A stretch of 64,000 bases of DNA from contig JAAHFN010000003.1 of NCBI GenBank assembly GCA_010672965.1, positions 124,001-188,000 on the forward strand, written 5' to 3'. Under the pieces are notes generated by a model. The model had not been told where the DNA came from, made no database searches, and saw only the letters and a list, made by a program, of their open reading frames with translations. Position numbers and translations under genes: made by a program. Shown here piece after piece: positions 1 through 64,000 of this stretch. This DNA is from Oscillatoria sp. SIO1A7 (GTDB taxonomy: Bacteria; Cyanobacteriota; Cyanobacteriia; Cyanobacteriales; Laspinemataceae). Each line of letters begins with the position of its first letter. Within the stretch, counting starts at the first letter, position 1.

Positions 1-837
1 AATCCGCTCTAAGGCACCTATTAGTTCGCGGCGTTGGACGCTAACCAAAAGCTTGAAGCTCTCGGGAATCAATAGGCGATAGTCGGGATATCGGCCTTCT
101 AGGGTGCGGCTAGTTAAGCGGCGATCGCCCAACTCAAAAACCACCTGTTCCGGTTCGAGGTAAGCCTTAACCATCAGAGGCTGGTCTTTTTCCGTTTGTA
201 CCGATGCGATGGTTCGTTCCAATTCCCGCAAAGCTTTAGCAGGAACGGTAACTTGCAATTCTTCCGTATCTATTTTTTTCTCATTAATCGTCTCTACCAC
301 AGCCAAGCGATGTCCGTCAGTGGCAGCAAATTCTATAGATTCCGAGCGCACGGTTAAATGAATTCCAACTAGCACTTGCTTGCTTTCGTCGTTGCTGGCG
401 GCAAACAGGGAACCTCGTAAACCTTCCAGCAATGCTTCGGCACTCAGCTCTATCGCTTTAGCTTTTTCGGCTTGTGGCAGTTCGGGGAATTCTTCTGAGT
501 TAAGACCTTGCATCTGATAGCTACCTGACTGACAGGTCAAAGTAACTCGCTCTCCTTTAGAATCGTTCAAAGTAATTTCTCCCGAAGGCAATCGGGAAAT
601 GATGTCGCCGAGCAGCTTGGCAGGAAGAGTAATAGAACCAGCTTCTTCTACCCGACTAGATATGCTAGTTTTCAAGCCCAAGCTCAGGTTAAATGCAACA
701 ATCTCTAGGCGCTGGGCTTCCTCATTCGCATTCAACAAAACATTAGATAGAATTGCATGGGTAGGACGGGAAGGCACTGCACGACTAACTAAAGATAGGT
801 TGCTGGTGAGGTCGCTTTGTTCGCAAACAAATTTCAT
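1..837 (-). CDS. dnaN: DNA polymerase III beta sliding clamp, 3' end outside window
   Basis: Encodes the ring-shaped sliding clamp that tethers replicative DNA polymerase III to DNA. Reverse translation from the ATG at 837 gives MKFVCEQSDLTSNLSLVSRA, the typical clamp N-terminus, followed by IEFAATDGHRLAVVE, a hallmark clamp segment, and LEGRYPDYRLLIPESF. The frame stays open to base 1, so 279 residues of a usual ~375 are present and the third clamp domain lies beyond the window. No defect is seen. The next gene is divergent, with about 280 bases between them that would hold both promoters. This is the core-genome anchor at the left end. Identification is firm. Confidence 0.96.
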   Translation of the reverse strand, partial: MKFVCEQSDLTSNLSLVSRAVPSRPTHAILSNVLLNANEEAQRLEIVAFNLSLGLKTSISSRVEEAGSITLPAKLLGDIISRLPSGEITLNDSKGERVTLTCQSGSYQMQGLNSEEFPELPQAEKAKAIELSAEALLEGLRGSLFAASNDESKQVLVGIHLTVRSESIEFAATDGHRLAVVETINEKKIDTEELQVTVPAKALRELERTIASVQTEKDQPLMVKAYLEPEQVVFELGDRRLTSRTLEGRYPDYRLLIPESFKLLVSVQRRELIGALERI

Positions 838-1118
838 AAGCTTTTCTGGCTTTAAGTTTAATTTATTTTTAATTTGTGCCCGCGATCGCATATCATAACA
901 AAATGCAAAAATAATAATTATACCGGCAAGCTGTAATTACAATGTTAGCACTTAAAAAAATACCCGCAGCAAATGCTCGGATTTAATACGGGGCAAATCC
1001 GGGAAATTACTATTGATATGATAGCATAGAGGCCATCTCATCTGAGAAAAGCATTTGCCGCTTGAATGAAAATAGCAATTAGCAAACCTCAGCCAACTTA
1101 TTAAGGCTGAATCTGCGA

Positions 1119-2186
1119 ATGTTCGCCATAGAAAATATAATTCTGAAAAAGACCATGAAAGGAGAAATTCTTAAAAGAATGTTCCGGGCGATCGCGAGTT
1201 CGGATACAGAAGCGATCGACAAACTGATGTATCTAGTTATTAAGGAAGAGCGCCGCAGAGGACATACTCTCCTGGCCGACCAATTAGAGAGCATAACCAA
1301 AAATAGTCAAAAGCCGCCGCAGACTTCAAATAAGACAACTCCCCCAACTCCCCCTACTTCCGAAAGTCTCCAAAACCTCCAAGGTCTCAGCGAGCTGCCA
1401 ACTAGCAAGCGATTTCATCTTCCCTTGGTTACCGTTATCCATAGGGAAAAACTGCGGCATCATATAATTTTGCCAGAACAAACCGAAAAACGCTTCCAGC
1501 GAATTGAACGCGAACATGCTGCTAGAGATAGGCTGGCTCATTATGGCTTGCGCTACAGGCAGAAGATTCTTTTGTACGGTTACCCCGGTTGTGGTAAAAC
1601 TTTGGGAGCAGAGCGCTTGGCCTGGAATACGGGCTTGCCCTTGCTCAAAGTTAGATTTGATGCAATGGTATCGTCTTTTTTGGGCGAGACTGCCAGCAAT
1701 TTGAGAGCTGTATTTGAAGAAGCAGCCAAAAATCCTTGTTTGTTATTTTTCGACGAATGCGATTCTATTGCTAAGTCTAGGGAAGATGTCCAAGAGGTTG
1801 GAGAAATTAAGCGAGTCGTCAATTCGTTTCTACAGATTTTAGACGAATACGAACCCTCTTCAGGTCTTTTGGTTGCAGCGACTAACTTGAATAAATACCT
1901 GGATCCTGCTTTATGGAGAAGATTTGACGACATCATTGAAGTTCCGAAACCCGGAGAGCAGGAACTGAGGATTATTCTCAAGCAAACCCTATCGGCACTT
2001 GAGTTGGGAATTATAGATTGGCCTATGATTCTCCAAAAAATGGATGGCTTTTCGGCGGCTCAAGCAGTCTTGGCAGCGCAAGATGCGGCGAAAAGGGCGA
2101 TTTTAGAGCGAGAGGAATTGGTGATTCAAGAGCATTTAAAAGAAGCGATAAGTGCGCTGTCGCGGATCGCCGAAAATACTTGGTAG
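1119..2186 (+). CDS. AAA+ family ATPase
   Basis: A 355-residue single-domain AAA+ protein. The P-loop GYPGCGKT is at residues 154-161, Walker B LLFFDEC at about 208-214, sensor 1 in AATN near 256 and an arginine-finger-like WRRFD at 266-270. The first ~115 residues are helical (MKGEILKRMFRAIASSDTEA) followed by a Pro/Thr-rich linker, probably a partner- or substrate-binding part. AAA+ ATPases of this small type remodel or unfold proteins; the substrate cannot be read here. The start could instead be the second ATG at 1155. It is divergent from dnaN and convergent with the next gene, so it looks monocistronic. The class is firm, the role unknown. Confidence 0.85.
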   Translation: MFAIENIILKKTMKGEILKRMFRAIASSDTEAIDKLMYLVIKEERRRGHTLLADQLESITKNSQKPPQTSNKTTPPTPPTSESLQNLQGLSELPTSKRFHLPLVTVIHREKLRHHIILPEQTEKRFQRIEREHAARDRLAHYGLRYRQKILLYGYPGCGKTLGAERLAWNTGLPLLKVRFDAMVSSFLGETASNLRAVFEEAAKNPCLLFFDECDSIAKSREDVQEVGEIKRVVNSFLQILDEYEPSSGLLVAATNLNKYLDPALWRRFDDIIEVPKPGEQELRIILKQTLSALELGIIDWPMILQKMDGFSAAQAVLAAQDAAKRAILEREELVIQEHLKEAISALSRIAENTW

Positions 2187-2284
2187 CTTGACGAAAAAGC
2201 ATTTAAAATGGCATTTTCATATTGTTTGTCATTTTTGTTGCGCTTGTTAGCGATCTTAACGCCTATGCTCGATTTACTTGATGG

Positions 2285-2645
2285 TCAGTAGCCCAAGATT
2301 TTCTGCTGCACGGGCGTTTTGGATTCTGCTGGAGACCAATAAGCAAGACGATCGCGGTTTTCTTTGAGACGCTTGTTATAAGAGCGAGCCACATCGCTGG
2401 GTTTGCTGCTCTTATTGCCAACGACCATCGTACAGATTTCGTTTTCCAGATTTCTCTCAACATCCGAGCGGCTCTGGCACCAATCTTTAATCCGTCGAGC
2501 GATGCTCGCTTCCGCCTCGGAGTCGGCGGCAAACAGTTGGTCAAAAGTAGCTAAATAAGTGGCAAATAAATCCGGTTCGGCTGTTTCTAAGAGATGAAAA
2601 AAACTCGATAACTTCTGAATCGTTGACATTTTCAAAAATAGACAT
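2285..2645 (-). pseudogene. small unknown gene with a homopolymer frameshift near its 5' end
   Basis: The main frame (2285-2635) encodes 116 residues, acidic and helical, no recognised family. Its own starts (TTG 2635, ATG 2629) have no ribosome site. A strong AGGAGGT (2656-2662) sits properly upstream of an ATG at 2645 in another frame, giving MSIFENVNDSEVIEFF before stopping. Removing one base from the seven-A run at 2597-2603 joins this to HLLETAEPDLFATYLATFDQ in the main frame and makes one continuous protein. So the gene is frameshifted, uses a slippage mechanism, or carries a sequence error. The function is unknown. Confidence 0.5.
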
Positions 2646-2944
2646 AAAAAGTAGTACCTCCTAATCGGGACAATATTCTAAAAATAGACTCAGCTTACGA
2701 AGACAAAAATTAACTACAATGCAAAAACTTGAAGCCAAAGATTAAGCATCATAGCATTTCTCAAATTAGTATATAGATGCGGAACGGCTGAAACCCTTGT
2801 GGTGACTTTAAATCACACATATATTTGAAACTGACTGCACTGTTTTTAATTGGGAATCGTTCATAGAAAAAATCGGCCTGATAGATTTGTTAGCTTAAAA
2901 TAATAATTTGACTATAAAATAGAATGTAAAAAATATTGACAAAA
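2646..2944. other. AT-rich intergenic stretch with a half MITE
   Basis: About 300 bases with no convincing open frame on either strand. It contains a strong AGGAGGT (minus strand, 2656-2662) serving the gene to its left. Near 2750-2775 is TAGCATTTCTCAAATTAG, resembling one terminus of the MITE-like element at 10438-10589. Nothing else was recognised. Confidence 0.4.
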
Positions 2945-3181
2945 TCAATTGTTATCAATTCCCAATTTTATTCTTGAGTCGTACATTGATTGAGCTATAA
3001 AATAGCCGTATTCATCTTGCAACTTTTCCGACAAATGCAATATTTTGGGCTCCCCTTTATAAAAAATACGAATTTCTGAACCATCAAGATTGCAATGGTA
3101 AATTGTTGGCTCAGAGTTTGTGACTTGGGGATAAACGACTACTCTCCAGCCTCGCTCGATATAAGAATCTGGATAAAGTGG
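2945..3181 (-). pseudogene. remnant open frame without a start codon
   Basis: A frame of 78 codons ends with TGA at 2945-2947 and is bounded upstream by TAA at 3182-3184. It reads like real protein (PLYPDSYIERGWRVVVYPQV ... RIFYKGEPKILHLSEKLQ ... AQSMYDSRIKLGIDNN) but has no ATG, GTG or TTG in its first half. This suggests the 3' end of a gene whose 5' part was lost or shifted out of frame. It lies among other fragments just inside the left side of the island. Family not recognised. Confidence 0.4.
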
Positions 3182-3241
3182 TTAATATTATAAAACAATT
3201 GCGGCGCATAACAGCATTGCCAGTATTTAATGCAACAAGTT

Positions 3242-3442
3242 TTATTGCTTAAGCTTGCTACTGCGGTTTTTCAAAGTCGCTGCCATTAACTCCAAAGCGT
3301 CGCCTCGGTCGAAAAAGCTCACAGGCCAATTTTCAATCTCGCCAAACTGGTTGATCTCTGGGCAAAAGCGATCGCCCCGATAAAAACTGACGGGATATAA
3401 ATAATATTTTTCTTTTGGATCGGATTCTTGATAGATGTACAT
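3242..3442 (-). pseudogene. C-terminal fragment resembling a DUF3696 AAA ATPase tail
   Basis: Encodes 66 residues including DRFCPEINQFGEIENWPVSF and FDRGDALELM. The GEIENWP..FFD pattern resembles the C-terminal DUF3696 segment that ends a class of bacterial AAA/ABC-like ATPases of several hundred residues. No P-loop lies upstream; the tRNA gene starts within 30 bases. It is therefore most likely the surviving 3' end of a larger ATPase gene, possibly cut when the neighbouring tRNA-bearing DNA arrived. The family assignment rests on one short motif and is tentative. Confidence 0.4.
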
Positions 3443-3467
3443 TGAATACTTCGTTACTATCGACTAA

Positions 3468-3542
3468 TGCCCCTGGCAAGACTCGAACTTGCAAACATCC
3501 CAGGTTTGAGCTGGTCACCCGTACCACTTAGGTCACAGGGGC
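3468..3542 (-). tRNA. tRNA-like gene, anticodon reads CAA
   Basis: The minus strand folds as a 75-nt cloverleaf. Acceptor GCCCCTG pairs with CAGGGGC, followed by discriminator A. The T arm is GCAAG-TTCGAGT-CTTGC. The D arm ACCT..GGGT carries GG in the loop. The anticodon loop CTCAAAC gives CAA (reads UUG, Leu). The anticodon stem has four pairs plus an A-G mismatch, and the long variable arm of normal bacterial tRNA-Leu is absent. This makes it an atypical, perhaps accessory or decaying tRNA. A tRNA 5' half lies directly upstream. Confidence 0.6.
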
Positions 3543-3543
3543 T

Positions 3544-3576
3544 GGTGGAAACCGCCGTACCACTTAGCAAATCCCC
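3544..3576 (-). other. tRNA 5' half (acceptor strand plus D arm)
   Basis: Immediately upstream of the tRNA at 3468-3542 the minus strand reads GGGGATTTGCTAAGTGGTAC then GGCGGTTTCC. This has a tRNA-like acceptor strand, position-8 T and a D arm with the GTGGTA loop, but no anticodon or T arm. It closely resembles the half at 9737-9769, which also sits directly upstream of an intact tRNA. Confidence 0.5.
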
Positions 3577-3752
3577 TTGGCCGCTCGAAAGCATTTTCGT
3601 CAAGCGTGGAGCCTTCGATTCCATCCTTAGCATATCAAATTTTCTCAGGAAACAACAACTCTTCCGTCTCACCTCCCCACTAATCTTATATTTTTGCCAT
3701 CGTGTCAGGCAAGAAGCGGCTCCCAGTATTACGTTTTCCGCAGAAAAGTTTG

Positions 3753-4259
3753 TTATTTATTGCGCTTTTTCCAAAAAGAAACAGTCCAATCTGCAAAGTA
3801 GTGACTAGCCGCTCCAAGCTCTAACCCTATTGCTGCCCAAGTAAAAAGCAAAGGGTATTTTGAAATCGCGCTTATTGCCCATTTTATAAGTCTGATTGTT
3901 GCTAGTTGACTTTCGGGGAGAAAAATTAGCTGGATGACCGAAGCTGGCGCTGTGGCGGCTAAAATTGCGACCCCGAGGTAAAGAATTCTGCCGCACGTTC
4001 CGATTATTGGGCCGTGCGACACCCAAGATCTGTGCTTGACCCGCTTTTGGTAAGGCAGCCATATCCAGCGCAGCCAGCACCATCGCAAGTATTGCCGGGA
4101 ATAAATGTCCAAGTCTGGCCCGAACATGAAGCCGCTGAAGGCAAAACTTACTACAGTCATGCTGGAGATCGCGAGGTCTTTGGTAACTATTCCCGAAAAA
4201 ACTGCGATCGCTAGCGTTGCTACCTTCGTAATTTTGTCGTGCGTTTTTCCCGAAGGCAT
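3753..4259 (-). CDS. DUF2227 membrane protein (putative metal-binding)
   Basis: A 168-residue protein matching the cyanobacterial DUF2227 family. It opens with MPSGKTHDKIT, followed by FMFGPDLDIYSRQYLRW and KHRSWVSHGPIIGT. The conserved His and Asp residues (H7, the D-D pair in GPDLD, the SHGPIIGT histidine and a late SHYFAD) resemble the metal-dependent membrane hydrolase pattern of YdjM/YwqD-like proteins. Two or three hydrophobic stretches suggest an inner-membrane location. It is the only clearly core-type protein in this stretch of the island. The family is confident; activity is not established. Confidence 0.75.
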   Translation of the reverse strand: MPSGKTHDKITKVATLAIAVFSGIVTKDLAISSMTVVSFAFSGFMFGPDLDIYSRQYLRWCWLRWIWLPYQKRVKHRSWVSHGPIIGTCGRILYLGVAILAATAPASVIQLIFLPESQLATIRLIKWAISAISKYPLLFTWAAIGLELGAASHYFADWTVSFWKKRNK

Positions 4260-4294
4260 CGATTTTTCTCCAGATTCACTTAAAATAATTCCCG

Positions 4295-4516
4295 CTAGTC
4301 TTCATCAAACCAACCTTCATCTACGAGCCGACTAATTTTTTTAGAAACGTACCGGCTCCAGTCAGAAAATCCACTTTTGCCCACGTCTATGTGCATGACT
4401 CGGGGGATGCCCAACAAGGCGCGCCCCGCGTTGACGAATTCCCTGCGCGCCCCTTTGAGCAAGTCTCTCGCTTCGTCGAAGCTCTCTCGCGCTTTTTCTA
4501 GTCTTGTAGCTTTCAT
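4295..4516 (-). CDS. small helical protein of unknown function
   Basis: A 73-residue protein starting at ATG 4516 behind GGAGAGGAAA (the longer frame to 4585 overlaps the upstream gene and lacks a ribosome site). The sequence MKATRLEKARESFDEARDLL is charged and helical; the C-terminus (WSRYVSKKISRLVDEGWFDE) is acidic. No family recognised. It is the last gene of the FtsK-like run, 14 bases after the HNH gene, and probably cotranscribed with it. Confidence 0.6.
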   Translation of the reverse strand: MKATRLEKARESFDEARDLLKGARREFVNAGRALLGIPRVMHIDVGKSGFSDWSRYVSKKISRLVDEGWFDED

Positions 4517-4530
4517 TAAATTTTCCTCTC

Positions 4531-4884
4531 CTAGTCCTTCGGATAAAACAGAGTTCGTTCTACGGAGTAGCACCGTTCGAGCCATCCTTTTCTTAACCGC
4601 TTGTAGAACTGCACTGTCGAACAGTTGCAGGTGACGGGTTCTATGGGGTCTTTTGTCCAGTTTTCTACAGAGTGAGCCTCTTTATGACAGTCGCCGCAAA
4701 GAGGAAACACATGAACCCCTGGAATCTCTCTTCCGGCGATCGCACCTTTTCCGTCTGCGTAAAGGGCGTGGTGCGTTTCTACCGCTTTGCGATCGCAAAT
4801 GACGCACCTATGCCCCGTCGCTTCTTTGGCCAAGGCAGAGATTTCCGACCAGCCCTCGGCATATCTGGCCTCGTAGTTTGGCAC
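4531..4884 (-). CDS. HNH-type endonuclease
   Basis: About 117 residues starting from the GTG at 4884, one base after the stop of the translocase gene (a longer frame from 4947 would overlap it by 62 bases). The core reads HRCVICDRKAVETHHALYAD then HVFPLCGDCHKEAH: two CxxC pairs that would hold a structural zinc, the HH of the nuclease site, and the distal H. This is the HNH/McrA-type arrangement. In mobile elements such nucleases act in transfer, packaging or defence. Adjacency to the translocase favours a transfer or packaging role, but that is inference. Confidence 0.7.
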   Translation of the reverse strand: MPNYEARYAEGWSEISALAKEATGHRCVICDRKAVETHHALYADGKGAIAGREIPGVHVFPLCGDCHKEAHSVENWTKDPIEPVTCNCSTVQFYKRLRKGWLERCYSVERTLFYPKD

Positions 4885-4885
4885 G

Positions 4886-6682
4886 CTATTCCCATTTAGC
4901 GAATGCGCTCCGAAGCCGTTCTTTAGCGGTAGCGAACCGTCTTGCACTTTTGTTGCCCTCTTGCGTGAACGTCTCGGGAAAAACTTCTCTAATAACAGCA
5001 GTTGCAGTTACCTTTTTTTTCCTAATTTCTAAGCTTTCAACAACGTCCCTTGCCATTGCCAAGTCCTTCTCGTCGCGCTCCGCTAGTCCGACCAGCGAAA
5101 GCAGCTTGGACAAGTCGTCGCTGATTTCTAGTTCCGGCTGAAACTCTTGCTGCATGAGGATGTCGGCGTCTCCAGTCGCTCCTGGAACCGGGGGCGGAAC
5201 CTCGCTCGCTGGAGTCGGAACTTCTATTGGAACTTCTGCCGAAACGGCTAGAGAAAAGTCTGGCGGTGGCGGCAGTTCGCCCAACCTTCCCATACCCCCT
5301 GGCAAGCGGTAAAAGGCATAAAAGCCCTTGTTTTGCTCTTGACTTGCCTCTTGCTGGCGCTGCGCGATCGCTTTTCTAAAGGCTCTCTTTTCGGCAGCAG
5401 TGGGAAGGTATTCTTCAGCCGCCGGGAGCGCTAAGTCTCTCAAGGCAAATACCGACAGGTTTAGGAGGGAGTCCTTAGTTCTGAACCCGTAGTTAGAACA
5501 TTTGACGGACTGCCCTACCAAGAGAAAACAAATTCTCGCGCTCCTGCCGAGCCTGGTAACGTAATGAATGGCTCTGACTACCCGTGCCTTAATTCCCTTT
5601 TCTTCGGCAACGGATATAACGGAGGGAACTTCGTCTAGCACCCAGATTTCTAGGGGTCTTTCGGGCAGGGGCTGTCCTTTGATTTTTGCAACACTAGCTT
5701 CCGAAAACCTTTGCTGGCACCGCCGTTGCATTTCGGCGATTCCGTCGTAAGCGTCGGGATGTTCGCGGCTGCCATCGTGAATTCTTTGAAAGCCTTTGTA
5801 TTGCGGCTCAAATCCCCAGTCGTTATCTGGAAACTTGGGGTCGATTATGATAACCGATGCTTCTCCACCATAATATTCGCTGGCAGCTTTGCAGATGTTG
5901 GCAATGAACGTAGATTTGCCGCTGCCAGTGTCGCCAAAAACGCCGAAATGGTTGCTCCTTTCCAGGCAGTCAATCAGGTCAACCGGCGCAAACCGAACTG
6001 TTCCCGAAGCCAAGGACTTTTGAGAATGACCGCCTATTCGCGGGTCGCTGACTTCCACTCGAATTAGGTGTTGCTCGGGAGAAAGAGAAATGGAAGTACA
6101 GCCTAGAGTTAGGGCTATTTCTTCTTCCATCCGCTTGATTTCCGGCCATTTAGCAGGGTTGCGAGGCTGGAGCCAATAGAAGTCCTTGCCCGGAGTTTCT
6201 TGGTAGCTGTCGAAGTCACAAAGCATTCCCTTTGTGGCCAGCAAAGTTATGATTTCAGAACCGAGCCAGTTCATGCGCCCAGGTCCTAAAGGCGTTTTGA
6301 GGGCATTGGCTTTTTCAAAGTCGTCTATTAAGTCGGAGATCGTCTTTTCGTAAGCTTCTTGAACCTGAATCACCGATTCTTGCGCCGCCCGAACTTGCAT
6401 TTCCGCCTTTTGCACGATTGGGGCTATTAGCTCTTCTACGTTCTGCTCTTCGTAGCTCGGTTCGAGAAGTTCTTTCGAGTCTGCGCAAAGCCAAGCAATT
6501 GAGGAGATAAGGCCGGACAGGGACAAGGACAGTCTTAGGGCGATCGCGCCCATTTTCTCAAATTCGCTTAAAGATACTTTTTTAATAAAAATAGACCACA
6601 GCAAGACAGACAGCAAGCTTAGGGCGATCGCTGCAGCTAGCAGGGGCTTGTCTTTTGGTTTTGCTTGCAAGTCTAACTTCAC
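4886..6682 (-). CDS. FtsK/HerA-like DNA translocase
   Basis: A 598-residue membrane-anchored ATPase. Hydrophobic segments at about 14-34 and 45-66 are followed by a coiled-coil region (~78-125). The P-loop GVFGDTGSGKST is at 247-258, and Walker B LEIWVLDEVPSV at 344-355. A Pro-rich linker (~455-500) leads to a C-terminal helical region (VTATAVIREVFPETF) that may be a winged helix binding DNA. This architecture fits pumps that move DNA across a membrane or septum (FtsK/TraD/HerA superfamily), as used in conjugation, plasmid partition or phage packaging. It heads a run of tightly spaced minus-strand genes. No relaxase was recognised nearby, so the exact role is open. Confidence 0.75.
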   Translation of the reverse strand: MKLDLQAKPKDKPLLAAAIALSLLSVLLWSIFIKKVSLSEFEKMGAIALRLSLSLSGLISSIAWLCADSKELLEPSYEEQNVEELIAPIVQKAEMQVRAAQESVIQVQEAYEKTISDLIDDFEKANALKTPLGPGRMNWLGSEIITLLATKGMLCDFDSYQETPGKDFYWLQPRNPAKWPEIKRMEEEIALTLGCTSISLSPEQHLIRVEVSDPRIGGHSQKSLASGTVRFAPVDLIDCLERSNHFGVFGDTGSGKSTFIANICKAASEYYGGEASVIIIDPKFPDNDWGFEPQYKGFQRIHDGSREHPDAYDGIAEMQRRCQQRFSEASVAKIKGQPLPERPLEIWVLDEVPSVISVAEEKGIKARVVRAIHYVTRLGRSARICFLLVGQSVKCSNYGFRTKDSLLNLSVFALRDLALPAAEEYLPTAAEKRAFRKAIAQRQQEASQEQNKGFYAFYRLPGGMGRLGELPPPPDFSLAVSAEVPIEVPTPASEVPPPVPGATGDADILMQQEFQPELEISDDLSKLLSLVGLAERDEKDLAMARDVVESLEIRKKKVTATAVIREVFPETFTQEGNKSARRFATAKERLRSAFAKWE

Positions 6683-6685
6683 GTC

Positions 6686-6919
6686 CTATATCGCAATAAT
6701 CGAGGCTATTAAGAAAAAGTAGGCCGCTTTTTGGTAGCGGTGCAAATATTTGGTTTCGCAAATTGCCAAGCAGACTAGCAACTCTATTGCAAAAAGACCC
6801 GCAAGGGCAAACAAGTCGGGAAGCTCAGCAAAAAAGGCGATCGTTAAGGTTAGATCTTTCAAAAAAGCTAGCGCAAAGGCGATCGCCACGATTTTAATTA
6901 CTGTTTTAGGCCACTGCAT
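6686..6919 (-). CDS. small multi-pass membrane protein
   Basis: A 77-residue protein dominated by three hydrophobic segments (residues ~7-20, 25-54, 65-77) with few charged residues. It ends three bases before the translocase start, so the two are very likely cotranscribed and translationally coupled. A membrane partner or anchor of the translocase is a reasonable inference. No family recognised. Confidence 0.6.
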   Translation of the reverse strand: MQWPKTVIKIVAIAFALAFLKDLTLTIAFFAELPDLFALAGLFAIELLVCLAICETKYLHRYQKAAYFFLIASIIAI

Positions 6920-6940
6920 TTCATTTTTGCCCGGCTTATT

Positions 6941-7345
6941 TTAGTTTAAGATAGCAGCAGCAGAAAATAGGCTGGAGCGTGCAGAATCCGAGCTGACTCG
7001 CGAAGCAAACAGGTTCAGTTGAGTAGAGTCCTGTCTCGATTGCAGGTGAAGGTTGGTAGTGGCATTTATGACTGCTTCCCTGGCAGCAGCCAAGGATACG
7101 TTTGCTCTTTCCAAACCCTGCTGCTCGATTTGAACCTGCACTTTTGCTATCTGGGTCTTAATCTTTTCCGCAGCAAGCCTGTGCTGCTTTTGGGCAAATC
7201 GTTGCTGCTCGATTTGAACGTCTATGTCAGAAGACTTAGACCTAATCCTTTCACACTGTAACTTGTTTTTGAGCTGGTAGATTTGCTCTGTCCTTATCTG
7301 TCCTTCTGTTTGGACTTTTTCCAGCTCGAATTGGCCTGCGTTCAT
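6941..7345 (-). CDS. coiled-coil protein of the translocase operon
   Basis: A 134-residue protein rich in Gln, Glu and Lys with two near-repeats (DVQIEQQRFAQKQHRLA and KVQVQIEQQGLERANVSLA), predicting a long coiled coil over residues 5-95. The C-terminus is Ser/Ala-rich. No signal peptide or catalytic motif. It lies 21 bases upstream of the small membrane protein and 12 bases after the preceding gene. A structural role beside the DNA translocase is possible, but the function is unknown. Confidence 0.6.
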   Translation of the reverse strand: MNAGQFELEKVQTEGQIRTEQIYQLKNKLQCERIRSKSSDIDVQIEQQRFAQKQHRLAAEKIKTQIAKVQVQIEQQGLERANVSLAAAREAVINATTNLHLQSRQDSTQLNLFASRVSSDSARSSLFSAAAILN

Positions 7346-7357
7346 GGTTTATATCCC

Positions 7358-7660
7358 TCAGTTTTCCAGTTGTTTTACGCACTGAAGCACCGCTAGCCTT
7401 TTCGACTCTACCGTCCGGTTTCTGACAGTCAGCTCGTCGATTTTTGACTCGCTTTGAGAGACCCCAACTAGCCAACCAGCCGCGAGAAGGGCGACCGAGG
7501 ACGCTCCGATAAGGAATCCTTTCATAAGCAATGGAGCCGATGGAGGACTGGAGCTAGGCGCTCTGCTAACGCAATTACCGTTCGGCCGAGAAGCGACGCT
7601 GCCGACCTCGACTCTGGCAATTGCTTCTGTACTCTGAACCTCGTATAGTTCGTAGTTCAT
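7358..7660 (-). CDS. single-pass membrane protein with short coiled coil
   Basis: About 100 residues from ATG 7660 (MNYELYEVQSTEAIARVEVG). A Pro/Ser-rich N-terminus leads to one transmembrane segment (GFLIGASSVALLAAGWLVGV), then a charged helical tail (SESKIDELTVRNRTVESKRL). Topology suggests a bitopic protein. The start follows the upstream stop by one base, so coupling is likely; a longer frame to 7708 would overlap. Unknown family, same operon as the translocase. Confidence 0.55.
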   Translation of the reverse strand: MNYELYEVQSTEAIARVEVGSVASRPNGNCVSRAPSSSPPSAPLLMKGFLIGASSVALLAAGWLVGVSQSESKIDELTVRNRTVESKRLAVLQCVKQLEN

Positions 7661-7661
7661 A

Positions 7662-7847
7662 TCAACAAACCCAAATGGACGGGTAAACGTCAAAATGCTC
7701 GAAGTCACGCGCTAGCTGGGCTCGCACAGACTTTAAGGCTCGTATCAGTCGGCTCAATTTTTTGTCCTCCATCTCTGCCAGACTTTCCAAATTGTCGAGG
7801 GTTTTTAGGAAGCGATCGCTAGCAAAATACTCAAGCGCCGCTGCCAT
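7662..7847 (-). CDS. small helical protein; true 5' end uncertain
   Basis: From ATG 7847 this gives 61 residues (MAAALEYFASDRFLKTLDNL). The same frame stays open and protein-like for another ~30 codons upstream (AVNDLIKSARDDQTKSVEAF LKSPELIELIA, in two runs) as far as the stop of the preceding gene, but holds no ATG, GTG or TTG there. The coding part may therefore be entered from the upstream gene by a -1 shift or from a non-standard codon at the stop (AGGAAGAATAG). Family unknown. Confidence 0.45.
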   Translation of the reverse strand: MAAALEYFASDRFLKTLDNLESLAEMEDKKLSRLIRALKSVRAQLARDFEHFDVYPSIWVC

Positions 7848-7939
7848 TGCGATAAGCTCTATAAGCTCGGGAGATTTTAGAAACGCTTCTACTGATTTCG
7901 TCTGGTCATCCCGAGCAGACTTGATTAAATCGTTGACAG

Positions 7940-8329
7940 CTATTCTTCCTCTGCAGGACTCAGCAACTTCATCGCCTTCACCGCAGACGCTGCGTTTCCC
8001 GCTTCAATCATTGCCGCCGCATCGCGAACGCCTTGGTCTATTTCCTCCATTACCATGCCTTGAAAAGTTCCGTCGCTTAAAAACTGGTTGAACCAAGAGC
8101 CAGTTTGCTTTGCCAGCCCAGAGGCCATTCCTAAAGCCAGAATCTTCGCCAGTTCGTCGTTTTCGGCTACAACTCCAGCCCCTGCCGAGGTAGAGGACGC
8201 GCTAGCTCCGACTTCATGCAGCTTGTCCCGAAAGTTTGCTTCGCTACTGCCCTGAACGGCTTGGTTAATTTGTTGGCCACGGTTTGCTTTGATTTTTTCA
8301 ACCTTGCTGGCTATTTTAGTTTGTGCCAT
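7940..8329 (-). CDS. unknown soluble protein, Ala/Gly-rich centre
   Basis: A 129-residue protein with a basic N-terminus (MAQTKIASKVEKIKANRGQQ), a low-complexity ASASSTSAGAG segment and a helical acidic C-terminus ending in SPAEEE. No transmembrane segment or enzyme motif. The start is an ATG at 8329. Its stop overlaps the upstream extension of the next frame (see 7662-7847), which could be translated jointly with it. Family unknown. Confidence 0.55.
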   Translation of the reverse strand: MAQTKIASKVEKIKANRGQQINQAVQGSSEANFRDKLHEVGASASSTSAGAGVVAENDELAKILALGMASGLAKQTGSWFNQFLSDGTFQGMVMEEIDQGVRDAAAMIEAGNAASAVKAMKLLSPAEEE

Positions 8330-8379
8330 GTCCGTACTGTACTCCAGTTAGTTTTTTGGTCGATTTTTTTTGGCTTTAA

Positions 8380-8733
8380 TTAGCTGTTTGCTTGTCCGCT
8401 TGCCGAGCGCCCGTCGTCCATCATGGCGTTGTAGCCAAGCTCTTTGCCCTGGGCGATCGTATGAATTCTTAGAGCTAATAAAAGCAAAAGCTCCTCCCTT
8501 CGATATCCCTCTCGCCGTCTCAATCGGTCGATTAAACTCATCGCTTCTAACGCTGATTTAAGCTCTCCTAATAAGCTGTTGCCTACATTAAGCCATTTGC
8601 GCGTAGCCTGTATTGAGAGAAAGCCGATTCTAGGGTCTAGTTCTGTTGGCAGTGCCAACATTTTCGCTGCCTTGCAGGGAGTCAGTTGCTCCTTGGAATA
8701 TCTTGGAATCGCTGCCTTTTCCTGTTCGGTCAT
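8380..8733 (-). CDS. unknown helical protein at head of the translocase run
   Basis: About 117 residues from ATG 8733 (MTEQEKAAIPRYSKEQLTPC); a TTG start at 8772 behind GGCGAG is an alternative. Contains a Leu-rich helix (RREELLLLLALRIHTIA). No recognised domain. It is the first gene downstream of the iteron-like block at 8866-8965, so its promoter probably lies in or next to that block and may drive the run down to 4295. Confidence 0.5.
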   Translation of the reverse strand: MTEQEKAAIPRYSKEQLTPCKAAKMLALPTELDPRIGFLSIQATRKWLNVGNSLLGELKSALEAMSLIDRLRRREGYRREELLLLLALRIHTIAQGKELGYNAMMDDGRSASGQANS

Positions 8734-8865
8734 CTTATTACTGCGATCGCCTGTTAGACGGCTACTAGACAAGCACTACTCGCCCCTGCTAAGCCTTGCA
8801 AACCTATAAAGACGAGCTAGAAGGTCGCTTTGCGTCTCTCGTTCGCTAAAGCTTTAGAAGTGGTT

Positions 8866-8965
8866 GCGAAACAAAAGCGGTACAGCAGCGGAACTCCGTA
8901 ATTATGTCGCTGTAGTTGCGCTGCAATTCCGCTGTAGTTCCACTGTAGTTCCGCTTTTGTTTCGC
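8866..8965. repeat. iteron-like direct repeats framed by a 15-bp inverted repeat
   Basis: GCGAAACAAAAGCGG (8866-8880) and its exact reverse complement (8951-8965) flank four adjacent 11-bp units: GCTGTAGTTGC (8909-8919), GCTGCAATTCC (8920-8930), GCTGTAGTTCC (8931-8941) and ACTGTAGTTCC (8942-8952). The 11-bp spacing puts successive units on about the same helical face. It lies between a small HTH gene and the translocase run. Such arrays are typical of replication origins, partition sites, oriT or autoregulated operators. Confidence 0.75.
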
Positions 8966-8984
8966 GTCTAGGTACGCTGTACGA

Positions 8985-9287
8985 CTAATTTAAAAACTCT
9001 AGCAAGTCCTTCAAAAGCTCGGGCTTGACCGGCTTTCTTCCATCGGAAAGCAGGATAAAGCTCGTAGCCGCTGCCAGCCCCTTAACTGCTGGCGAAGGGT
9101 TTCGGTATTTGCTGGAGGTCGGCTTAAGGCCGTAAGCGACGACCGCCTGTTCGCTGAGGTGCAAGTACTCGGCAGCCTTCTCGTTTGTAAGACCCCATGC
9201 TTTTTTGAAACTGACGGGATGCAGCTCGACAGCAAGAATGTTTTCCAAAACGAGCGGTTCAATCTCCGTTTTCCGCGCTATAATCAT
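8985..9287 (-). CDS. small helix-turn-helix DNA-binding protein
   Basis: 100 residues from ATG 9287, with GAGAAC upstream. The segment FKKAWGLTNEKAAEYLHLSE followed by QAVVAYG has the spacing of a helix-turn-helix (NEKAAEYLHLSEQAVVAYG), and a second helical part follows. Size and position 20 bases from the iteron-like block suggest it binds those repeats, as an initiator, partition or regulatory protein. That pairing is inference. Family not identified beyond HTH. Confidence 0.55.
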   Translation of the reverse strand: MIIARKTEIEPLVLENILAVELHPVSFKKAWGLTNEKAAEYLHLSEQAVVAYGLKPTSSKYRNPSPAVKGLAAATSFILLSDGRKPVKPELLKDLLEFLN

Positions 9288-9397
9288 ATTTGTTGTTCTC
9301 CAAAGCAACACCGAGGGGGCTGTTCGCAATGCCACTGAGACAGCCTCCTTTTAGACCTTATGCGCAATCGCTACAAAGTGCAAGCCCCTATCAAAAT

Positions 9398-9430
9398 AAA
9401 AGCTGCCAGACCCGGGAGGCAGCTTTTTCT
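9398..9430. terminator. rho-independent terminator, possibly bidirectional
   Basis: AAAAGCTGCC and GGCAGCTTTT form a ten-pair stem around a ten-base loop and run into TTTTTCTTT on the plus strand; the A-rich left side gives a T tract on the minus strand. It separates the HTH gene from the tRNA cluster. A near-copy of the stem occurs at 14581-14615. Confidence 0.7.
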
Positions 9431-9461
9431 TTAGCCCAAACTAGGCTAAATTTGTAAAATT

Positions 9462-9583
9462 ACGAAGGGAAAGAATCGAACCTTCATCTGTTCTTACTTA
9501 AAAACAGCAGAGTCTAGAATGTTGCTTTTAAATAAATAACTGTTTTATCCGCAACCCCTTATGGAGCTTTAAACTACCTTCGT
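9462..9583 (-). tRNA. oversized tRNA-like gene, 122 nt
   Basis: The minus strand has a perfect seven-pair acceptor (ACGAAGG/CCTTCGT), a T arm GAAGG-TTCGATT-CTTTC and an eight-pair variable-arm-like hairpin (CTGTTTTT-AAGT-AAGAACAG). The middle cannot be folded into normal D and anticodon arms: it offers AGCTCC-ATAA-GGGGTT and GTTGC...GCAAC instead. At 122 nt it is too long for a class II tRNA. It may be a degenerate tRNA-Leu/Ser/Tyr, a tRNA with an insertion, or a tRNA-like RNA of other use. Confidence 0.45.
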
Positions 9584-9619
9584 GCAAAGCCTTTGCAGGG
9601 CAATACTTGCAAAAATCAA

Positions 9620-9656
9620 TACCACTGACAGGACTTAAACCTGCAAACTTCCAGAA
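9620..9656 (-). other. tRNA 3' half (T arm plus acceptor strand)
   Basis: On the minus strand GCAGG-TTTAAGT-CCTGT forms a T arm followed by CAGTGGT and A, as at a tRNA 3' end. No complementary acceptor strand (ACCACTG) or proper anticodon loop precedes it; the tRNA-Met ends six bases upstream. A truncated tRNA. Confidence 0.45.
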
Positions 9657-9662
9657 ATAGAA

Positions 9663-9733
9663 AGCAGAGGTAGGAATTGAACCTACAAAGTGCGGCTTAT
9701 GAGACCACCAAGCAACCATTGCTTAACTCTGCT
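9663..9733 (-). tRNA. tRNA-Met (CAU), elongator type
   Basis: A complete cloverleaf on the minus strand. The acceptor is AGCAGAG/CTCTGCT. The D arm AAGC-AATGGTT-GCTT is followed by the anticodon stem GTGGT/GCCGC (two wobble pairs) with loop CTCATAA (anticodon CAT), then the T arm GTAGG-TTCAATT-CCTAC. 71 nt without the discriminator. CAT could also be a modified Ile2 tRNA; loop sequence favours Met. Confidence 0.75.
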
Positions 9734-9736
9734 CCG

Positions 9737-9769
9737 GGGAGACCGCTTTAACCACTTGGCTAAATCTCC
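9737..9769 (-). other. tRNA 5' half upstream of the tRNA-Met
   Basis: Minus strand GGAGATTTAGCCAAGTGGTT followed by AAAGCGGTCTCC: an acceptor strand and D arm with the usual GTGGTT loop, lacking anticodon and T arms. GGAGA pairs with the terminal TCTCC, closing it as a mini-hairpin. It is similar to the half at 3544-3576. Confidence 0.5.
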
Positions 9770-9913
9770 ATTAGAGTCGCAAGGTGTCTTCCGTTAAGGA
9801 CGTGGATACCTCCAACCCTCGAAAAAGCAATCACCATGCTTGGCCCAACATGACTTGAGATTGCTCCTTATATTTAGTATAGCACTTTGGCGCGGTGCCA
9901 AGCGATCGCGCCA

Positions 9914-10303
9914 TCACTCTTGTCCGACTTGCTTTAAGTTAATATTTTTGCGTCCGATATTAACTTCCAACTTATCTCCCGGCTTGAGCTTCATTTGTTG
10001 GGTATAAACCGCACCAATCAACAAATTGCCATTGGACTGGACGCCAACGCGATAGCTAGGACCGCGACCTTTGCGACCTTCCCCGGAACCGGGAGGATCT
10101 AGTTTTATTCCTTTTGCATCAATCAGAGCGTTGAGAAAAGCCATCATGTTGACCCGTTCTCCATTTTTAGTCACGGCAGAATAGCCGCATGCCTTGGCCT
10201 TCTCTTCTTTAGGCAAGTTTCTCAGCTCTTTTACTTTACCGAGTAGTGCTTGTCCGGTTAATGCGTTCGTTGTTTTTTCTTTGTCTTCTGACATAGCTTT
10301 CAT
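9914..10303 (-). CDS. cyAbrB-type transcriptional regulator
   Basis: 129 residues with the family-defining segments ALTGQALLGKVKELRNLPKE, EKAKACGYSAVTKNGERVN, and a C-terminal swapped-hairpin DNA-binding part (SYRVGVQSNGNLLIGAVYTQ then MKLKPGDKLEVNIGRKNINL). cyAbrB proteins are cyanobacterial global regulators of carbon/nitrogen balance, hydrogenase and toxin genes, and also occur on plasmids and phages. The length is normal. The start may be ATG 10303 or the next Met three codons on. It lies between the tRNA cluster and another tRNA-Met; no operon partner is evident. Confidence 0.9.
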   Translation of the reverse strand: MKAMSEDKEKTTNALTGQALLGKVKELRNLPKEEKAKACGYSAVTKNGERVNMMAFLNALIDAKGIKLDPPGSGEGRKGRGPSYRVGVQSNGNLLIGAVYTQQMKLKPGDKLEVNIGRKNINLKQVGQE

Positions 10304-10747
10304 TTGTCATTCATTTTTGTTATAGCAAAAGCGCGGGCGCAGTGTCAAGCAATTACCTGCGATAGGCGGATGCGAATCTCTTTTCTTTTCTTAGAAGGGA
10401 TTCGCTCTATTTCGGCTGCTATCTTCAACTGCTCGATTATAGCGGTTCTCAAATTGATGTGAGGTGTCACCGGCGAAGCATCCCAATATGAGAGTTGCCG
10501 TTAGGAGCCCCGAGATTGTCGAAGGGATGCTGTCGCCCCTACGTTTCTAGGGTCTAATCCTTTATTACACTTATTTGAGAAACGCTATAACTCGTCTCGC
10601 ACAGAACCGGGCGTATTTTTAAAGTCAAGCGATTCTAGCCATAGCTCGATTCGTTCCAGATAACCTTTAACAAATATGTTCAATATGTTACTAATGTCGC
10701 ATCTGAGATTTGCTTTAGATGGGAGCGTGATATAATATAAAACATTC
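10304..10747. other. intergenic region containing a MITE-like element
   Basis: No gene seen. Bases 10438-10589 form a non-coding element with imperfect 17-bp inverted ends, TATAGCGGTTCTCAAAT (10438-10454) and ATTTGAGAAACGCTATA (10573-10589), one mismatch. The remaining bases are AT-rich and hold the tRNA-Met promoter region. Confidence 0.55.
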
Positions 10748-10820
10748 GCGCCCTTGGCCGAGCGGTTTAGGCAGCGGACTCATAATCCGTTCCAGGGTGG
10801 TTCAACTCCACTAGGGCGCA
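10748..10820 (+). tRNA. tRNA-Met (CAU)
   Basis: A standard 73-nt cloverleaf. The acceptor is GCGCCCT/AGGGCGC with discriminator A. A D arm with GGCCGAGCGGTTTAGG is followed by the anticodon stem GCGGA/TCCGT with loop CTCATAA (anticodon CAT), and the T arm has loop TTCAACT. It is the only plus-strand tRNA here, unlike the minus-strand set at 9.4-9.8 kb, and looks like a normal chromosomal gene. Ile2 identity cannot be excluded. Confidence 0.88.
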
Positions 10821-10896
10821 TCAAAAAGCGGGTTAAACTCCAAAAATAAATATCTGGCGATCGCACTCCCATTGAGCCAATTCAATCCGTTCGCGG

Positions 10897-11337
10897 TCAG
10901 CATCTACGACGGCCTGTATCGCTAACTATCTCTGCAACTGGCAAGGGCGTGCGTCCCACATCCACATCCTCAAGGCTTCTTAAAAATCTATTTTTTGACT
11001 CTTCACGGTCTTCTGGCAATACAGGTATAGGAACAATGTTCTCTTCCACCCATTTAGACAAGTCTTCAGAAATGCTGTCGCTAAACCTCAACAATAAAAA
11101 AAGATGCACGAAATATAAATTTAATCGGCAGTCATAGCGATAAAGCTGGCCGAAAGAAAGACCGGACATGCAAGAAAGCCAACATATAAATTCTTGACCA
11201 TCGTTATAAATCCATCGCAGCAAATCTTCATTTTTACAAAACGAATCAATCGAGACATAGCCGTCGTACAAAGATTGCTTAACTTCTTGATTTTGATAAG
11301 CAATTATACGATGACTGTTCAGCACCTCGTTCTCCAT
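10897..11337 (-). CDS. unknown protein
   Basis: 146 residues (MENEVLNSHRIIAYQNQEVK). Helical, with a hydrophobic middle (LYFVHLFLLLRFSDSISEDL) and several Cys. No family recognised. It overlaps the 3' end of the small frame at 11279-11470 by 59 bases, which implies at most one of the two is translated over the overlap. Start ATG 11337 is preceded by AGGAGGCTTAAAA, a good ribosome site, so this gene is the more reliable of the pair. Confidence 0.5.
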   Translation of the reverse strand: MENEVLNSHRIIAYQNQEVKQSLYDGYVSIDSFCKNEDLLRWIYNDGQEFICWLSCMSGLSFGQLYRYDCRLNLYFVHLFLLLRFSDSISEDLSKWVEENIVPIPVLPEDREESKNRFLRSLEDVDVGRTPLPVAEIVSDTGRRRC

Positions 11338-11470
11338 TTTTAAGCCTCCTAAACGGCACTTCGCTATCTTCTTGGCTATTGACTGGCTTCAACTTTACAT
11401 GAATGCGTCGTCGTGGCATAGGCGGTGGAACTAGACGTGCATTCACATCAAATTCACTCTCTTCTGCCAT
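11279..11470 (-). CDS. possible small basic protein
   Basis: 63 residues starting MAEESEFDVNARLVPPPMPR then RRIHVKLKPVN. The N-terminal two thirds look protein-like; the last third lies in the overlap with the next gene and is low quality. It may be a short real gene directly upstream of 10897-11337, or the decayed 5' part of a longer one. Unknown function. Confidence 0.35.
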   Translation of the reverse strand: MAEESEFDVNARLVPPPMPRRRIHVKLKPVNSQEDSEVPFRRLKNGERGAEQSSYNCLSKSRS

Positions 11471-11712
11471 AGTTTTTTGTGCCCCATGTAATTAGCATAC
11501 AACCGCGATCGTGCCAATCGCATCGGCCAGCTTTTATAATAGCCAGCAAATACTCGCGTGCTTTCCTTCGGGAAAAAGTTGGGAAGAAGCTGGGACGCAC
11601 TCATCATAAAGGTTTCAGGCATTTTATGCTTGGGTAGCTACTCGCAATCTGTCGGTCAAGTAACGCTGCACCATTTGCCAAAAATTACGATCGCTTCATT
11701 TTGTTCTACTGC

Positions 11713-13989
11713 TCAAAAATCCAGTTCTAAGCCATCGGCAGTAATTCGCAATCCCCATTGCGGATGAGCGTCGATCGCCCGTATCAACCCCTCCCGCAAA
11801 CCAGGGTCGCTCCAAAGCCGCTGGATTTTAGCCGCATCGGGTTCCTGCTGCCGTGTCGGGGGTAGATTGACCCATTCGCGATCGGCATAAAACTGCTGCC
11901 ACATCAATCGAGCCTCTGCTTTCTTCTGGGCTAGGGCATCGTCTGACTCGCGATTTAATAGCTCTGCTTCGAGAGCGAGAGTTTGTTGTTTTGTTGTCAG
12001 ATGGCCAGCCTTTTCAGTTGTATCGGAGCCGGATAAATTTACTTTGACCGAAGAGACCATCTTCGCCAACCGAGCCAGGTTCTGTTGCGGATTTCCATAT
12101 TTTTCTGTGGGCTCTTCTAAAGCCGCACCGCCCAAAGAATTATCAGCGTGATCGCTCCCGTCGGGTAGTTCGGGTATCGACTGCAACTGCTCTACTTCTT
12201 TAGCAGCCAGGGATTCAGCATCCCCTGGGCGGGTAGAGCTAGCGGTCAAGAGCGACTCCTGTTGCTGCCTAGAGTTTATCGCGATCGCTTTTATCCGCGC
12301 ACAGATACTATCGTTGATACCTGGCGGGCGCGAGGCGTGAATATCGATATACGGCGCTAAAAAGAAAAGTGCATCGTCTGAGATTTGCTCCAAGTAAGCA
12401 TAGGGAGCGATCGCGGCAACTTCTTCGCGATCGGCCAAAAAGTTACGGGCGTGTTCTGGATTGGCACTAGCTGCCGCCAACCGTTCGGAAAAGTTAAGGA
12501 CGCGCTGAGTCATCTCCTCTCGAAAATCTTCCCAAGCTCGCGAAGCCTTATCGCCATCGTTGTTAAGTTCGTTCTCGACATCGAATTGGTTAGCGGTATC
12601 GAATTGCTTGCGGCGCAACTCAAACAACCACAGCACTAGAGCTTTGTCAATCCTTCCGTCCGGCCTGCGACAAACGTTCGATAGGTGGTGCGTTTGAAAG
12701 CGCAAATGAGTTTTGTCCATTGCCTTATCGCCCTCGGGATATGGATTTGAGAGGTGGTGCGTTTGAAAGTGCGGTTGGGGTATTGCCTTATCCCCTGTTC
12801 TATCGGCCTCGGAACGCTCTGGCCAATTGGCTATTGCGGCTTCGGCTTCTTGTGGGGGATTCTTCTCGGGAGTTTCGCAGGGTTCTTGGTGATGGAGTGT
12901 TGCAGCATCTTGCTGGGGTTGCCGGGGATATTCCTCTTCAGCCAGCAGCCCCTCTGAGGCGAGCAGCCCCTGAATCTTGCGAACCAGAAACGCGGCTGGT
13001 TTTTTGATGAAGTTTTTCTCCATGTCTCGCTTGCAAACCGCGATCGCCTTCCGCACGATATCGGCACCGGCGCGAACGCAGTAATCGATAACGGTATCGT
13101 TTATTTCGCATTCTCGGGAGCGATCGATGCCCTCAAAGGCGCTCCGAGCGATGTTCTTTGGCGTGCAAGAGTCGCTCAGGTATTTCGTCACGATATCGCG
13201 GAATTTTTCGTCGAACTCGCGGCGGAACTTTTGACCCCACCGAGAATTTTTGGCTTTGCCGGATTTTTCCGATTTTGATTTCTGCTTCGTCGGCTTCGGT
13301 AGTGGATTCTCCCTTGTCCGTTTCTTCTCCGGTATTTCTAACTTGTTATGAGTCAGTTTATCAATTGACTCAATATTATTCTTACTCTTAGATCTGATAA
13401 TATTAGCTCGCGCACCTGAATCTCTCTCGGCGCAAGGATTTGAGCTATCTGTCAATGTTAGGTGCCTAACATTGAATGTCGGATGGCCAGGTGGCGGGGG
13501 TGGCGGGGGTGGTGAAGGTGGGGACGTTTCGGAAAATTCTTGTTTTGGTTCGCTTCTTGGTGGCAGCTCCGGTTTTGGTTCGCTTCTTGGTGGCAGCTCC
13601 GGTTTCGGCTCGCCCTGGGTTGGTTTAATTGGTTTTGCTATTAGTTCGGATAAATCCGATAGCTGGGCGGCCAACAAATAACGCCATCCTTTGCCGGAAT
13701 GATCGAACTGCCGATCGCGGATTACTATGCCCAATTCGATCAACAGGTTGAGCGCAGACCGGACGGCGGTTATCTTGTATTCGCCGTTCAGCTTCTCTAC
13801 GATTTTCTGCTGAGAGACGAGGAGCCAGTATTTTTTGGGACTGTCCGATTTATTGTCGGCTAGCTGCCGCTGGAGGCGATTGTATAGGTATCGCAGGGTC
13901 TTGGCCGCGCAATGCTTCCCGCAGCCTTCGAGCTTTTGTGCTACGGAATTGACAAAATTCCAAGAAGGTGTTAGCATAATGAAAGTCAT
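11713..13989 (-). CDS. large winged-helix protein, candidate replication or regulatory protein
   Basis: 758 residues. The N-terminal ~110 residues form a winged-helix-like domain (YWLLVSQQKIVEKLNGEYKI, ALNLLIELGIVIRDRQFD). A Pro-rich low-complexity stretch follows (residues ~135-170, including eight consecutive Pro), then a basic region, then a long helical C-terminal half. Such winged helices with 'wait-and-switch' spacing occur in plasmid Rep and DnaD-like proteins, but no Rep motif was recognised. Two tandem starts (13989, 13977) share the context TTTCATTATG. Three operator-like boxes lie about 100 bases upstream. Product class is a guess; DNA binding is likely. Confidence 0.5.
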   Translation of the reverse strand: MTFIMLTPSWNFVNSVAQKLEGCGKHCAAKTLRYLYNRLQRQLADNKSDSPKKYWLLVSQQKIVEKLNGEYKITAVRSALNLLIELGIVIRDRQFDHSGKGWRYLLAAQLSDLSELIAKPIKPTQGEPKPELPPRSEPKPELPPRSEPKQEFSETSPPSPPPPPPPPGHPTFNVRHLTLTDSSNPCAERDSGARANIIRSKSKNNIESIDKLTHNKLEIPEKKRTRENPLPKPTKQKSKSEKSGKAKNSRWGQKFRREFDEKFRDIVTKYLSDSCTPKNIARSAFEGIDRSRECEINDTVIDYCVRAGADIVRKAIAVCKRDMEKNFIKKPAAFLVRKIQGLLASEGLLAEEEYPRQPQQDAATLHHQEPCETPEKNPPQEAEAAIANWPERSEADRTGDKAIPQPHFQTHHLSNPYPEGDKAMDKTHLRFQTHHLSNVCRRPDGRIDKALVLWLFELRRKQFDTANQFDVENELNNDGDKASRAWEDFREEMTQRVLNFSERLAAASANPEHARNFLADREEVAAIAPYAYLEQISDDALFFLAPYIDIHASRPPGINDSICARIKAIAINSRQQQESLLTASSTRPGDAESLAAKEVEQLQSIPELPDGSDHADNSLGGAALEEPTEKYGNPQQNLARLAKMVSSVKVNLSGSDTTEKAGHLTTKQQTLALEAELLNRESDDALAQKKAEARLMWQQFYADREWVNLPPTRQQEPDAAKIQRLWSDPGLREGLIRAIDAHPQWGLRITADGLELDF

Positions 13990-14081
13990 AATGAAAGGTT
14001 TTATTCATGTTTTCAAAGCCGCCGACACTACCAATGTTGGGGGCTTTATATCTTTTGAAGCGGTAGAAAATCTAGCAAAAT

Positions 14082-14142
14082 GCTAACGATACTTTTGGCC
14101 ACCTAAGTATCATTAGCAAAGGGTTAATGATACTTAGGTATC
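14082..14142. promoter_or_regulatory. three operator-like boxes upstream of the winged-helix gene
   Basis: GCTAACGATACTT (14082-14094), its inverted partner GCTAATGATACTTAGGT on the minus strand (14101-14117) and TTAATGATACTTAGGTATC on the plus strand (14124-14142) share the core TAAyGATACTTAGG. The first two face each other and can also form a hairpin. The position, 95-150 bases upstream of the 758-aa gene start, fits autoregulation or initiator binding. Confidence 0.6.
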
Positions 14143-14618
14143 TTTAGAAAGGCGATCGCTTATGCAAAAGCGGTGACAAGTTTTTCCAAAACAAGCGATC
14201 GGCTTCACTAATTGAAAAAATTTGCCGGCAGTTTTAATCCTTATGGGGCAAGGCTTTTAGCGATTTTTCAGCCAAAAAATCCCGGTAGTTATTTGCTGCG
14301 ATCGCGATTTTTTACAACTGCGGGCATCTGGCACGGGACCTTGCCAAGTTTGATGCTTTATATGCTTTTATATAAATGCCCGCTTTTATAAGAACATTTT
14401 ACTATAAGTTGAATGAAACATCAACGGGTAAACGAAAATAATATATCGCCGAGTTTATAGAAAGCTAGCGACAATCTATAAACCCATTGATTTTTTCAGC
14501 AATGCTATAATAGTCGTACTGAAACCCGAAGCGAATATTCTTGGCTATTCTCGAAGGTTTTGGAATTCACCCCGATTGACAAAAGCTGCCTGGTTGCGAC
14601 CCAAGCAGCTTTTTCGTT
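14143..14618. other. non-coding stretch ending in a terminator
   Basis: No supported gene. AT-rich sequence with two HIP1-like sites. At 14581-14615, AAAAGCTGC and GCAGCTTTTT form a stem followed by T residues (rho-independent terminator on the plus strand and, through the A run, on the minus strand). The stem resembles that at 9398-9430. Confidence 0.6.
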
Positions 14619-14816
14619 TTACTCATCGCGCCACCAATCTGCGCCCAAATCGGGAGTATCGCCGGTAATTTCTTCCCATACCAGACAAGCTAGCTCCCAG
14701 CACAGTTTTTCTTGGGGATGCGTGGCGTTCTCGAAGTCGTATCCCTCGGCCACGCGATAACCCAGCCTTAAATAAATTTTGCGAGCAATAGCGTTTACTT
14801 TGTCTAAGATTAGCAT
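14619..14816 (-). CDS. small unknown protein, end of a gene pair
   Basis: 65 residues (MLILDKVNAIARKIYLRLGY, then FENATHPQEKLCWELACLVWEE). Acidic C-terminus with paired Trp. The start overlaps the end of the next upstream gene by seven bases, so the two are probably translated together. A terminator follows its stop. Similar in style to the other small Trp-rich island proteins but not homologous by eye. Confidence 0.55.
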   Translation of the reverse strand: MLILDKVNAIARKIYLRLGYRVAEGYDFENATHPQEKLCWELACLVWEEITGDTPDLGADWWRDE

Positions 14817-15211
14817 TTGAGGCTGCTATTTAAGTTTACAAGAAGCTTTAAATCTAAAATCCATTTTTCTGGGATTAGCGAACAGCCTTCCAGAGCGCGA
14901 AGTCGATCTGCGGAAATGTTTTCTCGTTCCATTGCTATTGCGGCTAGCACAAGCTTTGTCGAGTTGCTCGCGTTACTCCAGTCCCTGCATTCCGCAAATT
15001 CTTCGACTATACCTGCTATTTCGTTACCCCAATCCTCAGCAACGCTGTAAACGTTGTGCCCTAAAAATAAACAGGCTATCGCTTCGTTCTCCAAGCCTAG
15101 TTTAGCGATCGCAAGAGAAGCTCTCGCATTTGGAATTATCGGGCAGGAATTATCAAAAATATTAACATCGAAAGCAGATGACATCGCATTGTAATAATCT
15201 TTGGTAATCAT
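14810..15211 (-). CDS. unknown protein
   Basis: 133 residues, mostly helical (ARASLAIAKLGLENEAIACL, NSTKLVLAAIAMERENISAD). No signal peptide or motif recognised. It lies 50 bases downstream of the N6-adenine methyltransferase gene and overlaps the next gene, consistent with one transcript from the modification cluster. Function unknown. Confidence 0.5.
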   Translation of the reverse strand: MITKDYYNAMSSAFDVNIFDNSCPIIPNARASLAIAKLGLENEAIACLFLGHNVYSVAEDWGNEIAGIVEEFAECRDWSNASNSTKLVLAAIAMERENISADRLRALEGCSLIPEKWILDLKLLVNLNSSLKC

Positions 15212-15262
15212 GGCTGTAGTAATTTGTTCGTTTTTTCTGTGAATAGGATCGCTCGTCGGTCG

Positions 15263-15847
15263 TTAAGAGCGTTTGTCTCCAATCCAAAAAGCAATCGCGC
15301 AGAAACCTAAATAAAGCTCGAATGCTTTTTGAAATTCTTCAATTCTGTCGCCGCCGCCATAAACCAAAAGGCTGTCGAAAGGCGCTTGCGTTGGCGCTCC
15401 TACAAATTGAACTCTATGGTTAAAAACGCCATAACAAGCGGTTATGGGCAGCAAATTTCTAAACCATTGAGTTCCTTGGGCGTTTCTTGCCAGCAAGAGA
15501 AACTCTCCAATCGTCTCGCTCCGCATTTTATTTACCACTTGTCGCATCATGGAGTATGGCGGGTTTAGCCATACTTGCGGCAGATGGGGCGCTACTCCCC
15601 AAACTTGGACTAGCCCGTTTTCTTGTTTCGTAATTTTTCGTTTTGCCGGAACTAACGATTTTTCCCCGTCACTAAACGGATCTAAGTCGATTTTTTCTAA
15701 AAAATTATCAGCAGCGTCGATAATGTATTGGGGAGTTTGCCAATCATCAGACCCTTCTCCAGTTCTGGCACTAGAAACTTGAACGCGGAAAGATTGTTTG
15801 ATTTGTCGAGCTGCATTGTGTTCGGGAAAAAGCGATAGTTGTTTCAC
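15263..15847 (-). CDS. phage-type N6-adenine DNA methyltransferase
   Basis: 194 residues matching the phage Dam (DNA N-6-adenine-methyltransferase) family. GSDDWQTPQYIIDA is at ~33-45, LDPFS at 55-59, and the catalytic motif IV VWLNPPYS at 92-99 (NPPY). The C-terminal half contains PFDSLLVYGG. It would transfer a methyl group from S-adenosylmethionine to adenine N6 in DNA, often to protect phage or plasmid DNA from restriction. No restriction nuclease adjoins it, so it appears to be a solitary methylase. The length is normal and the gene looks intact. Confidence 0.88.
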   Translation of the reverse strand: MKQLSLFPEHNAARQIKQSFRVQVSSARTGEGSDDWQTPQYIIDAADNFLEKIDLDPFSDGEKSLVPAKRKITKQENGLVQVWGVAPHLPQVWLNPPYSMMRQVVNKMRSETIGEFLLLARNAQGTQWFRNLLPITACYGVFNHRVQFVGAPTQAPFDSLLVYGGGDRIEEFQKAFELYLGFCAIAFWIGDKRS

Positions 15848-15872
15848 TTTTTGGCTTCCTTATTGTCATTTT

Positions 15873-16060
15873 TTAGCTTTGTAGATCGCTTTCCATCAAA
15901 AGCTTGAGTTCTTTGGGGTCGCCAATTTCAACGGCGTGTCTATCCATAGCCTCTGATTCCCAAGCGACCCAGTAGTATTTCTCGCGCCATACCCCGAGCT
16001 GTGAGAATGCAAATACTTTCCATCTTTTCTTAGCTTTTTTATCGGAACAAGGTTAGTCAT
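15873..16060 (-). pseudogene. small gene needing a -1 shift at A-AAA-AAG
   Basis: ATG 16060 opens MTNLVPIKK and then reaches the heptamer A-AAA-AAG in the frame used for -1 slippage in bacterial dnaX. The zero frame continues as an unconvincing 54-residue peptide (stop at 15896-15898). The -1 frame continues as AKKRWKVFAFSQLGVW, REKYYWVAWESEAMDRHAVE and ends LLMESDLQS (stop 15873-15875), far more protein-like. Either programmed slippage or loss of one A. The joined product of 62 residues has no recognised family. Confidence 0.5.
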
Positions 16061-16114
16061 TTTGAAATATTTTTACTCGTTGGCATTTCTACAAAACACA
16101 AAAGCGCGCGATCG

Positions 16115-16336
16115 CTAACTTACAAAACGTTTTATGTCATTCATAGAGCGCGGAGCAATCAAGCGAGCGACTTCTTCGTAATAGTTTTCCCAGTCTTGCT
16201 CGCTAGCAGTGGAGCAGCAGGGTGGCGGCACCAATTCGTGTATCCAAGCGCCCCACTGTGAATGCTCGAACCAAGGAGGCGGCATTTTGCTTTTAAGAGC
16301 CCGTAGCTCTTTCAAATCGAGGCAAGGGTAATTCAT
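16115..16336 (-). CDS. small Trp/Cys-containing protein, copy 1 of a duplicated pair
   Basis: 73 residues (MNYPCLDLKELRALKSKMPP, ... ELVPPPCCSTASEQDWENYY ... MNDIKRFVS). It differs from the protein at 23054-23275 at only five positions, so the pair is a recent duplication or under strong constraint. Conserved PPPW and PPPCC motifs and acidic charge are visible; no known family. It is preceded, about 135 bases upstream, by a copy of the TTGATTGAAAA leader box. Confidence 0.6.
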   Translation of the reverse strand: MNYPCLDLKELRALKSKMPPPWFEHSQWGAWIHELVPPPCCSTASEQDWENYYEEVARLIAPRSMNDIKRFVS

Positions 16337-16469
16337 GTCTGCAAATATTTCCTTAAAATTGGTAGCGTGTCTTTTGTATAAATAGCCAGCCAGTTGCTTT
16401 TGATTGTGAAACTGTTAATAACAAAATAGTTTTGATTGACAGTTTCATTTTTAAGTTTTAAAATGATTC

Positions 16470-16489
16470 GGATATTTTTCAATCAATAT
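16470..16489 (-). promoter_or_regulatory. leader box TTGATTGAAAAaTATCC, copy 1
   Basis: The minus strand reads TATTGATTGAAAAATATCC, one of four similar boxes (others at 23348, 23817, 25447). Each lies upstream of a small minus-strand gene. Here the spacing to the start codon is ~134 bases rather than 61-73. Confidence 0.45.
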
Positions 16490-16517
16490 AAAACGAGCTT
16501 TTAGCTTAAGCTCTTAT

Positions 16518-16718
16518 TTACGCCGAGGCCGGAATAGCGCGATACCTTGTTTTCCCGGCAAGCCCCCCACCCAAAAACGGTTCAAAATACCTGTTTATCT
16601 TTTCGGGCAAATAGGGCTCAATCTGCCCGAGTAATGCCCGCTTTCCGCCCACCCATTTGAGGAAAGGAGCGGGCGGAACTACTTTATAAATTTCAGGATC
16701 GAATAAAACTAGTTGCAC
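16518..16718 (-). pseudogene. truncated Dam-type (D12 class) adenine methyltransferase
   Basis: The frame begins [20 protein letters not shown] then [20 protein letters not shown] and YFEPFLGGG, the N-terminal AdoMet-binding part of a D12-class DNA adenine methylase (usually ~270 residues). After ~51 residues it runs out of frame into the 3' tail of a gene like 23391-23750 (that tail reads [13 protein letters not shown] in a shifted frame) and stops at 66 residues. The catalytic DPPY motif is missing, so it cannot methylate. The break marks a recombination junction. Confidence 0.8.
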
Positions 16719-17119
16719 GTTATTTGCTCCTCAAAATTTATATCGCCCTTGATTGTTTTGCCTTTGTAATACTTATTAAAAGTTAAATCTTCGGGAAACG
16801 TATAAGTTTTAACAGGTAAGCGCAGAGGAAAAGCACTAATGCCTGCTTCGGCTAAAGCAGTCATTATTTCTGGGCAAGGGTCGTAATCTACAAACACGCA
16901 TTCAGGGTTTGTACTACTAATTATTTGTTTTAGACTTTTCTCAAAGTCAGCAATTTGTTGTTGGCTCAAGTTTTTGTTGTCGCTACTAAAATATGCGGCA
17001 AAATAGTCTTTACCATAGCCAATGTCGTGTTGTGGAGTTGTTTTTAATTGAGCCGACCACCACTTGGCGATCGCTCTTGCTTTTTGCGCTAAGCTTAAGC
17101 TTGCTATTTCTTGTCGCAT
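16709..17119 (-). CDS. unknown protein
   Basis: 136 residues ([20 protein letters not shown] ... [20 protein letters not shown] ... [20 protein letters not shown]). An N-terminal helical region, then an alpha/beta-looking segment. Its 3' end overlaps the truncated Dam start by ten bases, so the two were once coupled. No family recognised; an accessory role in DNA modification is possible from context only. Confidence 0.5.
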
Positions 17120-17146
17120 AACTTTTATAATTCCTCTTGCTCGTCT

Positions 17147-17344
17147 TTACCAAAATTGTATGTAAGCGGTAGTTCTGTCAATCCAAGATACGCGAACAGT
17201 TTGTTCGCAATCATCGCAATTTATTTGGTCAAATAGACATAATTGATAGTCTTTTTGACAAGATGCGAAGCAGCTCCGCCGAATAGTTCTATATAGCAAC
17301 CATGTTCGGGAAACTTGGATGCAATCTATTTCCCTATCCGCCAC
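17147..17344 (-). CDS. possible small Cys-rich protein
   Basis: 65 residues with five cysteines in the middle (CFASCQKDYQLCLFDQINCD then DCEQTVRVSWID), which could coordinate zinc. It sits between two better-supported genes with 27-31-base gaps, in the same direction. No known family; translation is plausible but unproven. Confidence 0.4.
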   Translation of the reverse strand: MADREIDCIQVSRTWLLYRTIRRSCFASCQKDYQLCLFDQINCDDCEQTVRVSWIDRTTAYIQFW

Positions 17345-17375
17345 TTCCCTCCATAGTAAAGAAAAGCTGGGTGAT

Positions 17376-17858
17376 TCATGGCTTTATTATTTTCATCATC
17401 AACAACAGGCCAAGGTTTTTACTTTTGTCTATTTTGCGCCATCCGGCTTTTTTAAAGCAATAACCGGGATTGGGACTTTCGACAAACCTCGGATCCACAT
17501 AAGTGAAAGCGCATCTCGGCCAGTTCGGATGGCACTCCACTAGCACTTTTTCACATTCCAAAATAATTTCGCTTGAAAGGCGCTTTCCCTCGTTTCGGAA
17601 CAGCGTGCATTCAGGAAGCCCGCCTAGGCCGTCTCTTCGGTATTCCTGTCGATTCCAACAATATAGCCAGCCTTCATCCTCATTTAGAATAATTATGCTT
17701 TTACCAGGCGGCATTATGCGATCGCCCGATCTATTTCGCACGACTCGGGAGTAATGCCTATTTGCGATCGCTGCTGCTGCAGGGTTTCCATTCTTTACTA
17801 TTCTCCAAGATGGAAACCCTAAAGGCAGCGATAATTGCCGGTATTGGCTTGCCATCAT
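17376..17858 (-). CDS. GNAT-like protein with Mom-type features
   Basis: 160 residues. After a short lead comes AIANRHYSRVVRNRSG, then SIIILNEDEGWLYCWN, LPECTLFRNEGKRLSSEIIL, a beta/helix segment (CAFTYVDPRFVESPNPGYCF) and KKAGWRKIDKSKNLGLLLM. The NRHYS segment, the 'FRNEG..LSSE' stretch and the 'GYCFKKAGWR' end resemble GNAT-fold acyltransferases of the phage Mu Mom group, which convert adenines in DNA to modified forms. The start codon overlaps the stop of the DUF5131 gene (ATGA), so they are coexpressed. The Mom link is suggestive, not certain; a generic phage acetyltransferase-like protein is the alternative. Confidence 0.5.
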   Translation of the reverse strand: MMASQYRQLSLPLGFPSWRIVKNGNPAAAAIANRHYSRVVRNRSGDRIMPPGKSIIILNEDEGWLYCWNRQEYRRDGLGGLPECTLFRNEGKRLSSEIILECEKVLVECHPNWPRCAFTYVDPRFVESPNPGYCFKKAGWRKIDKSKNLGLLLMMKIIKP

Positions 17859-18622
17859 GCAACTGGGTCAAGCTTGCGATTGACAGGTCGCAACTGCTTG
17901 CCATTCCATTTCTGACAATGCGTCTCCCAAGCCTCCGGCATTTCTTCCCAGACTTCGCCATCCAAATGCCGCCCTCCGGCTTTCGGCGTTCTACCGCCGA
18001 CTTGCTTGAAGAAAAACGCCACTTCCGCCGCCCGACATTGTTCGCGAATATCTCGCGCCCAATCCAAGTCTATCGGACGGTGTTTCGGTCCGGACTCGCC
18101 CCCTACAATCACCCAGTGAATATCGGTTAAATCCAGTGCTAGCGGCCCCAGTAGTGGTTCGCAAGACAAAAACCGCACTGCTGCCGGAACCCGTCGCAAG
18201 CAGTCAACTCGCTTGACGTATTGTTGACTTTCAACCGATACGCCCATCCAAACATTGTCCGGCCATTCTAGTTGAGACGATAGCTCTACTAGACGATCGT
18301 GCCTTTTCGTCAAAATTTGATAAATGTGCCAAGGAGTCTCGCGGATTGTCTGAAAAGCCTCTTGCAGAAAGTCAATATCCATTTGTTCGTGAAAGAGATC
18401 GCTCATGGAGTTCACGAATATGCGCTTTGGCTTGCGCCAGGTTTTTGGCTTGTCTAAACGACCTGGGTGCTTGGTAAACTTAAATCCATTTGGAAACCCA
18501 TTGGGGAATCTCTTAGTCATTGATTCCGCGTAGCAATGAGCGCAACCGGGGCTGACTTTGTTGCAGCCAGTTGTAGGATTCCAAGTTTCATCTGTCCATT
18601 CTATGCCAGTATGCGTATTCAT
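17855..18622 (-). CDS. DUF5131 family (phage Gp37/Gp68) protein
   Basis: 255 residues clearly of the Gp37/Gp68 family. GIEWTDETWNPTTGCNKVSP then GCAHCYAE holds Cys20, Cys27 and Cys30, a radical-SAM-like cysteine triad. Further family segments are FVNSMSDLFHEQMDIDFLQ, YQILTKRHDRL, NVWMGVSVE and HWVIVGGESGPKHRPID. Members occur in phages and mobile elements; their reaction is unestablished, but the Cys cluster suggests an iron-sulphur enzyme. Directly coupled to the Mom-like gene and next to a C5 methyltransferase, so involvement in nucleic-acid modification is an attractive inference. Confidence 0.85.
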   Translation of the reverse strand: MNTHTGIEWTDETWNPTTGCNKVSPGCAHCYAESMTKRFPNGFPNGFKFTKHPGRLDKPKTWRKPKRIFVNSMSDLFHEQMDIDFLQEAFQTIRETPWHIYQILTKRHDRLVELSSQLEWPDNVWMGVSVESQQYVKRVDCLRRVPAAVRFLSCEPLLGPLALDLTDIHWVIVGGESGPKHRPIDLDWARDIREQCRAAEVAFFFKQVGGRTPKAGGRHLDGEVWEEMPEAWETHCQKWNGKQLRPVNRKLDPVA

Positions 18623-18750
18623 ATTAATTCAAGACTATTTTGATTGGAGCTTGTCGTACTTTGAACCTATTCTAATGACTCTATGTGCTAGTCGTAGCCT
18701 CTTATGAGGTTTCTCATTAGTGGTAATAATTTAACCATTTGCTTGCAATT

Positions 18751-19869
18751 CTAAGCTACAGCATCTAGCACTGGACGCCACATTTTTTCAATAAGCAGCG
18801 GCGGCACTCTATTGCCTAAAATTGTAACTTGCTGGGATTTTGTTCCAATTAATTTGTAGGAATCTGAGACTCCCTGAAGCCGCGCGATCGCTCGCGGGCT
18901 CAAAGCTTTGACCTTAATTTTAAAATCGTCCTGTTGTTGTAAAACTTTCCAAGAACGTTTCTGTTGAGAAGCGGCGATCGCAATAGATGGCTGACTTGGC
19001 GATCGCGAATAGCATTCCTTTCTTTGGAAACAAGCAAGTAAGGCATCAAACAAGTGCCAAGTCCTAGAAAGTTCTAAAGCTCTTACCGTGGGGCTGGGCT
19101 GTTCTGACGAACGAATGGAAAATTTCTTTACATTTGCGCCCGCCCTAGGCAGCAAGGCTGGCAAAGAACTCTCGGCTAAGGCAGTGGAATCAAGAACCAT
19201 TCTCATCTGCCAGTCAGCAAGATGCGACTCTGATTCTTTTTCCAGCAAGTCCGCCACCGCACTATACCAGCCGCTGTGAAGCTCTTTTTTTGGCTCTAAA
19301 CCAAACCAAAACTTTTGACCGAATAGACCGGGGGCTAGTGCCGCTCCCGCTCTTAGCTTGCAGGATAGCTCGTCGGCGACCGCCCTCCATATCAAGCGCT
19401 TGCGATTTTGGGGCAGTCCAATGCTGCTGCAATCTACTACGGACTCATTAAGCTAATAACCTAATTTCCACAAAACAAGACGCAATTTTTCGGCCTCGGC
19501 GCTTTTGGAAAACCTGGGCACTTCTTCAAGAGAAATTAGCAAGGGCTTTATCTGCCGAATTAATTCTATGCTAGCGTCAATTTCTGAGGCTATGCTAGGT
19601 CGAACTTTTTTTCTGTTAATATTAGCCGCTGCCGAAAAAGACTGGCAAGGCGGGGATAGATGCAATAAGCAATCTAGAGGAGCGATCGCGCACAGGCGGC
19701 TTATGCTATTAGACACTTTGTCTTGAAAAACAGCAGAGTTGGGAAAATTAGCCTGGTAAGCAGAGCAGGCGGCCGGAGAAATATCAACCGCAGCAAGCGC
19801 CTCAATTCCTAGATTTTGAAATCCCCAAGAAGCAAGACCTCCACCACCAAACAGATCTATTAGTTTCAT
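18751..19869 (-). pseudogene. C5-cytosine DNA methyltransferase interrupted by one in-frame TAG
   Basis: The frame from ATG 19869 runs MKLIDLFGGGGLASWGFQNL (motif I), SPPCQSFSAAA (catalytic Cys75) and ISLEEVPRF (ENV motif altered to EEV), then meets TAG at 19453-19455 after 138 residues. The same frame continues without any shift through LPQNRKRLIWRAV (motif VIII) to GNRVPPLLIEKMWRPVL (motif X), ending at 18751. Read through, it would be a 372-codon enzyme of normal size. It is therefore a recent nonsense mutant, an amber-suppressed gene, or two complementing halves. The TAG is followed by C, a leaky context in some systems. Confidence 0.8.
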
Positions 19870-19911
19870 TTGACAACTCGAATAAATTAATTGCCACCAA
19901 GCTTTGCTTGA

Positions 19912-20301
19912 CTAAAGTTTGCTTTGCAAATCTAGCAAGGCAGTCTTAATTTCTTCCATCTTTAAGATAACCTGCTTTTTTTGTTGCTTGACTTTAAGTA
20001 GCTGACTTTCAAGCTCTAACACTTTTTGCTGGAGAAGGGCGTTATCTCGGGTAAGCTTTTGTCGTTCTTCAAGATGTTTGTCAGGAAGTCTTTGAGCAAG
20101 AGCCAAAAGAACATTTAAGTCAAGGTCGAGACATTTTGACAACCAATGTAGCAAGTCGCTTTCAGCGCGAACATGGCCATTTTCGACCAAAGATATTTTG
20201 TTTCGTCCGATACCTATAGCCCCTGCAAGCTGAAACTGGGTAAGCCCTTTTTCTCTTCTGGCTTTAGCAATTATTTTGCCCAACTCTTGTATCGAACTCA
20301 T
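19912..20301 (-). CDS. XRE-family HTH regulator with coiled-coil tail
   Basis: 129 residues from ATG 20301, placed five bases after GGAGG (a Met four codons earlier lacks this). The N-terminal HTH reads ARREKGLTQFQLAGAIGIGR then NKISLVENGHVRAES, a classic Cro/CI-type fold. A long Lys/Gln/Leu coiled coil (residues ~75-128) probably dimerises it. The start overlaps the upstream stop (ATGA). It likely regulates the modification cluster below it. Confidence 0.85.
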   Translation of the reverse strand: MSSIQELGKIIAKARREKGLTQFQLAGAIGIGRNKISLVENGHVRAESDLLHWLSKCLDLDLNVLLALAQRLPDKHLEERQKLTRDNALLQQKVLELESQLLKVKQQKKQVILKMEEIKTALLDLQSKL

Positions 20302-20678
20302 GTAAGCCTCCATTCCACTGAACCATCTCTCATAATCATTTTGTTTTTAAAAATACTGTAGCACTCTAAAGGCGTAAATATGTCGCAAAACCTAACTATA
20401 GTTTTTCCAGGAAATAGCGCGATTGCACTCCTAGTAAAATCACATTTTTTTATTTCTTTTTTAAGTGCGCTACTGGCATCCCACTCTGGAATCCAATTGA
20501 AACTAATTCTATTAGGCTTGTCTAAAATCTTGATTCTCACCGCGCCTTCTCCTCTGTCTTGATAAGCAAGCCACGAAAACGCCGCTATTTTTCTGCCGTG
20601 TCTTTTGAGCAATTCTTTGTGGGGACTTATTGCCATTATTAGACAGCCTTTGTCCGAATCAATATTAAAATTATCCAT
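20298..20678 (-). CDS. unknown protein coupled to the XRE regulator
   Basis: 126 residues (MDNFNIDSDKGCLIMAISPH ... RIKILDKPNRISFNWIPEWD ... DGSVEWRLT). Mixed alpha/beta, no recognised motif. Its TGA overlaps the regulator's ATG, a strong sign of coexpression. A regulator-partner or anti-repressor role is conceivable; nothing in the sequence proves it. Confidence 0.55.
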   Translation of the reverse strand: MDNFNIDSDKGCLIMAISPHKELLKRHGRKIAAFSWLAYQDRGEGAVRIKILDKPNRISFNWIPEWDASSALKKEIKKCDFTRSAIALFPGKTIVRFCDIFTPLECYSIFKNKMIMRDGSVEWRLT

Positions 20679-20743
20679 GTTTTAGTTAATGCCGCTTTAT
20701 TTTTGCGCTATTAATAAAGCGGCTAAATTTATTCGCAAAAATG

Positions 20744-21805
20744 CTATCGGTTTCGCTTTAAGTCAAAAGTTTTTCCGAAAAAATGACTTTTATTTGGAAA
20801 GCGCATTTGTTGCCAGATGTCTTCGTTAAGAAAAACCTTGAATTTTAGATTTACAAAATATCCAGTATCCCAAATTAGACAAAACAAACTTTCAATTGCT
20901 TCGTTGCGCACACTTAGATCGCCTTTGATATTATTTAGACCGTGGCAAAGCAGTAAAATAGGCTGCAAGCTTTTATCGATGCGCTGTAGCCAATCGCCAG
21001 CCAAAAGTCCAATTGCATTAATATTAAGCAATTCTCGAAGTATTTTATCGCCACGCTCCGTTTTATTCATATTTGCCCAAATTTCAGACAATGGCGAATT
21101 GTCTGGTTTTGGACAATTTGTAAGAAAAGAGCAAGCCAAGCAAGCTTGAATGCTCCAAAAATCTCGCCAATCAGTTTTTGTATCTTCCAGTATAACTTTA
21201 ATCGCATCTAAATTCATTGCCCCTAGCACTATTCCAAGCCACAATTCCGAGCCTTGTGGCTCGGACAAAGTTTCTGTCAATTGGTTGCGGTCTAATTCCT
21301 TGAGTATAGCAGCTTTTTCTAGTTCGCTGCAATTCAAGACTAAAGATACTTTAGGGTTAGCTGCCTTGCTTACTGCCTCGACATCTACAGAATCTTCCTT
21401 GACACGCGCAGCTTTGCCAATCTCGGGCTTGCTTGCTATTTGAAGCAGGTTGACAGATGAATTTAAAGAGGTAAGGTACTCACTCCATTTTGAAGCCAAG
21501 CTTTCTGCTTGCTCTCTTGAAGAATCGTTAATCTTTAACATTTTCTTTGGGCGACCCCGAGAACTTCGATTTTGTTTGTATTCTCCCAGGATATTTTCTT
21601 GCAAAAGCAGATTAACAGAGTTCCAAAGAACGGTGTCAGAAAGCTTAAAAATTGGCTGAGATTCTTCTAATTCATTTTTAAGATCTGTGCCGCAAGAATC
21701 TTTACATAGCACTTTGAACGTAATATAAGCAATCGCCAAATTAGGTTTAAGGTAGATTAGAGGTGCAGAATCTGTTATTAAGTCTAGTCTGTTTTTGGCT
21801 TGCAT
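20744..21805 (-). CDS. winged-helix protein with AT-hook, long form
   Basis: About 353 residues from ATG 21805. The N-terminal ~120 residues (LKNELEESQPIFKLSDTVLW, NSVNLLLQENILGEYKQNRS, then SRGRPKKMLKIN) form a winged helix ending in an AT-hook-like RGRPKK. They are clearly homologous to the 163-residue protein at 29648-30139 (KKNLEESQPIFKLSHPVLCK, RRGRPRKMLRVN). The remaining 230 residues are helical and Leu-rich with no known family. Probably a DNA-binding regulator of the island. Confidence 0.65.
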   Translation of the reverse strand: MQAKNRLDLITDSAPLIYLKPNLAIAYITFKVLCKDSCGTDLKNELEESQPIFKLSDTVLWNSVNLLLQENILGEYKQNRSSRGRPKKMLKINDSSREQAESLASKWSEYLTSLNSSVNLLQIASKPEIGKAARVKEDSVDVEAVSKAANPKVSLVLNCSELEKAAILKELDRNQLTETLSEPQGSELWLGIVLGAMNLDAIKVILEDTKTDWRDFWSIQACLACSFLTNCPKPDNSPLSEIWANMNKTERGDKILRELLNINAIGLLAGDWLQRIDKSLQPILLLCHGLNNIKGDLSVRNEAIESLFCLIWDTGYFVNLKFKVFLNEDIWQQMRFPNKSHFFGKTFDLKRNR

Positions 21806-21912
21806 AATCGAAAATTTTGATGTTTGAGCGAACAATAAGTACGTTAGTCGTTGATGTCGTTGATAATCGATCGCCCGTTGGCTTTGTCCATTAGGCGATC
21901 GCAGAATTGTCT

Positions 21913-22320
21913 CTACAGTTCGTCGCGATCGTTAAAACCTGGTGCCGTTCGCGCCGCATTTATTCCGCAAAGAAGCTCTCGGGCGTAAAACCGTAAGTAA
22001 GCTGCTGTTTTTGGGCATTGCCGATCTATTTCTAATGAAGACTTTACTATCCAATCCACTATTGATATGTTTGTTGCTGCCTCTTCTTCTGTTACGCTCT
22101 CTTTCTTTAACATGGATTCGCCCAACAAATTGCAGATAATAAAAAACAAAGCAGGCGCAGTTTGTATCGATATAGCTTGTTTGCCATCCAATTCTTCAGA
22201 TAAAATTTCTGTAGCGTTTTGGCTTGTTTTTATTTCGTAAACTATTGGAAAATCAGCATTGGCTGTTTCTTGTAAAATTTCTTGACTTGTTAAGTTGCGA
22301 TCGCTTTTGTAGTTTCTCAT
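21913..22320 (-). CDS. unknown protein
   Basis: About 135 residues from ATG 22320 (MRNYKSDRNLTSQEILQETA), chosen because AGAGAAA precedes it; ATG 22368 is an alternative. Helical, with LFFIICNLLGESMLKKESV and CPKTAAYLRFYARELLCGIN. No recognised family. Stands alone on the minus strand within the regulatory part of the island. Confidence 0.5.
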   Translation of the reverse strand: MRNYKSDRNLTSQEILQETANADFPIVYEIKTSQNATEILSEELDGKQAISIQTAPALFFIICNLLGESMLKKESVTEEEAATNISIVDWIVKSSLEIDRQCPKTAAYLRFYARELLCGINAARTAPGFNDRDEL

Positions 22321-22433
22321 TGTTCTATTTTCTCTAGGTTTATTTGTTTTTTCAGGCACCGCGTTCATAGGAATGTTTGAACGTGGTAGCCCATTTTATG
22401 CCAGTGTTTGTGCTAGGTCAATATCGCTTTGCT

Positions 22434-23018
22434 TTAACATCTTAAAGATTCGGAAAACAAAAACTTAGCATTGCACGATTTAATTCGATTGCGCACCTCA
22501 TCGGAGTGCCCAAAAATGATAAATAGGTTGCCCTCGTTTACTTCGTATCTGTAAAATGCGAACGTATTTTCGAGGCACTTTTTTAAGCAATTAATACTTT
22601 GATCGTAGTTTTTTGAGTGAGGCACGATTAGATGACTGCGATCTCCATACCATTTGGGCTCGTAAACTGGGAGGTCAAATACCTTAAATCTTTGGCTGGC
22701 TTTAGGTGAATAGTCAGATGACACCGGAATTATTCGAGCGGGGAAGCATTCTCCCCAAGGTGCATCCAAGCCCCAATAGCATTTTTCTCCGTTTCTGTTT
22801 ATCGGATGGCTTTTGTTATCGCAATTGATACGATCTCCCAAAAATTTTGCATCCCAATACCACCAGCACTCAGCAGGGTTTCCTAAAGGGCTTGGATCTT
22901 TAGGCTTAAACATTTGCAAAATAACGCGATCGCCTTCTTTTAAATTCTTCAACCAAGCTTGATAATTGTATGGATTCTTAATTATAGGATTCCTAATCAG
23001 CGGTAATAATTCAACCAT
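22434..23018 (-). CDS. unknown Trp/Pro-rich protein
   Basis: 194 residues. The N-terminal half has KNLKEGDRVILQMFKPKDPS and AECWWYWDAKFLGDR, like a beta-barrel (SH3- or PUA-like) domain; the second half is alpha/beta (CLENTFAFYRYEVNEGNLFI). No catalytic signature. It lies just downstream of the duplicated 73-residue gene. Function unknown. Confidence 0.5.
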   Translation of the reverse strand: MVELLPLIRNPIIKNPYNYQAWLKNLKEGDRVILQMFKPKDPSPLGNPAECWWYWDAKFLGDRINCDNKSHPINRNGEKCYWGLDAPWGECFPARIIPVSSDYSPKASQRFKVFDLPVYEPKWYGDRSHLIVPHSKNYDQSINCLKKCLENTFAFYRYEVNEGNLFIIFGHSDEVRNRIKSCNAKFLFSESLRC

Positions 23019-23053
23019 TTTTGCCTCCGTTGCAAGATTTATTAATTTACTAG

Positions 23054-23275
23054 CTAACTTACAAAGCGTTTTATGTCATTCATAGAGCGCGGAGCAATCA
23101 AGCGAGCGATTTGTTCGTAATAGTTTTCCCAGTCTTGCTCGCTAGCAGTGGAGCAACAGGGTGGAGGCACCAATTCGTGTATCCAAGCGCCCCATTCGCT
23201 ATGCGCGAACCAAGGGGGCGGCATCTTGCTTTTGAGAGCCCGTAGCTCTTTCCAGTCGAGGCAAGGGTAATTCAT
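23054..23275 (-). CDS. small Trp/Cys-containing protein, copy 2
   Basis: 73 residues, 68 identical to the protein at 16115-16336; the two coding regions and parts of their 5' leaders (CTTATTTGCG.. tail and TTATTAATAACAAAA) are also alike at base level. Features as for copy 1: PPPWF, GAWIHELVPPPCC, NDIKRFVS. A leader box lies 73 bases upstream. The strict retention of two copies suggests function. Confidence 0.6.
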   Translation of the reverse strand: MNYPCLDWKELRALKSKMPPPWFAHSEWGAWIHELVPPPCCSTASEQDWENYYEQIARLIAPRSMNDIKRFVS

Positions 23276-23347
23276 GTCTGCAAATATTTATTTGAGATTG
23301 GTGGTTTGCTGTTCTTGGAATTATTAATAACAAAACACGACCTACTG

Positions 23348-23366
23348 GGATAATTTTCAATCAATA
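23348..23366 (-). promoter_or_regulatory. leader box, copy 2
   Basis: Minus strand TATTGATTGAAAATTATCC, 73 bases upstream of the start codon of the 73-residue gene at 23054-23275. Confidence 0.45.
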
Positions 23367-23390
23367 CAAAGGGAGCTTTAGTTTAAGGTC

Positions 23391-23750
23391 TTATTTGCGT
23401 CGGGCTCGAAATAGCGCGATGCCTTGTTTTTTCGGCAAACGCCGCTGAGTTTTTTTGACTTTTCGTTTTTGCGCGATCGGTACAACTTTTGTTGTGTGCC
23501 TTGTTTCCCAAATTTCGGAAGTTCCGTAAACTTTTGGGTAGCACAACTGGGCATACTTCAATAGCCCTGCTTGCTTCAATGCTTGTTTTATTTCTGCTAA
23601 GTTAGGCTTTTGTCCTTTGCAGGCAGCGTACCCCAAACAAAAGCCGTTTATTGCAGCCGCCCTTTCTATTGCTGCCTTTTCTATCTCGATGTTAGTCCAA
23701 TCGGGGTGAATTGTTCTAAGGTGTGTTTCTAATGCTTTAAAATTGCTCAT
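23391..23750 (-). CDS. unknown basic protein
   Basis: 119 residues from ATG 23750 behind AGGAG. A helical N-terminus (MSNFKALETHLRTIHPDWTN) and a strongly basic tail (QKRKVKKTQRRLPKKQGIAL then FRARRK) suggest nucleic-acid binding. The DNA encoding the tail recurs at the end of the truncated dam frame (16518-16560), so the tail plus downstream gene was duplicated as a block. Confidence 0.55.
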   Translation of the reverse strand: MSNFKALETHLRTIHPDWTNIEIEKAAIERAAAINGFCLGYAACKGQKPNLAEIKQALKQAGLLKYAQLCYPKVYGTSEIWETRHTTKVVPIAQKRKVKKTQRRLPKKQGIALFRARRK

Positions 23751-23816
23751 CCTGGCTTTCTCCTATTTTTTACTTGTACTAGCCTGGAAATGTTTTTGAT
23801 GGTTTTGAATGGAGAT

Positions 23817-23835
23817 GGTATTTTTCAATCAATTA
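23817..23835 (-). promoter_or_regulatory. leader box, copy 3
   Basis: Minus strand TAATTGATTGAAAAATACC, 67 bases upstream of ATG 23750. A partial GCGGGCA hairpin arm lies next to it (23838-23844), linking it with the hairpin leader family further right. Confidence 0.45.
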
Positions 23836-23856
23836 AAAGCGGGCAAGTGTGGCGGC

Positions 23857-24591
23857 TTATGTGTAAAGCACCTTTCCTAGGATTGCTTCTTGTAAGGCTT
23901 TATCTAGATCTTCTTTTTCACTGAAGAATCCGGCATAAGCAAAAGATATCCCGATGTTTTTTATGCTAATATGAATAACTTTTTCGGCTGCTTCCCAATC
24001 AAAACGAAAATATCCTTCTGGTAGCTCTTCACCGTTCCGCCATGCAAATATAGCTTCGGCTTCTTTTGCATTTATGTTTTCTGTATTTTCTGCATACATG
24101 TCTTGAATCAACCAGCCACCTGCGTCTTCCCAAATAACGGGCTTTGCCCAACGACCGATACAGTCTTCGTCAAACATTGCTTCAGAGAGCAGGGTGGAAA
24201 GTATTATGTTGTAAGTCTCAGTATCAATCTCAAATGCGATCGTTGTTTTTCCTTCGTTGCCACTCTTGCTTAACTTAAAGACTTTTTCGGCAAAATCGGG
24301 ATTTTCTTCCAAACGTCTAAACAAAGTCGAGACATCTTTGTAATTTTGTTTCAGAAAAGCCTCGTACTTTTGGGGAAGGCGTCCAGCCAGCACGATTAAC
24401 TCTTCTTCATCTAAATCTATTTGTTGGGCTAGTAGTCGAATAAATCCTTCTTTTGGTGCATAGTTAGTTCGGTCTTTTTCCAACTTAGACATATAAGTCG
24501 GGCTGACCTTCAAAAATTTAGCGAGCTGCGTTTGACTGTAGCCTTTACTGTCCCTTGCCTGAGCTATGACCGTTCCAAATGTTGGCTTCAT
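23857..24591 (-). CDS. XRE-family regulator with a conserved island C-terminal domain
   Basis: About 244 residues from ATG 24591. The N-terminal HTH reads ARDSKGYSQTQLAKFLKVSP then TYMSKLEKDRTNYAPKEG. The C-terminal ~120 residues (CIGRWAKPVIWED ... EELPEGYFRFDWEAAEKVIH ... LQEAILGKVLYT) are homologous to the C-terminus of the next upstream protein (24646-25386). It likely represses or activates genes of this region; the shared domain may be a ligand or partner module. The family of that domain is unknown. Confidence 0.75.
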   Translation of the reverse strand: MKPTFGTVIAQARDSKGYSQTQLAKFLKVSPTYMSKLEKDRTNYAPKEGFIRLLAQQIDLDEEELIVLAGRLPQKYEAFLKQNYKDVSTLFRRLEENPDFAEKVFKLSKSGNEGKTTIAFEIDTETYNIILSTLLSEAMFDEDCIGRWAKPVIWEDAGGWLIQDMYAENTENINAKEAEAIFAWRNGEELPEGYFRFDWEAAEKVIHISIKNIGISFAYAGFFSEKEDLDKALQEAILGKVLYT

Positions 24592-24645
24592 TGTTTTGTG
24601 TAGTGTTTTGGTTTGAATTGGTGGCAAACTAAATAGTTGCTGATA

Positions 24646-25386
24646 TCAATCATAAATAATTTTGCCTAAAATTACTTTTTGAAAAGCGTTGCTAATGCAA
24701 CTATTGCTATCTATTTCTAAAAAATCTGCGCCTATCATGCCTATTCCAGCAATAATAATTTTTTCGGCGCAAAACCGATCTAATTCAAAATATGGTAACA
24801 GAAGTGCGTCACCATTTTCCCAATTTGCCATAGCCTCATCGTATGAAAAATTTTCAATAGAATAAGTTTCGTCATCATCAATCGCCATCAAATAACTTTT
24901 TTTATCAAAATCTTCATCAATTACAATTGTCCAACGACCAATATAATCAACGCTGCTTATTGTTTCATAGTTGAGCAAAAAAGCAATGGCTTCTTCATAT
25001 TCTTCCTTGCGATCGCCAATCAAAAGGGCAAGGATAAATTCTGGTGTTAGTGCGGATACTTTTGCACTGCCAGTCTGTGAGTTTGATTGGTTGTTACACT
25101 CGTCATAAAGTTTTTCTGCCATTGCTTCAAAACTTCTTTCATCTTCAAGCTGAATCCAGATTTGGGAATAGCAAAGCCAAGTTAATTCAACTGCGTAAAT
25201 TCCCAGCCCTAAAATAAAATCTCCATACTGATTTCGATACAAAGTGACTGGATAACCTTGAGCATCCCAATTATAGTTGCATTTTGACTCATCTGCTTTG
25301 TTGAGCTTTTCTGCAATTATTTTGATAATTTCAGATTTTGGTTCGGTTGTTACAGGAATTGGTTCTAGCGACTGATAAATGCTCAT
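24646..25386 (-). CDS. unknown protein sharing the regulator's C-terminal domain
   Basis: 246 residues. No HTH; the N-terminal half is unique (WDAQGYPVTLYRNQYGDFIL ... AVELTWLCYSQIWIQLEDER). The C-terminal half (DYIGRWTIVIDEDFDKKSYL ... YFELDRFCAEKIIIAGIGM ... AFQKVILGKIIYD) parallels that of the adjacent XRE regulator. The pair lies 54 bases apart in the same direction. An antagonist or partner of the regulator built from the same domain is a reasonable inference. Confidence 0.6.
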   Translation of the reverse strand: MSIYQSLEPIPVTTEPKSEIIKIIAEKLNKADESKCNYNWDAQGYPVTLYRNQYGDFILGLGIYAVELTWLCYSQIWIQLEDERSFEAMAEKLYDECNNQSNSQTGSAKVSALTPEFILALLIGDRKEEYEEAIAFLLNYETISSVDYIGRWTIVIDEDFDKKSYLMAIDDDETYSIENFSYDEAMANWENGDALLLPYFELDRFCAEKIIIAGIGMIGADFLEIDSNSCISNAFQKVILGKIIYD

Positions 25387-25446
25387 TGCTATTTCTTCTA
25401 TTTTTTAAAAAGCTACAGAGGACTAAATAATGCTTTTAGGCAGAGC

Positions 25447-25736
25447 GGATAATTTTCAATCAATTAGCAGCATTATTAGGTGCCCGATATGTTTTTCGCT
25501 ATTTTAGACAATTCCATATCGAGCAATACTTGTGCTTGGTAAGAACGAAAATTACCGATTACTTTTTTCCAGTGCTGCTTCTACCATATTTGTACCCCCT
25601 GGAGAGAAAGGCGATCGCTTAATTCACTCTGCAATGTTAACTTAGCAGCAAGCTGTTAAGTTGACTCATTTATTGTGGGTCAACACTAGCGATCGTCGGA
25701 AACTGGGTCAGATAGAAGTTGAGGCCGCCATACTTT
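25447..25736 (-). other. leader box copy 4 and a short protein-like remnant
   Basis: Minus strand TAATTGATTGAAAATTATCC at 25447-25466 is the fourth leader box, 61 bases upstream of ATG 25386. Upstream of it (about 25480-25575) a stop-bounded frame reads HWKKVIGNFRSYQAQVLLDM then ELSKIAKNISGT without a start codon, probably the tail of a lost gene. Otherwise no gene is seen. Confidence 0.4.
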
Positions 25737-26096
25737 TTAATCTTTGTTAGCGTTAGCTAGCATTTTTGATAATTTGTCAAAATCGATTAAGCTTGCGTCT
25801 ATATGGCTAGAGCTGTTTATAAATTGCTTTGCCATATTTTTGCTTCTTGATACAGAAATGCTCGATATTTCCGCTCTAGCACCTTTGAGAGCGGCAAGAA
25901 ATATTTGGATAGAGATATCAAGCTCTAAAATGACTAGACTTATTGCTTTCCTATCATCAAAGCCAGCTACTAGCTCCTGCATTGCATCAAATGCTTTTGA
26001 GATGTTTTTTTCTGTAATTTCAGCTTTACCTCCTTCAAAGGCAGCCAAAAGTATTTTTAATGCAATATAGCTTTTAGTTTCAGTTGTTATTAACAT
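25737..26096 (-). CDS. unknown helical protein
   Basis: 119 residues from ATG 26096 (MLITTETKSYIALKILLAAF) with AAGGAAA eight bases upstream. Two similar helical parts (KILLAAFEGGKAEITEKNIS and QIFLAALKGARAEISSISVS) suggest an internal duplication. The same frame stays open and protein-like upstream to about 26270 (LLDTAIATIRGLVEIDQSER), ending at a TAG, so the gene may be a fusion with, or the end of, an older gene. Function unknown. Confidence 0.5.
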   Translation of the reverse strand: MLITTETKSYIALKILLAAFEGGKAEITEKNISKAFDAMQELVAGFDDRKAISLVILELDISIQIFLAALKGARAEISSISVSRSKNMAKQFINSSSHIDASLIDFDKLSKMLANANKD

Positions 26097-26287
26097 TGTT
26101 GTTTCCTTTTTTGCCAAGGTATGTTGTCGGCGGAATTGGTCTTGAATTCGGCGATCGCGCTCGGATTGGTCGATTTCCACTAAGCCGCGAATGGTGGCGA
26201 TCGCCGTATCCAGCAAGCTAGACCCCTGTTGAAAATAGCTTAAGTCCGCCTCGAGCCAGTGACTATTCTAGTCTAGTCTATTCTGTT

Positions 26288-26404
26288 CTATGCTTTTCGT
26301 TTTAATACTTGCAGCATGCAGTTAGCGCCTTGATAGCCGGTTTCTGCAATCACATTAACGGGATTTAGCTCATCTACGAGCTTGACTTTTTCTGCTTCAA
26401 GCAT
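26288..26404 (-). CDS. possible 38-residue protein
   Basis: A short frame ATG 26404 to TAG 26288: MLEAEKVKLVDELNPVNVIA then ETGYQGANCMLQVLKRKA. Base composition and amino-acid use resemble neighbours, but no clear ribosome site was found. Unknown. Confidence 0.3.
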   Translation of the reverse strand: MLEAEKVKLVDELNPVNVIAETGYQGANCMLQVLKRKA

Positions 26405-26495
26405 AAACTGTAAAAGTATTTTTTGTCAGTGGCGGGCAATTGTCGTCTGTTGCTAAATTTTTGATTGGCTAACCGTCACCCGGTTAAAAATACTT

Positions 26496-26942
26496 TTACA
26501 AAAAAGGCAAAATGTGTTTTTCTTCATCTTTAAGGCGACGAAAGTTTTGAGGTGGCATCCAGCTTGGTATTGCAGGATGCAGTCGAGCTGTTTCTATCGT
26601 GCCACACCGCAATGCTTCAAGCCAGATTGGGTTTAATATTTTGCAGGGATTTTGCAACCAAATTCCGCATCCGTGAGTTCTATCGCCAAAATAATTTAAA
26701 AAATCTTGCTGGGATAATCCGCAAATTTGATTAGTCGCCTTCCATAAGCTGGTAGTTGACAGCCAAGCGCTCTTTTCCACGATCGCGCTTCCTACAATTG
26801 CTTTAATGGGAGAGCTAGCGTATATGATTATGCGATCGCCCGAGGCAATCCTGACTTGAGTTCGGCGAAACTCAACAGTTTTATCGCCGTTAAATATTTG
26901 CTCGCAGTATTTAAGCTTGATTGAAAAAATGAAATTTTGCAT
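26496..26942 (-). CDS. ASCH/PUA-like domain protein
   Basis: 148 residues. The N-terminus FIFSIKLKYCEQIFNGDKTV followed by EFRRTQVRIASGDRIIIYAS and PIKAIVGSAIVEKS is typical of ASCH-type small beta-barrels, which bind RNA or modified nucleic acid. The C-terminal third (GCGIWLQNPCKILNPIWLEA) is less clear. A hairpin leader lies 25 bases upstream of its start. Presence beside DNA-modification genes raises the idea that it recognises modified bases, but this is inference. Confidence 0.65.
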   Translation of the reverse strand: MQNFIFSIKLKYCEQIFNGDKTVEFRRTQVRIASGDRIIIYASSPIKAIVGSAIVEKSAWLSTTSLWKATNQICGLSQQDFLNYFGDRTHGCGIWLQNPCKILNPIWLEALRCGTIETARLHPAIPSWMPPQNFRRLKDEEKHILPFL

Positions 26943-26967
26943 TGCTTTTGTTTTGTAGCGTTTTAGT

Positions 26968-26996
26968 AGCGGGCAATTGTAAATATAGTGCCCGCT
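26968..26996. promoter_or_regulatory. GC-rich leader hairpin, copy A
   Basis: AGCGGGCA and TGCCCGCT pair perfectly around ATTGTAAATATAG, 26 bases upstream of ATG 26942. One of a family with the loop ATTTGTAGATA and stem GCGGGCA/TGCCCGC. Confidence 0.55.
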
Positions 26997-27046
26997 TGTT
27001 GCAGCGATTGCTATCGCTCCTTAAACTTTAGCTCTAAATCTTCAGT

Positions 27047-27310
27047 TCATTCCATGCGATCGCGATATATTGCCACTACGTCCGTATGGACGTTTCCGTT
27101 TCCTCCGGTGCCCAATCCCAACTCTTTAAGAACCTCAAGATCTACATCAGATAAAAACTCCCCGTCATACAATTTTTTTAGCGCCATTAAAGTTGGCAAG
27201 GTTTTTAGCCCTATTGGCTCGTTTATAAATCCTTTTAACGTAAACATTGTACCCACTAAAACTGCTGTTGACACTATGGTTCCGTCTTGCAATTGTGTAG
27301 TCTGATTCAT
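27047..27310 (-). CDS. unknown small protein
   Basis: 87 residues (MNQTTQLQDGTIVSTAVLVG ... FINEPIGLKTLPTLMALKKL ... HTDVVAIYRDRME). No recognised motif. Located between the DUF4942 methyltransferase and the ASCH gene, same direction, with a hairpin leader following its stop. Confidence 0.45.
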   Translation of the reverse strand: MNQTTQLQDGTIVSTAVLVGTMFTLKGFINEPIGLKTLPTLMALKKLYDGEFLSDVDLEVLKELGLGTGGNGNVHTDVVAIYRDRME

Positions 27311-27359
27311 TTTGTTTTTCGTTTTTTAAATTGTTGCTAGCGTGAACTGAGCCCGTCAT

Positions 27360-28964
27360 TTATATACTATCCACTAAAAGCGAGTATTCTTGGTACAGCA
27401 CTTCATACTTTTGTTTGAGATTGATTTGCGAGCCTTTAGCGCGTAGATACTTTTGCAAGTCGCGGTAGCTGATTTTGTTGGCTTTGTCAGCATTAGAATT
27501 AAACTTGTTGCTGTTTTTCGTCTTTTTAGGCTCGCTAGACTCATCGGCTATCCAGTTGCGACCTTTGGCAACGGTACGATTAAAAAGCTCTAACAACTTG
27601 ACATCTTTAAAGTAAATGTGCATCGTTCCCACTTTAAACACTCGAATGTCAAAAAAGTAACTTTCGATAATTTGCCGGTAGTCGCGCTTCCAAAAACCAT
27701 CGCGCATAACGTCTTCTACTTTGCCAGGTAAATCGCCGTAACTTTTGCCTAACAAATAGCAAAGGACTTTCTCTAGATCGGTTAAAAAATTAACCGTTTT
27801 AGGGCAATGGTAACTGCCAAACCACCATCCAGTCTTAGAATCGTACTTTACCGCATTGGGAATAATAATTCGGCGTCCCCACTTCCAATGCTTATTGCTT
27901 TTGCGGCTAAAGTAATGTATTGGATTTTTGTCGCTAAAGCTGCAACCTTTGTCAAACACCTGTTGAGCAGAGTCTAGCATAACTTGGTCGCGAGTCTGGA
28001 AAAATAAATCCAGACATTCAAGAACATTGACAACATTAAAAGCCATGCATTGTTGTTGCCGGACGAATTCATCCCATTTAGACTTAAAAGCAGAAGTTGC
28101 CATTGCTGCTAATTGAGTTCTGTCAAACACCTCAGACCAAAACGAGCGCTTAATAGCTTGCAGTGCTTCATCAAATGTAACTGGGGCGGTCAGGCTTCGG
28201 TCTATATGACGCTTGTTGTTCAAACTGTCTAAAGCCCAATTAAGTTTTTGTTGAGACAAATACCTTTCCTTTAGAGCATTTACGGCCAAATCGTAACTAG
28301 CCACCAAACTCTCTATCATGTTGCGTCGGGCGAGTGGATTGCTAATGTACTCTTCCGAGTTTAAATCGTCTTGTTCCATCCGCCCGAGGCTAGCTTGAAA
28401 TTCATAAAGTTGTTCGGGCTTTGCAAGAGTGACAAGAACAACTTCAACATCAGTAGGTATTTCTGCACCTTTAAACGGTTGCCCCAAATCTTCGCAGTTG
28501 CCGTATTGGTCGATTAAAGCTCTCAACGCCTTTGTCTTGCTGTTTCGTTCGCGATCGGCTACCGAGTTAGCATTTAGCAAGCACCTAACCATTCCTCCTG
28601 GGAGCAGTAATTCCCAGGCATGGAGTAAATGTTCTATGCCTTTGTTAAATGGAGGGTTCATCACTATTAGCCCAAACTGGGTTTCGTTATAGCTGAGAAA
28701 ATCGCTATCCAGTACCCTGTAGCCCTTTTCGTGCAGCGCAGCTCTGCGGGCAAAATCCAGCTCTATGACATTTATTTTTTCGCAAGATTCGCAGCGCTTG
28801 CTCAGTTCGTCGGCTATATGACCCATGCCAGCCGACGGCTCCAATATTGGGCTCTTAAATTGCTTGACGGGATAAGACCGCCCGCTTATAGTTTTAGAAG
28901 CTATTAAGCCTTCAAGCAGCTTTGATATAACGGGTTTTGGCGTTGGAAAAAATTGCAGGTTCAT
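27360..28964 (-). CDS. N6-adenine-type DNA methyltransferase with DUF4942 region
   Basis: About 534 residues from ATG 28964 (MNLQFFPTPKPVISKLLEGL); the longer frame to 29042 begins with TTG. The AdoMet motif reads SPILEPSAGMGHIADEL, motif IV is FGLIVMNPPFNKGIEHLL (NPPF). The C-terminal ~300 residues (FDEALQAIKRSFWSEVFDRT, ... SNKHWKWGRRIIIPNAVKYD ...) match the DUF4942 type found in phages and plasmids. It would methylate adenine in DNA and appears intact; no cognate restriction enzyme is adjacent. Hairpin leaders lie upstream. Confidence 0.8.
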   Translation of the reverse strand: MNLQFFPTPKPVISKLLEGLIASKTISGRSYPVKQFKSPILEPSAGMGHIADELSKRCESCEKINVIELDFARRAALHEKGYRVLDSDFLSYNETQFGLIVMNPPFNKGIEHLLHAWELLLPGGMVRCLLNANSVADRERNSKTKALRALIDQYGNCEDLGQPFKGAEIPTDVEVVLVTLAKPEQLYEFQASLGRMEQDDLNSEEYISNPLARRNMIESLVASYDLAVNALKERYLSQQKLNWALDSLNNKRHIDRSLTAPVTFDEALQAIKRSFWSEVFDRTQLAAMATSAFKSKWDEFVRQQQCMAFNVVNVLECLDLFFQTRDQVMLDSAQQVFDKGCSFSDKNPIHYFSRKSNKHWKWGRRIIIPNAVKYDSKTGWWFGSYHCPKTVNFLTDLEKVLCYLLGKSYGDLPGKVEDVMRDGFWKRDYRQIIESYFFDIRVFKVGTMHIYFKDVKLLELFNRTVAKGRNWIADESSEPKKTKNSNKFNSNADKANKISYRDLQKYLRAKGSQINLKQKYEVLYQEYSLLVDSI

Positions 28965-28995
28965 AAAATTTCTCGCGTATGTGTTTTTTTGATGT

Positions 28996-29125
28996 CGGGC
29001 AATTTGTAGGAAGATGCCTGCCGGTTGCCGATTATTAGCCAATCTTTGCTGGCTTGAAAATTGGCTATGCCGCGCTGCTAACCCATTGGGAGATGTCGGA
29101 CGGGCAATTGTAGATAAAGTGCCCG
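28996..29125. promoter_or_regulatory. leader hairpins, copies B and C
   Basis: CGGGCAATTTGTAGG...TGCCTG (28996-29020, one wobble pair) and CGGGCAATTGTAGATAAAGTG followed by CCCG (29101-29125) belong to the GGGCA-ATTTGTAGATA-TGCCC family. Both lie between the stop of 29139-29615 and the start of the methyltransferase gene. Confidence 0.5.
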
Positions 29126-29138
29126 CCGGGTTTGTTCG

Positions 29139-29615
29139 CTATTGTCTTTCCCAGCCCAAACCAAACGGGTCTTCCCCGTGTTGGTTTATTAGATCCACTT
29201 CGTACTCGGTTAATATTTCCGGGCAGTCTGTCTCGTCTTTGCGATACGCCTCAATCAAGTGGCATATTTTTTCTTTATTCCACCCGCGCTGAGTCAATAC
29301 CTTTTCTATCCCTTCTGGGGAATAGAAAAATTCTATCATACTTTTGTATTCGGGATGCTCTTCGTTTGCCTTTAGTATTTTGATAATGTTTTCAGTGGTA
29401 TAGCGAGCAATAGTTTCGGCATCTCGTAGCTCTACAGCTCTTGCCTTAGCACCTTCCCAACTCCAGCCCCATTTTTGGGCGAGGGCAACGATCGCGCCGT
29501 CAAGCCATTGATTAAGCAATTCCGATTTGCGATGTTTGGTAGCTTTCTCTATGGCTGTCATCAAATCTTCTTCTGTTTTGTATTCTTTGGCGGGTTTCAA
29601 TTGTGCTAAGTTCAT
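29139..29615 (-). CDS. unknown helical protein
   Basis: 158 residues (MNLAQLKPAKEYKTEEDLMT ... WLDGAIVALAQKWGWSWEGA ... EAYRKDETDCPEILTEYEVD). Charged and helical throughout, without known motif. Follows the short winged-helix gene by 32 bases and is probably cotranscribed with it. Confidence 0.5.
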   Translation of the reverse strand: MNLAQLKPAKEYKTEEDLMTAIEKATKHRKSELLNQWLDGAIVALAQKWGWSWEGAKARAVELRDAETIARYTTENIIKILKANEEHPEYKSMIEFFYSPEGIEKVLTQRGWNKEKICHLIEAYRKDETDCPEILTEYEVDLINQHGEDPFGLGWERQ

Positions 29616-29647
29616 TTGTTTTATCCTTGTAGCTGTTTGTTTGCTGT

Positions 29648-30139
29648 CTATTTAATTCCAAAATTGAGTGATTGATTTTTTAAACCTACATTTTCGTAGT
29701 AGGCTGCTATTGCTTTTTGTCGATTCTCTTCGGGTTGGGCTCGAAGAGCTTTAACGGCAGAAGTCAGAGAAAAAAGATAAGCATTCCACTTAAAGGCAAG
29801 ATTTTCTGCTCGATTCCTTTGAGATTCATTCACCCTTAACATTTTCCTTGGGCGACCCCGACGCTTGTTGCGCTCTTTGTATTGTTCTATGACGCCTTCT
29901 TTTAAAAGCAGCTTTACGGCTTTGCAAAGAACGGGGTGGGATAACTTAAATATTGGTTGGGACTCTTCCAGATTTTTCTTTAGTTCTGTGCTGTAAGAAT
30001 CTCTCCAAATGAGATGAGATGCGATGTAAGCAATCGCGAGCCGTTTTTCAAGGTGAATTCTGGGCGAACCTTTAGAATCTTCTATCAACTCTAATTCGGT
30101 TTTGCTGCTTTGAGGTTTTAATTGTTTAATTGTTGCCAT
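29648..30139 (-). CDS. winged-helix protein with AT-hook, short form
   Basis: 163 residues homologous to the N-terminal part of 20744-21805: LAIAYIASHLIWRDSYSTEL, KKNLEESQPIFKLSHPVLCK, AVKLLLKEGVIEQYKERNKR, then RGRPRKMLRVNESQ. The RGRPRK tail resembles an AT-hook. Lacks the long C-terminal extension of its paralogue. Probably a regulator of the surrounding leader-controlled genes; a hairpin leader lies 30 bases upstream of its start. Confidence 0.65.
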   Translation of the reverse strand: MATIKQLKPQSSKTELELIEDSKGSPRIHLEKRLAIAYIASHLIWRDSYSTELKKNLEESQPIFKLSHPVLCKAVKLLLKEGVIEQYKERNKRRGRPRKMLRVNESQRNRAENLAFKWNAYLFSLTSAVKALRAQPEENRQKAIAAYYENVGLKNQSLNFGIK

Positions 30140-30168
30140 GATTATTTCAATTGTAGCGTTTGTGTTGA

Positions 30169-30196
30169 GCGGGCAATTTGTAGATAGGGTGCCCGC
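30169..30196. promoter_or_regulatory. leader hairpin, copy D
   Basis: GCGGGCA and TGCCCGC form a perfect seven-pair stem around ATTTGTAGATAGGG, 30 bases upstream of ATG 30139. Identical in loop to the copy at 30959-30988. Both are followed (minus strand) by AACGCTACAA. Confidence 0.6.
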
Positions 30197-30228
30197 CGCT
30201 TGCTGTATTATCGCTAGTTATAGTGCGG

Positions 30229-30927
30229 TTAGCGCCTGAATATTCCGTCTTCAAAAACGAAGAGCCAAAACCCTTCATCTTCAAATGCAGTCTGTTCTAT
30301 TGCGGCATTTATTGCCCATTTTTCTTGCAAATAGTCAAGAAAGCTTTCTTTGTCGTCATAAAAGCGAAGAGGGTGTTCTTTGAACGTTTTTAGCCAAAAA
30401 TCTTCTACCAAGCTGACAAAAGAATAATAATGCCCAAAACAGTCTTCCCCAAAACTTCGAGCCTCAAAATCATCTTTAAATTGTCGCCACATCTCCATGC
30501 CAATGGTAACTATTCTTGCTTTAGTCATTGCTGGCCTGTCTTTTTTTTCTTTGCTTCTTTTTTGCCAATATTGCGGATCTCCCGATTTTTTGCTTTTTTT
30601 GTTTTCGAGGATTTCATCCCAAAAACCCACGATTTCGCGTATCCACCCGCATTCAGTAAGGCGGCTAGCTGTATTTAAAGTAAAAGAAACAGTTACTTTA
30701 TAATAAATGCGACGTGGCTCCAGATGATAAAAATCGGTAGCTATTTTTTCTAGCTCTAACTGACCGCACCAAACTTTCTGACCGTAATCTCCAAGCAGAA
30801 CGCCCGCCCACACCGGCTCGGCAAACTCCGGCAGATCGTCAACCCAATTGATTGGATATTCGCGCTCGGTCTTCCCAATGCGCACGCTCGCGGTATTGTT
30901 GTCGGCATTTACAGTTATGCTGGCCAT
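30229..30927 (-). CDS. unknown protein
   Basis: 232 residues from ATG 30927 with GAGGAAA upstream (the longer frame lacks one). N-terminal beta-rich part (MASITVNADNNTASVRIGKT, EFAEPVWAGVLLGDYGQKVW), then a charged helical centre (ENKKSKKSGDPQYWQKRSKE) and an acidic C-terminus (FEDEGFWLFVFEDGIFRR). No family recognised. It is the first intact gene of the right part of the island. Confidence 0.55.
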   Translation of the reverse strand: MASITVNADNNTASVRIGKTEREYPINWVDDLPEFAEPVWAGVLLGDYGQKVWCGQLELEKIATDFYHLEPRRIYYKVTVSFTLNTASRLTECGWIREIVGFWDEILENKKSKKSGDPQYWQKRSKEKKDRPAMTKARIVTIGMEMWRQFKDDFEARSFGEDCFGHYYSFVSLVEDFWLKTFKEHPLRFYDDKESFLDYLQEKWAINAAIEQTAFEDEGFWLFVFEDGIFRR

Positions 30928-30958
30928 TAGTTTTCCTCTATTTGTAGCGTTTGCGTTG

Positions 30959-30988
30959 GGCGGGCAATTTGTAGATAGGGTGCCCGCC
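30959..30988. promoter_or_regulatory. leader hairpin, copy E
   Basis: GGCGGGCA and TGCCCGCC pair perfectly around ATTTGTAGATAGGG, 32 bases upstream of ATG 30927. On the minus strand it is followed by CAACGCAAACGCTACAA, matching the sequence after copy D. Confidence 0.6.
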
Positions 30989-31005
30989 ATTTACTGAATT
31001 TATTA

Positions 31006-31340
31006 TTAGTTGACCGTCACTTTCCCGGTAACGATCGCAACTTCCCGGGGCGACATTCCCCGAACAAAATCGGGCAGATTAGTAAACCCGCGATCGCCGT
31101 CTCGCCACAAATTGCGACCGTCGCTGTTGAAAACGAATCCTGGCGGCACCTTGGCTCGGGCAGCATCCCACTCTTGTGCGGTGCAGGTTGCAGAGCCGAT
31201 TTCGTCAGTAGCGGCACCTTGCTTTTTCCAAAGGTCGATTAGCGCCTGGGCTGCTTGGAAATATGTTTCAAATTTCCTTTTGAAGGGCGGGCAAAACCCA
31301 GGGAGAGCCGCCCATTGTTCGCGATCGCTCCGCCAGAAAC
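31006..31340 (-). pseudogene. 3' fragment of an unknown gene running into a repeat tract
   Basis: A protein-like frame (FKRKFETYFQAAQALIDLWK, GSATCTAQEWDAARAKVPPG, FVFNSDGRNLWRDGDRGFTN, LPDFVRGMSPREVAIVTGKV) ends at 31006. Going upstream it enters the ACACCCC tract at about 31354 and becomes GVGCGVWG repeats, which cannot be the original N-terminus. The gene was probably cut here, marking the right edge of the island. Function unknown. Confidence 0.5.
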
Positions 31341-31353
31341 ATCCCAGGCGACA

Positions 31354-31499
31354 CACCCCACACCCCACACCCCACACCCCACACCCCACACCCCTCCCCC
31401 CACACCCCACACCCCACACCCCACACCCCACACCCCACACCCCACACCCCACACCCCACACCCCACACCCCACACCCCACACCCCACACCCCACACCCT
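31354..31499. repeat. ACACCCC tandem tract
   Basis: About 145 bases of (ACACCCC)n with a CCCTCCCCCCAC interruption. Strand-asymmetric and open in several frames, but not coding. Shorter relatives occur at 63101-63222. Likely unstable in length. Confidence 0.85.
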
Positions 31500-31512
31500 T
31501 CCCCAATGCTGC

Positions 31513-32163
31513 CTATAGATCGGTTTTCATTTCTATGCCTATTCCGTTTTGGGCGAACTCTGTAAAAGTTTTATCCGACAATTCATTGCTCGCGATCGCC
31601 TCCAACATTGCCAAAGGTAGAGTTAAATGATGGGCTCCGGCTTGTAGAGAAGCGAATGCCTCTTGGGGGGACTTAATACTTGCAGCCAGAATTTCCGTAT
31701 CGCTCCCTGCCAGGACGCTAGCCATATCCCGCACCAAAGCAATTCCGTCACCCAAAAGCCTAGTAGCGCGATTCACATAAGCGATCGCATATTTAGCACC
31801 AGCTTCCCGAGCCACTGCGGCCTGAGCCGGACTGTAGATTGCCGTCACCGAACAGGCGATATCCCGCGAAACAGAAGCCACCACCTCAAAACCCGCTACT
31901 GTCGCCGGAATCTTCAAAACCGTTTGTTTGCCAATAATCTCATTTGCCCTGCGAGCTTCTGCCACCATGCCATCAAAGTCAGATGCCATCAACTGATAAA
32001 ACACCGGGCCCGATGTAAATTCCGTTAATTGTTTGAGAGTCGCCTCCGGTGACAAATCGCTTTTAGCCAAAAGGGTTGGATTGGTAGTTATGCCCTTGAC
32101 CCACCCCATCTTTCGAGCTGCTTTTGCTTCCTGCGCGATCGCCGAATCTAGATAAATAGCCAT
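31513..32163 (-). CDS. transaldolase-like protein (TalC / fructose-6-phosphate aldolase type)
   Basis: 216 residues, the usual length of the short TalC/FSA subfamily. MAIYLDSA (Asp6), GITTNPTLLAKS, VLKIPAT with the Schiff-base Lys84, and ASIKSPQEAFASLQAGAHHL all match. It acts in sugar-phosphate interconversion (pentose phosphate or dihydroxyacetone transfer); which reaction cannot be decided from sequence alone. Cytosolic, likely monocistronic, and the first clearly chromosomal gene to the right of the island. Confidence 0.9.
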   Translation of the reverse strand: MAIYLDSAIAQEAKAARKMGWVKGITTNPTLLAKSDLSPEATLKQLTEFTSGPVFYQLMASDFDGMVAEARRANEIIGKQTVLKIPATVAGFEVVASVSRDIACSVTAIYSPAQAAVAREAGAKYAIAYVNRATRLLGDGIALVRDMASVLAGSDTEILAASIKSPQEAFASLQAGAHHLTLPLAMLEAIASNELSDKTFTEFAQNGIGIEMKTDL

Positions 32164-32270
32164 TCTTAATTTCCCCTATCCATCGAAAGCAATTTATAGC
32201 AGTAAGCGGTTAGCTGACAGCGGTCAGCTTGGGGAGCATTTCAATTTTGTAATCCGAGCTTTTTGGTTGC

Positions 32271-32339
32271 GTAGGTTGGGCCCGGGAACGAAACCCAACA
32301 AGGGGCTGTCGTTGGGTTTCGTTCCCGGGCCCAACCTAC
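32271..32339. repeat. 29-bp perfect inverted repeat
   Basis: GTAGGTTGGGCCCGGGAACG AAACCCAAC (32271-32299) is repeated exactly in reverse complement at 32311-32339 around an 11-base loop. It lies between talC-like and HEAT-protein genes. Long palindromes beginning GTAGGTTGGG are a known kind of cyanobacterial interspersed repeat. Confidence 0.85.
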
Positions 32340-32529
32340 TACTTGCAAAAGTGAAATGCTCCCGTCAGCTTGAGCGTCAAAGTATTGCAATAATTTTAAG
32401 CAAAAGGCGCGTTTTGATTCCTGTCAAACACCCTAATCCGATGTGATATATCAAAAAAATATCCAGAAATACCAGGCGACAAGACCGGGCAGAAGGGCAT
32501 ATTTAACTTTTGATATATCGCAAGAATAT

Positions 32530-33273
32530 TTATAATAGCCCGGAGAATTCCAAGTCTTCAATTACCTGAAGTCCGCGAGGATCGCCCACGCGCAATAAAG
32601 AAGACTTGGCATCTTCTTGCACGCTCAGGTCTTCATCATTTTCCAAAGCCTCAATCAAACCGTCTATAGCCCCGGCATAGACTATATTATTAGGCAATTC
32701 GCGACACATTTGACCCAGAGCCCAGGCACAGTTAGAACGAACGGCCGAAATTGGGTCATTAAGCAATCCTTGAATTAAGGGCGGTACGGCTCCCACCACC
32801 AGATCGAAACCCACCGGAGCGAGTTGCCCCAGAGAGCTTGCCGCCCAGAGGCGAACCGCAGGAATATCGGTTTTCAAAGCATGAACCAGAGGAGCCAAAG
32901 CTTGGCGATCGCCGCAATTGCCCAGAGCCCAGACTAATCCTTTGCGGACATAGCCATTCCAATCCTTTCCTAGCTGTTCTATCAATGGTGACACCACCGC
33001 CGGATTGGTATTGCGTCCCAAAGCATAAGCCACGCTAACCCGCACCAAAGGGCAAGGCTCCTGGAGCAACTCAACCAAATCTGGAATTGCCCGTTCGTCC
33101 CTAAGTTCGCAGAATGCCCGCGCTGCAACCATGCGCTGCTGGGGATCCGGTGACTTCAACAGGGGCAACATCTCTTCTGGATCTGGAGCCTGCGGTTCTG
33201 GATCTTCCAATCGATCCAGAGGGCTCTCTAGCTCGTTCTCAATATCGAATACGCTTATATCGTCATCATGCAT
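32530..33273 (-). CDS. HEAT-repeat protein
   Basis: 247 residues. An acidic Pro-rich N-terminus (DDDISVFDIENELESPLDRL) precedes at least five HEAT repeats (RMVAARAFCELRDERAIPDL, VRVSVAYALGRNTNPAVVSP, VRKGLVWALGNCGDRQALAP, VRLWAASSLGQL, VRSNCAWALGQMCRELPNNI). The repeats resemble those of phycobilin lyases and NblB-like proteins, which bind bilins or phycobiliproteins; a general scaffold role is equally possible. No neighbour indicates the pathway. Intact. Confidence 0.85.
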   Translation of the reverse strand: MHDDDISVFDIENELESPLDRLEDPEPQAPDPEEMLPLLKSPDPQQRMVAARAFCELRDERAIPDLVELLQEPCPLVRVSVAYALGRNTNPAVVSPLIEQLGKDWNGYVRKGLVWALGNCGDRQALAPLVHALKTDIPAVRLWAASSLGQLAPVGFDLVVGAVPPLIQGLLNDPISAVRSNCAWALGQMCRELPNNIVYAGAIDGLIEALENDEDLSVQEDAKSSLLRVGDPRGLQVIEDLEFSGLL

Positions 33274-33606
33274 AACAATAATTTTATCGGAAAATAAATA
33301 GCCGCATATAATTTAGGGATTTTGCGAGGGCTACGCTTGCAAAAATCTATGCGGGTCAAATATATGGCCCTTAGCTATACCGATGGGCTGCTCCAAAGCG
33401 CTGCTCCAACGCCTACCGGACTGCATCAATGGTATAAAACTTACGCATTGCCTCTGTATTTATAGGGGCCATAGCGGAAATCGCCCCTACATTTAGGGTT
33501 AGATTTCCGCTCTCTGCGTAAGTCCTATGATATTTATTTGTGCGATCGCCCCTTACTGCTAAGTCCCGTTTTCATCCTTATCTCCGAGCCAGCCTATTGC
33601 ATATTA
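33274..33606. other. intergenic region with a MITE-like repeat
   Basis: No gene. Bases 33436-33526 form a copy of the ACTTACGCA...TGCGTAAGT inverted-end family, also at 38014-38125, 38711-38799 and 46441-46537, with the internal CCCCTAC palindrome common to them. Confidence 0.65.
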
Positions 33607-34479
33607 CTATATCGATTGCAAATTAAAATTTTGCTTTGAATAGGTTGTGCCATCGGGCATAATTGCCCCTCTGAAATCGGCCTCATCCAGAATCGCCCCC
33701 TTGAGCCTAGCCCCTTGCAGATTAGCTCCCATTAAATTAGCGCATCTTAGATTTGCTCTCTTGAGAATTGCCTCCCTGAGATTCGCCCGAGAAAAGTCTG
33801 TCCAACTGAGATCCGCTTTAGCAAGGTCTGCCCGACTCAAATCTACCCCGCTGAGCCTTGCCCGACTCAAGTTAGCTTCTGGCACCAACGTACCTGGCCC
33901 CATAAAATACAGTCCTGCTTTGCCCGGGTCGAACTCTGCCCCAAACTGCGTCATCTCATCGTATAAAGCCTCGGACAGGTCGGCATCTTTTAGCTTTGCC
34001 CGACTCAGATCCGCTCCTCGCAGATCTGCCCCAACCAAATATGCCCCGCTCAGGTCTGCTTCGCTCAGCTTTGCCCAGCGAAAATCTACCTTTCTCAGAT
34101 AAGCATTGCTTAGGTAGGCTTGAGGACTAATGGAATAAGCTCGGGTAGCTTTGGGGTCAAAATCATCTGGAAATTGAGTTTGGATATTATAGACTGCCTC
34201 GGAAATATCCGCCCCTGCCAGATGAGCCCATCTTAGATCCGTCCCTCGCAGATCTGCTCCTCTAAAATATGCCCCTCGCAGATCCGCTCCTCGCAGATCT
34301 GCTCCTCTGAGGTCTATAGCTCTTAAATATGCTGCGCCGAAGCTGACTTCTCTAAGCTTGGCATCTCTCATAGTAGCGCGACTGAGATTGGCTCCGCTTA
34401 GGTGCGCTTCGCTGAGATTTACCTTGGTAAAGTTCCTTTTTCCTTGGGCGTATAGGGTTAGAAGTTCGTTGGCATCCAT
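33607..34479 (-). CDS. pentapeptide-repeat protein
   Basis: 290 residues from ATG 34479 (MDANELLTLYAQGKRNFTKV). Many A(D/N)Lxx repeats in four blocks (ADLRGADLRGAYFRGADLRG ... ANLREAILKRANLRCANLMG) are broken by non-repeat inserts containing TQFxxxFDPxxA, a usual feature of cyanobacterial members. Folds as a right-handed beta-helix; cellular role unknown. Shares its N-terminal pattern MDAxELLxxYxxGxRNF with 37196-37783. Confidence 0.9.
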   Translation of the reverse strand: MDANELLTLYAQGKRNFTKVNLSEAHLSGANLSRATMRDAKLREVSFGAAYLRAIDLRGADLRGADLRGAYFRGADLRGTDLRWAHLAGADISEAVYNIQTQFPDDFDPKATRAYSISPQAYLSNAYLRKVDFRWAKLSEADLSGAYLVGADLRGADLSRAKLKDADLSEALYDEMTQFGAEFDPGKAGLYFMGPGTLVPEANLSRARLSGVDLSRADLAKADLSWTDFSRANLREAILKRANLRCANLMGANLQGARLKGAILDEADFRGAIMPDGTTYSKQNFNLQSI

Positions 34480-34597
34480 AATATCAGTTAAAAAATTCCT
34501 TGCTCTGTTTTTGGATAGGAATTGAATAATTTCTGGCAAGGATTTACGCACAGAAAATATATAATAGTTTAGCCTGCTAGACTCGCACCTAGTCAAT

Positions 34598-34635
34598 GAA
34601 ACCCGGTTTCTTCCGCTTCCCCGAAACCGGGTTTC
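34598..34635. repeat. GAAACCCGGTTTC hairpin
   Basis: GAAACCCGGTTTC (34598-34610) and GAAACCGGGTTTC (34623-34635) are reverse complements around a 12-base spacer, in a 317-base gene-free gap between the pentapeptide gene and the Omp85 gene. A common cyanobacterial palindrome; a terminator role lacks a T tract. Confidence 0.6.
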
Positions 34636-34796
34636 TAGTCCCCGGAACGTAAATCAGTTTTGATTGTACTATTGATTCAAAATATTAATTCCGAATTCCG
34701 GGTGACTTGAAAGCATCAGTCCCGATCTAGAAATATTTTTTTGCCAAGCAAGAGAAATATTTCTCCATCAAGCTACTCCAGGAAAAGATACTGCAA

Positions 34797-36209
34797 TTAG
34801 AATCGCTCGCCCAAGGCAAAATGTATCTGAGCATCTCCTTGGTCGCTAAGGGCAAACTCCAGGCGCAATGGACCAAAATCGCTCAGGGCTCTTAGGCCGA
34901 CTCCAAAGCCCGCGCCACTTCCAGACTTGTTCCGCACTTCTCCGGGTTCCCCTCGCACCGTATCCCCAGAGCGCAGGTCAGTTCCATAGTCCGCAAACAC
35001 CGTACCCCCCAATCGGGAGAGAAGAGGCAATTCTAGATCGGAGACAATTGGGAAGCGATACTCTAGAGAAGCTTGGACGAAACTGCGACCCGTCCCTACC
35101 TCTCCGTCGCTATAGCCTCGCACCGAGTTCGTCCCCCCAATGCTAAAGGCTTCATAGGGAGCTGCATCACCGATAATCGTGCCTCCTTGAATGTTGAAGA
35201 CAACAGTCTGGGTATTGGCGATCGGCATAAATTTGCTGTAAGTCGCTCTAAGACGGTTGAAGGAAAGGTTCGAGTCTCCTACGGGTATTGACTGTTCCGT
35301 TCCCACCCCAAAACGATAGCCTGTAGTCGGCCAAAATGGATCGTTGCGCCGGTCTTGAAAGGCAGAGAGATTTAATGTCAGCAGATCGTCTTTGCCATCG
35401 TCAGAGACGGTCACTCGGTTGCCAAATTGATCTCGCGTGAAAATAGAATCGGTGATTGCAGCATTGCGGATACTCACTTGCTGGTAACCGCCGCCAACGC
35501 CAATGACCAAGCCATTTTCGTTAACTGGCTTAAAGAATTCAAAGCTACCGCCGATGCGATGTACCCAAGCCGCATGGTCGTGGATTAGTTCTACCTCGGG
35601 GTCGCCGTTGAAGAAGTTTGCTTCGGGCGATCGGCTAATAAAAAATCTCGCAGTATAACCGCTATCTAATGGGTCTCCGTCTCCCCAAGGATCGGTAAGG
35701 CTAGCATAGCCGCCTAAGGTTCGCGTCCCTCCCTCAAACCCAAAATCCAGAATATGATTGTTATTGCCGAGATTGAGTACGCGAAAGTTCAGCCCGCCGT
35801 ACAAGCCTTTCAAGGAACTAGATCCTATCACGGGATTCACAGAAAATTTTGGACCGTCATCAAACTCCTCATCAAACTCCCGATATTGAGCCAGCATCCC
35901 ATTTGTATTTCCTATGAAATAGTTGTGCTGCTTGTCAAGCTCTATATTCTCTACCCCCAAATTCTGTATTGGCCCCGAAAACTGTATTGGCCTCCAACTC
36001 TGGATCGGTAAGGTTCTATCCCAGACTGCTTGAGGGACAATTAGGTTTTCCAGCTCGCTCGATACATACTGATTGTCCGAAGCAGTTTTTGGTATTGATG
36101 GGGTTTGTCCCCAAGTAGGGGAAGCCAAAAGTAAGGTCGCAGAGACTGTTCCCACCATCAGTGCTAGGGGTGGTATTGGATTTTGCCAACTATATTTTGT
36201 TGTATTCAT
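34797..36209 (-). CDS. BamA/Omp85-type outer membrane protein
   Basis: 470 residues from ATG 36209, with GGGAG upstream. A signal peptide (PLALMVGTVSATLLLASPTW, cut near WGQ) is followed by a beta-barrel-like region. It contains GGTNSVRGYSDGEVGTGR (the VRGF-type motif of the Omp85 superfamily), a long DFGPLRLEFALS strand and a C-terminal Phe. POTRA repeats were not recognised, so it is closer to barrel-only members than to BamA. It may insert or export proteins; TpsB function for the TpsA-like proteins of this window is possible but 10 kb away. Tandem 13-bp repeats lie upstream. Confidence 0.8.
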   Translation of the reverse strand: MNTTKYSWQNPIPPLALMVGTVSATLLLASPTWGQTPSIPKTASDNQYVSSELENLIVPQAVWDRTLPIQSWRPIQFSGPIQNLGVENIELDKQHNYFIGNTNGMLAQYREFDEEFDDGPKFSVNPVIGSSSLKGLYGGLNFRVLNLGNNNHILDFGFEGGTRTLGGYASLTDPWGDGDPLDSGYTARFFISRSPEANFFNGDPEVELIHDHAAWVHRIGGSFEFFKPVNENGLVIGVGGGYQQVSIRNAAITDSIFTRDQFGNRVTVSDDGKDDLLTLNLSAFQDRRNDPFWPTTGYRFGVGTEQSIPVGDSNLSFNRLRATYSKFMPIANTQTVVFNIQGGTIIGDAAPYEAFSIGGTNSVRGYSDGEVGTGRSFVQASLEYRFPIVSDLELPLLSRLGGTVFADYGTDLRSGDTVRGEPGEVRNKSGSGAGFGVGLRALSDFGPLRLEFALSDQGDAQIHFALGERF

Positions 36210-36241
36210 GCCGTTCGCTCCCACAGGCTCGCATTTTTTTA

Positions 36242-36332
36242 GCGCTTGATTTTACCGCTTGATTTTGGCGCTTGATTTTGGCGCTTGATTTTGGCGCTTG
36301 ATTTTGGCGCTTGATTTTGGCGCTTGATTTTG
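36242..36332. repeat. seven tandem 13-bp repeats upstream of the Omp85 gene
   Basis: Seven consecutive units of GCGCTTGATTTTG (first two slightly diverged: GCGCTTGATTTTA, CCGCTTGATTTTG) occupy 36242-36332 and end in GCGATCGC. They begin 33 bases upstream of ATG 36209, i.e. in the promoter or leader. The unit is not a multiple of three and is not coding. Confidence 0.85.
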
Positions 36333-37195
36333 GCGATCGCCTTATAACCTAAAGTTCTAAAAACACCAAAAAAATTACCTAAAGACTCTATTAGTACCGT
36401 GCGCGCCAAGCACAAGACACTATATATAGTTTATCTGCCCTAAAATTTGCGCTAATCCCGCACCATGTAAGCAGCCCAGATAAGCCGCTGGATTAGATTT
36501 TGCTGCCAGATAAGCTCCTAGATTAGATTTTGCATCTCGAAAGTACCATTATTATTGGTGCCACTGAGATGCCTTGCCAAAACCTCCTCTATATTAGGCA
36601 TTGCAGCAACTCTTTCTTCAACAGCTTTATCTTTCTTTTGGAATACAGGTGTCCCCACTCCCCTACTTTTTAGGGAAGGGTGAGGAGGGTGGGGAGATGG
36701 GGACCGGGGGAATTGAGTATTTGGGGACTGGGGGACTGGGGGACTGGGGGACCGGGGAACTGGGGAACTGGGGGACCGGGGGACTTGGGTATTTGGGACT
36801 GGGGGACTTGGGTACTTGGGGACTGGGAGAGGGAGAAGGCTCGTCCTTTCAAGGGTATGTTTTTTAGATTTGGCATTTCATTGCTCGGTATCGTGTATCG
36901 ACCCGGGGCGTAGGGGCGACAGCATTCCCGAGATAGCTTTTGCTCTCTTCGCAGAAGAAGAGCGTATTGGAATGCTTCGCCCAAGAAACCCATGCAGCCC
37001 GCCGATCTCGTCAAAAAAGAGATTACAAAAAACATACCCTTGAAAGGAAGGCTCGTCCCCATGTCTCCATGTCCCCATGTCCCCATGTCTCTCCATGTCC
37101 CCATGTCTCTCCATGTCCCCATGTCTCTCCATGTCCCCATGTCCCCATGTCCTCATGTCCCCATGTCTCCATGTCCCCATGTCTGCAATGCCCCT
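36333..37195. other. gene-free kilobase with low-complexity tracts
   Basis: No convincing gene. 36700-36835 is a GGGGACTGG-type tract; 37056-37190 is a CCATGTCCCCATGTCTCT-type tract. TTTCAAGGGTATGTTTTTT (36849-36867) recurs inverted at 37027-37045, each near GGCTCGTCC or its complement, like ends of a small element. Frames across the tracts are repeat artefacts. Confidence 0.6.
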
Positions 37196-37783
37196 TCAGC
37201 GGTGATATTCGTGACCGTCTGGGAGAGTTGCTTTATCTAACTGAGTTCCATTCAGATTTGTATTCCATAAATTAGCGCCTTTTAGATTAGTGCCTGTTAA
37301 GTTGGAGCCACCGAGATCTCCGGATATCATATTGGCTCCGCTCATATCGGCTTCAGTCAAATCTGCCCCAACCAAGCTTGTTGCCACCATATCGGCTCCA
37401 CTCAAGTCAGCACCGCTCAGATTTGCATTCAAAAAATCAGCTTTATTGAGAATCGCTTTCCACAGACTTGCCCCGCTTAAATTGGCATTTCCCAAGTCTG
37501 CTAACCCAAGTTCCGCTAAAATTAAATTGGCTTCCCTCAAGTCAGCTCCAGTCAGGTTAGCTTGTATTAAGTTAGTTCCCGTTAATTTAGCATTGCTCAA
37601 ATTCGCGCCAGTGAGGTTTGCTTTTCTCAGACTAGCTCGACTCAGATTGGTATTGGAAAGGTTGGCATCGGTGAAGTTGGCTTCGTTCAGATTAGCTTTA
37701 TACAAATTTAATCCTTCCAAATCGACCCCGCTAAAATTTCTTTCTCCTGCTTCGTAGCGCCCTAGCAGTTCTTCAGCGTCCAT
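37196..37783 (-). CDS. pentapeptide-repeat protein
   Basis: 195 residues, MDAEELLGRYEAGERNFSGV followed by an almost unbroken series of ANL/ADL pentapeptides (ANLNEANFTDANLSNTNLSR and so on) and ending in a short tail (TLPDGHEYHR). Smaller and more regular than 33607-34479, whose N-terminal cap it shares. Right-handed beta-helix, function unknown. Confidence 0.9.
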   Translation of the reverse strand: MDAEELLGRYEAGERNFSGVDLEGLNLYKANLNEANFTDANLSNTNLSRASLRKANLTGANLSNAKLTGTNLIQANLTGADLREANLILAELGLADLGNANLSGASLWKAILNKADFLNANLSGADLSGADMVATSLVGADLTEADMSGANMISGDLGGSNLTGTNLKGANLWNTNLNGTQLDKATLPDGHEYHR

Positions 37784-38227
37784 ATTATCTGCCTCTATTA
37801 AAGAAAAATTGCTATTGTTTTTTTAGTATTAGTCATTTGTGGAAGGGCAAGGATATTTTTGGCCTGTCTTTTTCATGTCTTTGCTAATGCGGCGCGGGAT
37901 AGCTTAGAGCGCGTTCGGGCTTTAGGCTTGGGTTATTCCTGGGGGAAGGGCGAGTTGGGCAGCTCTGAAAGCTCAGAGCTGGACCCAAAGTTAGAGGTAA
38001 CCTCTTGTTTATTAGGACTTACGCATCTACGCTATTGGCAGGGGCGATAGCAACGCTCTCCCTGCCGGTGCGCTCTTGGGATTGCCCCTACAACGATCGG
38101 ACATGGACAGGCAAGCGTAAGTCCTGTTTATTCTCGGCCGAAGGGGGTTTCAATTTAGAGGGCGGGAGCGATGGCGCGTGTTAGGCACCTACTCCCGCCC
38201 CAAATTTATTCCGCCTCAGCAACGAGT
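37784..38227. other. intergenic region with a MITE-like repeat
   Basis: Bases 38014-38125 form a copy of the AGGACTTACGCA...GCGTAAGTCCT family. No gene otherwise; the short plus-strand frame at 37859-38050 is not convincing. Confidence 0.6.
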
Positions 38228-38416
38228 TTAACCGCGCCTGCGGAAATTGTTTTTGCGCCTCGCAGCGCTTGCCTTGCGCTTGCGCTTTTCCTGCGGAGTT
38301 TCATAGTACATACGACAGCGGACATCTGCCAAGATTCCCGCTTGCGAGACTTGGCGTTTAAACCGACGTAGAGCCGATTCAATTGCTTCGTTTTCGCCGA
38401 TTACCACCTGGGTCAT
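38228..38416 (-). CDS. rpsU: 30S ribosomal protein S21
   Basis: 62 residues, highly basic: [33 protein letters not shown], then [20 protein letters not shown] (positions ~36-55). This is the full-length bacterial S21, a late-assembling small-subunit protein near the anti-Shine-Dalgarno region. Stand-alone gene, no operon partner, as is usual in cyanobacteria. Confidence 0.95.
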
Positions 38417-39184
38417 TTGTTCTCCTTGTTTCTCCTCTTTTCTAATTTGGTTATTTAGCGGCCTAGCGGCCTATTGGGATTTTGGATATTATTTTACCTT
38501 ACACTTAGGCTGTTTAGCAGCAATCTAGCTGCAACAGGAATTACACAAATAATCTATATATAGTGTACCGGCAAAATAAATACATTATATATAGGGCTAA
38601 AATTGATAATTTGGGTAAGTTCGATCTAAATAGCCAGCTCGGTTCGATAGACATTGGTCCATTTGTTTGGAGCCACGCTTTCGTTCCCCGATCCAGAATA
38701 TAGCAGTAACAGGACTTACGCATAGACTCTATCTGTAGGGGTAGCACTGCGCACCAGCATCTATATATAGCGACCGCTCGGACGATTTGCGTAAGTCCTG
38801 AGTAAGCTATCAGCTCTGCTGCAGTCAGCAGTCCTAGCTCAGTCCTGCCATACGCACACATGAGCGTTTTGATTCCTGTCAAACACCTTAATCGGTAGTG
38901 CTATATCAAAAACCGAACGGTTGCAGTAGTCTCTGCCTAAAGAACGAGCATTTATAAATGTCAAGCGCTTATTTGCGTAGTGCTATATATATTGAGTGGA
39001 GAAAGACTCTAGGAAATAACAGAGGTTAGACTGAATTTTTTATTTGAGGCTACAATGCAGGCGATCGCAGCTTTTGCCAGCAGATCGGCAAGCCAGCAAT
39101 ACCTCCGGAAAGTAAGCGACTTGCAACGAAAAAACACTGAGCTGTAGCGTCAGTGTCTGAGCTTTATCTCGGATTTTGTAAATG
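38417..39184. other. gene-free region with repeats
   Basis: Contains a full AGGACTTACGCA family element at 38711-38799 and, at about 38872-38900, GCGTTTTGATTCCTGTCAAACACC, which also occurs at 32411. Repeated TATATATAG tracts. The minus-strand frame at 38541-38882 lies over the repeat and is not credible as a gene. Confidence 0.6.
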
Positions 39185-39553
39185 TTATTGTCGAACCCTA
39201 ATTTTATCTGTTTCTACAATTAAGAGCTTTCCTTTATAATGTTCCATATCATGGTAATATAACAAATATTTGCTCAACATTTGCATTAGGACGTCAATAA
39301 TTTCCGGGTGATTTCTGAGCTGAATCGAGATGATGCCGCTATATTTCGTCGGAGGATAGGTAACAATGTCGGCAAAATCTCCGTTAAGGGAAACCAGGAT
39401 AGCGCCTAGTTCCTGAGCCTTAGCGATCGCCGCTTCATCGCTAGAGTCGAAAGGAAGGTAATTTTGGAACAGCAAAACTTCATGGCCAGTCTCCTGCAAG
39501 AGATCGACCATTGATTGGGGTAGGCACTGAGCAACAAATAATTTTAAAGTCAC
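39185..39553 (-). CDS. DUF5615 PIN-like toxin candidate, atypical active site
   Basis: 122 residues of the DUF5615 PIN-like family, the usual toxin partner of DUF433 antitoxins. Typical members begin LLxDENLP, where Asp is catalytic; this one reads LFVAQCLPQSMVDLLQETGH, so the first acidic residue is missing. The later motif VSLNGDFADIV is kept. It overlaps the DUF433 gene by four bases (ATGA). It may be an RNase with altered chemistry or an inactivated toxin. Family confident, activity doubtful. Confidence 0.8.
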   Translation of the reverse strand: MTLKLFVAQCLPQSMVDLLQETGHEVLLFQNYLPFDSSDEAAIAKAQELGAILVSLNGDFADIVTYPPTKYSGIISIQLRNHPEIIDVLMQMLSKYLLYYHDMEHYKGKLLIVETDKIRVRQ

Positions 39554-39780
39554 GCTAGCAAAGTATCAAAATCTGATAGGTCGCGGGCGTAGTCGAGGCA
39601 AGCAAAGATTTGTTCTTGTGACAAATAGGGAAACTCTTGAATGATTTGCTCGAAAGTAGCTCCTGCCGCTAAATAGCCAAATATAATAGAGACTGCGATC
39701 CGGGTTCCTTTGATTCTGGGCTTGCCCCGCAGTACGTCTGGACTGCTAACAATATATTCCCTCCAGTTCACTGTTATCAT
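39550..39780 (-). CDS. DUF433 antitoxin-like protein
   Basis: 76 residues (MITVNWREYIVSSPDVLRGK PRIKGTRIAV, then PYLSQEQIFACLDYARDLSD), a full-length DUF433 protein with its winged-helix-like C-terminus. Usually neutralises and co-regulates a DUF5615 PIN-like toxin; that gene follows with a four-base overlap. The start is ATG 39780. Confidence 0.88.
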   Translation of the reverse strand: MITVNWREYIVSSPDVLRGKPRIKGTRIAVSIIFGYLAAGATFEQIIQEFPYLSQEQIFACLDYARDLSDFDTLLA

Positions 39781-39783
39781 CAA

Positions 39784-40526
39784 TAGTCCGCTATGAGATT
39801 AATTTACCTACATTATAAAGGAACGAATACCTAGTGGTCTGTCAAGAAATAATTGGGCATTGGGCCCACAAGCATTGGGCATTGGGCATTGGGCAAGCCC
39901 CGTAGGCGTAGCCCGCCCTCCGGGGCGTAGGGGCGGCTACGCCTACGGAAAAAATTGCTCGACTATTCAAAACTACCTTGACGGGCTAGTGGCGCTGCGC
40001 AGAATTCAAAATTCTCTCATTCAAAATTCTGTTGGATCCGGGCTACCGGCCACAAGGATCGCCCTCTGGATTACTTCTGCCGTGCTGCACTAGAGCAATG
40101 ACAAAGGTCCCTCGATGTATTTTCGGAGTAACACTGCATTGCAGGGTATCTATGGCCTTTAGTTTGTGGCCGAGATGACTCCGGTCTAGGTATGCAATTC
40201 AATAGGCAAGTTTTTCGATCTACGCTCCGGAAAGTTTTTCAGCTCCGGTAAAATTAGGGTTTCGGGCTCCAAGAACGCCTCTCGGTTACCGATCGACAAT
40301 TAATCTATCGTTTTAAATTTTTGAGAATGGAAAAGATTATATTTAATTTTTGTAAAATTAATAAACAGCTAAGAAAAATAGGCGTATAGCAAGCGTTACT
40401 TCAGCCTACAGTAAAGATAGAACAATTTTGGTAGCGGCATGCGATCGCATACCGGGCGTCCTGAAAAATTTTAAAAGTCATGTATCCGTAAGTGACGCTT
40501 TCTGGAAAATTCGCTGTTATTTTATT
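39784..40526. other. intergenic region with repeats
   Basis: Tandem GGGCATT units near 39850-39895 and a hairpin CCGTAGGCGTAGCC/GGCTACGCCTACGG (about 39899-39948). No supported gene; the rest is AT-rich and probably carries the promoter of the secreted-protein gene at 40527. Confidence 0.55.
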
Positions 40527-41489
40527 ATGCAAAAATCAACTGCGACAATTTCTACACTAGCAGTCTTGGCTTGCCTTGGGGGAAGCGAGAGCGCTACCGA
40601 TGCTTCAGATCCATTACCGCCTAAAGTACCCTCAAATAATAGCCACTTTGTTTGTAATGAAGCGGCTACACTGAAGCCAGAAGTATCGATTGTGCTGCCG
40701 GAAATTGCAGGAGAGTATGAGTGGGGTTTGTCTGGGTCAAATAATCTTTCTACAAAAAAGGGCTTTCCTCATAAAAAGAATAAATTTACAAGTCTCTCTT
40801 GCTTTCGTTCCCTCGATAATAAAAGATTTTTAGATAGAACAGCTTCCCAGAAAAAAGTCAACTATGCTGCAATAAGGCAAAGCAATCGAAAGTTACTACA
40901 GATATTATTTGCCACTCCGGATTCTCCAGGCTCGATCGCCATTGGCACTGCAGAAGGAACTCGCACATCTAACGGAGAAACTACGGCGATTTATTGGGGA
41001 CATACCGACCCTGGCAACGGACTCGCCAATCAGGGCACCTTTAGCTATCAGCATGGAGCTAGCAACCCAAGAGAAGCAGATTGGATCCAGCTTAAACGGC
41101 TGCGAGGGCAAGTAGAATATCTCCAGCACCAAGCCGAAAATTTGGGAGTAAAACTTTCTACTTTAGAATTGGTAGCTGGTGCAGATCTAGCCAACCAGTC
41201 TCCCTTGGCCGCAATGGATTATGTGGGTCACCTCCAGAAATTACGCGCCAAAGGATTTATGGGTATAGAGGCAGTCCTAGAAGCCCGGGTGCAGAGTTTT
41301 GTCAATCCCAAAACCGGAGTTTTGGAAGCAGGAGGGTTTGGTAACAGTTGGCAGCGACTGCGCCACGACCAATTGCGGCGGATGATAGAACTGAACAAGA
41401 CTCTAAAAGTGCAAGGAGTTTATGAGGGATTGGAAAAAACAGTTGTATCTAATGCAGAGGAAGGGGAACGGACTTCCCAAATATACTAG
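40527..41489 (+). CDS. secreted or lipid-anchored protein of unknown function
   Basis: 320 residues from ATG 40527 (MQKSTATISTLAVLACLGGS), a short signal peptide with a possible lipobox VLAC; the longer frame to 40428 adds an unlikely leader. The central part (SIAIGTAEGTRTSNGETTAI, IYWGHTDPGNGLANQGTFSY, QHGASNPREADWIQLKRLRG) resembles a cyanobacteria-specific extracellular family with a GHTDPGNG motif. No catalytic residues can be assigned. It lies upstream of the CHAT/DUF928 block, same strand. Confidence 0.6.
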   Translation: MQKSTATISTLAVLACLGGSESATDASDPLPPKVPSNNSHFVCNEAATLKPEVSIVLPEIAGEYEWGLSGSNNLSTKKGFPHKKNKFTSLSCFRSLDNKRFLDRTASQKKVNYAAIRQSNRKLLQILFATPDSPGSIAIGTAEGTRTSNGETTAIYWGHTDPGNGLANQGTFSYQHGASNPREADWIQLKRLRGQVEYLQHQAENLGVKLSTLELVAGADLANQSPLAAMDYVGHLQKLRAKGFMGIEAVLEARVQSFVNPKTGVLEAGGFGNSWQRLRHDQLRRMIELNKTLKVQGVYEGLEKTVVSNAEEGERTSQIY

Positions 41490-42057
41490 GCGAGAATTGA
41501 ATTTTTTTAGGGCGATTGACTAATAATATCAGATCCGTTTAATCGCCCTAAAAAAAATGTCAAATCCTGCGTAGGACGGGCGTCCCGCCTGTCCGCCTTG
41601 CCTGGGGAGGGACAGGCGGGACGCCCGTCCTACGGAATCTTCGAGATTCTTTGTATGGGTAATTAACCGGATTTGATATAACTAACAGGACTTACACAAA
41701 TTGCTATATCTAACAGTATATTTAGCTCTTGGTGCGCGGTGCGGCACCCTACAAATAGAGTCTCTGCGATCGCTCCTAATTCCTTAGAAGCGATCGCAGA
41801 TATATAAAATCAAAGGCAAAATTAAGCGATCGATAAAAATAGAATAATGCATCGTTTTAGCTTGGTGTTATTCGGAGGCTTTGCGCCTCTTTTTTTATTT
41901 GTTAAAGGCTTATATTTATATAAATATGATTGTATAACCAGAGAATAAATTTGCCCCCTCTCGTAGGACAGCGGGAGCATTGCTGTTTTTAGAGCAACCA
42001 ATTTAGGAATGCTATAGTTTCGCGATTCGCCTCTAAACGATCCACCTACATTATCGT
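41490..42057. repeat. nested palindromic repeats
   Basis: 41526-41679 has inverted ends ATATCAGATCCG.../TAACCGGATTTGATAT and encloses a 25-bp hairpin CGTAGGACGGGCGTCCCGCC TGTCC (41570-41594/41610-41634). A partial ACAGGACTTAC copy follows at 41690. No gene. Confidence 0.7.
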
Positions 42058-42492
42058 TTATATAGCCTTCACCCATCCCTGCATGATAGGATTTTCTGGA
42101 CTCACCTCTGGGGTGCAGTGAATTTCCAGGAGCCACTGATAGTCTTTGCCAGACTCTAGCTCCGATAGATTTTGCGGAATGGCAATGCTAACCATGCCCC
42201 CTTCTTCTGGTAGTGGCACTTTACTCTGATAAATTATATTGTTGAATTCGTCTTGGAGGGTAAAAGAAGCCTCCTCGGCTAAGCTTTCAGGAACGTAAAC
42301 TACAAAAATTGGCTCTTTACCCTCATTTAATTCTAGGTAGTTGTTTTTTTGCAGTTGCACGGCCTCCTCTTCAGAGCCAACCAGGCACGAGCCATCTGGG
42401 TTTGATAGCGTTTCGGCCCACACTGGAGCAGACATAAGCAACCCACCAAGCCCTAGGGCGCTTGCCAATAGCCAACTCTGCTTTTTAGCCAT
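42058..42492 (-). CDS. DUF928 secreted protein
   Basis: 144 residues from ATG 42492 (ATG 42507 possible). Signal peptide MAKKQSWLLASALGLGGLLM then SAPVWA. The mature part (FVVYVPESLAEEASFTLQDE, FNNIIYQSKVPLPEEGGMVS, DYQWLLEIHC) matches the C-terminal two thirds of DUF928, a periplasmic/extracellular cyanobacterial family often next to CHAT and CHASE2 genes. Shorter than 45487-46269. Divergent from the CHAT-CHASE2 gene. Confidence 0.75.
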   Translation of the reverse strand: MAKKQSWLLASALGLGGLLMSAPVWAETLSNPDGSCLVGSEEEAVQLQKNNYLELNEGKEPIFVVYVPESLAEEASFTLQDEFNNIIYQSKVPLPEEGGMVSIAIPQNLSELESGKDYQWLLEIHCTPEVSPENPIMQGWVKAI

Positions 42493-42893
42493 ATTTTGAT
42501 AAGCCATTCCTATATTTTTAGTTCGCCTGGTTTAATTATAAAAGGGTTAATCAAGATTAAGGTCAAACCCAAGGAAAGAATAATTATACAGGACCTACGC
42601 AGAATATTAAGGTTAGGGCAACTAAAAGTAGAGGCGTTGGCACAGCCTGCCCGGAGGGCATATAGCCATTCGCCCCTACAAACAGTCCTAAGCTACCTTG
42701 GTATTGCTATAGAACCAGAAATGACTAAGGACCTACTATAACGAGGATTCGCTCTCGTTCCTATAACTCATCCTTAGAAGATTCTTAGGACTTACGAAAA
42801 CTCTTCAGGCATAATTTTCCCAATCCAACCCAATATATATAGTGCGGGCAAGTTAGCCAAATCCAAAGAGCCAAGAGTGAGAGGGGCCTTAAA

Positions 42894-45242
42894 ATGGGCA
42901 AGTTAGTCGTTCTGAAAATAATATCGGGTGACTGGGAGCGGGGGTTTCCCGTTGCTCTGCAAATAGGAGAAGAAGACCGACTCCCCACCACAGAAGAATT
43001 CGGCAATCTGCCCGGTTGCTCGAAGCTTGTCGAGGATTGCGAACAATGGCAATACAGTTACAAGCACTTGCCGGTTTTGCTGCGACTCGATATCCCCGAG
43101 TGCCAAGAAACGAATATCTCCAACCGGGAAAAATGTCGCCAAGCGGCCGAAGTGCTGTGCAACACCCTCAACTCTTGGCTGGACTCCGAGAGCTTCCGCC
43201 CGCTCAAAGAACGCCTGCTGAAAAAACTACCGGAATCCGAGCCGATTCGATTTGTAATTCAAACGGAAAACCCCCAGTTGCAACAGCTCCCCTGGCACCT
43301 GTGGAAATTTTTTGAAGATTATTCTCAAGCAGAAGTAGCTCTAAGCGCCCCCCATCTGGAAGCTATCGAAAAAATATCTACAGCCAAAAATAAGGTAAGA
43401 ATCCTGGCAATTTTAGGAGATAGCGAAAAAATCAATATCTCCAAAGATCGCGAGTTTCTAGAAAACTTGCCGGACGCCGATGTCTGCTTCCTGCCAGAAC
43501 CGACCCGAGAGAAGGTCAACGATTGCCTTTGGTCCGAGCAGTGGGATGTCCTCTTTTTTGCTGGCCACAGCAGGACCGAAGGGGAAACAGGGCGGATTTC
43601 TATTAATAAGGAAGACAGCCTCACGATTGGCGAATTAAAAAACGGCCTGAAAAAGGCGATAGAACGAGGATTGCAGCTTGCTATTTTTAACTCTTGCGAT
43701 GGCTTGGGACTAGCCCGAGACTTGGCAGATTTGCATATTCCCCAAACTATCGTCATGCGGGAGCCGGTTCCAGACGAAGTAGCCCAGAAATTTTTGATCA
43801 ATTTCCTGAAAGAATATGCCGAAAATTCTCGCCCTCTCAATCTAGCCCTGCGCCACGCCCGAGAACGGTTGCAAGGTTTAGAAAAAGACTATCCCTGCGC
43901 GAGCTGGCTCCCGGTAATATGCCAAAACCCTGCCGAAATACCGCCGACTTGGCAGCAATTGCGAGATGGAGTGGGGCAAGATGGAATAGCTCCGCAGAGG
44001 GAGAAAAAGTCAATTTTACGATATTTTACCTATCCGATGTTAGCTGCTGGGGTCGTCGCTCTTAGTATATTCGGCATCCGCAAAGCCGGTATATTGCAGC
44101 CTGTGGAGTTAAAAGCATTCGACCGACTAATGGAAAACCGACCTCTGGAAGCGCCAGACGATCGCTTCCTAATTATAGCCATCACCGATGAGGATTTGCG
44201 CTATCAAAATGAGATGGGTATGGAAAGGCAAGGTTCTCTAGCGGATGCGGCCTTAGAGAAAATTTTAAAAAAACTAAAACCCCATAAACCGCGAGCTATA
44301 GGTTTGGAGGTATATCGCGATTTTCCGGTAATACCCAAATCTAGCGATCGCGCTGACTTGGAGGTGCAGCTTCAAGAAACACCTAATTTTTTCGGCATCT
44401 GCAAAGGCGGCGACTCGGCTGCTAGCAAAGGAATCAGCCCGCCGTCGGAAGTTCCGCCGGAGCGCATCGGTTTTACCGACATAGTTCTTGATAACGATGG
44501 GGTTCTGCGCCGACATCTATGGCGTGCTACTTTTGAAACGAACTCTGCTTGTCAAAGCAAATGGTCTCTAAGTCTGCTGCTTGCTTTGGAATACCTGCGA
44601 TCGCAAGGAATCGAATCCAAGAAGACCCCCGAATCAAACTTAGAGTTGGGTAAAGCGACTTTAAAGTATTTGGAGCAACCTACCGGCGGCTACCAAAAGT
44701 TAGATGACTGGGGCTATCAGATGTTGCTCAACTACCGCAATACAAAAAGAGGCCAGTTGCCCAAGTCAGTAACCCTGAAAGATTTTATCAATAATCGGGT
44801 AAACCCCGATTGGGTCGAAGATAAGATCGTACTCATTGGCGTTACTGCTTTGTCATTTAAAGACTATTTTGCTACGCCCTACAGCCGCAACCGACAGCTA
44901 TCGGAAAAAATACCTGGGGTATTCCTGCAAGCAGAAATGACTAGCCAAATTATCAGCGCGGCTTTAGGCGATCGCCCTTTATTAGGCTTTTGGCCGCAAT
45001 GGGGCGAATTCCTCTGGATTTTCGGCTGGTCGCTAGCGGGAGGACTGCTTGCTTGGCAGTTGCGATCTTGTTGGATTTTTGTAGCGCGCACTGCAGTAGC
45101 GATCGTTATTTTATATGGTACTTGTCTATTCTTTTTAATCCAAGGCACCTGGATTCCCTTAGTTCCCTCGGCCTTAGCCTTAGTCTTTACAGAAATAACT
45201 ATAGTATTAACTCCCAAAATTGCTGGCGATTCAAAGGAATAG
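42894..45242 (+). CDS. CHAT protease domain fused to CHASE2 sensor domain
   Basis: 782 residues. The CHAT (caspase-like) domain holds the dyad His225 in VLFFAGHSRTEG and Cys268 in LAIFNSCDGLGLA. A transmembrane helix at ~379-396 leads to a CHASE2 domain (LKAFDRLMENRPLEAPDDRF, FLIIAITDEDLRYQNE, IVLIGVTA), then two or three C-terminal transmembrane helices. CHASE2 domains sense extracytoplasmic signals; CHAT domains are cysteine peptidases. This suggests a cue-triggered protease. It is flanked by two DUF928 genes, the usual cyanobacterial arrangement. Intact. Confidence 0.92.
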   Translation: MGKLVVLKIISGDWERGFPVALQIGEEDRLPTTEEFGNLPGCSKLVEDCEQWQYSYKHLPVLLRLDIPECQETNISNREKCRQAAEVLCNTLNSWLDSESFRPLKERLLKKLPESEPIRFVIQTENPQLQQLPWHLWKFFEDYSQAEVALSAPHLEAIEKISTAKNKVRILAILGDSEKINISKDREFLENLPDADVCFLPEPTREKVNDCLWSEQWDVLFFAGHSRTEGETGRISINKEDSLTIGELKNGLKKAIERGLQLAIFNSCDGLGLARDLADLHIPQTIVMREPVPDEVAQKFLINFLKEYAENSRPLNLALRHARERLQGLEKDYPCASWLPVICQNPAEIPPTWQQLRDGVGQDGIAPQREKKSILRYFTYPMLAAGVVALSIFGIRKAGILQPVELKAFDRLMENRPLEAPDDRFLIIAITDEDLRYQNEMGMERQGSLADAALEKILKKLKPHKPRAIGLEVYRDFPVIPKSSDRADLEVQLQETPNFFGICKGGDSAASKGISPPSEVPPERIGFTDIVLDNDGVLRRHLWRATFETNSACQSKWSLSLLLALEYLRSQGIESKKTPESNLELGKATLKYLEQPTGGYQKLDDWGYQMLLNYRNTKRGQLPKSVTLKDFINNRVNPDWVEDKIVLIGVTALSFKDYFATPYSRNRQLSEKIPGVFLQAEMTSQIISAALGDRPLLGFWPQWGEFLWIFGWSLAGGLLAWQLRSCWIFVARTAVAIVILYGTCLFFLIQGTWIPLVPSALALVFTEITIVLTPKIAGDSKE

Positions 45243-45486
45243 GGAATTGGGCATAGGGCGCATTGGGCATAGGCAGGAGTTACGCAGGGGCACAGGAGAG
45301 GCCCAGGAGAGGAGGGTTAGGCGTCATGCATAGTAAACAGCATTTGCGCCTAAAGGCAATTCCAGAAAACCGTAAAACGAGCATCGCGCCTCTGGCCACA
45401 AATACAAATTCAAAAATGGGTGCCATGCATTGCATTGTCAAAGGGATTCGCTCCTAAAGATAATGTAGAGCTGCAAGGAAAAAAAG

Positions 45487-46269
45487 ATGATTGTCAATAA
45501 ATCTTACTTATGGCAGGCTGGCCTAGGATTAACATTAGTTTGGATGCTCGGTTATTGCCCGCAAATTAAAGCCAACCCTAATATAATGGTTGCCGAACAA
45601 GTCGATTCCTCTATGGACGATCGCGGTGCCCCCAAAGATAGACAAGGTACGGCAAATCATTTTCAAGCAATCTCGCGCAAACGCCAAGACGACGGTAGCG
45701 ATCGAGGTATTTGCCCAACTGTCGATCTTGGCATGACGGCTTTAGTACCTAGATTGACAGTTGGGCTGACTATTTCAGAGCGTCCCACGTTCTGGTTCTA
45801 TATTCCTTATAAAGACGATCTGCCCTACAATGCAGATTTTGTCCTCGTCGATGAAGATAAACATACTGTCTATCAGACTGAATTACAATTGGCTGCAACT
45901 GCAGGAGTCGTCGGTATTGCCTTGCCAGCAAGCGCAGCAGCCTTAGAAGTTGGCAAAAAATACCAGTGGACTTTGTCCTATACTTGCAATCCCAATAATT
46001 CCGAAGAAGATGCCGTGGTGCGAGGGTATGTGGAGCGAACCGCGCTACCCCCAGAAGTAGATAAAGAGCTACAGGCAGCAAGAACCCCAGAAAGGCGCTA
46101 TGCTATTTATGCTCAAAATGACTTCTGGTACGATACTATTACTTTACTCGCCGAACTTCTTCTGGAAAACCCAGATAAGTTCCAAGAACACTGGGAGTCC
46201 CTTTTAGAAAAGGTTGGCTTGGAAGAGATTGCTAAAGAGCCAATTGTCGAGCAAAAAAGTCCAGAGTAG
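45487..46269 (+). CDS. DUF928 secreted protein, long form
   Basis: 260 residues. Signal peptide (LWQAGLGLTLVWMLGYCPQI) and a central DUF928 region: LVPRLTVGLTISERPTFWFY, IPYKDDLPYNADFVLVDEDK, GKKYQWTLSYTCNPNN and YVERTALP; a helical acidic tail follows (WYDTITLLAELLLENPDKFQ). ATG 45487 follows AAGGAAAAAAAG. It is 245 bases downstream of the CHAT-CHASE2 gene on the same strand, so the two may be one transcriptional unit. Confidence 0.85.
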   Translation: MIVNKSYLWQAGLGLTLVWMLGYCPQIKANPNIMVAEQVDSSMDDRGAPKDRQGTANHFQAISRKRQDDGSDRGICPTVDLGMTALVPRLTVGLTISERPTFWFYIPYKDDLPYNADFVLVDEDKHTVYQTELQLAATAGVVGIALPASAAALEVGKKYQWTLSYTCNPNNSEEDAVVRGYVERTALPPEVDKELQAARTPERRYAIYAQNDFWYDTITLLAELLLENPDKFQEHWESLLEKVGLEEIAKEPIVEQKSPE

Positions 46270-46756
46270 TTATAGCAAGCGTTAGATTGGATTATGCAAT
46301 TTCCATAGAGGGGCGGTCAGAGTAGGACAGGCGGGACGCCTGTCCTACTCTACTCGGGCATAGGGATAGGCGGGACGCCTGTCCTACGGTTAAATTACCC
46401 GCACAATTTGTAATATCAAATCCGGTTAAACAGTCACAGTCTCAGGACTTACGCATTACCGCCATATCTGGTAGGGGCGAGAGCGCGAAATCGCCCCTAC
46501 ATTTAGGTTCTATCGGCCAATTTGCGTAAGTCCTGAGTCTGTAGGGGCGGTGCCCCCGTGGCCGCCCCAGACCAATCGGGGCAGCCACGCTCCCCTCTGC
46601 CCCTACGGGACTTATGGAACAGCGGAAGCGGATTTGATATAACTCCCAAACGGGACGTTCGTCCTGAGCGGAGTCGTAGGCAAAGCCTGCCCAAGGAGGG
46701 CATAGGACGCGGGCAACTAACCGGATTCGAGCCGAATATGGTGAGATGAGAAGATC
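46270..46756. repeat. nested MITE-like repeats
   Basis: 46413-46640 has ATATCAAATCCGGTTA at the left and AGCGGATTTGATAT at the right, and carries inside it an AGGACTTACGCA family element (46441-46537). Before it, TAGGACAGGCGGGACGCCTG palindromes (46323-46390). No gene. Confidence 0.7.
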
Positions 46757-49700
46757 TCAATGCTCTTCTCTACAGTTCGGTGGAGTTAATGCCGGACTAT
46801 AGGGGGCAGACCCAGGAGAGCCAGCAGTTAAAATAACATCGCCATTCTCATCAATTCGCCACCCGGTCGCTTCGACAATTTGTCTGGTTTCTTGTCTTTC
46901 TAGAAAAGATCCGCTTTCCGAGGATTGTCCGCCTGCTGAGGAAACTGTTGGAAAAGACCTATCGATTATTCGCCTAGAATTGATTGGCCTAGAATTGATT
47001 GGCCTAGAATTGATTGGCTTAGAATCGATCGAGCTATCGGAAGATGCGCCATTCTCTCGGGTTGCCCATTCTATGGCCATAACTGGATTGCTGAGGGGGT
47101 CGAAGGGGCTTGGGGGCAAGCCGCCGCGTCCGGTCATAATAAATTCACTCTGTTCTTCTTGGTTGCAAGGATCTCGCGCCACCAACCCGGTAATATCGAC
47201 CACGGTTTCTGGCAATTTTATTAAGCCAGCGCCGGGGTCAACCTCTGGGGTATTGATTTCGACAACGCCTCTAAACTGGGGACCGAGTTGGGAAGTGGCA
47301 GTAATATCGCTATTACGGGTTCGTCTTTCTTGGAACTCTGTGCCAAAAATACCTTCGGCATTGATGCTGACTCTACCGCCAAAACCCGTTTGGGCATTGG
47401 CGCTGATGTCGCTATTTTCTAGAGCCGCTAGAGTATTGGTATCGATTGTGATATTGCCGCCATTGCTGTTTCTGGCGTTGGTGGAAATTATGCTGCGCCG
47501 GCGCAACTGTATGTTAGGTGCTTGAAGAACAATATTACCCCCGAACCCCGAGGCGGTGGCAGCCATAAGATTGGTTCTTCGGTCGAGTAAGATAAAGTCA
47601 GCTACAATTGTGAGAGTGCCAGCACTTCCAGAACCTATACTGCCTGCATTGAGCTGTGCCCTATCCCGAGCAATAAATTGCGGCGTGTTAATTTCGACGC
47701 TGCCAGCGCTTCCAGAACCATCGAGAGCGTCAGAAACTATGCCAGTGGGAACCGAGGCACCCGGTGGCGTAGAGCTTACTTCTACTAATTCAGAGGCGAT
47801 CGCCACCACATTCCCCGCAGTTCCAGAATCCGATGTAGCATTTCCCAACAATGCTCCATCCCTTAGAACTAAGCGAGCTACGTCAATCTGAATGTCTCCT
47901 GCCCTTCCAATCCCCGATGTAGAAGCGCTCATGCCGCCGCCAATCATTTCCACTTCTTCAGCGCGGACGTTCAAGCGACCTCCCGTTCCCTCGTCGAATG
48001 CAGCGGCAGATATAATTGCTCCATCATTAATGACGATATCCTTAGCGTCAATGGTAATATCTCCTGCAGCTCCAGCTATTTCCGTGCCAGTAAATAAGCC
48101 GGTTACTCTATCGGATAGGCGCAGAGTTTTATTGACAAAATTATCAATTATAACCCTCTGCATTTCTGCAAAGCCAATGCCGACTAATTCTACATTGCCC
48201 TTGGCGACTATTGTTAAATCTCCACCCTGGCCGGTACCAAAGCTGGATGCAGATACCAAACCCCTATCTATAACTTGCAAGCGATCGGCGTGAATAGTTA
48301 AGTTTCCTCCCGCTCCGGCACCCCTAGCATCGCTAACTAACTGGCTCAAAAACCGACCGTTATCGGCAGCTCTGCTGACTGCAGAGCCTCTGACTCGTAC
48401 AACTTCTTCGGCAGTTATGCTCAGATTGCCGCCCCGACCGATTCCCTCGGCGAGCGTCGATACTTCTGCCCCATCTCGAACAATTAACGAGCCGGTTTCA
48501 ATTGTCAAATTGCCGCTATCGGCATCAGTAAAAGTAGCGCTCCTCAAAGCGCTGGGAAACTTACCGTCTGGCGAAATTCCGCTAAGTTCCACTTTTTCAG
48601 AAGCTCTAACGAGTAAGTCCCCTCCGGTGCCGCCGTTACGAATAGTCTCATCTCCAGAAAAGAATCCGCTGGAAGTGGAGACTACTGCGCCATCTTCAAT
48701 AATGAGCGATCTGGTGTTAATGCTAACTTTACCGGCGGGGGCGTGACTATTAATAGAGTTGGCTACTATGCCAGTGCCGACGATCGCATTTGTCGGTCGC
48801 GATCGCAGCTCTATAGATTCCGTTGCTCTTACGGTCACGTTGCCACCCCTGCCAGAACCCAAAGTAGTATTTCCCAGGAATGCTCCATCCCGCAGGAGCA
48901 ACCTCGCCGTATCTACCTCAATATTTCCTGCCGATCCTGCATCTAAGTTGGACGCGCCAAAGACCGAGCCACTGAGTTCTATTGCTTCGGAAGCTCGGAC
49001 ATTAATACTGCCTCCAGTTCCCTCCGCAAAGGAAGGAGTAAATACTAAAGTCCCATCTTGCGCCCTAAAAGATGGAGTTTCGACTGCGATATCCCCGGAA
49101 TCTCCCGTACCTTCCGTGCCAGTAAATATTCCCGTTACTCGCTCGGAAAGCGTCAGATCTGCAGACAGGAAACGGCCGATCGAATCTCTCTCGAAATCTT
49201 CGAATCCAGTTCCCATAAGCTCTACGGATTCCGAGGCGCGGACGCTAATATTTCCGCCGTCACCAGCTCCAAACGTCGAAGCCGATAAAAATCCTCCTTC
49301 CGCTAGAAGCAGCCGCCCGGTTGCGATAGTTAAATCTCCACCGGCTCCCGCCCCTTGGGTTTCAGTCGATATCTGAGAAGGCACTAGCCCGTCTGCCGAG
49401 TTACCTATTACTTCCACTGACCGGGCAGCATTTATCCTCAGCGGTCCTCCGGCTTGGTCTCCGGAGGTAATCCCCACTAACTGCGAACCATCTCTAACCG
49501 ATAGTTTTCCTGCCACTATATCTATGCTACCGCCACCGACCCCACTGGTACTTACGTTGCTTTCCCGGGTCAGCTCTATATTTCCGAATTGGCTATTGCC
49601 TATTGGGACGCTTTCTAAGGAGCTATTTTGCTCTTGCCCGAATTCCCAGAATCCATCGGTTAGGGATATTAATTCTATTTTTCCCACTGGAGCATCGATC

Positions 49701-50359
49701 GCCCCCCCTTCTATACTTATATCTCCCCCAACTAGCCCTATGGTTTCTCCGGGTTGCACTGATAGCCCGACTGTATTGCCGTTACTATTGCTAGCTCTGG
49801 ATTGATTGATTATTTTCCCTGGCGACGCTCCGAGTTGCAACCCCAAAGGTACGTTGATAGTCAGCATTGGCGGCGGATTTGGAGAGGTGGCGCTGAAATC
49901 GCTGCCGTCAGATAATCTCAGGCTATCTGCCGTACTGGCAAAAAAAGAACCGCCAATATTTAGCGCTGCATTCGGTCCAAAAACAATGCCGTTGGGATTG
50001 AGCAGGAATAAGTTTGCCCCTGAGTTGGCTCTGAGTACGCCGTCAATATTGGATATCGACCCTCCCGTGACTCGGGTTAGGATGTTTTCTATGGTTAATG
50101 AGTTATTAAAGTAAGCCTCGCCCCCAGTGGGAACTGAAAATTCCTGAAAGCTGTGAAATAAGTTTCCTCCTATCGGGGTTCCCCCTTCTATTAATAGGGT
50201 GTTGCCGTTGGGAGTAACAGTTGAGTTTATTGGTAGCGTGCTGTCGGGAACTATTTGCGCTGATGTCTTCTCAGGAGACATCCAATAGCCGACTGCTAGC
50301 AGACAGCTTAGAAAAACGAGCCAGTGTTTTTTTGGGTAATTGGGATGAGAGGGTTTCAT
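46757..50359 (-). CDS. TpsA-like filamentous haemagglutinin-type protein
   Basis: 1200 residues. Signal peptide (HWLVFLSCLLAVGYWMSPEK) then a haemagglutination-activity (TPS) domain: LFHSFQEFSVPTGGEAYFNN, TRVTGGSISNIDG and NLFLLNPNGIVFGPNAALNI. The middle is a long beta-helix of repeats with IEDGAVVSTS / VRDGAEVSTL units. Near the C-terminus are five-residue repeats INSRP. Such proteins are exported by a TpsB partner and act as adhesins or surface structures. The TpsB gene is not adjacent. Closely paralogous to 50501-54985. Confidence 0.88.
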   Translation of the reverse strand: MKPSHPNYPKKHWLVFLSCLLAVGYWMSPEKTSAQIVPDSTLPINSTVTPNGNTLLIEGGTPIGGNLFHSFQEFSVPTGGEAYFNNSLTIENILTRVTGGSISNIDGVLRANSGANLFLLNPNGIVFGPNAALNIGGSFFASTADSLRLSDGSDFSATSPNPPPMLTINVPLGLQLGASPGKIINQSRASNSNGNTVGLSVQPGETIGLVGGDISIEGGAIDAPVGKIELISLTDGFWEFGQEQNSSLESVPIGNSQFGNIELTRESNVSTSGVGGGSIDIVAGKLSVRDGSQLVGITSGDQAGGPLRINAARSVEVIGNSADGLVPSQISTETQGAGAGGDLTIATGRLLLAEGGFLSASTFGAGDGGNISVRASESVELMGTGFEDFERDSIGRFLSADLTLSERVTGIFTGTEGTGDSGDIAVETPSFRAQDGTLVFTPSFAEGTGGSINVRASEAIELSGSVFGASNLDAGSAGNIEVDTARLLLRDGAFLGNTTLGSGRGGNVTVRATESIELRSRPTNAIVGTGIVANSINSHAPAGKVSINTRSLIIEDGAVVSTSSGFFSGDETIRNGGTGGDLLVRASEKVELSGISPDGKFPSALRSATFTDADSGNLTIETGSLIVRDGAEVSTLAEGIGRGGNLSITAEEVVRVRGSAVSRAADNGRFLSQLVSDARGAGAGGNLTIHADRLQVIDRGLVSASSFGTGQGGDLTIVAKGNVELVGIGFAEMQRVIIDNFVNKTLRLSDRVTGLFTGTEIAGAAGDITIDAKDIVINDGAIISAAAFDEGTGGRLNVRAEEVEMIGGGMSASTSGIGRAGDIQIDVARLVLRDGALLGNATSDSGTAGNVVAIASELVEVSSTPPGASVPTGIVSDALDGSGSAGSVEINTPQFIARDRAQLNAGSIGSGSAGTLTIVADFILLDRRTNLMAATASGFGGNIVLQAPNIQLRRRSIISTNARNSNGGNITIDTNTLAALENSDISANAQTGFGGRVSINAEGIFGTEFQERRTRNSDITATSQLGPQFRGVVEINTPEVDPGAGLIKLPETVVDITGLVARDPCNQEEQSEFIMTGRGGLPPSPFDPLSNPVMAIEWATRENGASSDSSIDSKPINSRPINSRPINSRRIIDRSFPTVSSAGGQSSESGSFLERQETRQIVEATGWRIDENGDVILTAGSPGSAPYSPALTPPNCREEH

Positions 50360-50500
50360 AAGTTAGCCGCCTGAATCTCAGAAAGGAGTGATAAGCACCG
50401 GCATTCGCCGCTTGGGGCGATCGTGGCGCGATCGCCCACGGTAGTTTCGGTCGTTTTGGCGTCGAGTCGGCTTCTGCAATGCAATAATGGGAGCCCCGCC

Positions 50501-53500
50501 TCAGCGCCCTTGTCCGCAGCTCGGCGCAGTCAGTCCCGAAGTCCTGGGGGCAAGATTGGGCGAATCGGCTGTTAAGATAATATTCCCTTCTTCATCTACT
50601 CGCCACCCAGTCGCTTCTATAATATGTCTGTTTTCTGAATGTCGGTTTTCTGGATGTCGGTTTTCTACAAAATATTCCCTTTCTGTGGATTGTTCTTCTC
50701 TTGAGAAAGCTGTTGAATTTGAGCTATCGCTCCCTCTTGCCCTAGCATTGCTCGCCCTAGCATTGCTCGCTCTTGCATTGCTCGCCCTTGTATTGCTCGC
50801 CCTAGACACCCCAGCAGAGGTCGCCGCCTCTCGGGTTGCCCATTCTATAGCCATAACTGGATTGCTCAGTGGGTCTAAAGGGCTTGGGGGCAAGCCACCG
50901 CGTCCGGTAATTATAAATTCGCTCTCATCTTTATGGTGGCAAGGATCTCTCGCCACCAGGGCGGTAATGTCCACCACGGTTTCTGGCAATTTTACCAAGC
51001 CTGCACCGGGGTCAACCTCTGGGGTATTTATTTCGACAACGCCGCTAAACTGCGGACCGAGTTGGGAAGTAGCGGTAATGTCGCTCTTGGGGGTTTGTCT
51101 TTCTCGGAAGGATGTGCCAAAAATACCTTCGGCATTGATGCTTACTCTGCCCCCAAAACCAGCTAGAGCATTGGCGCTAATGTCGCTATTTTCTAGAGCC
51201 GCTAAGTTGTCGGTTTCTATGGTGATGTTGCCGCCATCAGAAGCTCCTGCATCGGTTGATATTCCGCTGTTTCTACGCAATTGTAAATCCGGGGCAGTTA
51301 AGTTTATATTTCCTCCTTGGGCTGCGTTGGGAGAAGCAGTCATAGTACTGCGATCGTCGAGTATAATTTTTCCGGCGATCGCTGTAAGGGCTCCTGCATT
51401 TCCGCTTCCCAAACTATTAACCGCCACTGTAGCTCCATCGGTAACTAGCAAATCTCCCCCTATAATCGTCAAGTCTCCAGCGGCACCAGTGGGTTGAGTT
51501 GCAAGAGCAGGATCTCCAGAAGCCGCCAACAAGCTGCTGGTAAAGCGACCGTCTCCCGAGCGACCTGTTAATAGCACTGTTTCTGATGCCTCTATTGTTA
51601 AACTTCCTCCCTGCCCGGAACCTAGAGTAGCAACGGATATCTCTGCTCCATCCCGGACTGTCAAATTTCTAGTAGAAATCCTCACCTGTCCCGCATCACC
51701 AGAACTAAAACTAGCAGCACTTACTTGGCTGCGGAAGTTGCCAGAGACGCCGCTGACTTCCACACTTTCCGAGGCTCTGACCTCTATATTTCTCCCTTTA
51801 CCTCCCACATTTATGATGCTATCTCCGATTAACAGACCAGTCCTGGTTGAGAGACTTGCCCCATCTGCGATGCTCAACCGAGCCGTATCGATTTCAATGT
51901 TTCCCCCTGCTCCCGTACCGCCAAAAGTATCGGAAAATATACCCGTGGCAAACAAAGCGCTAGCTAGCGCCGAACTCAGTTCCACACTTTCGGAGGCTCT
52001 GACGACGATATTGCCGCCGGCTCCCTCATCTATTGTAGAGGCAGCTATTATTGCCCCATCCCTTACAATCAACTGCGCCGTATCAATCTCAATGTTACCG
52101 GCCGCTCCACTACCTAAGGTGGAGGCACCTATACCTGAGGCGCTTGTTTCTATTTTGTTGGCTTGGATAGCAATTCGACCCCCCTGTCCCAAACCAAACG
52201 TAAGAGCGGATACGATCGCGCCATTGGCAACAGTCAACTGCTGAGTATTAATCGTTATGTTACCGGCTGCTCCAACACCTGCCGTCCCAGCGAATACCCC
52301 CGTTATTCGGTCGGACACCCTAAGGGTTCCATCAAAAAATCTCTGATTGATGTTCTGCCTGAAGTCTTCAAATCCCACTCCAATTATTGCTACTTCTTCT
52401 GAGGCACGGACGGTAACATCCCCTCCCGCACCGTCGCCAAATGCAGAAGTAGATATCTCTGCCCCATCTCGGACAATTAACCTTCCCGTATTAACAGTGA
52501 CTTTTCCTGCAGGAGCAGAGGTGTAAGTTGTACTGCTTAAAGCGCTGCGAAACTGACCGTCAGGGGACATCCCGGCAATTTCCACTTCCTCTGTGGCGAT
52601 CGCTTCTATATTTGCACCCGCCCCGCCCGTTCGGATAATATCGTTTCCGGTAAAAAGCCCACTACTAGCTGACACCCTAGCTCCATCTCTAACAATTAAC
52701 CGACCCGTATCGATCTGGATGTTTCCCCCCGCTCCCGTACCGCCAAAACTCTGGGCAAACATCCCCGTGCCAACTATTGCCCCTGCTGGGGTTGAACTCA
52801 GTTCCACCTTTTCGGAAGCTCTCACCAAGATATTCCCGCTGTCGCCGGAACCCACGCTAGAGTTTCCTAATAGTGCGCCATCGCGCAGCAACAACTGAGC
52901 CGTATCAATTTCTATATCTCCTCCGGCTCCATCGCTTACTGTAGAAGCGGTAACCATAGAGCCCAGAGCATCCACTTTTTCCGCACGGATAGCAACCCGC
53001 CCTCCAGTTCCCGAACCAAATGTAAGAGCGGACACTATCGACCCATTTTTCAACATCAAATCGGTAGTTTCAATTGTAACGTCTCCCGATGCGCCCGAAC
53101 CCGAACTCAAAGCAAACAAACCAGTTGTTCGGTCGGCTTCCGTTAGAGTTTCATTGACAAAACTAGCGATAAAATCTCTTTCAAATTGCTCGAATCCAGT
53201 TCCCCGCAGCTCTACTGATTCCGAGGCACGGACGTTAATATCTCCCCCTGCGCCAGCTCCAAACGTCGAAGCCGATAAATATCCTCCCTCTGCCAGAAGC
53301 AAGCGCCCAGTTTCTATGGTTAAATTTCCACCGGCTCCCGCCCCAGTTATATCCGTGGCCAAATTGCTAACCAATTGACCGTCCCCTGAAGTCCCCCGCA
53401 CCTCTACCGATTCCGAGGCAACAATGGTCAGATTACCGCTATTGCCGCTGCCATTCGTTCCTGCTGATATCTCTGCTCCATCCGTGACAATTAAAGAGCC

Positions 53501-54985
53501 AGTTTCTATTCTTAAATCACCAGCATTGCCCCTTGGAAAGGATTCCCCAAATCTCATCTGTACTAATTCCGAGCCGGAACTTGCCGCCGATTGAATCGTG
53601 CTGGGCAGAGTTCCATCAGTCGAAGTTCCCGACACTTCTACCTTCTCAGTGGCCGTTACGAATAGGTTGCCTCCATTGCCTTCGTTCCGGTTGCCAGAAA
53701 AAATAAATCCTCCATTTCTGACGATTAGCCGCCCGGTCTCTACGGTCAAATCCCCGGCATCTCCAGTTGCCAGAGCAGCATTGACCAAACCTCTAAAAAT
53801 TCCATCTACAGTTCCGCCGACCAGTTCCACTGAAGAGGTCGCTCTTACGGTTAGATTGCCTCCCGCCCCGGATGCGAAGGTGGCAGCAGAAATGATGCCA
53901 TCGTTAACCGTTAAGTTACTGGTTTCTATGGTTAAGTCTCCTGCAGAGCCCGCCCCTTGAGTTTGACTCGATATCCTCGAAGGCTCTAGACCGTCTGCCG
54001 AGTTACCTATTACTTCCACTGACTCGACCGCGTTTATCCTAAGCCCTCCTCCGGCTTGGTCTCCTTGGGTAATGGCCGTTAACTGCGAACCATCTCTAAC
54101 CGATAGTTTTCCTGCCACTATATCTATGCTACCGCCACCGGCTCCGCTGGTGCTGACATTGCTTTCCCGGGTCAGCTCTATATTTCCGAATTGGCTATTG
54201 CCTATTGGGACGCTTTCTAAGGAGCTATTTTGCTCTTGCCCGAATTCCCAGAATCCATCGGCTAGGGATATTAATTGTATTTTGCCCACTGGAGCATCGA
54301 TCGCTCCTCCTTCTATACTTATATCTCCCCCAACTAGCCCTATGGTTTCTCCGGGTTGCACTGATAGCCCGACTGTATTGCCGTTACTATTGCTAGCTCT
54401 GGATTGATTGATTATTTTCCCTGGCGACGGCCCGAGTTGCAACCCCAAAGGTACGTTGATAGTTAGTAGGGGCGGTGCATTTGGAGAGGTGGCACTGAAA
54501 TCGCTGCCGTCAGATAATCTCAGGCTATCTGCCGTACTGGCAAAAAACGAGCCGCCAATGTTGAGCGCTGCATTCGGTCCAAAAACAATGCCGTTGGGAT
54601 TGAGCAAGAATAAGTTTGCTGCCCCATTGGCTCTGAGAATGCCGTCAATATTGGATATCGACCCTCCGGTGACTCGGGTTAGGATGTTTTCTATGGTTAA
54701 TGAGTTATTAAAGTAAGCCTCTGTGCCAGTGGGAAGGGAAAATTCCTGAAAGCTGTGGAATAAGTTTCCTCCTATCGGGGTTCCCCCTTCTATTATCAGG
54801 GTGTTGCCGTTGGGAGTAACAGTGGAGGAAGTTGGTAGCGTGCTGTCGGGAATGATTTGCCCGGAGGCAATTGATTGCCTACAGAGCAGAAAAGCGATCG
54901 CGCTGATTTTGCCGATTATAGTTATGATTCCTGACTTGTTAGCCCTTAGCACCGATACCCCGAGGAATTTCCAATTGCATAGCAT
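50501..54985 (-). CDS. TpsA-like filamentous haemagglutinin-type protein, larger paralogue
   Basis: About 1494 residues from ATG 54985 (a non-ATG frame extends to 55042). Same plan as 46757-50359: leader, TPS domain with LFLLNPNGIVFGPNAALNIG, long beta-helix of 'VRDGAxxS' units (about 20), then a C-terminal part with a short RASNA pentapeptide tandem and NRHPENRHSENRH. Base-level identity with the neighbour is very high in the first ~900 bases and again in the last 400, lower in the middle, suggesting gene conversion or recombination. Surface adhesin-like; the function is inferred from family. Confidence 0.88.
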   Translation of the reverse strand: MLCNWKFLGVSVLRANKSGIITIIGKISAIAFLLCRQSIASGQIIPDSTLPTSSTVTPNGNTLIIEGGTPIGGNLFHSFQEFSLPTGTEAYFNNSLTIENILTRVTGGSISNIDGILRANGAANLFLLNPNGIVFGPNAALNIGGSFFASTADSLRLSDGSDFSATSPNAPPLLTINVPLGLQLGPSPGKIINQSRASNSNGNTVGLSVQPGETIGLVGGDISIEGGAIDAPVGKIQLISLADGFWEFGQEQNSSLESVPIGNSQFGNIELTRESNVSTSGAGGGSIDIVAGKLSVRDGSQLTAITQGDQAGGGLRINAVESVEVIGNSADGLEPSRISSQTQGAGSAGDLTIETSNLTVNDGIISAATFASGAGGNLTVRATSSVELVGGTVDGIFRGLVNAALATGDAGDLTVETGRLIVRNGGFIFSGNRNEGNGGNLFVTATEKVEVSGTSTDGTLPSTIQSAASSGSELVQMRFGESFPRGNAGDLRIETGSLIVTDGAEISAGTNGSGNSGNLTIVASESVEVRGTSGDGQLVSNLATDITGAGAGGNLTIETGRLLLAEGGYLSASTFGAGAGGDINVRASESVELRGTGFEQFERDFIASFVNETLTEADRTTGLFALSSGSGASGDVTIETTDLMLKNGSIVSALTFGSGTGGRVAIRAEKVDALGSMVTASTVSDGAGGDIEIDTAQLLLRDGALLGNSSVGSGDSGNILVRASEKVELSSTPAGAIVGTGMFAQSFGGTGAGGNIQIDTGRLIVRDGARVSASSGLFTGNDIIRTGGAGANIEAIATEEVEIAGMSPDGQFRSALSSTTYTSAPAGKVTVNTGRLIVRDGAEISTSAFGDGAGGDVTVRASEEVAIIGVGFEDFRQNINQRFFDGTLRVSDRITGVFAGTAGVGAAGNITINTQQLTVANGAIVSALTFGLGQGGRIAIQANKIETSASGIGASTLGSGAAGNIEIDTAQLIVRDGAIIAASTIDEGAGGNIVVRASESVELSSALASALFATGIFSDTFGGTGAGGNIEIDTARLSIADGASLSTRTGLLIGDSIINVGGKGRNIEVRASESVEVSGVSGNFRSQVSAASFSSGDAGQVRISTRNLTVRDGAEISVATLGSGQGGSLTIEASETVLLTGRSGDGRFTSSLLAASGDPALATQPTGAAGDLTIIGGDLLVTDGATVAVNSLGSGNAGALTAIAGKIILDDRSTMTASPNAAQGGNINLTAPDLQLRRNSGISTDAGASDGGNITIETDNLAALENSDISANALAGFGGRVSINAEGIFGTSFRERQTPKSDITATSQLGPQFSGVVEINTPEVDPGAGLVKLPETVVDITALVARDPCHHKDESEFIITGRGGLPPSPLDPLSNPVMAIEWATREAATSAGVSRASNTRASNARASNARASNARARGSDSSNSTAFSREEQSTEREYFVENRHPENRHSENRHIIEATGWRVDEEGNIILTADSPNLAPRTSGLTAPSCGQGR

Positions 54986-55244
54986 GATTTCACAAACCAG
55001 AGGATAACAGTGGCTCCCGAAGATCCTCAATTCTGGGCACAATTTTGGTCAAAGAGGAGCCCAGCAAGGTATTGGCTGTTGCTGTATAGCTGGTTATTGA
55101 GGCAGCCAGTTCGCGGAAAAGCTCCGCGAGCGATCGCCAGTTATGGCCACAAGGATCGCCCTTGGTCGGGAGGAGCAAAATTTATATCCCAAGGATATCA
55201 TAATTTCCCTCCCTTAATCCTTCCTCCTTTTCCTACATCCGAGT

Positions 55245-56171
55245 CTATGCCAATGGTTCTCGCACAATATTGCCTGTTTCCCTAGAGAATCTCGCGTTTA
55301 GCAATAGCTGCCAAGCTCCGGGAGAAACCAGCGCCGACCCTGCTAGCTGGAGTCCGGCGATCGCCTTTTTTTGCTTTAGCGCCACCAATCCCCAATGCAG
55401 TTTCACATATTGGCGTATTTTTTCTAGAGAAGGTATAGCATTGCGGTGCTTGTCGCTGACTAGCTTATATAGCTTATCTTTAATTAATAGATTTGTCTCT
55501 AAGCGTTTCTCTAGAGAAAATTTTTGATTGAAAGATTCGGGCCAAACAGTTCGATAAGCCAGACATTGATTGATAAAAATCGCATCGCCGAACTGGGCAA
55601 TTCTCAACCAAGAATCAATATCGTCGCAGTTGGTATCCAAACTAGAGTCCCAACCTCCGGATTTTAAAAACGCATCTCGGCGAAAGGCCACTTGAGCCGG
55701 AGTACCAAAAGGAATTAATTCGAGCAACATTCCGTAGTGAATGTCCTCTTGAGGAATATAGAAGGACTCACCTGGCCCAACTTGCCTGCTGCGGCGCAGT
55801 TCCACTTCATTGACATCTACTTGGGCGGCTTGACAAGAACAAATACTAGCCCCCGGACGCAAAAAGATATTGCGCTCCATCTCCTCAATACAGTTTGGTG
55901 CCAGATAGTCATCATCATCCAATAGCTTAATCCAATCTCCCCGAGCTGCTTCAACTCCAGCATTCACGGTGGCAGCATGACCGAGATTTGAGGGATTGCG
56001 ACGGTAGATTACCCGATCTCCCAAACTGCGAACGTACTCTTCCGTGCCATCCGAGGAACCGTCGTCGATCGCGATAACTTCACAAGGTACTGTTTGCTCT
56101 AAGGCAGAAGCAAGCGCTCGCTTTAGGAAAGACAAACGGTTATAAGTAGCGATAACAATACTGAATTGCAT
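55245..56171 (-). CDS. family 2 glycosyltransferase
   Basis: 308 residues from ATG 56171 with GGAGG seven bases upstream. GT-A fold: MQFSIVIATYNRLSFLKRAL, VIAIDDGSSDGTEEYVRSLG, GDWIKLLDDDDYLAPNCIEE (the DxD metal site) and ISWLRIA-type SWLRIAQFGDAIFINQCLAY. It would transfer a sugar from a nucleotide-sugar in the cytosol, for glycan or exopolysaccharide. The C-terminal ~70 residues are helical. No other glycan gene adjoins, so the product is unknown. Confidence 0.88.
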   Translation of the reverse strand: MQFSIVIATYNRLSFLKRALASALEQTVPCEVIAIDDGSSDGTEEYVRSLGDRVIYRRNPSNLGHAATVNAGVEAARGDWIKLLDDDDYLAPNCIEEMERNIFLRPGASICSCQAAQVDVNEVELRRSRQVGPGESFYIPQEDIHYGMLLELIPFGTPAQVAFRRDAFLKSGGWDSSLDTNCDDIDSWLRIAQFGDAIFINQCLAYRTVWPESFNQKFSLEKRLETNLLIKDKLYKLVSDKHRNAIPSLEKIRQYVKLHWGLVALKQKKAIAGLQLAGSALVSPGAWQLLLNARFSRETGNIVREPLA

Positions 56172-56313
56172 GTAAACCTCCCTGAGAGGGCATTGAGCGC
56201 TAAACCTGCCCATTGGGCATTGGAAAAGTTTTAAGTTGTCAGTTTTAAATTTTAAATTAAATAATTCTAACTCAATATTCAGATTTCAAAATTTTAAACT
56301 CAAAACTCAAAAC

Positions 56314-57837
56314 TTAAAACTTTACCTTGGTCCCTGGGCCAAAATAATCAGGGGTAAAGCTGCCATGCAATGCGTAAGGAATGTGATGCTTTAAGTGGAG
56401 CCGTGCGATCGGGCCGAGGCTCAAATCGCGGGCATCCAAAATAGCGACATCAGAGCGATGGTACGCAGCATCATAAATTAATAACATTATCCAGCCATCA
56501 TCTTCGCTGGTGCCGTTGGGGCGAGGTACGAATAAAGGTTCGCCGGTAAAGCCGCGTGGCGCTGCACTCCAAATCTGGCGATCGCCGGTTTCTAGGTCAA
56601 TCTTAAGAACTGCTTGCAAAGGCGCATTCCCGGTAGCACTTTGAGCGGCACCTATATATAGATATCGATAAGACCGTCCTACGCGATCGGGATGCAACGT
56701 GGGAAACTCGCAGCAGCGACCTTCGAGAACCCGATGGCTCGTTTCCTGGGTCTTTGGATTGACCTGAAATCGCCACAACTGACCTGCTGGCACGGTATCA
56801 AAATTTACTTCGCGAAAATCTACATTTGGCTCCACACTTGGGAAAGAGTCATAACAAACTGAATCGATAAAAATCTCGTCTCCTTCTTCCCAGGCATTTG
56901 CATGGTGGAAGACAAAGCAGGGCTCGGTATCGATAATTTTAACCTTTCCGTCCCCAGACCCTGGGCGATCGGCTGCAGGAGTTTGGCGCGGAATCAGGAG
57001 AATTTTAGTAGTTTCGTTGGGGTTATAAGCCAAACATTGACCGGCAGCGCGGAAGCCTAACAGAAATGGCAGGGGATTCAAGCGAACTGGATTTTGGAAA
57101 AAAATGCAGTAATTCGGGGATATTGCCATATCGTGCAAGAAAGCGAAGCCCGGAATAGAATGGGCTTGGCGTCGCAGCATATCGCCATTGCTATTGAACT
57201 CGTAGATTTCAATAGTTGTATAACGACCGGGTTTTACGGAAAAATTTACCAAACAAGGCTCGCCCCCATCCATATGGCAACTGGGGTCAATGCGAGGATG
57301 AGCTGCAAAAGTGTTTCCCTCTTGCAAGATGCCTTCAAGCTCGTCCAATCCCAGAGTTTCTAGACTATAAGGATCTAGCTGATAGGGTTTACCTCCTTCC
57401 CACAAAGCCAGCAGCTTGCCACCCCAATAAATAATATTCGTGTTAGCAATATTTTTATGTGTTAAGTCAAAAGCATTAGCCAGCCATCCCCCTGGCTTCT
57501 GAGTCCCAAACACGCCGCGATAGAGAATCTTGCCAGCTTTTTGTTCTTCGACAAATCCTGTAGTTCGCACGAACCGATTTCTAAAATAAGCGCGACCTTT
57601 GGAGAAAGCAACCTGGCTAATCATTCCATCCCCATCAAAGGGGTGTTGAATGGGCTGGCCGTTAATGTCCAGCAAGCCCGGTCCGTTGCGAAATAAAGTT
57701 CCCTCTAGTTCCTGGGGAATTTCCCCCTCAACGTCGTCAATCCAGTAATCTAATTCGTTTCGTTGCGACTCATAGCCTTTCTGCCAATCCTCGCGGCTAT
57801 ATGATAAAGAGGTCGAAGATGCTAATGATGGTGACAT
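56314..57837 (-). CDS. carotenoid cleavage oxygenase (apocarotenoid 15,15'-oxygenase type)
   Basis: 507 residues, the length of cyanobacterial apocarotenoid oxygenases. The four iron-binding histidines are visible: H180 (AAHPR), H235 (FAFLHDMAISP), H311/H312 (FVFHHANAWEEGDE) and H491 (ALHGSFTPDYF). Other family segments are RNGPGLLDINGQPIQHPFDG and LFVPRPNGTSEDDGWIM. It cleaves apocarotenoids (or carotenoids) with oxygen, in cyanobacteria often to retinal. Stand-alone gene. No sign of decay. Exact substrate needs experiment. Confidence 0.92.
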   Translation of the reverse strand: MSPSLASSTSLSYSREDWQKGYESQRNELDYWIDDVEGEIPQELEGTLFRNGPGLLDINGQPIQHPFDGDGMISQVAFSKGRAYFRNRFVRTTGFVEEQKAGKILYRGVFGTQKPGGWLANAFDLTHKNIANTNIIYWGGKLLALWEGGKPYQLDPYSLETLGLDELEGILQEGNTFAAHPRIDPSCHMDGGEPCLVNFSVKPGRYTTIEIYEFNSNGDMLRRQAHSIPGFAFLHDMAISPNYCIFFQNPVRLNPLPFLLGFRAAGQCLAYNPNETTKILLIPRQTPAADRPGSGDGKVKIIDTEPCFVFHHANAWEEGDEIFIDSVCYDSFPSVEPNVDFREVNFDTVPAGQLWRFQVNPKTQETSHRVLEGRCCEFPTLHPDRVGRSYRYLYIGAAQSATGNAPLQAVLKIDLETGDRQIWSAAPRGFTGEPLFVPRPNGTSEDDGWIMLLIYDAAYHRSDVAILDARDLSLGPIARLHLKHHIPYALHGSFTPDYFGPGTKVKF

Positions 57838-58365
57838 TTTGAGTTATTAGTTCTTAGCTTGAGAGTTTTGAGTTTTTAGTTATAGCACTATGGATCTTGG
57901 GAACGGACAGTCACAAAACGCAAACAGTGCGTATGGCAGGACTGAGCTAGGACTGCTGACTGCCGTTCGCGCAGCGTCTCCGCAGGAGAATCGCATGATA
58001 GCTTACTGCTATATATAAAATTGGTTCAAAAGGCACCCCATGCCAATTCCCAATTCCCTATGAAGTGTAAGAGGATTCCAAGAAATAATATCAAATCCGG
58101 TTAAACAGTCACAGTATCTGTAGGGGCGGTGCCCCCGGGAGCGCCCCGGCCGCCTCAGACCAATCGGGGCAACCACGGGGGGATTGCCCCTACGGTATTT
58201 ATGAGTAACTAACCGGATTTGATATAAATTACCCAATTCGTAGGACGGGCGTCCCGCCTGTCCCAGGCCCAGGACAGGCGGGACGCCCGTCCTACAGGGA
58301 AACGATGGAGAAATATTTATTTATTTGGAAATCCCTAAAGGGCAAGAGGGCTAGAGAGAAAAGGG
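57838..58365. repeat. palindromic repeats between CCD and kinase-FGE genes
   Basis: 58088-58225 is a complete copy of the ATATCAAATCCGGTTA...TAACCGGATTTGATAT element (138 bp). 58240-58295 is a 24-bp hairpin GTAGGACGGGCGTCCCGCCT GTCC with its reverse complement. No gene. Confidence 0.75.
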
Positions 58366-60078
58366 CTAAAAAGTCTGCCTTGAGGAGAGAGCCAAGCGAA
58401 AACCGCTGTTGCTCCTCCTGTCGCCCGGGCCAGTGCGTCCGCGATATGCCCCACGGCAACCTTTCGCTTGGTAGTTCCAGGCACCACCCCGCATCAGCAC
58501 ATTCTCTTTGTTGCTTGCAATCCAAGCAGCGCCATCTGTTGGGGCTCCCTTGTAGTTGTCATGCCAAATATCCTGACACCATTCCCAAACGTTACCGTGC
58601 ATATCGTACAGCCCAAAAGCGTTGGCGACTTTAAAGCTGCCAACTGGAGTTGTCTTTTCTAGAAATTTACCTTTTGGACCTTTACCATAGGAGCCTTTAT
58701 AAATAGTTCCCCAGACGTCCCAATCCGTGCCGCAGTAGTTAGCCAACTCGGTGCTAATGGTTTCGCCAAAATGGAATGGCGTCGTAGTTCCGGCGCGGCC
58801 GGCATATTCCCACTCCGCTTCGCTCGGCAGACGATAGTGCGTTCCGGTATTGTGAGCCAGCTTTTGGCAGAATTGTTTTGCTTCATACCAAGAAATGTTC
58901 TCTACGGGAAGATTTTCGCCTTTAAAATAGGAAGGATTATTGCCCATAACCGCCTGCCACTGAGCCTGGGTTACGGGATACTTGCCCATAAAGAACCCCG
59001 GCACCGTTACCCAATGCTGCGGGCCTTCGCGATCGCGTCGCCCTCGTTCCCCATCTGGCGAACCCATTAGAAAACTGCCGCCGGGGATAGAAACCATTTC
59101 CAGAATTACACCATTACCCAAATCTTCGGTAAAAAATCGAGCGCTGCGGCGCTGGCGATCTATTTGTTGGCCTCTGTCGTTGAGCGTTACTACTGTAAAT
59201 TCAAAACTTGGTAGAGGATTAGCAAATAACTTCAACCAAGCGGCGACGGTCTGGGGGCGGTTCACCGGTTCTAATTGCAAGCCTTGCAATATGGCCTCAT
59301 TTTCCCAATCTGGAACTTGGCTGTTACATTCCCTCGGTTCCGGCAGGGGCATATCAAACTCTTGCCGGAAGTTGGCGGGTATGGGATGTTTTCCGGTTCG
59401 CAAATAGTACATAGTCGCTGCCAAGCCATAGACATCGGTATAGGAACCGAAAATGCCCTGGGCATTGTGTTCTTCTATAGGAGCATAAAAAAGAGTTTTG
59501 GCATTAGTCATGCTATCGGCTACTCCGGGCAGGAACGATCGCTCCTTACCAAAATCAATTAAAACCGCCTTGCCATCTCGATCGCCATCTGAGAGGCGCA
59601 ACATAATATTTTGCGGTTTAATATGCCGATGCAATAGCTCGTTTTCGTGGACGAGAGTCAGAGCCGAGCCAATTTGCTCCACGATCGGGAAAGCCCGAGC
59701 GAAGGACATCGGCCCGCTATCTTCCACTATTTGTTCTAAATTTTTACCCTCTATATATTCCATCACTATGCCCGCCAGTCCTTGAGATTCCACCACTTCA
59801 CAAACGGGCACAATATGGGGATGATTGCATCTGGCCAGCCGCAGAGCTTCGTTAACGAACTTAACTTGCAAGCTTTTAAACTGGGCAACGGTTTTATGGG
59901 CTTGCTGTAGCAGGTTCGGGGTTTTGATAGCGACGGTTTTGCCGGTTTTCTTTTCTATGGCTTTGTAGGTGCTGCCTAAGCCGCCGCCACCGAGGACGCC
60001 GGTAATAAAGTATCTGCCATCGGCCAATAGCTGTTGCGGTTGCCAGAGCTTGGGTTGCCAGAGTTGCGAGTCAGTCAT
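58366..60078 (-). CDS. Ser/Thr kinase-like domain fused to a formylglycine-generating (SUMF1) domain
   Basis: 570 residues from ATG 60078 (the frame to 60105 only adds intergenic repeat). The kinase part has GVLGGGGLGSTYKA, Lys52 in VAIKTPN, and DFG at 175-177, but the catalytic loop is HRHIKPQN: the HRD Asp is His152. The C-terminal ~240 residues are an FGE/SUMF1 module (GSFLMGSPDGERGRRDREGP, FFMGKYPVTQAQWQAVMGN, MHGNVWEWCQDIW, GFRLALSS). Such fusions are common in cyanobacteria; FGE-type domains are also frequent variable proteins of diversity-generating retroelements. Probably a pseudokinase-linked ligand-binding protein. Confidence 0.88.
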   Translation of the reverse strand: MTDSQLWQPKLWQPQQLLADGRYFITGVLGGGGLGSTYKAIEKKTGKTVAIKTPNLLQQAHKTVAQFKSLQVKFVNEALRLARCNHPHIVPVCEVVESQGLAGIVMEYIEGKNLEQIVEDSGPMSFARAFPIVEQIGSALTLVHENELLHRHIKPQNIMLRLSDGDRDGKAVLIDFGKERSFLPGVADSMTNAKTLFYAPIEEHNAQGIFGSYTDVYGLAATMYYLRTGKHPIPANFRQEFDMPLPEPRECNSQVPDWENEAILQGLQLEPVNRPQTVAAWLKLFANPLPSFEFTVVTLNDRGQQIDRQRRSARFFTEDLGNGVILEMVSIPGGSFLMGSPDGERGRRDREGPQHWVTVPGFFMGKYPVTQAQWQAVMGNNPSYFKGENLPVENISWYEAKQFCQKLAHNTGTHYRLPSEAEWEYAGRAGTTTPFHFGETISTELANYCGTDWDVWGTIYKGSYGKGPKGKFLEKTTPVGSFKVANAFGLYDMHGNVWEWCQDIWHDNYKGAPTDGAAWIASNKENVLMRGGAWNYQAKGCRGAYRGRTGPGDRRSNSGFRLALSSRQTF

Positions 60079-60119
60079 GGGAATTGAGAATTGGGAATGG
60101 GGCATGGGGCATGCTCATT

Positions 60120-61433
60120 TTAATCGCTCGCTGAGTTGTCGGGCACCCATTTAAGCAACGGCAGAGGCAAGAGGGTACTGAGATTGGCGATCGCAACCAG
60201 CAGCCAGAGATTGTCAAAGTTGCTTTCGGTTACCCCCAGCCAATTAGTCAAGAGGGCACCCAATTCGTAAGAAGTTAACTTCGATAAGTTGAGAACGGAC
60301 ATTAGCAAAGCAAATAGAGTGGCTTCTACTCCTTTAGGACAAAGTCTGGCGGCTAAGACTAAGATAGGCATAAAGGCGATTTCTCCCATAACAGTAAGGA
60401 TGAGACTGTCGCCAAGACTGAACCAGCGATCGCCAATACCAATCGCCCGGTTGGCATGAGTGACCAATAGCAGAGCAGTCATGCCAAAAACTGCAGAAAT
60501 AACCGTTGACCAGGCGAATATCTTGCGAGTGGGAACGGCTTTGAAGAAACGCTGAAACAGCCAGATGCCAACCAGAGCGGCAATGCTAGTTACCAAGCGC
60601 AGGCGACCTAGGAATTCCGGCTCGAATTCCAGTTCGTTAGTAATAAAGAAGAAAAAAGCAGAGTCAGAACTGGGGGTCGCTTGCCAGATAAACAGAAAAG
60701 CAGTAGGCATCCAGATAGCTTTTTGGCTAAAGGCGCTTTTGAGTTGCTGGAGTTGATTGGTTATTAGAGTAAAGCCGGAGCGATCGCCTTCCACCGGCTC
60801 CTCGGCAATTAACCAAGCCACCCCCGAAACAACTAGGGGAAAGCAAGCGGTAATTAAAAATACTGTTTGGGTAGAAAAGTTTTCTAACAAAGAACCGCTC
60901 AGGTAGGCGGTGATGAGTCCCCCTATGGCCGAGGAGCCCCAGCAGAGGGATTGCAGAGAACCTACTTTACTTTGGGATTCTACTCGGGCTCGCTCTACTA
61001 CTAGGGAATCGACTATAACGTCGCTAATTGCTACGGAGAGAGAAGAGAGCAACAAGATAGCTGTGGCGGACCAGGCAGCATGGACGAAAATGCCCATACT
61101 AGCCCAAGATGCGGCCCCTAGCAGTCCGGCGAAAATAATATAAGGACGTCGCCGGTAGCGCAGTATGGGGAAACTATCGGAGATAAACCCAAATAGAGGT
61201 TTGACCGTCCAGGGTAAAACTGCTATACCCATTAAGGCAGAAACTTCTGCAGGAGACAGGGCCAAGTCGTCTTTGAGGAAAAAACTAACCGCTAGGCGAG
61301 CTAGCCCCAGGATGCCCTGCACGAAGTACACCAGCAGGATGGCAACCAGTTCCGGGCTGGGTTCGTTCCCGAACAGCAGCTTTTCTGCAACAGTTTGTTT
61401 GAGCTTGGCCGTACCAGCCGGAGAAACGGACAT
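60120..61433 (-). CDS. BCD/folate-biopterin transporter family protein, copy 1
   Basis: 437 residues from ATG 61433 (MSVSPAGTAKLKQTVAEKLL). About 12 transmembrane segments; family segments LVYFVQGILGLARLAVSFFL, KPLFGFISDSFPILRYRRRP and FFITNELEFEPEFLGR. MFS transporters of this kind carry folates or pterins in plants and cyanobacteria, or act in photosynthetic pigment assembly (BCD group); the substrate is not readable. It is 87% or so alike by eye to copy 2 and lies in the same tandem duplication. Confidence 0.88.
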   Translation of the reverse strand: MSVSPAGTAKLKQTVAEKLLFGNEPSPELVAILLVYFVQGILGLARLAVSFFLKDDLALSPAEVSALMGIAVLPWTVKPLFGFISDSFPILRYRRRPYIIFAGLLGAASWASMGIFVHAAWSATAILLLSSLSVAISDVIVDSLVVERARVESQSKVGSLQSLCWGSSAIGGLITAYLSGSLLENFSTQTVFLITACFPLVVSGVAWLIAEEPVEGDRSGFTLITNQLQQLKSAFSQKAIWMPTAFLFIWQATPSSDSAFFFFITNELEFEPEFLGRLRLVTSIAALVGIWLFQRFFKAVPTRKIFAWSTVISAVFGMTALLLVTHANRAIGIGDRWFSLGDSLILTVMGEIAFMPILVLAARLCPKGVEATLFALLMSVLNLSKLTSYELGALLTNWLGVTESNFDNLWLLVAIANLSTLLPLPLLKWVPDNSASD

Positions 61434-61529
61434 TATAAACTTTATAAATTTCTTTACATTTCTCAATATTTTATAGCATATCTTAATGGGGGCATGGGGA
61501 ATTGGGAATGGGGGGATCCTTCGGCAAGC

Positions 61530-61682
61530 TCAGGAGGGACTTGGGGAGTGTGGGAAGGGTGGGAAGGGTGGGAAGGTGCTGCCGCCGCCGCCGCCGAGGA
61601 CGCCGGTAATAAAGTATCTGCCATCGGCCAATAGCTGTTGCGGTTGCCAGAGCTTGGTTTGCCAGAGTTGCGAGTCAGTCAT
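61530..61682 (-). pseudogene. truncated N-terminus of the kinase-FGE gene
   Basis: ATG 61682 opens MTDSQLWQTKLWQPQQLLAD GRYFITGVLGGGGG, the first ~34 residues of the kinase at 58366-60078, then runs into repeat-derived STFPPFPPFPHSPSPS and stops at TGA (61530-61532). It lies directly downstream of the second transporter copy, as the full kinase gene lies downstream of the first, so it was made by the tandem duplication. Confidence 0.85.
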
Positions 61683-61724
61683 GGGAATTGAGAGTTGGGA
61701 ATGGGGCATGGGGGCATGCTCATT

Positions 61725-63038
61725 TTAATCGCTCGCTGAATTGTCGGGCAGCCATTTTAGCAAAGGTAGAGGCAAGAGGGTGCTGAGATTGGTTATGAGA
61801 AGGAGCAGCCAGAGGTTGTCAAAGTTGTTTTTGGTTACACCCAGGAGATGGGTCAATAGGGCACCAAACTCGTAAGAAGTTAACCCAGCTAAGTTGAGAG
61901 CGGACGTCAGCAAGGCAAATAAAGTGGCTTCTACTCCTGCGGGGCAAAGTCTGGCGGCTAAGACTAAAACGGGCATATAGGCGATTTCTCCCATGATAGC
62001 CAGAATAATACTGTCGCCAAAACTGAACCAGCGATCGCCAATACCGATCGCCCGGTTGGCATGAGTCACCAATAGCAGGGCGGTCATGCCCAAAACCGTA
62101 GCAATAACCGTTGACCAGCCGAAGATGGTGCGGGTGGGAACGGCTTTGAAGAAACGCTGAAATAGCCAGATGCCAACCAGAGCGGCAATGCTGGTTCCCA
62201 AGCGCACGCGACCGAGGAATTCCGGCTCGAATTCCAGTTCGTTAGTAATGAAGAAGAAAAAAGCAGAGTCAGAAGTGGGGGTCGCTTGCCAGATAAACAG
62301 AAAAGCAGTAGGCATCCAGATAGCTTTTTGGCTAAAGGCGCTTTTGAGTTGCTGGAGCTGGTCGCCCATCTGAGCCAAGCCCCATCGCTCGTCCTGTACC
62401 GGCTCTTCGGCAATTAACCAAGCCACCCCCGAAACAACTAGGGGAAAACAAGCGGTAATTAAAAATACGGTTTGGGTAGAGAAGTTTTCTAATAACCCAC
62501 CGCTCAGGTAGGCGGTGATGAGCCCCCCTACAGCCGAGGAGCCCCAGCAGAGGGATTGCAGGGAACCTACTTTACTTTGAGATTCTCCTCTGGCTCGCTC
62601 CACCACCAGGGAATCTGCTATAACGTCGCTGACTGCCACGGAGAGGGTACAGAGCAACATGATAGCTGTGGCAGACCATGTATCATGGACCACGGTGGCC
62701 ATAGCAGCCCAAGATGCGGCCCCGAGCAGTCCGGAGAATACAATATAAGGACGTCGCCGATAGCGCAGTATGGGGAAACTATCGGAGATCAATCCGAATA
62801 GAGGTTTGACCGTCCAGGGTAAAAGTGCTATACCCGTTAAGGCGGAGACTTCTGCAGGAGACAGGGCCAGTTCGTCTTTGAGGAAAAAACTAACCGCAAG
62901 GCGAGCCAGCCCCAGGATGCCCTGCACGAAGTACACCAGCAGGATGGCAACCAGTTCCGGGCTGGGTTCGTTCCCGAACAACAGCTTTTCTGCAACAGTT
63001 TGTTTGAGCTTGGCCGTACCAGCCGGAGAGACGGACAT
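61725..63038 (-). CDS. BCD/folate-biopterin transporter family protein, copy 2
   Basis: 437 residues, same length and start context as copy 1 (MSVSPAGTAKLKQTVAEKLL). Differences are scattered, for example ALSPAEVSALTGIALLPWTV versus ALMGIAVLPWTV in copy 1, and the two are both intact, so both may work. The upstream regions (ATAAACTTT...TATAGCATATCTTAATG) are also homologous. Confidence 0.88.
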   Translation of the reverse strand: MSVSPAGTAKLKQTVAEKLLFGNEPSPELVAILLVYFVQGILGLARLAVSFFLKDELALSPAEVSALTGIALLPWTVKPLFGLISDSFPILRYRRRPYIVFSGLLGAASWAAMATVVHDTWSATAIMLLCTLSVAVSDVIADSLVVERARGESQSKVGSLQSLCWGSSAVGGLITAYLSGGLLENFSTQTVFLITACFPLVVSGVAWLIAEEPVQDERWGLAQMGDQLQQLKSAFSQKAIWMPTAFLFIWQATPTSDSAFFFFITNELEFEPEFLGRVRLGTSIAALVGIWLFQRFFKAVPTRTIFGWSTVIATVLGMTALLLVTHANRAIGIGDRWFSFGDSIILAIMGEIAYMPVLVLAARLCPAGVEATLFALLTSALNLAGLTSYEFGALLTHLLGVTKNNFDNLWLLLLITNLSTLLPLPLLKWLPDNSASD

Positions 63039-63083
63039 TATAAACTTTTCTTTACATTTATCAATATTTTATAGCATATCTTA

Positions 63084-63230
63084 ATGAAGAAGGGTGTAGG
63101 GTGTGGGGTGTGGGGTGTAGGGGGAAGAGCGGAAGAGCGGAAGAGCGGAAGAGCGGAATTGGGCACACCCTACACCCTACACCCCACACCCACACCCCAC
63201 ACCCCACACCCCACACCCCAACCAAAAGCT
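63084..63230. repeat. GTGTGGGGTGTGGGG and ACACCCC low-complexity tracts
   Basis: 63087-63119 is a (GTGTGGG)-type tract, 63127-63155 is a GCGGAAGA tandem, and 63165-63222 is (ACACCCC)n; the first and last are inverse to each other and could form a long hairpin. The start codon of the next gene follows within 10 bases of the tract. Confidence 0.7.
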
Positions 63231-63764
63231 ATGAACGATTTTTCAGTTCCAGAGACGATAAACTTTCAGGAGGCGATCGCCCTGACCCAATCCTTGCTAG
63301 AACGCCTGGAGCAAGGTAGCGAGGAAGGAATAGAGGCGGCGGTCCAAAAGCTAACCAGCAGCACTCCGGCCGCCCGAGGCTTTTTTGTCGCCTATCTTAC
63401 GGACGATCGCTTTCTTGCAGATAACCCATCGGAGGCGGTGCTGCGAGGGTTAAAGTCTTCGCCGGATATAGTTGCAGAACTGCTGGTCAAAAATCTAGCT
63501 ATGTCCTCTGCGATGGTAGTGGCGCATCGCCGCAACAGCGATCTAGCGATGGCCAAACAATCCGAGCGGGTAAGCGATCGCTCTCTTAATTTGCTTAAAA
63601 TTCTGCAATTTCCCTCGGTGCCCGAGCTAGCTGGCCAACTCCTAAACAGCGCCCGCACTGGCTCCGGTCAATACGAATCTTTTCTGGAGCTATGGGGATA
63701 CGATGCCTCCCAAAGGGAAGCTATATGCCAATCCTTAGAGTTATTTCTAGAGGCTCTACCGTAA
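63231..63764 (+). CDS. conserved cyanobacterial-type protein of unknown function
   Basis: 177 residues from ATG 63231 (MNDFSVPETINFQEAIALTQ), excluding a repeat-derived upstream frame. Helical: SLLERLEQGSEEGIEAAVQK, LTSSTPAARGFFVAYLTDDR, SLNLLKILQFPSVPELAGQL and LELWGYDASQREAICQSLEL. No signal peptide or catalytic motif. The style resembles uncharacterised cytosolic proteins conserved in cyanobacteria. The low-complexity tract immediately upstream may affect its expression. Confidence 0.6.
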   Translation: MNDFSVPETINFQEAIALTQSLLERLEQGSEEGIEAAVQKLTSSTPAARGFFVAYLTDDRFLADNPSEAVLRGLKSSPDIVAELLVKNLAMSSAMVVAHRRNSDLAMAKQSERVSDRSLNLLKILQFPSVPELAGQLLNSARTGSGQYESFLELWGYDASQREAICQSLELFLEALP

Positions 63765-63931
63765 ATAAATTGCGAGTTGGGCATGGGGCATAGGGCATTG
63801 GGCATTGGTGAGAGGATTAAAATTTAAGGTATTTGAGGGTTAAGTTGAAGATTGGCAATTCAAAATTGAACCCTCAAAATTCAAGACATGCCAATGCCCA
63901 ATGCCCCATGCCCCATGCCCAATGACCCAAA

Positions 63932-64000
63932 TTACTGCAATTGATTTTTCGACAAGACGCCATTGGCCACATCTTCGATTAGTTGCATATGGCGGGGGAG
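63932..64000 (-). CDS. C-terminal end of a gene cut by the window
   Basis: The minus strand from the window edge reads LPRHMQLIEDVANGVLSKNQ LQ then TAA at 63932-63934. The frame is in register with the edge. The sequence is too short to assign a family. Confidence 0.45.
   Translation of the reverse strand, partial: LPRHMQLIEDVANGVLSKNQLQ

Follow-up and report, generated by a model that had tools for sequence, protein, structure and literature searches.

Gene content and decay of the cluster

The window analysed here is the whole stretch of DNA under study, 64 kb in length. Open reading frame calls and profile searches confirmed the gene cluster of a preliminary description of this DNA at 15263-19869, with every named gene on the minus strand and at unchanged coordinates. 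The matches of the cluster proteins to their families were far above chance level. Of its methylase genes, the one for N6-adenine is open and two others are broken, whereas a Mom-like gene and a gene of predicted radical-SAM fold are both intact and overlap each other. Its features are as follows.

15263..15847, minus strand: phage N6-adenine methylase (PF05869 / phrog_111, open frame)
16114..16561, no strand: duplicated segment (second copy at 23053-23438)
16518..16718, minus strand: Dam (D12) remnant (PF02086, N-terminal part)
16709..17119, minus strand: 136-aa ORF, phrog_8937, no assigned function, between the Dam remnant and the Mom-like gene
17376..17858, minus strand: Mom-like GNAT, 160 aa, phrog_24928 (PHROG match, predicted fold, motifs)
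17855..18622, minus strand: DUF5131 (PF07505), predicted radical-SAM fold (profile match, predicted fold, cysteine triad)
18751..19869, minus strand: C5-cytosine methylase, split by a single in-frame stop into ORFs 19453-19869 and 18751-19395

The genome gave 15 phycobilisome matches, and GCGATCGC, which we take to be a sequence tied to cyanobacteria, occurs in 70 copies within the window against 1 expected. These two results indicate that the genome is cyanobacterial. Close to the cluster, the window also contains two tRNA-Met genes. No integrase or phage structural gene was found among the subset of window ORFs scanned by profile.

The N6-adenine methylase matched PF05869 over the cut-off (E 3.4e-15, profile positions 7-131 of 169), and its frame contains the NPPY motif. 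The PF02086 match of the Dam gene was restricted to profile positions 1-33 of 253, and the homology does not extend past residue 53 (about nt 16560), the point at which the duplicated segment starts. This segment (16114-16561) repeats 23053-23438 at 92% over 251 bp and 84% over 93 bp; within it, 16470-16561 corresponds to 23348-23438 with 84% identity. Judging from the sequence, the Dam gene is truncated at the duplication junction. The C5 methylase is a single frame broken by one in-frame TAA, which is the reason that it appears as two ORFs. The gene described earlier is thus present, but its frame is not intact, and it is probably dead.

The preliminary description also pointed to phage Mu, in which Dam controls the expression of Mom. 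The com gene belongs to the Mu system, and a search of the window for Mu Com gave a chance-level match (E 0.37). Because the only Dam of the cluster is an N-terminal remnant and the Com match is at chance level, we rejected Mu-like regulation as unsupported.

The Mom-like protein and its company of DNA methylases

The Mom-like protein falls in phrog_24928, a phage family that carries no name and for which we obtained 129 distinct loci; one relative is gp60 of Paenibacillus phage Lily. Membership of the Mom family itself (PF25680 / phrog_1384) was not supported: the PHROG is a different one, and PF25680 matched neither the protein at E 0.1 nor three of its relatives at E 1, while Mu Mom, used as a positive control, matched at 2.4e-75. 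Sequence searches for solved relatives with the protein or its profile returned nothing meaningful.

The structure prediction agreed with the GNAT fold that had been proposed (pLDDT of the model, 87.9), and Mu Mom (8bv8) ranked third among its VIA matches (Z 12.4, 3.6 Å, 139 residues). Generic GNATs tie with Mu Mom in this ranking, and the predicted fold is not specific to Mom. 8bv8 was absent among the 50 Foldseek matches listed, and none of the 50 BFVD Foldseek matches listed out of 534 was named Mom; their names were acetyltransferase/GNAT, uncharacterised or miscellaneous.

The protein carries the motifs HYS (35-37), FRNE (87-90), S95 S96, T119 and GYCFKKAGW (132-140). Profile alignment to Mu Mom places HYS on HYS, TYVD on SFAD and GYCFKKAGW on GVVYQASNF, so that H35 and Y36, both 100% conserved in the family, align with H58 and Y59 of Mu Mom. 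S124 of Mu Mom pairs with S95 (86% serine) in one profile alignment and with S96 (99% serine) in another. The similarity between the two profiles was weak (E 0.029 as a single comparison, probability 1.7%; E 0.091 and 0.6% in a first try). The canonical GNAT acyl-CoA loop, R/QxxGxG/A, is not conserved in the family: in the loop, set by the model at 88-95, R88 is conserved at 97-98% and G91 at 38%, and position 93 is G in 10%. To our knowledge, Mom too lacks the canonical loop.

We then considered the neighbourhood of the Mom-like genes. A DNA methylase lies within 1 kb of the Mom-like gene in 35 of 123 loci, and in 4 of 129 relatives profile matches showed the domain fused into helicase–N6/N4-methylase proteins. 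Against a terminase control that consists of relatives of one query and whose loci are shorter on average (80 with 603 kb in all, versus 123 with 1248 kb), DNA methylases were more frequent in Mom-like loci (54/123 versus 13/80, p = 3.5e-5), as was Dam (13/123 versus 0/80, p = 0.0019). The frequency of Dam did not differ significantly from that near C5 methylases (2/62, p = 0.095). The Mom-like and control loci were gathered by exact peptide patterns. The set of 123 excludes the window, locus G041 of the genome, three GTDB contigs and one phage record, and another tally gives 127; the tree of the family was built from 128 of the 129 rows, one being dropped as short or containing a stop. A scan of genome contigs with one 7-residue pattern found 3 loci. 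The methylase neighbours, together with the methylase fusions in relatives, support the DNA-modification setting that the preliminary description gave to the gene.

It might instead be that the GNAT acetylates a host protein, such as an RNA polymerase subunit, and that its methylase company reflects the early region of a temperate phage. The tie between generic GNATs and Mom agrees with such a role, which is predicted for many phage GNATs (PMC7824862). However, the HYS motif, the non-canonical acyl-CoA loop and the methylase fusions all argue against it, and we regard this explanation as quite improbable.

DUF5131 and its partners

The gene at 17855-18622 matched PF07505 at E 1e-96. Its overlap with the Mom-like gene (17376-17858) bears out the ATGA coupling noted earlier. 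The protein has a cysteine triad, C20-x6-C27-x2-C30. Across 57 rows C27 and C30 never vary, and C20 is conserved at 90% or more; this conserved CX6CX2C would supply the three cysteines for a [4Fe-4S] cluster. Spore photoproduct lyase accounted for the six best Foldseek and the six best VIA matches of the model (pLDDT 93.2), with low Foldseek TM-scores of 0.45 or less. VIA matches 1-42 were radical-SAM enzymes (Z 14.0 to 8.9), viperin being among the nearest together with spore photoproduct lyase, and a few other barrels appeared in matches 43-50. The predicted radical-SAM fold is in accord with the earlier proposal of an iron-sulphur-type enzyme. PF04055 (Radical_SAM) did not match the protein at E 0.1, and searches for solved relatives by sequence, using the protein or its profile, gave nothing meaningful. 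DUF5131 was detected in 161 of 50,697 phage records, and an RNA methyltransferase feature lies under the DUF5131 match in 3 of the 60 records listed. By a plain word count, the word DUF5131 was absent from the literature searched.

Mom-like and DUF5131 genes are adjacent in the window and in four phage contigs, and they overlap in the window and in contigs L165, L195 and L197, in both gene orders. The paired DUF5131 genes belong to five different supported clades, as read by eye from a tree in which the label test was made against cyanobacterial rows only and L014 and L028 sit on long branches. DUF5131 was close by in 8 of 123 Mom-like loci, and four of these eight pairs lay within 300 bp (binomial p = 5e-4, assuming uniform placement). 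This frequency was not significantly different from that near C5 methylases (2/62, p = 0.50), where the two loci concerned (L334, L338) may represent one phage. Conversely, of 80 viral DUF5131 genes one had a Mom-like gene nearby, and L205 carries a DUF5131 gene close to that of L165, yet has no Mom-like gene within its 12 kb. The pairing recurs, but it is facultative, and we rejected obligate coupling in view of 8/123, 1/80 and L205.

A second partner of DUF5131 is TcmP, which was found beside it in 25 of 30 cyanobacterial DUF5131 loci, these being the best-scoring ones and not all. TcmP was near only 1 of 80 viral DUF5131 loci, and thus its pairing with DUF5131 is a cyanobacterial pattern in our sample. 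PADLOC lists the TcmP–DUF5131 pair as phage-defence candidates PDC-M30/M41, and its models PDC-M41B (E 1.8e-105) and PDC-M30B (E 2.7e-102) matched the DUF5131 protein of the window. The genome of the window gave 0 matches to TcmP, which leaves both of its DUF5131 copies without that partner. The other copy (C128) is 85% identical in DNA to that of the window, with dN/dS of 0.13. Because the two are sisters in the tree, the DUF5131 gene of the window may be a recent capture.

These results bear on the possibility that the pair consists of two unrelated cargo genes. The Mom-like protein alone would then modify DNA, DUF5131 would have been captured from a host genome, its family forming a candidate defence pair with TcmP there, and the ATGA overlap would be an accident of insertion. 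The sister copy in the same genome, the TcmP neighbours with their PADLOC listing, the facultative pairing and the unequal distribution in cyanobacterial genomes (Mom-like in 2 of 386, DUF5131 in 73 of 386) are all consistent with this. Against it stand the overlapping pairs of three further contigs, which occur in both gene orders and with DUF5131 genes of different clades, and the absence of TcmP matches from the genome. We consider this explanation possible but rather doubtful.

Proposed mechanism and comparison with known systems

The interpretation that we tentatively prefer, with confidence a little short of even, is that the cluster represents a phage-type cassette for DNA modification, now partly decayed, whose intact GNAT and radical-SAM core would make a hypermodified base. 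The GNAT would bind DNA and either transfer an acyl-type group to the amine of a base or position it there. Mu Mom modifies adenine N6, and by likeness to it this amine would most likely be adenine N6. DUF5131, with an iron-sulphur cluster and SAM, would carry out a radical step on the same nucleic acid or on the added group. The hypermodified base would shield the DNA of the element from restriction nucleases, and the nearby methylases would have that same base as their target or guard sites elsewhere.

In Elp3, uridine 34 of tRNA is modified jointly by two domains, one radical-SAM and one GNAT. The side group of the carbamoylmethyl-adenine made by Mu Mom also occurs in a product of the Elp3 pathway. 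A more specific form of our interpretation, which we judge unlikely as it stands, is that the pair works as an Elp3 split into two proteins and directed to DNA, and that it adds to a phage DNA base a group of the carboxymethyl or carbamoylmethyl type. If this were true, DUF5131 would serve nucleic-acid modification in general, as a radical-SAM module with alternative partners, namely Mom-like GNATs in phages and TcmP in the defence candidates.

The cooperation of both catalytic folds in Elp3 may also suggest that the pair modifies RNA, for example to shield tRNAs from attack in infection, and the two tRNA-Met genes and the three records with an RNA methyltransferase feature would fit such a role. 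Two observations speak against it: the Mom-like domain is fused to a DNA methylase and helicase, and the nearest structures of DUF5131 are spore photoproduct lyase and viperin. We think that an RNA target is very improbable.

If the Mom-like protein and DUF5131 act together in a hypermodification cassette, as we prefer, they would offer a new way of making a hypermodified base. The Mom-like family would be a second group of phage GNATs likely acting on DNA, with natural DNA-methylase fusions. The predicted spore-photoproduct-lyase-like fold makes the chemistry of DUF5131 directly testable and offers a hypothesis for the defence candidates PDC-M30/M41.

Both catalytic folds are shared with Elp3. 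However, they are encoded here by separate genes amid DNA methylases, and Elp3 was absent among the 50 VIA matches listed for each of the two models, which excludes nothing. The TcmP–DUF5131 pair (TIGR04474 + PF07505) shares the DUF5131 family with the cluster and differs from it in the partner, since the neighbour here is a Mom-like GNAT in a genome that gave no TcmP match. Radical SAM mobile pair protein A (TIGR04471) aligns with most of DUF5131 (E 2.7e-22), but the score of 79 bits is below the cut-off of 355. Spore photoproduct lyase is a DNA-repairing radical-SAM enzyme, and its structures (4fhg and others) share the predicted fold with DUF5131 (Z 14.0 over 195 residues, 2.9 Å). The identity is 12%, the solved chain has 340 residues against 255, and the spacing CX6CX2C differs from the CX3CX2C of the lyase and the usual radical-SAM motif. 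Mu Mom (241 aa) is longer than the Mom-like protein (160 aa) and has ELNR...PRNSES in place of FRNE-x(4)-SS, and the invariant C134 of the Mom-like family is unlike Mu Mom. The two proteins have in common the GNAT fold, predicted for the Mom-like protein, the order of the later motifs, and their occurrence in phages; the alignments suggest that they also share HYS and a serine (S95 or S96 here) that opens the helix following the central strand.

Layout and partial decay of the cluster

The genome of Oscillatoria sp. SIO1A7 (9.08 Mb, 182 contigs) is cyanobacterial, because it has 15 phycobilisome matches and GCGATCGC occurs 70 times in the window versus 1 expected. A preliminary description had placed a DNA-modification cluster here, and its genes were confirmed in a minus-strand run from 19869 to 15263; the interpretation offered with it is supported in part.

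Genes of the cluster in transcription order
19869-18751 (-), C5-cytosine methylase, frame cut by one in-frame TAA
18622-17855 (-), DUF5131
17858-17376 (-), Mom-like protein of 160 aa, its start overlapping the DUF5131 stop as ATGA
(-), 136-aa ORF, phrog_8937
16718-16518 (-), Dam remnant
(-), 73-aa ORF between the Dam remnant and the next gene
15847-15263 (-), N6-adenine methylase (PF05869), open frame

The ATGA coupling in that description was found at 17855-17858; the C5 methylase is present, but with an interrupted frame. Homology of the Dam remnant spans 33 of 253 positions of the Pfam profile and ends at residue 53 (about nt 16560), and Dam control of the Mu type, to which that description pointed, is not supported. 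In a self-comparison of the window, 16470-16561 repeats 23348-23438 at 84%, and 23053-23302 has a 92% copy that takes in the 73-aa ORF. Because Dam homology stops where the copied segment lies, a duplication or recombination probably truncated the gene. Judged by sequence, the cassette is partly decayed, whereas its central pair, Mom-like and DUF5131, is not.

The repeated segment at 16114-16561 and 23053-23438 carries the 73-aa ORF (92% identical) and would account for the shortened Dam. At 27360-29042, a protein of 560 aa that combines a small methyltransferase domain with DUF4942 may be the product of a further modification gene. One tRNA-Leu and two tRNA-Met genes (3468-3542, 9660-9734, 10748-10820) could mark an integration site or be carried tRNAs. 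By eye, a tandem duplication (59967-61488 and 61574-63086, 89.6%) holds a membrane-transporter-like gene, and two long adjoining genes (46757-55042; 1200 and 1513 aa; common blocks 84-91% identical) are surface-protein-like.

The Mom-like protein and Mu Mom

No Pfam, NCBIfam or PADLOC family matched the Mom-like protein at the limits applied. Its only family match was phrog_24928, an unannotated PHROG (E 1.1e-24), with one further match at E 0.25. Relatives were found in 6 of 50,697 phage records, in 36 viral loci (two other queries gave 43 and 73, with contigs partly shared) and on 3 GTDB contigs; after removal of repeats, 129 distinct loci remained, the window included. The gene is rare in cyanobacteria: phylum-wide, 2 of 386 genomes have it, this one and one with 7% contamination, and among 14 genomes of the family only this one does. 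H35, Y36, T119, G132 and C134 are invariant in the 129-row alignment, with 96-99% conservation at S96, G139, R88, N89, E90 and W140. All eleven of these residues are present in the window protein, which retains 23 of the 28 positions where conservation is >=90%.

The AlphaFold2 model (33 sequences, pLDDT 87.9, pTM 0.83) predicts that the protein is a GNAT. The best 50 of 355 Foldseek rows were acetyltransferases (best E 9.9e-4), and Mu Mom (8bv8) was not among them. In a second look with VIA, 8bv8 came third, level with many GNATs (Z 12.4, 139 residues at 3.6 A, 12% identity). A single profile-profile comparison, 129 Mom-like against 13 Mom sequences, gave E 0.029 and a probability of only 1.7%, in register across most of the domain. 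It paired HYS with HYS, TYVD with SFAD, GYCFKKAGW with GVVYQASNF, and S95 with S124; in an earlier, smaller comparison S96, not S95, fell on S124. The entry title of 8bv8 is that of an inactive S124A mutant. The customary acyl-CoA loop is not conserved in the Mom-like alignment.

The protein thus resembles Mu Mom in predicted fold, HYS motif and order of the later motifs, but matches neither Mom family, PF25680 or phrog_1384. Because of this, the low profile probability and the structural ties, we call it Mom-like rather than Mom; of the earlier GNAT/Mom assignment, the GNAT part is supported by the predicted fold.

DUF5131 and its coupling to the Mom-like gene

DUF5131 had been described as an iron-sulphur-type enzyme, in agreement with the radical-SAM fold predicted by its model (57 sequences, pLDDT 93.2, pTM 0.89) and with its conserved cysteines C20, C27 and C30. 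Spore photoproduct lyase took the six best places both in Foldseek (E 2.4e-4 to 3.2e-3, TM <=0.45) and in VIA (Z 14.0-13.7, 2.9 A, 193-195 residues), where rows 7-15 were viperins (Z 11.5-10.7). The NCBIfam 'radical SAM mobile pair protein A' matched under its cut-off (E 2.7e-22), and Pfam PF04055 did not match the window protein. One query found DUF5131 in 161 of 50,697 phage records; among cyanobacterial genomes, 73 of 386 carry the family, 69 of them with a match over cut-off. A second copy in this genome, on contig C128, has 85% DNA identity to the first; dN/dS between them is 0.13 over 238 codons, and therefore the protein was maintained by selection along one branch at least. Near this second copy lies a C-terminal fragment of DUF5131; the gene between the two is, by eye, PIN/VapC-looking (L311:5905-7841).

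DUF5131 lies in the flanks of the Mom-like gene in 8/127 or 8/123 loci, depending on the locus set, and each of the eight proteins scores far over the cut-off of PF07505. Against 8/123, control loci gave 0/80 for terminase (p 0.023), 2/62 for C5 methylase (p 0.50) and 2/142 pooled (p 0.048). Four of the eight DUF5131 genes adjoin the Mom-like gene, and four of eight lie <=300 bp from it (p 5e-4, uniform placement assumed).

Junctions of adjoining Mom-like and DUF5131 genes
Window: ATGA
L165: GTGA
L197: overlap of 7 or 22 bases, by choice of start
L195: ATGA, gene order opposite
L014: 57-base gap

In the DUF5131 tree, read by eye, the five DUF5131 genes fall in five different supported clades, while in the tree of Mom-like genes those of L195 and L197 group in a single starred clade; the pair therefore seems to have been assembled repeatedly. 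As counter-evidence, a Mom-like gene is present at 1/80 viral DUF5131 loci, and locus L205, whose DUF5131 is close to that of L165, has none. The coupling noted earlier is thus recurrent, in four other loci, but facultative.

Near two of these pairs, a DUF488 gene lies directly ahead (L195:2777-3115), and on a phage contig another radical-SAM gene lies close by (L197:3653-4513; PF04055 under cut-off, E 1.7e-5).

On a more sober reading, the GNAT would act by itself, and DUF5131 would have been captured from a candidate defence pair. TcmP (TIGR04474, which confirmed two neighbours) is present in 56/386 cyanobacterial genomes, and in 25/30 fetched cyanobacterial DUF5131 stretches versus near 1/80 viral DUF5131 loci. 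PADLOC lists DUF5131 with TcmP as the candidates PDC-M30/M41. PDC-M30 has been predicted, but not validated, in 32/100 P. aeruginosa strains; of these strains, 68.8% were resistant to phage (PMC10855318). No TcmP match was found in this genome, home to both DUF5131 copies.

Methylase company and comparison with Elp3

A C5, Dam, PF05869 or N6/N4 methylase (the last seeded with one C-terminal piece) lies <=1 kb from the Mom-like gene in 35/123 loci. Anywhere in the locus, a methylase occurs in 54/123 Mom-like versus 13/80 terminase loci, which are shorter (p 3.5e-5). Dam is near in 13/123, versus 0/80 terminase (p 0.0019) and 2/62 C5 loci (p 0.095). Directly after gp60, the relative in phage Lily, come an N6A and a C5 methylase; the DUF5131–Mom-like pair of L165 has a D12 methylase after it, and the Dam remnant has a like place in the window. 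Four of 129 loci hold the Mom-like domain inside a frame of 993-1327 codons (next longest 308), and each of these frames has matches to DNA-helicase PHROGs (phrog_16, phrog_62) as well as to a DNA methylase. One of them, with additional intein-like matches, encodes a 1313-aa phage protein of helicase, Mom-like domain and N6/N4 methylase with an intein-like insert (L221:4987-8928).

Beside these direct observations of predicted folds, conserved residues, overlap, recurrence and gene company, a mechanism may be proposed. The pair would act on DNA, a base amine would be the target, and the GNAT and the radical-SAM-fold DUF5131 would cooperate. In Elp3, the two kinds of domain, GNAT and radical-SAM, work together on tRNA, and the Mom side group resembles a product of the Elp3 pathway. 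On these two grounds, the boldest reading suggests by analogy a split Elp3-like pair, which would share the domain combination with Elp3 but have DNA, not tRNA, as substrate.
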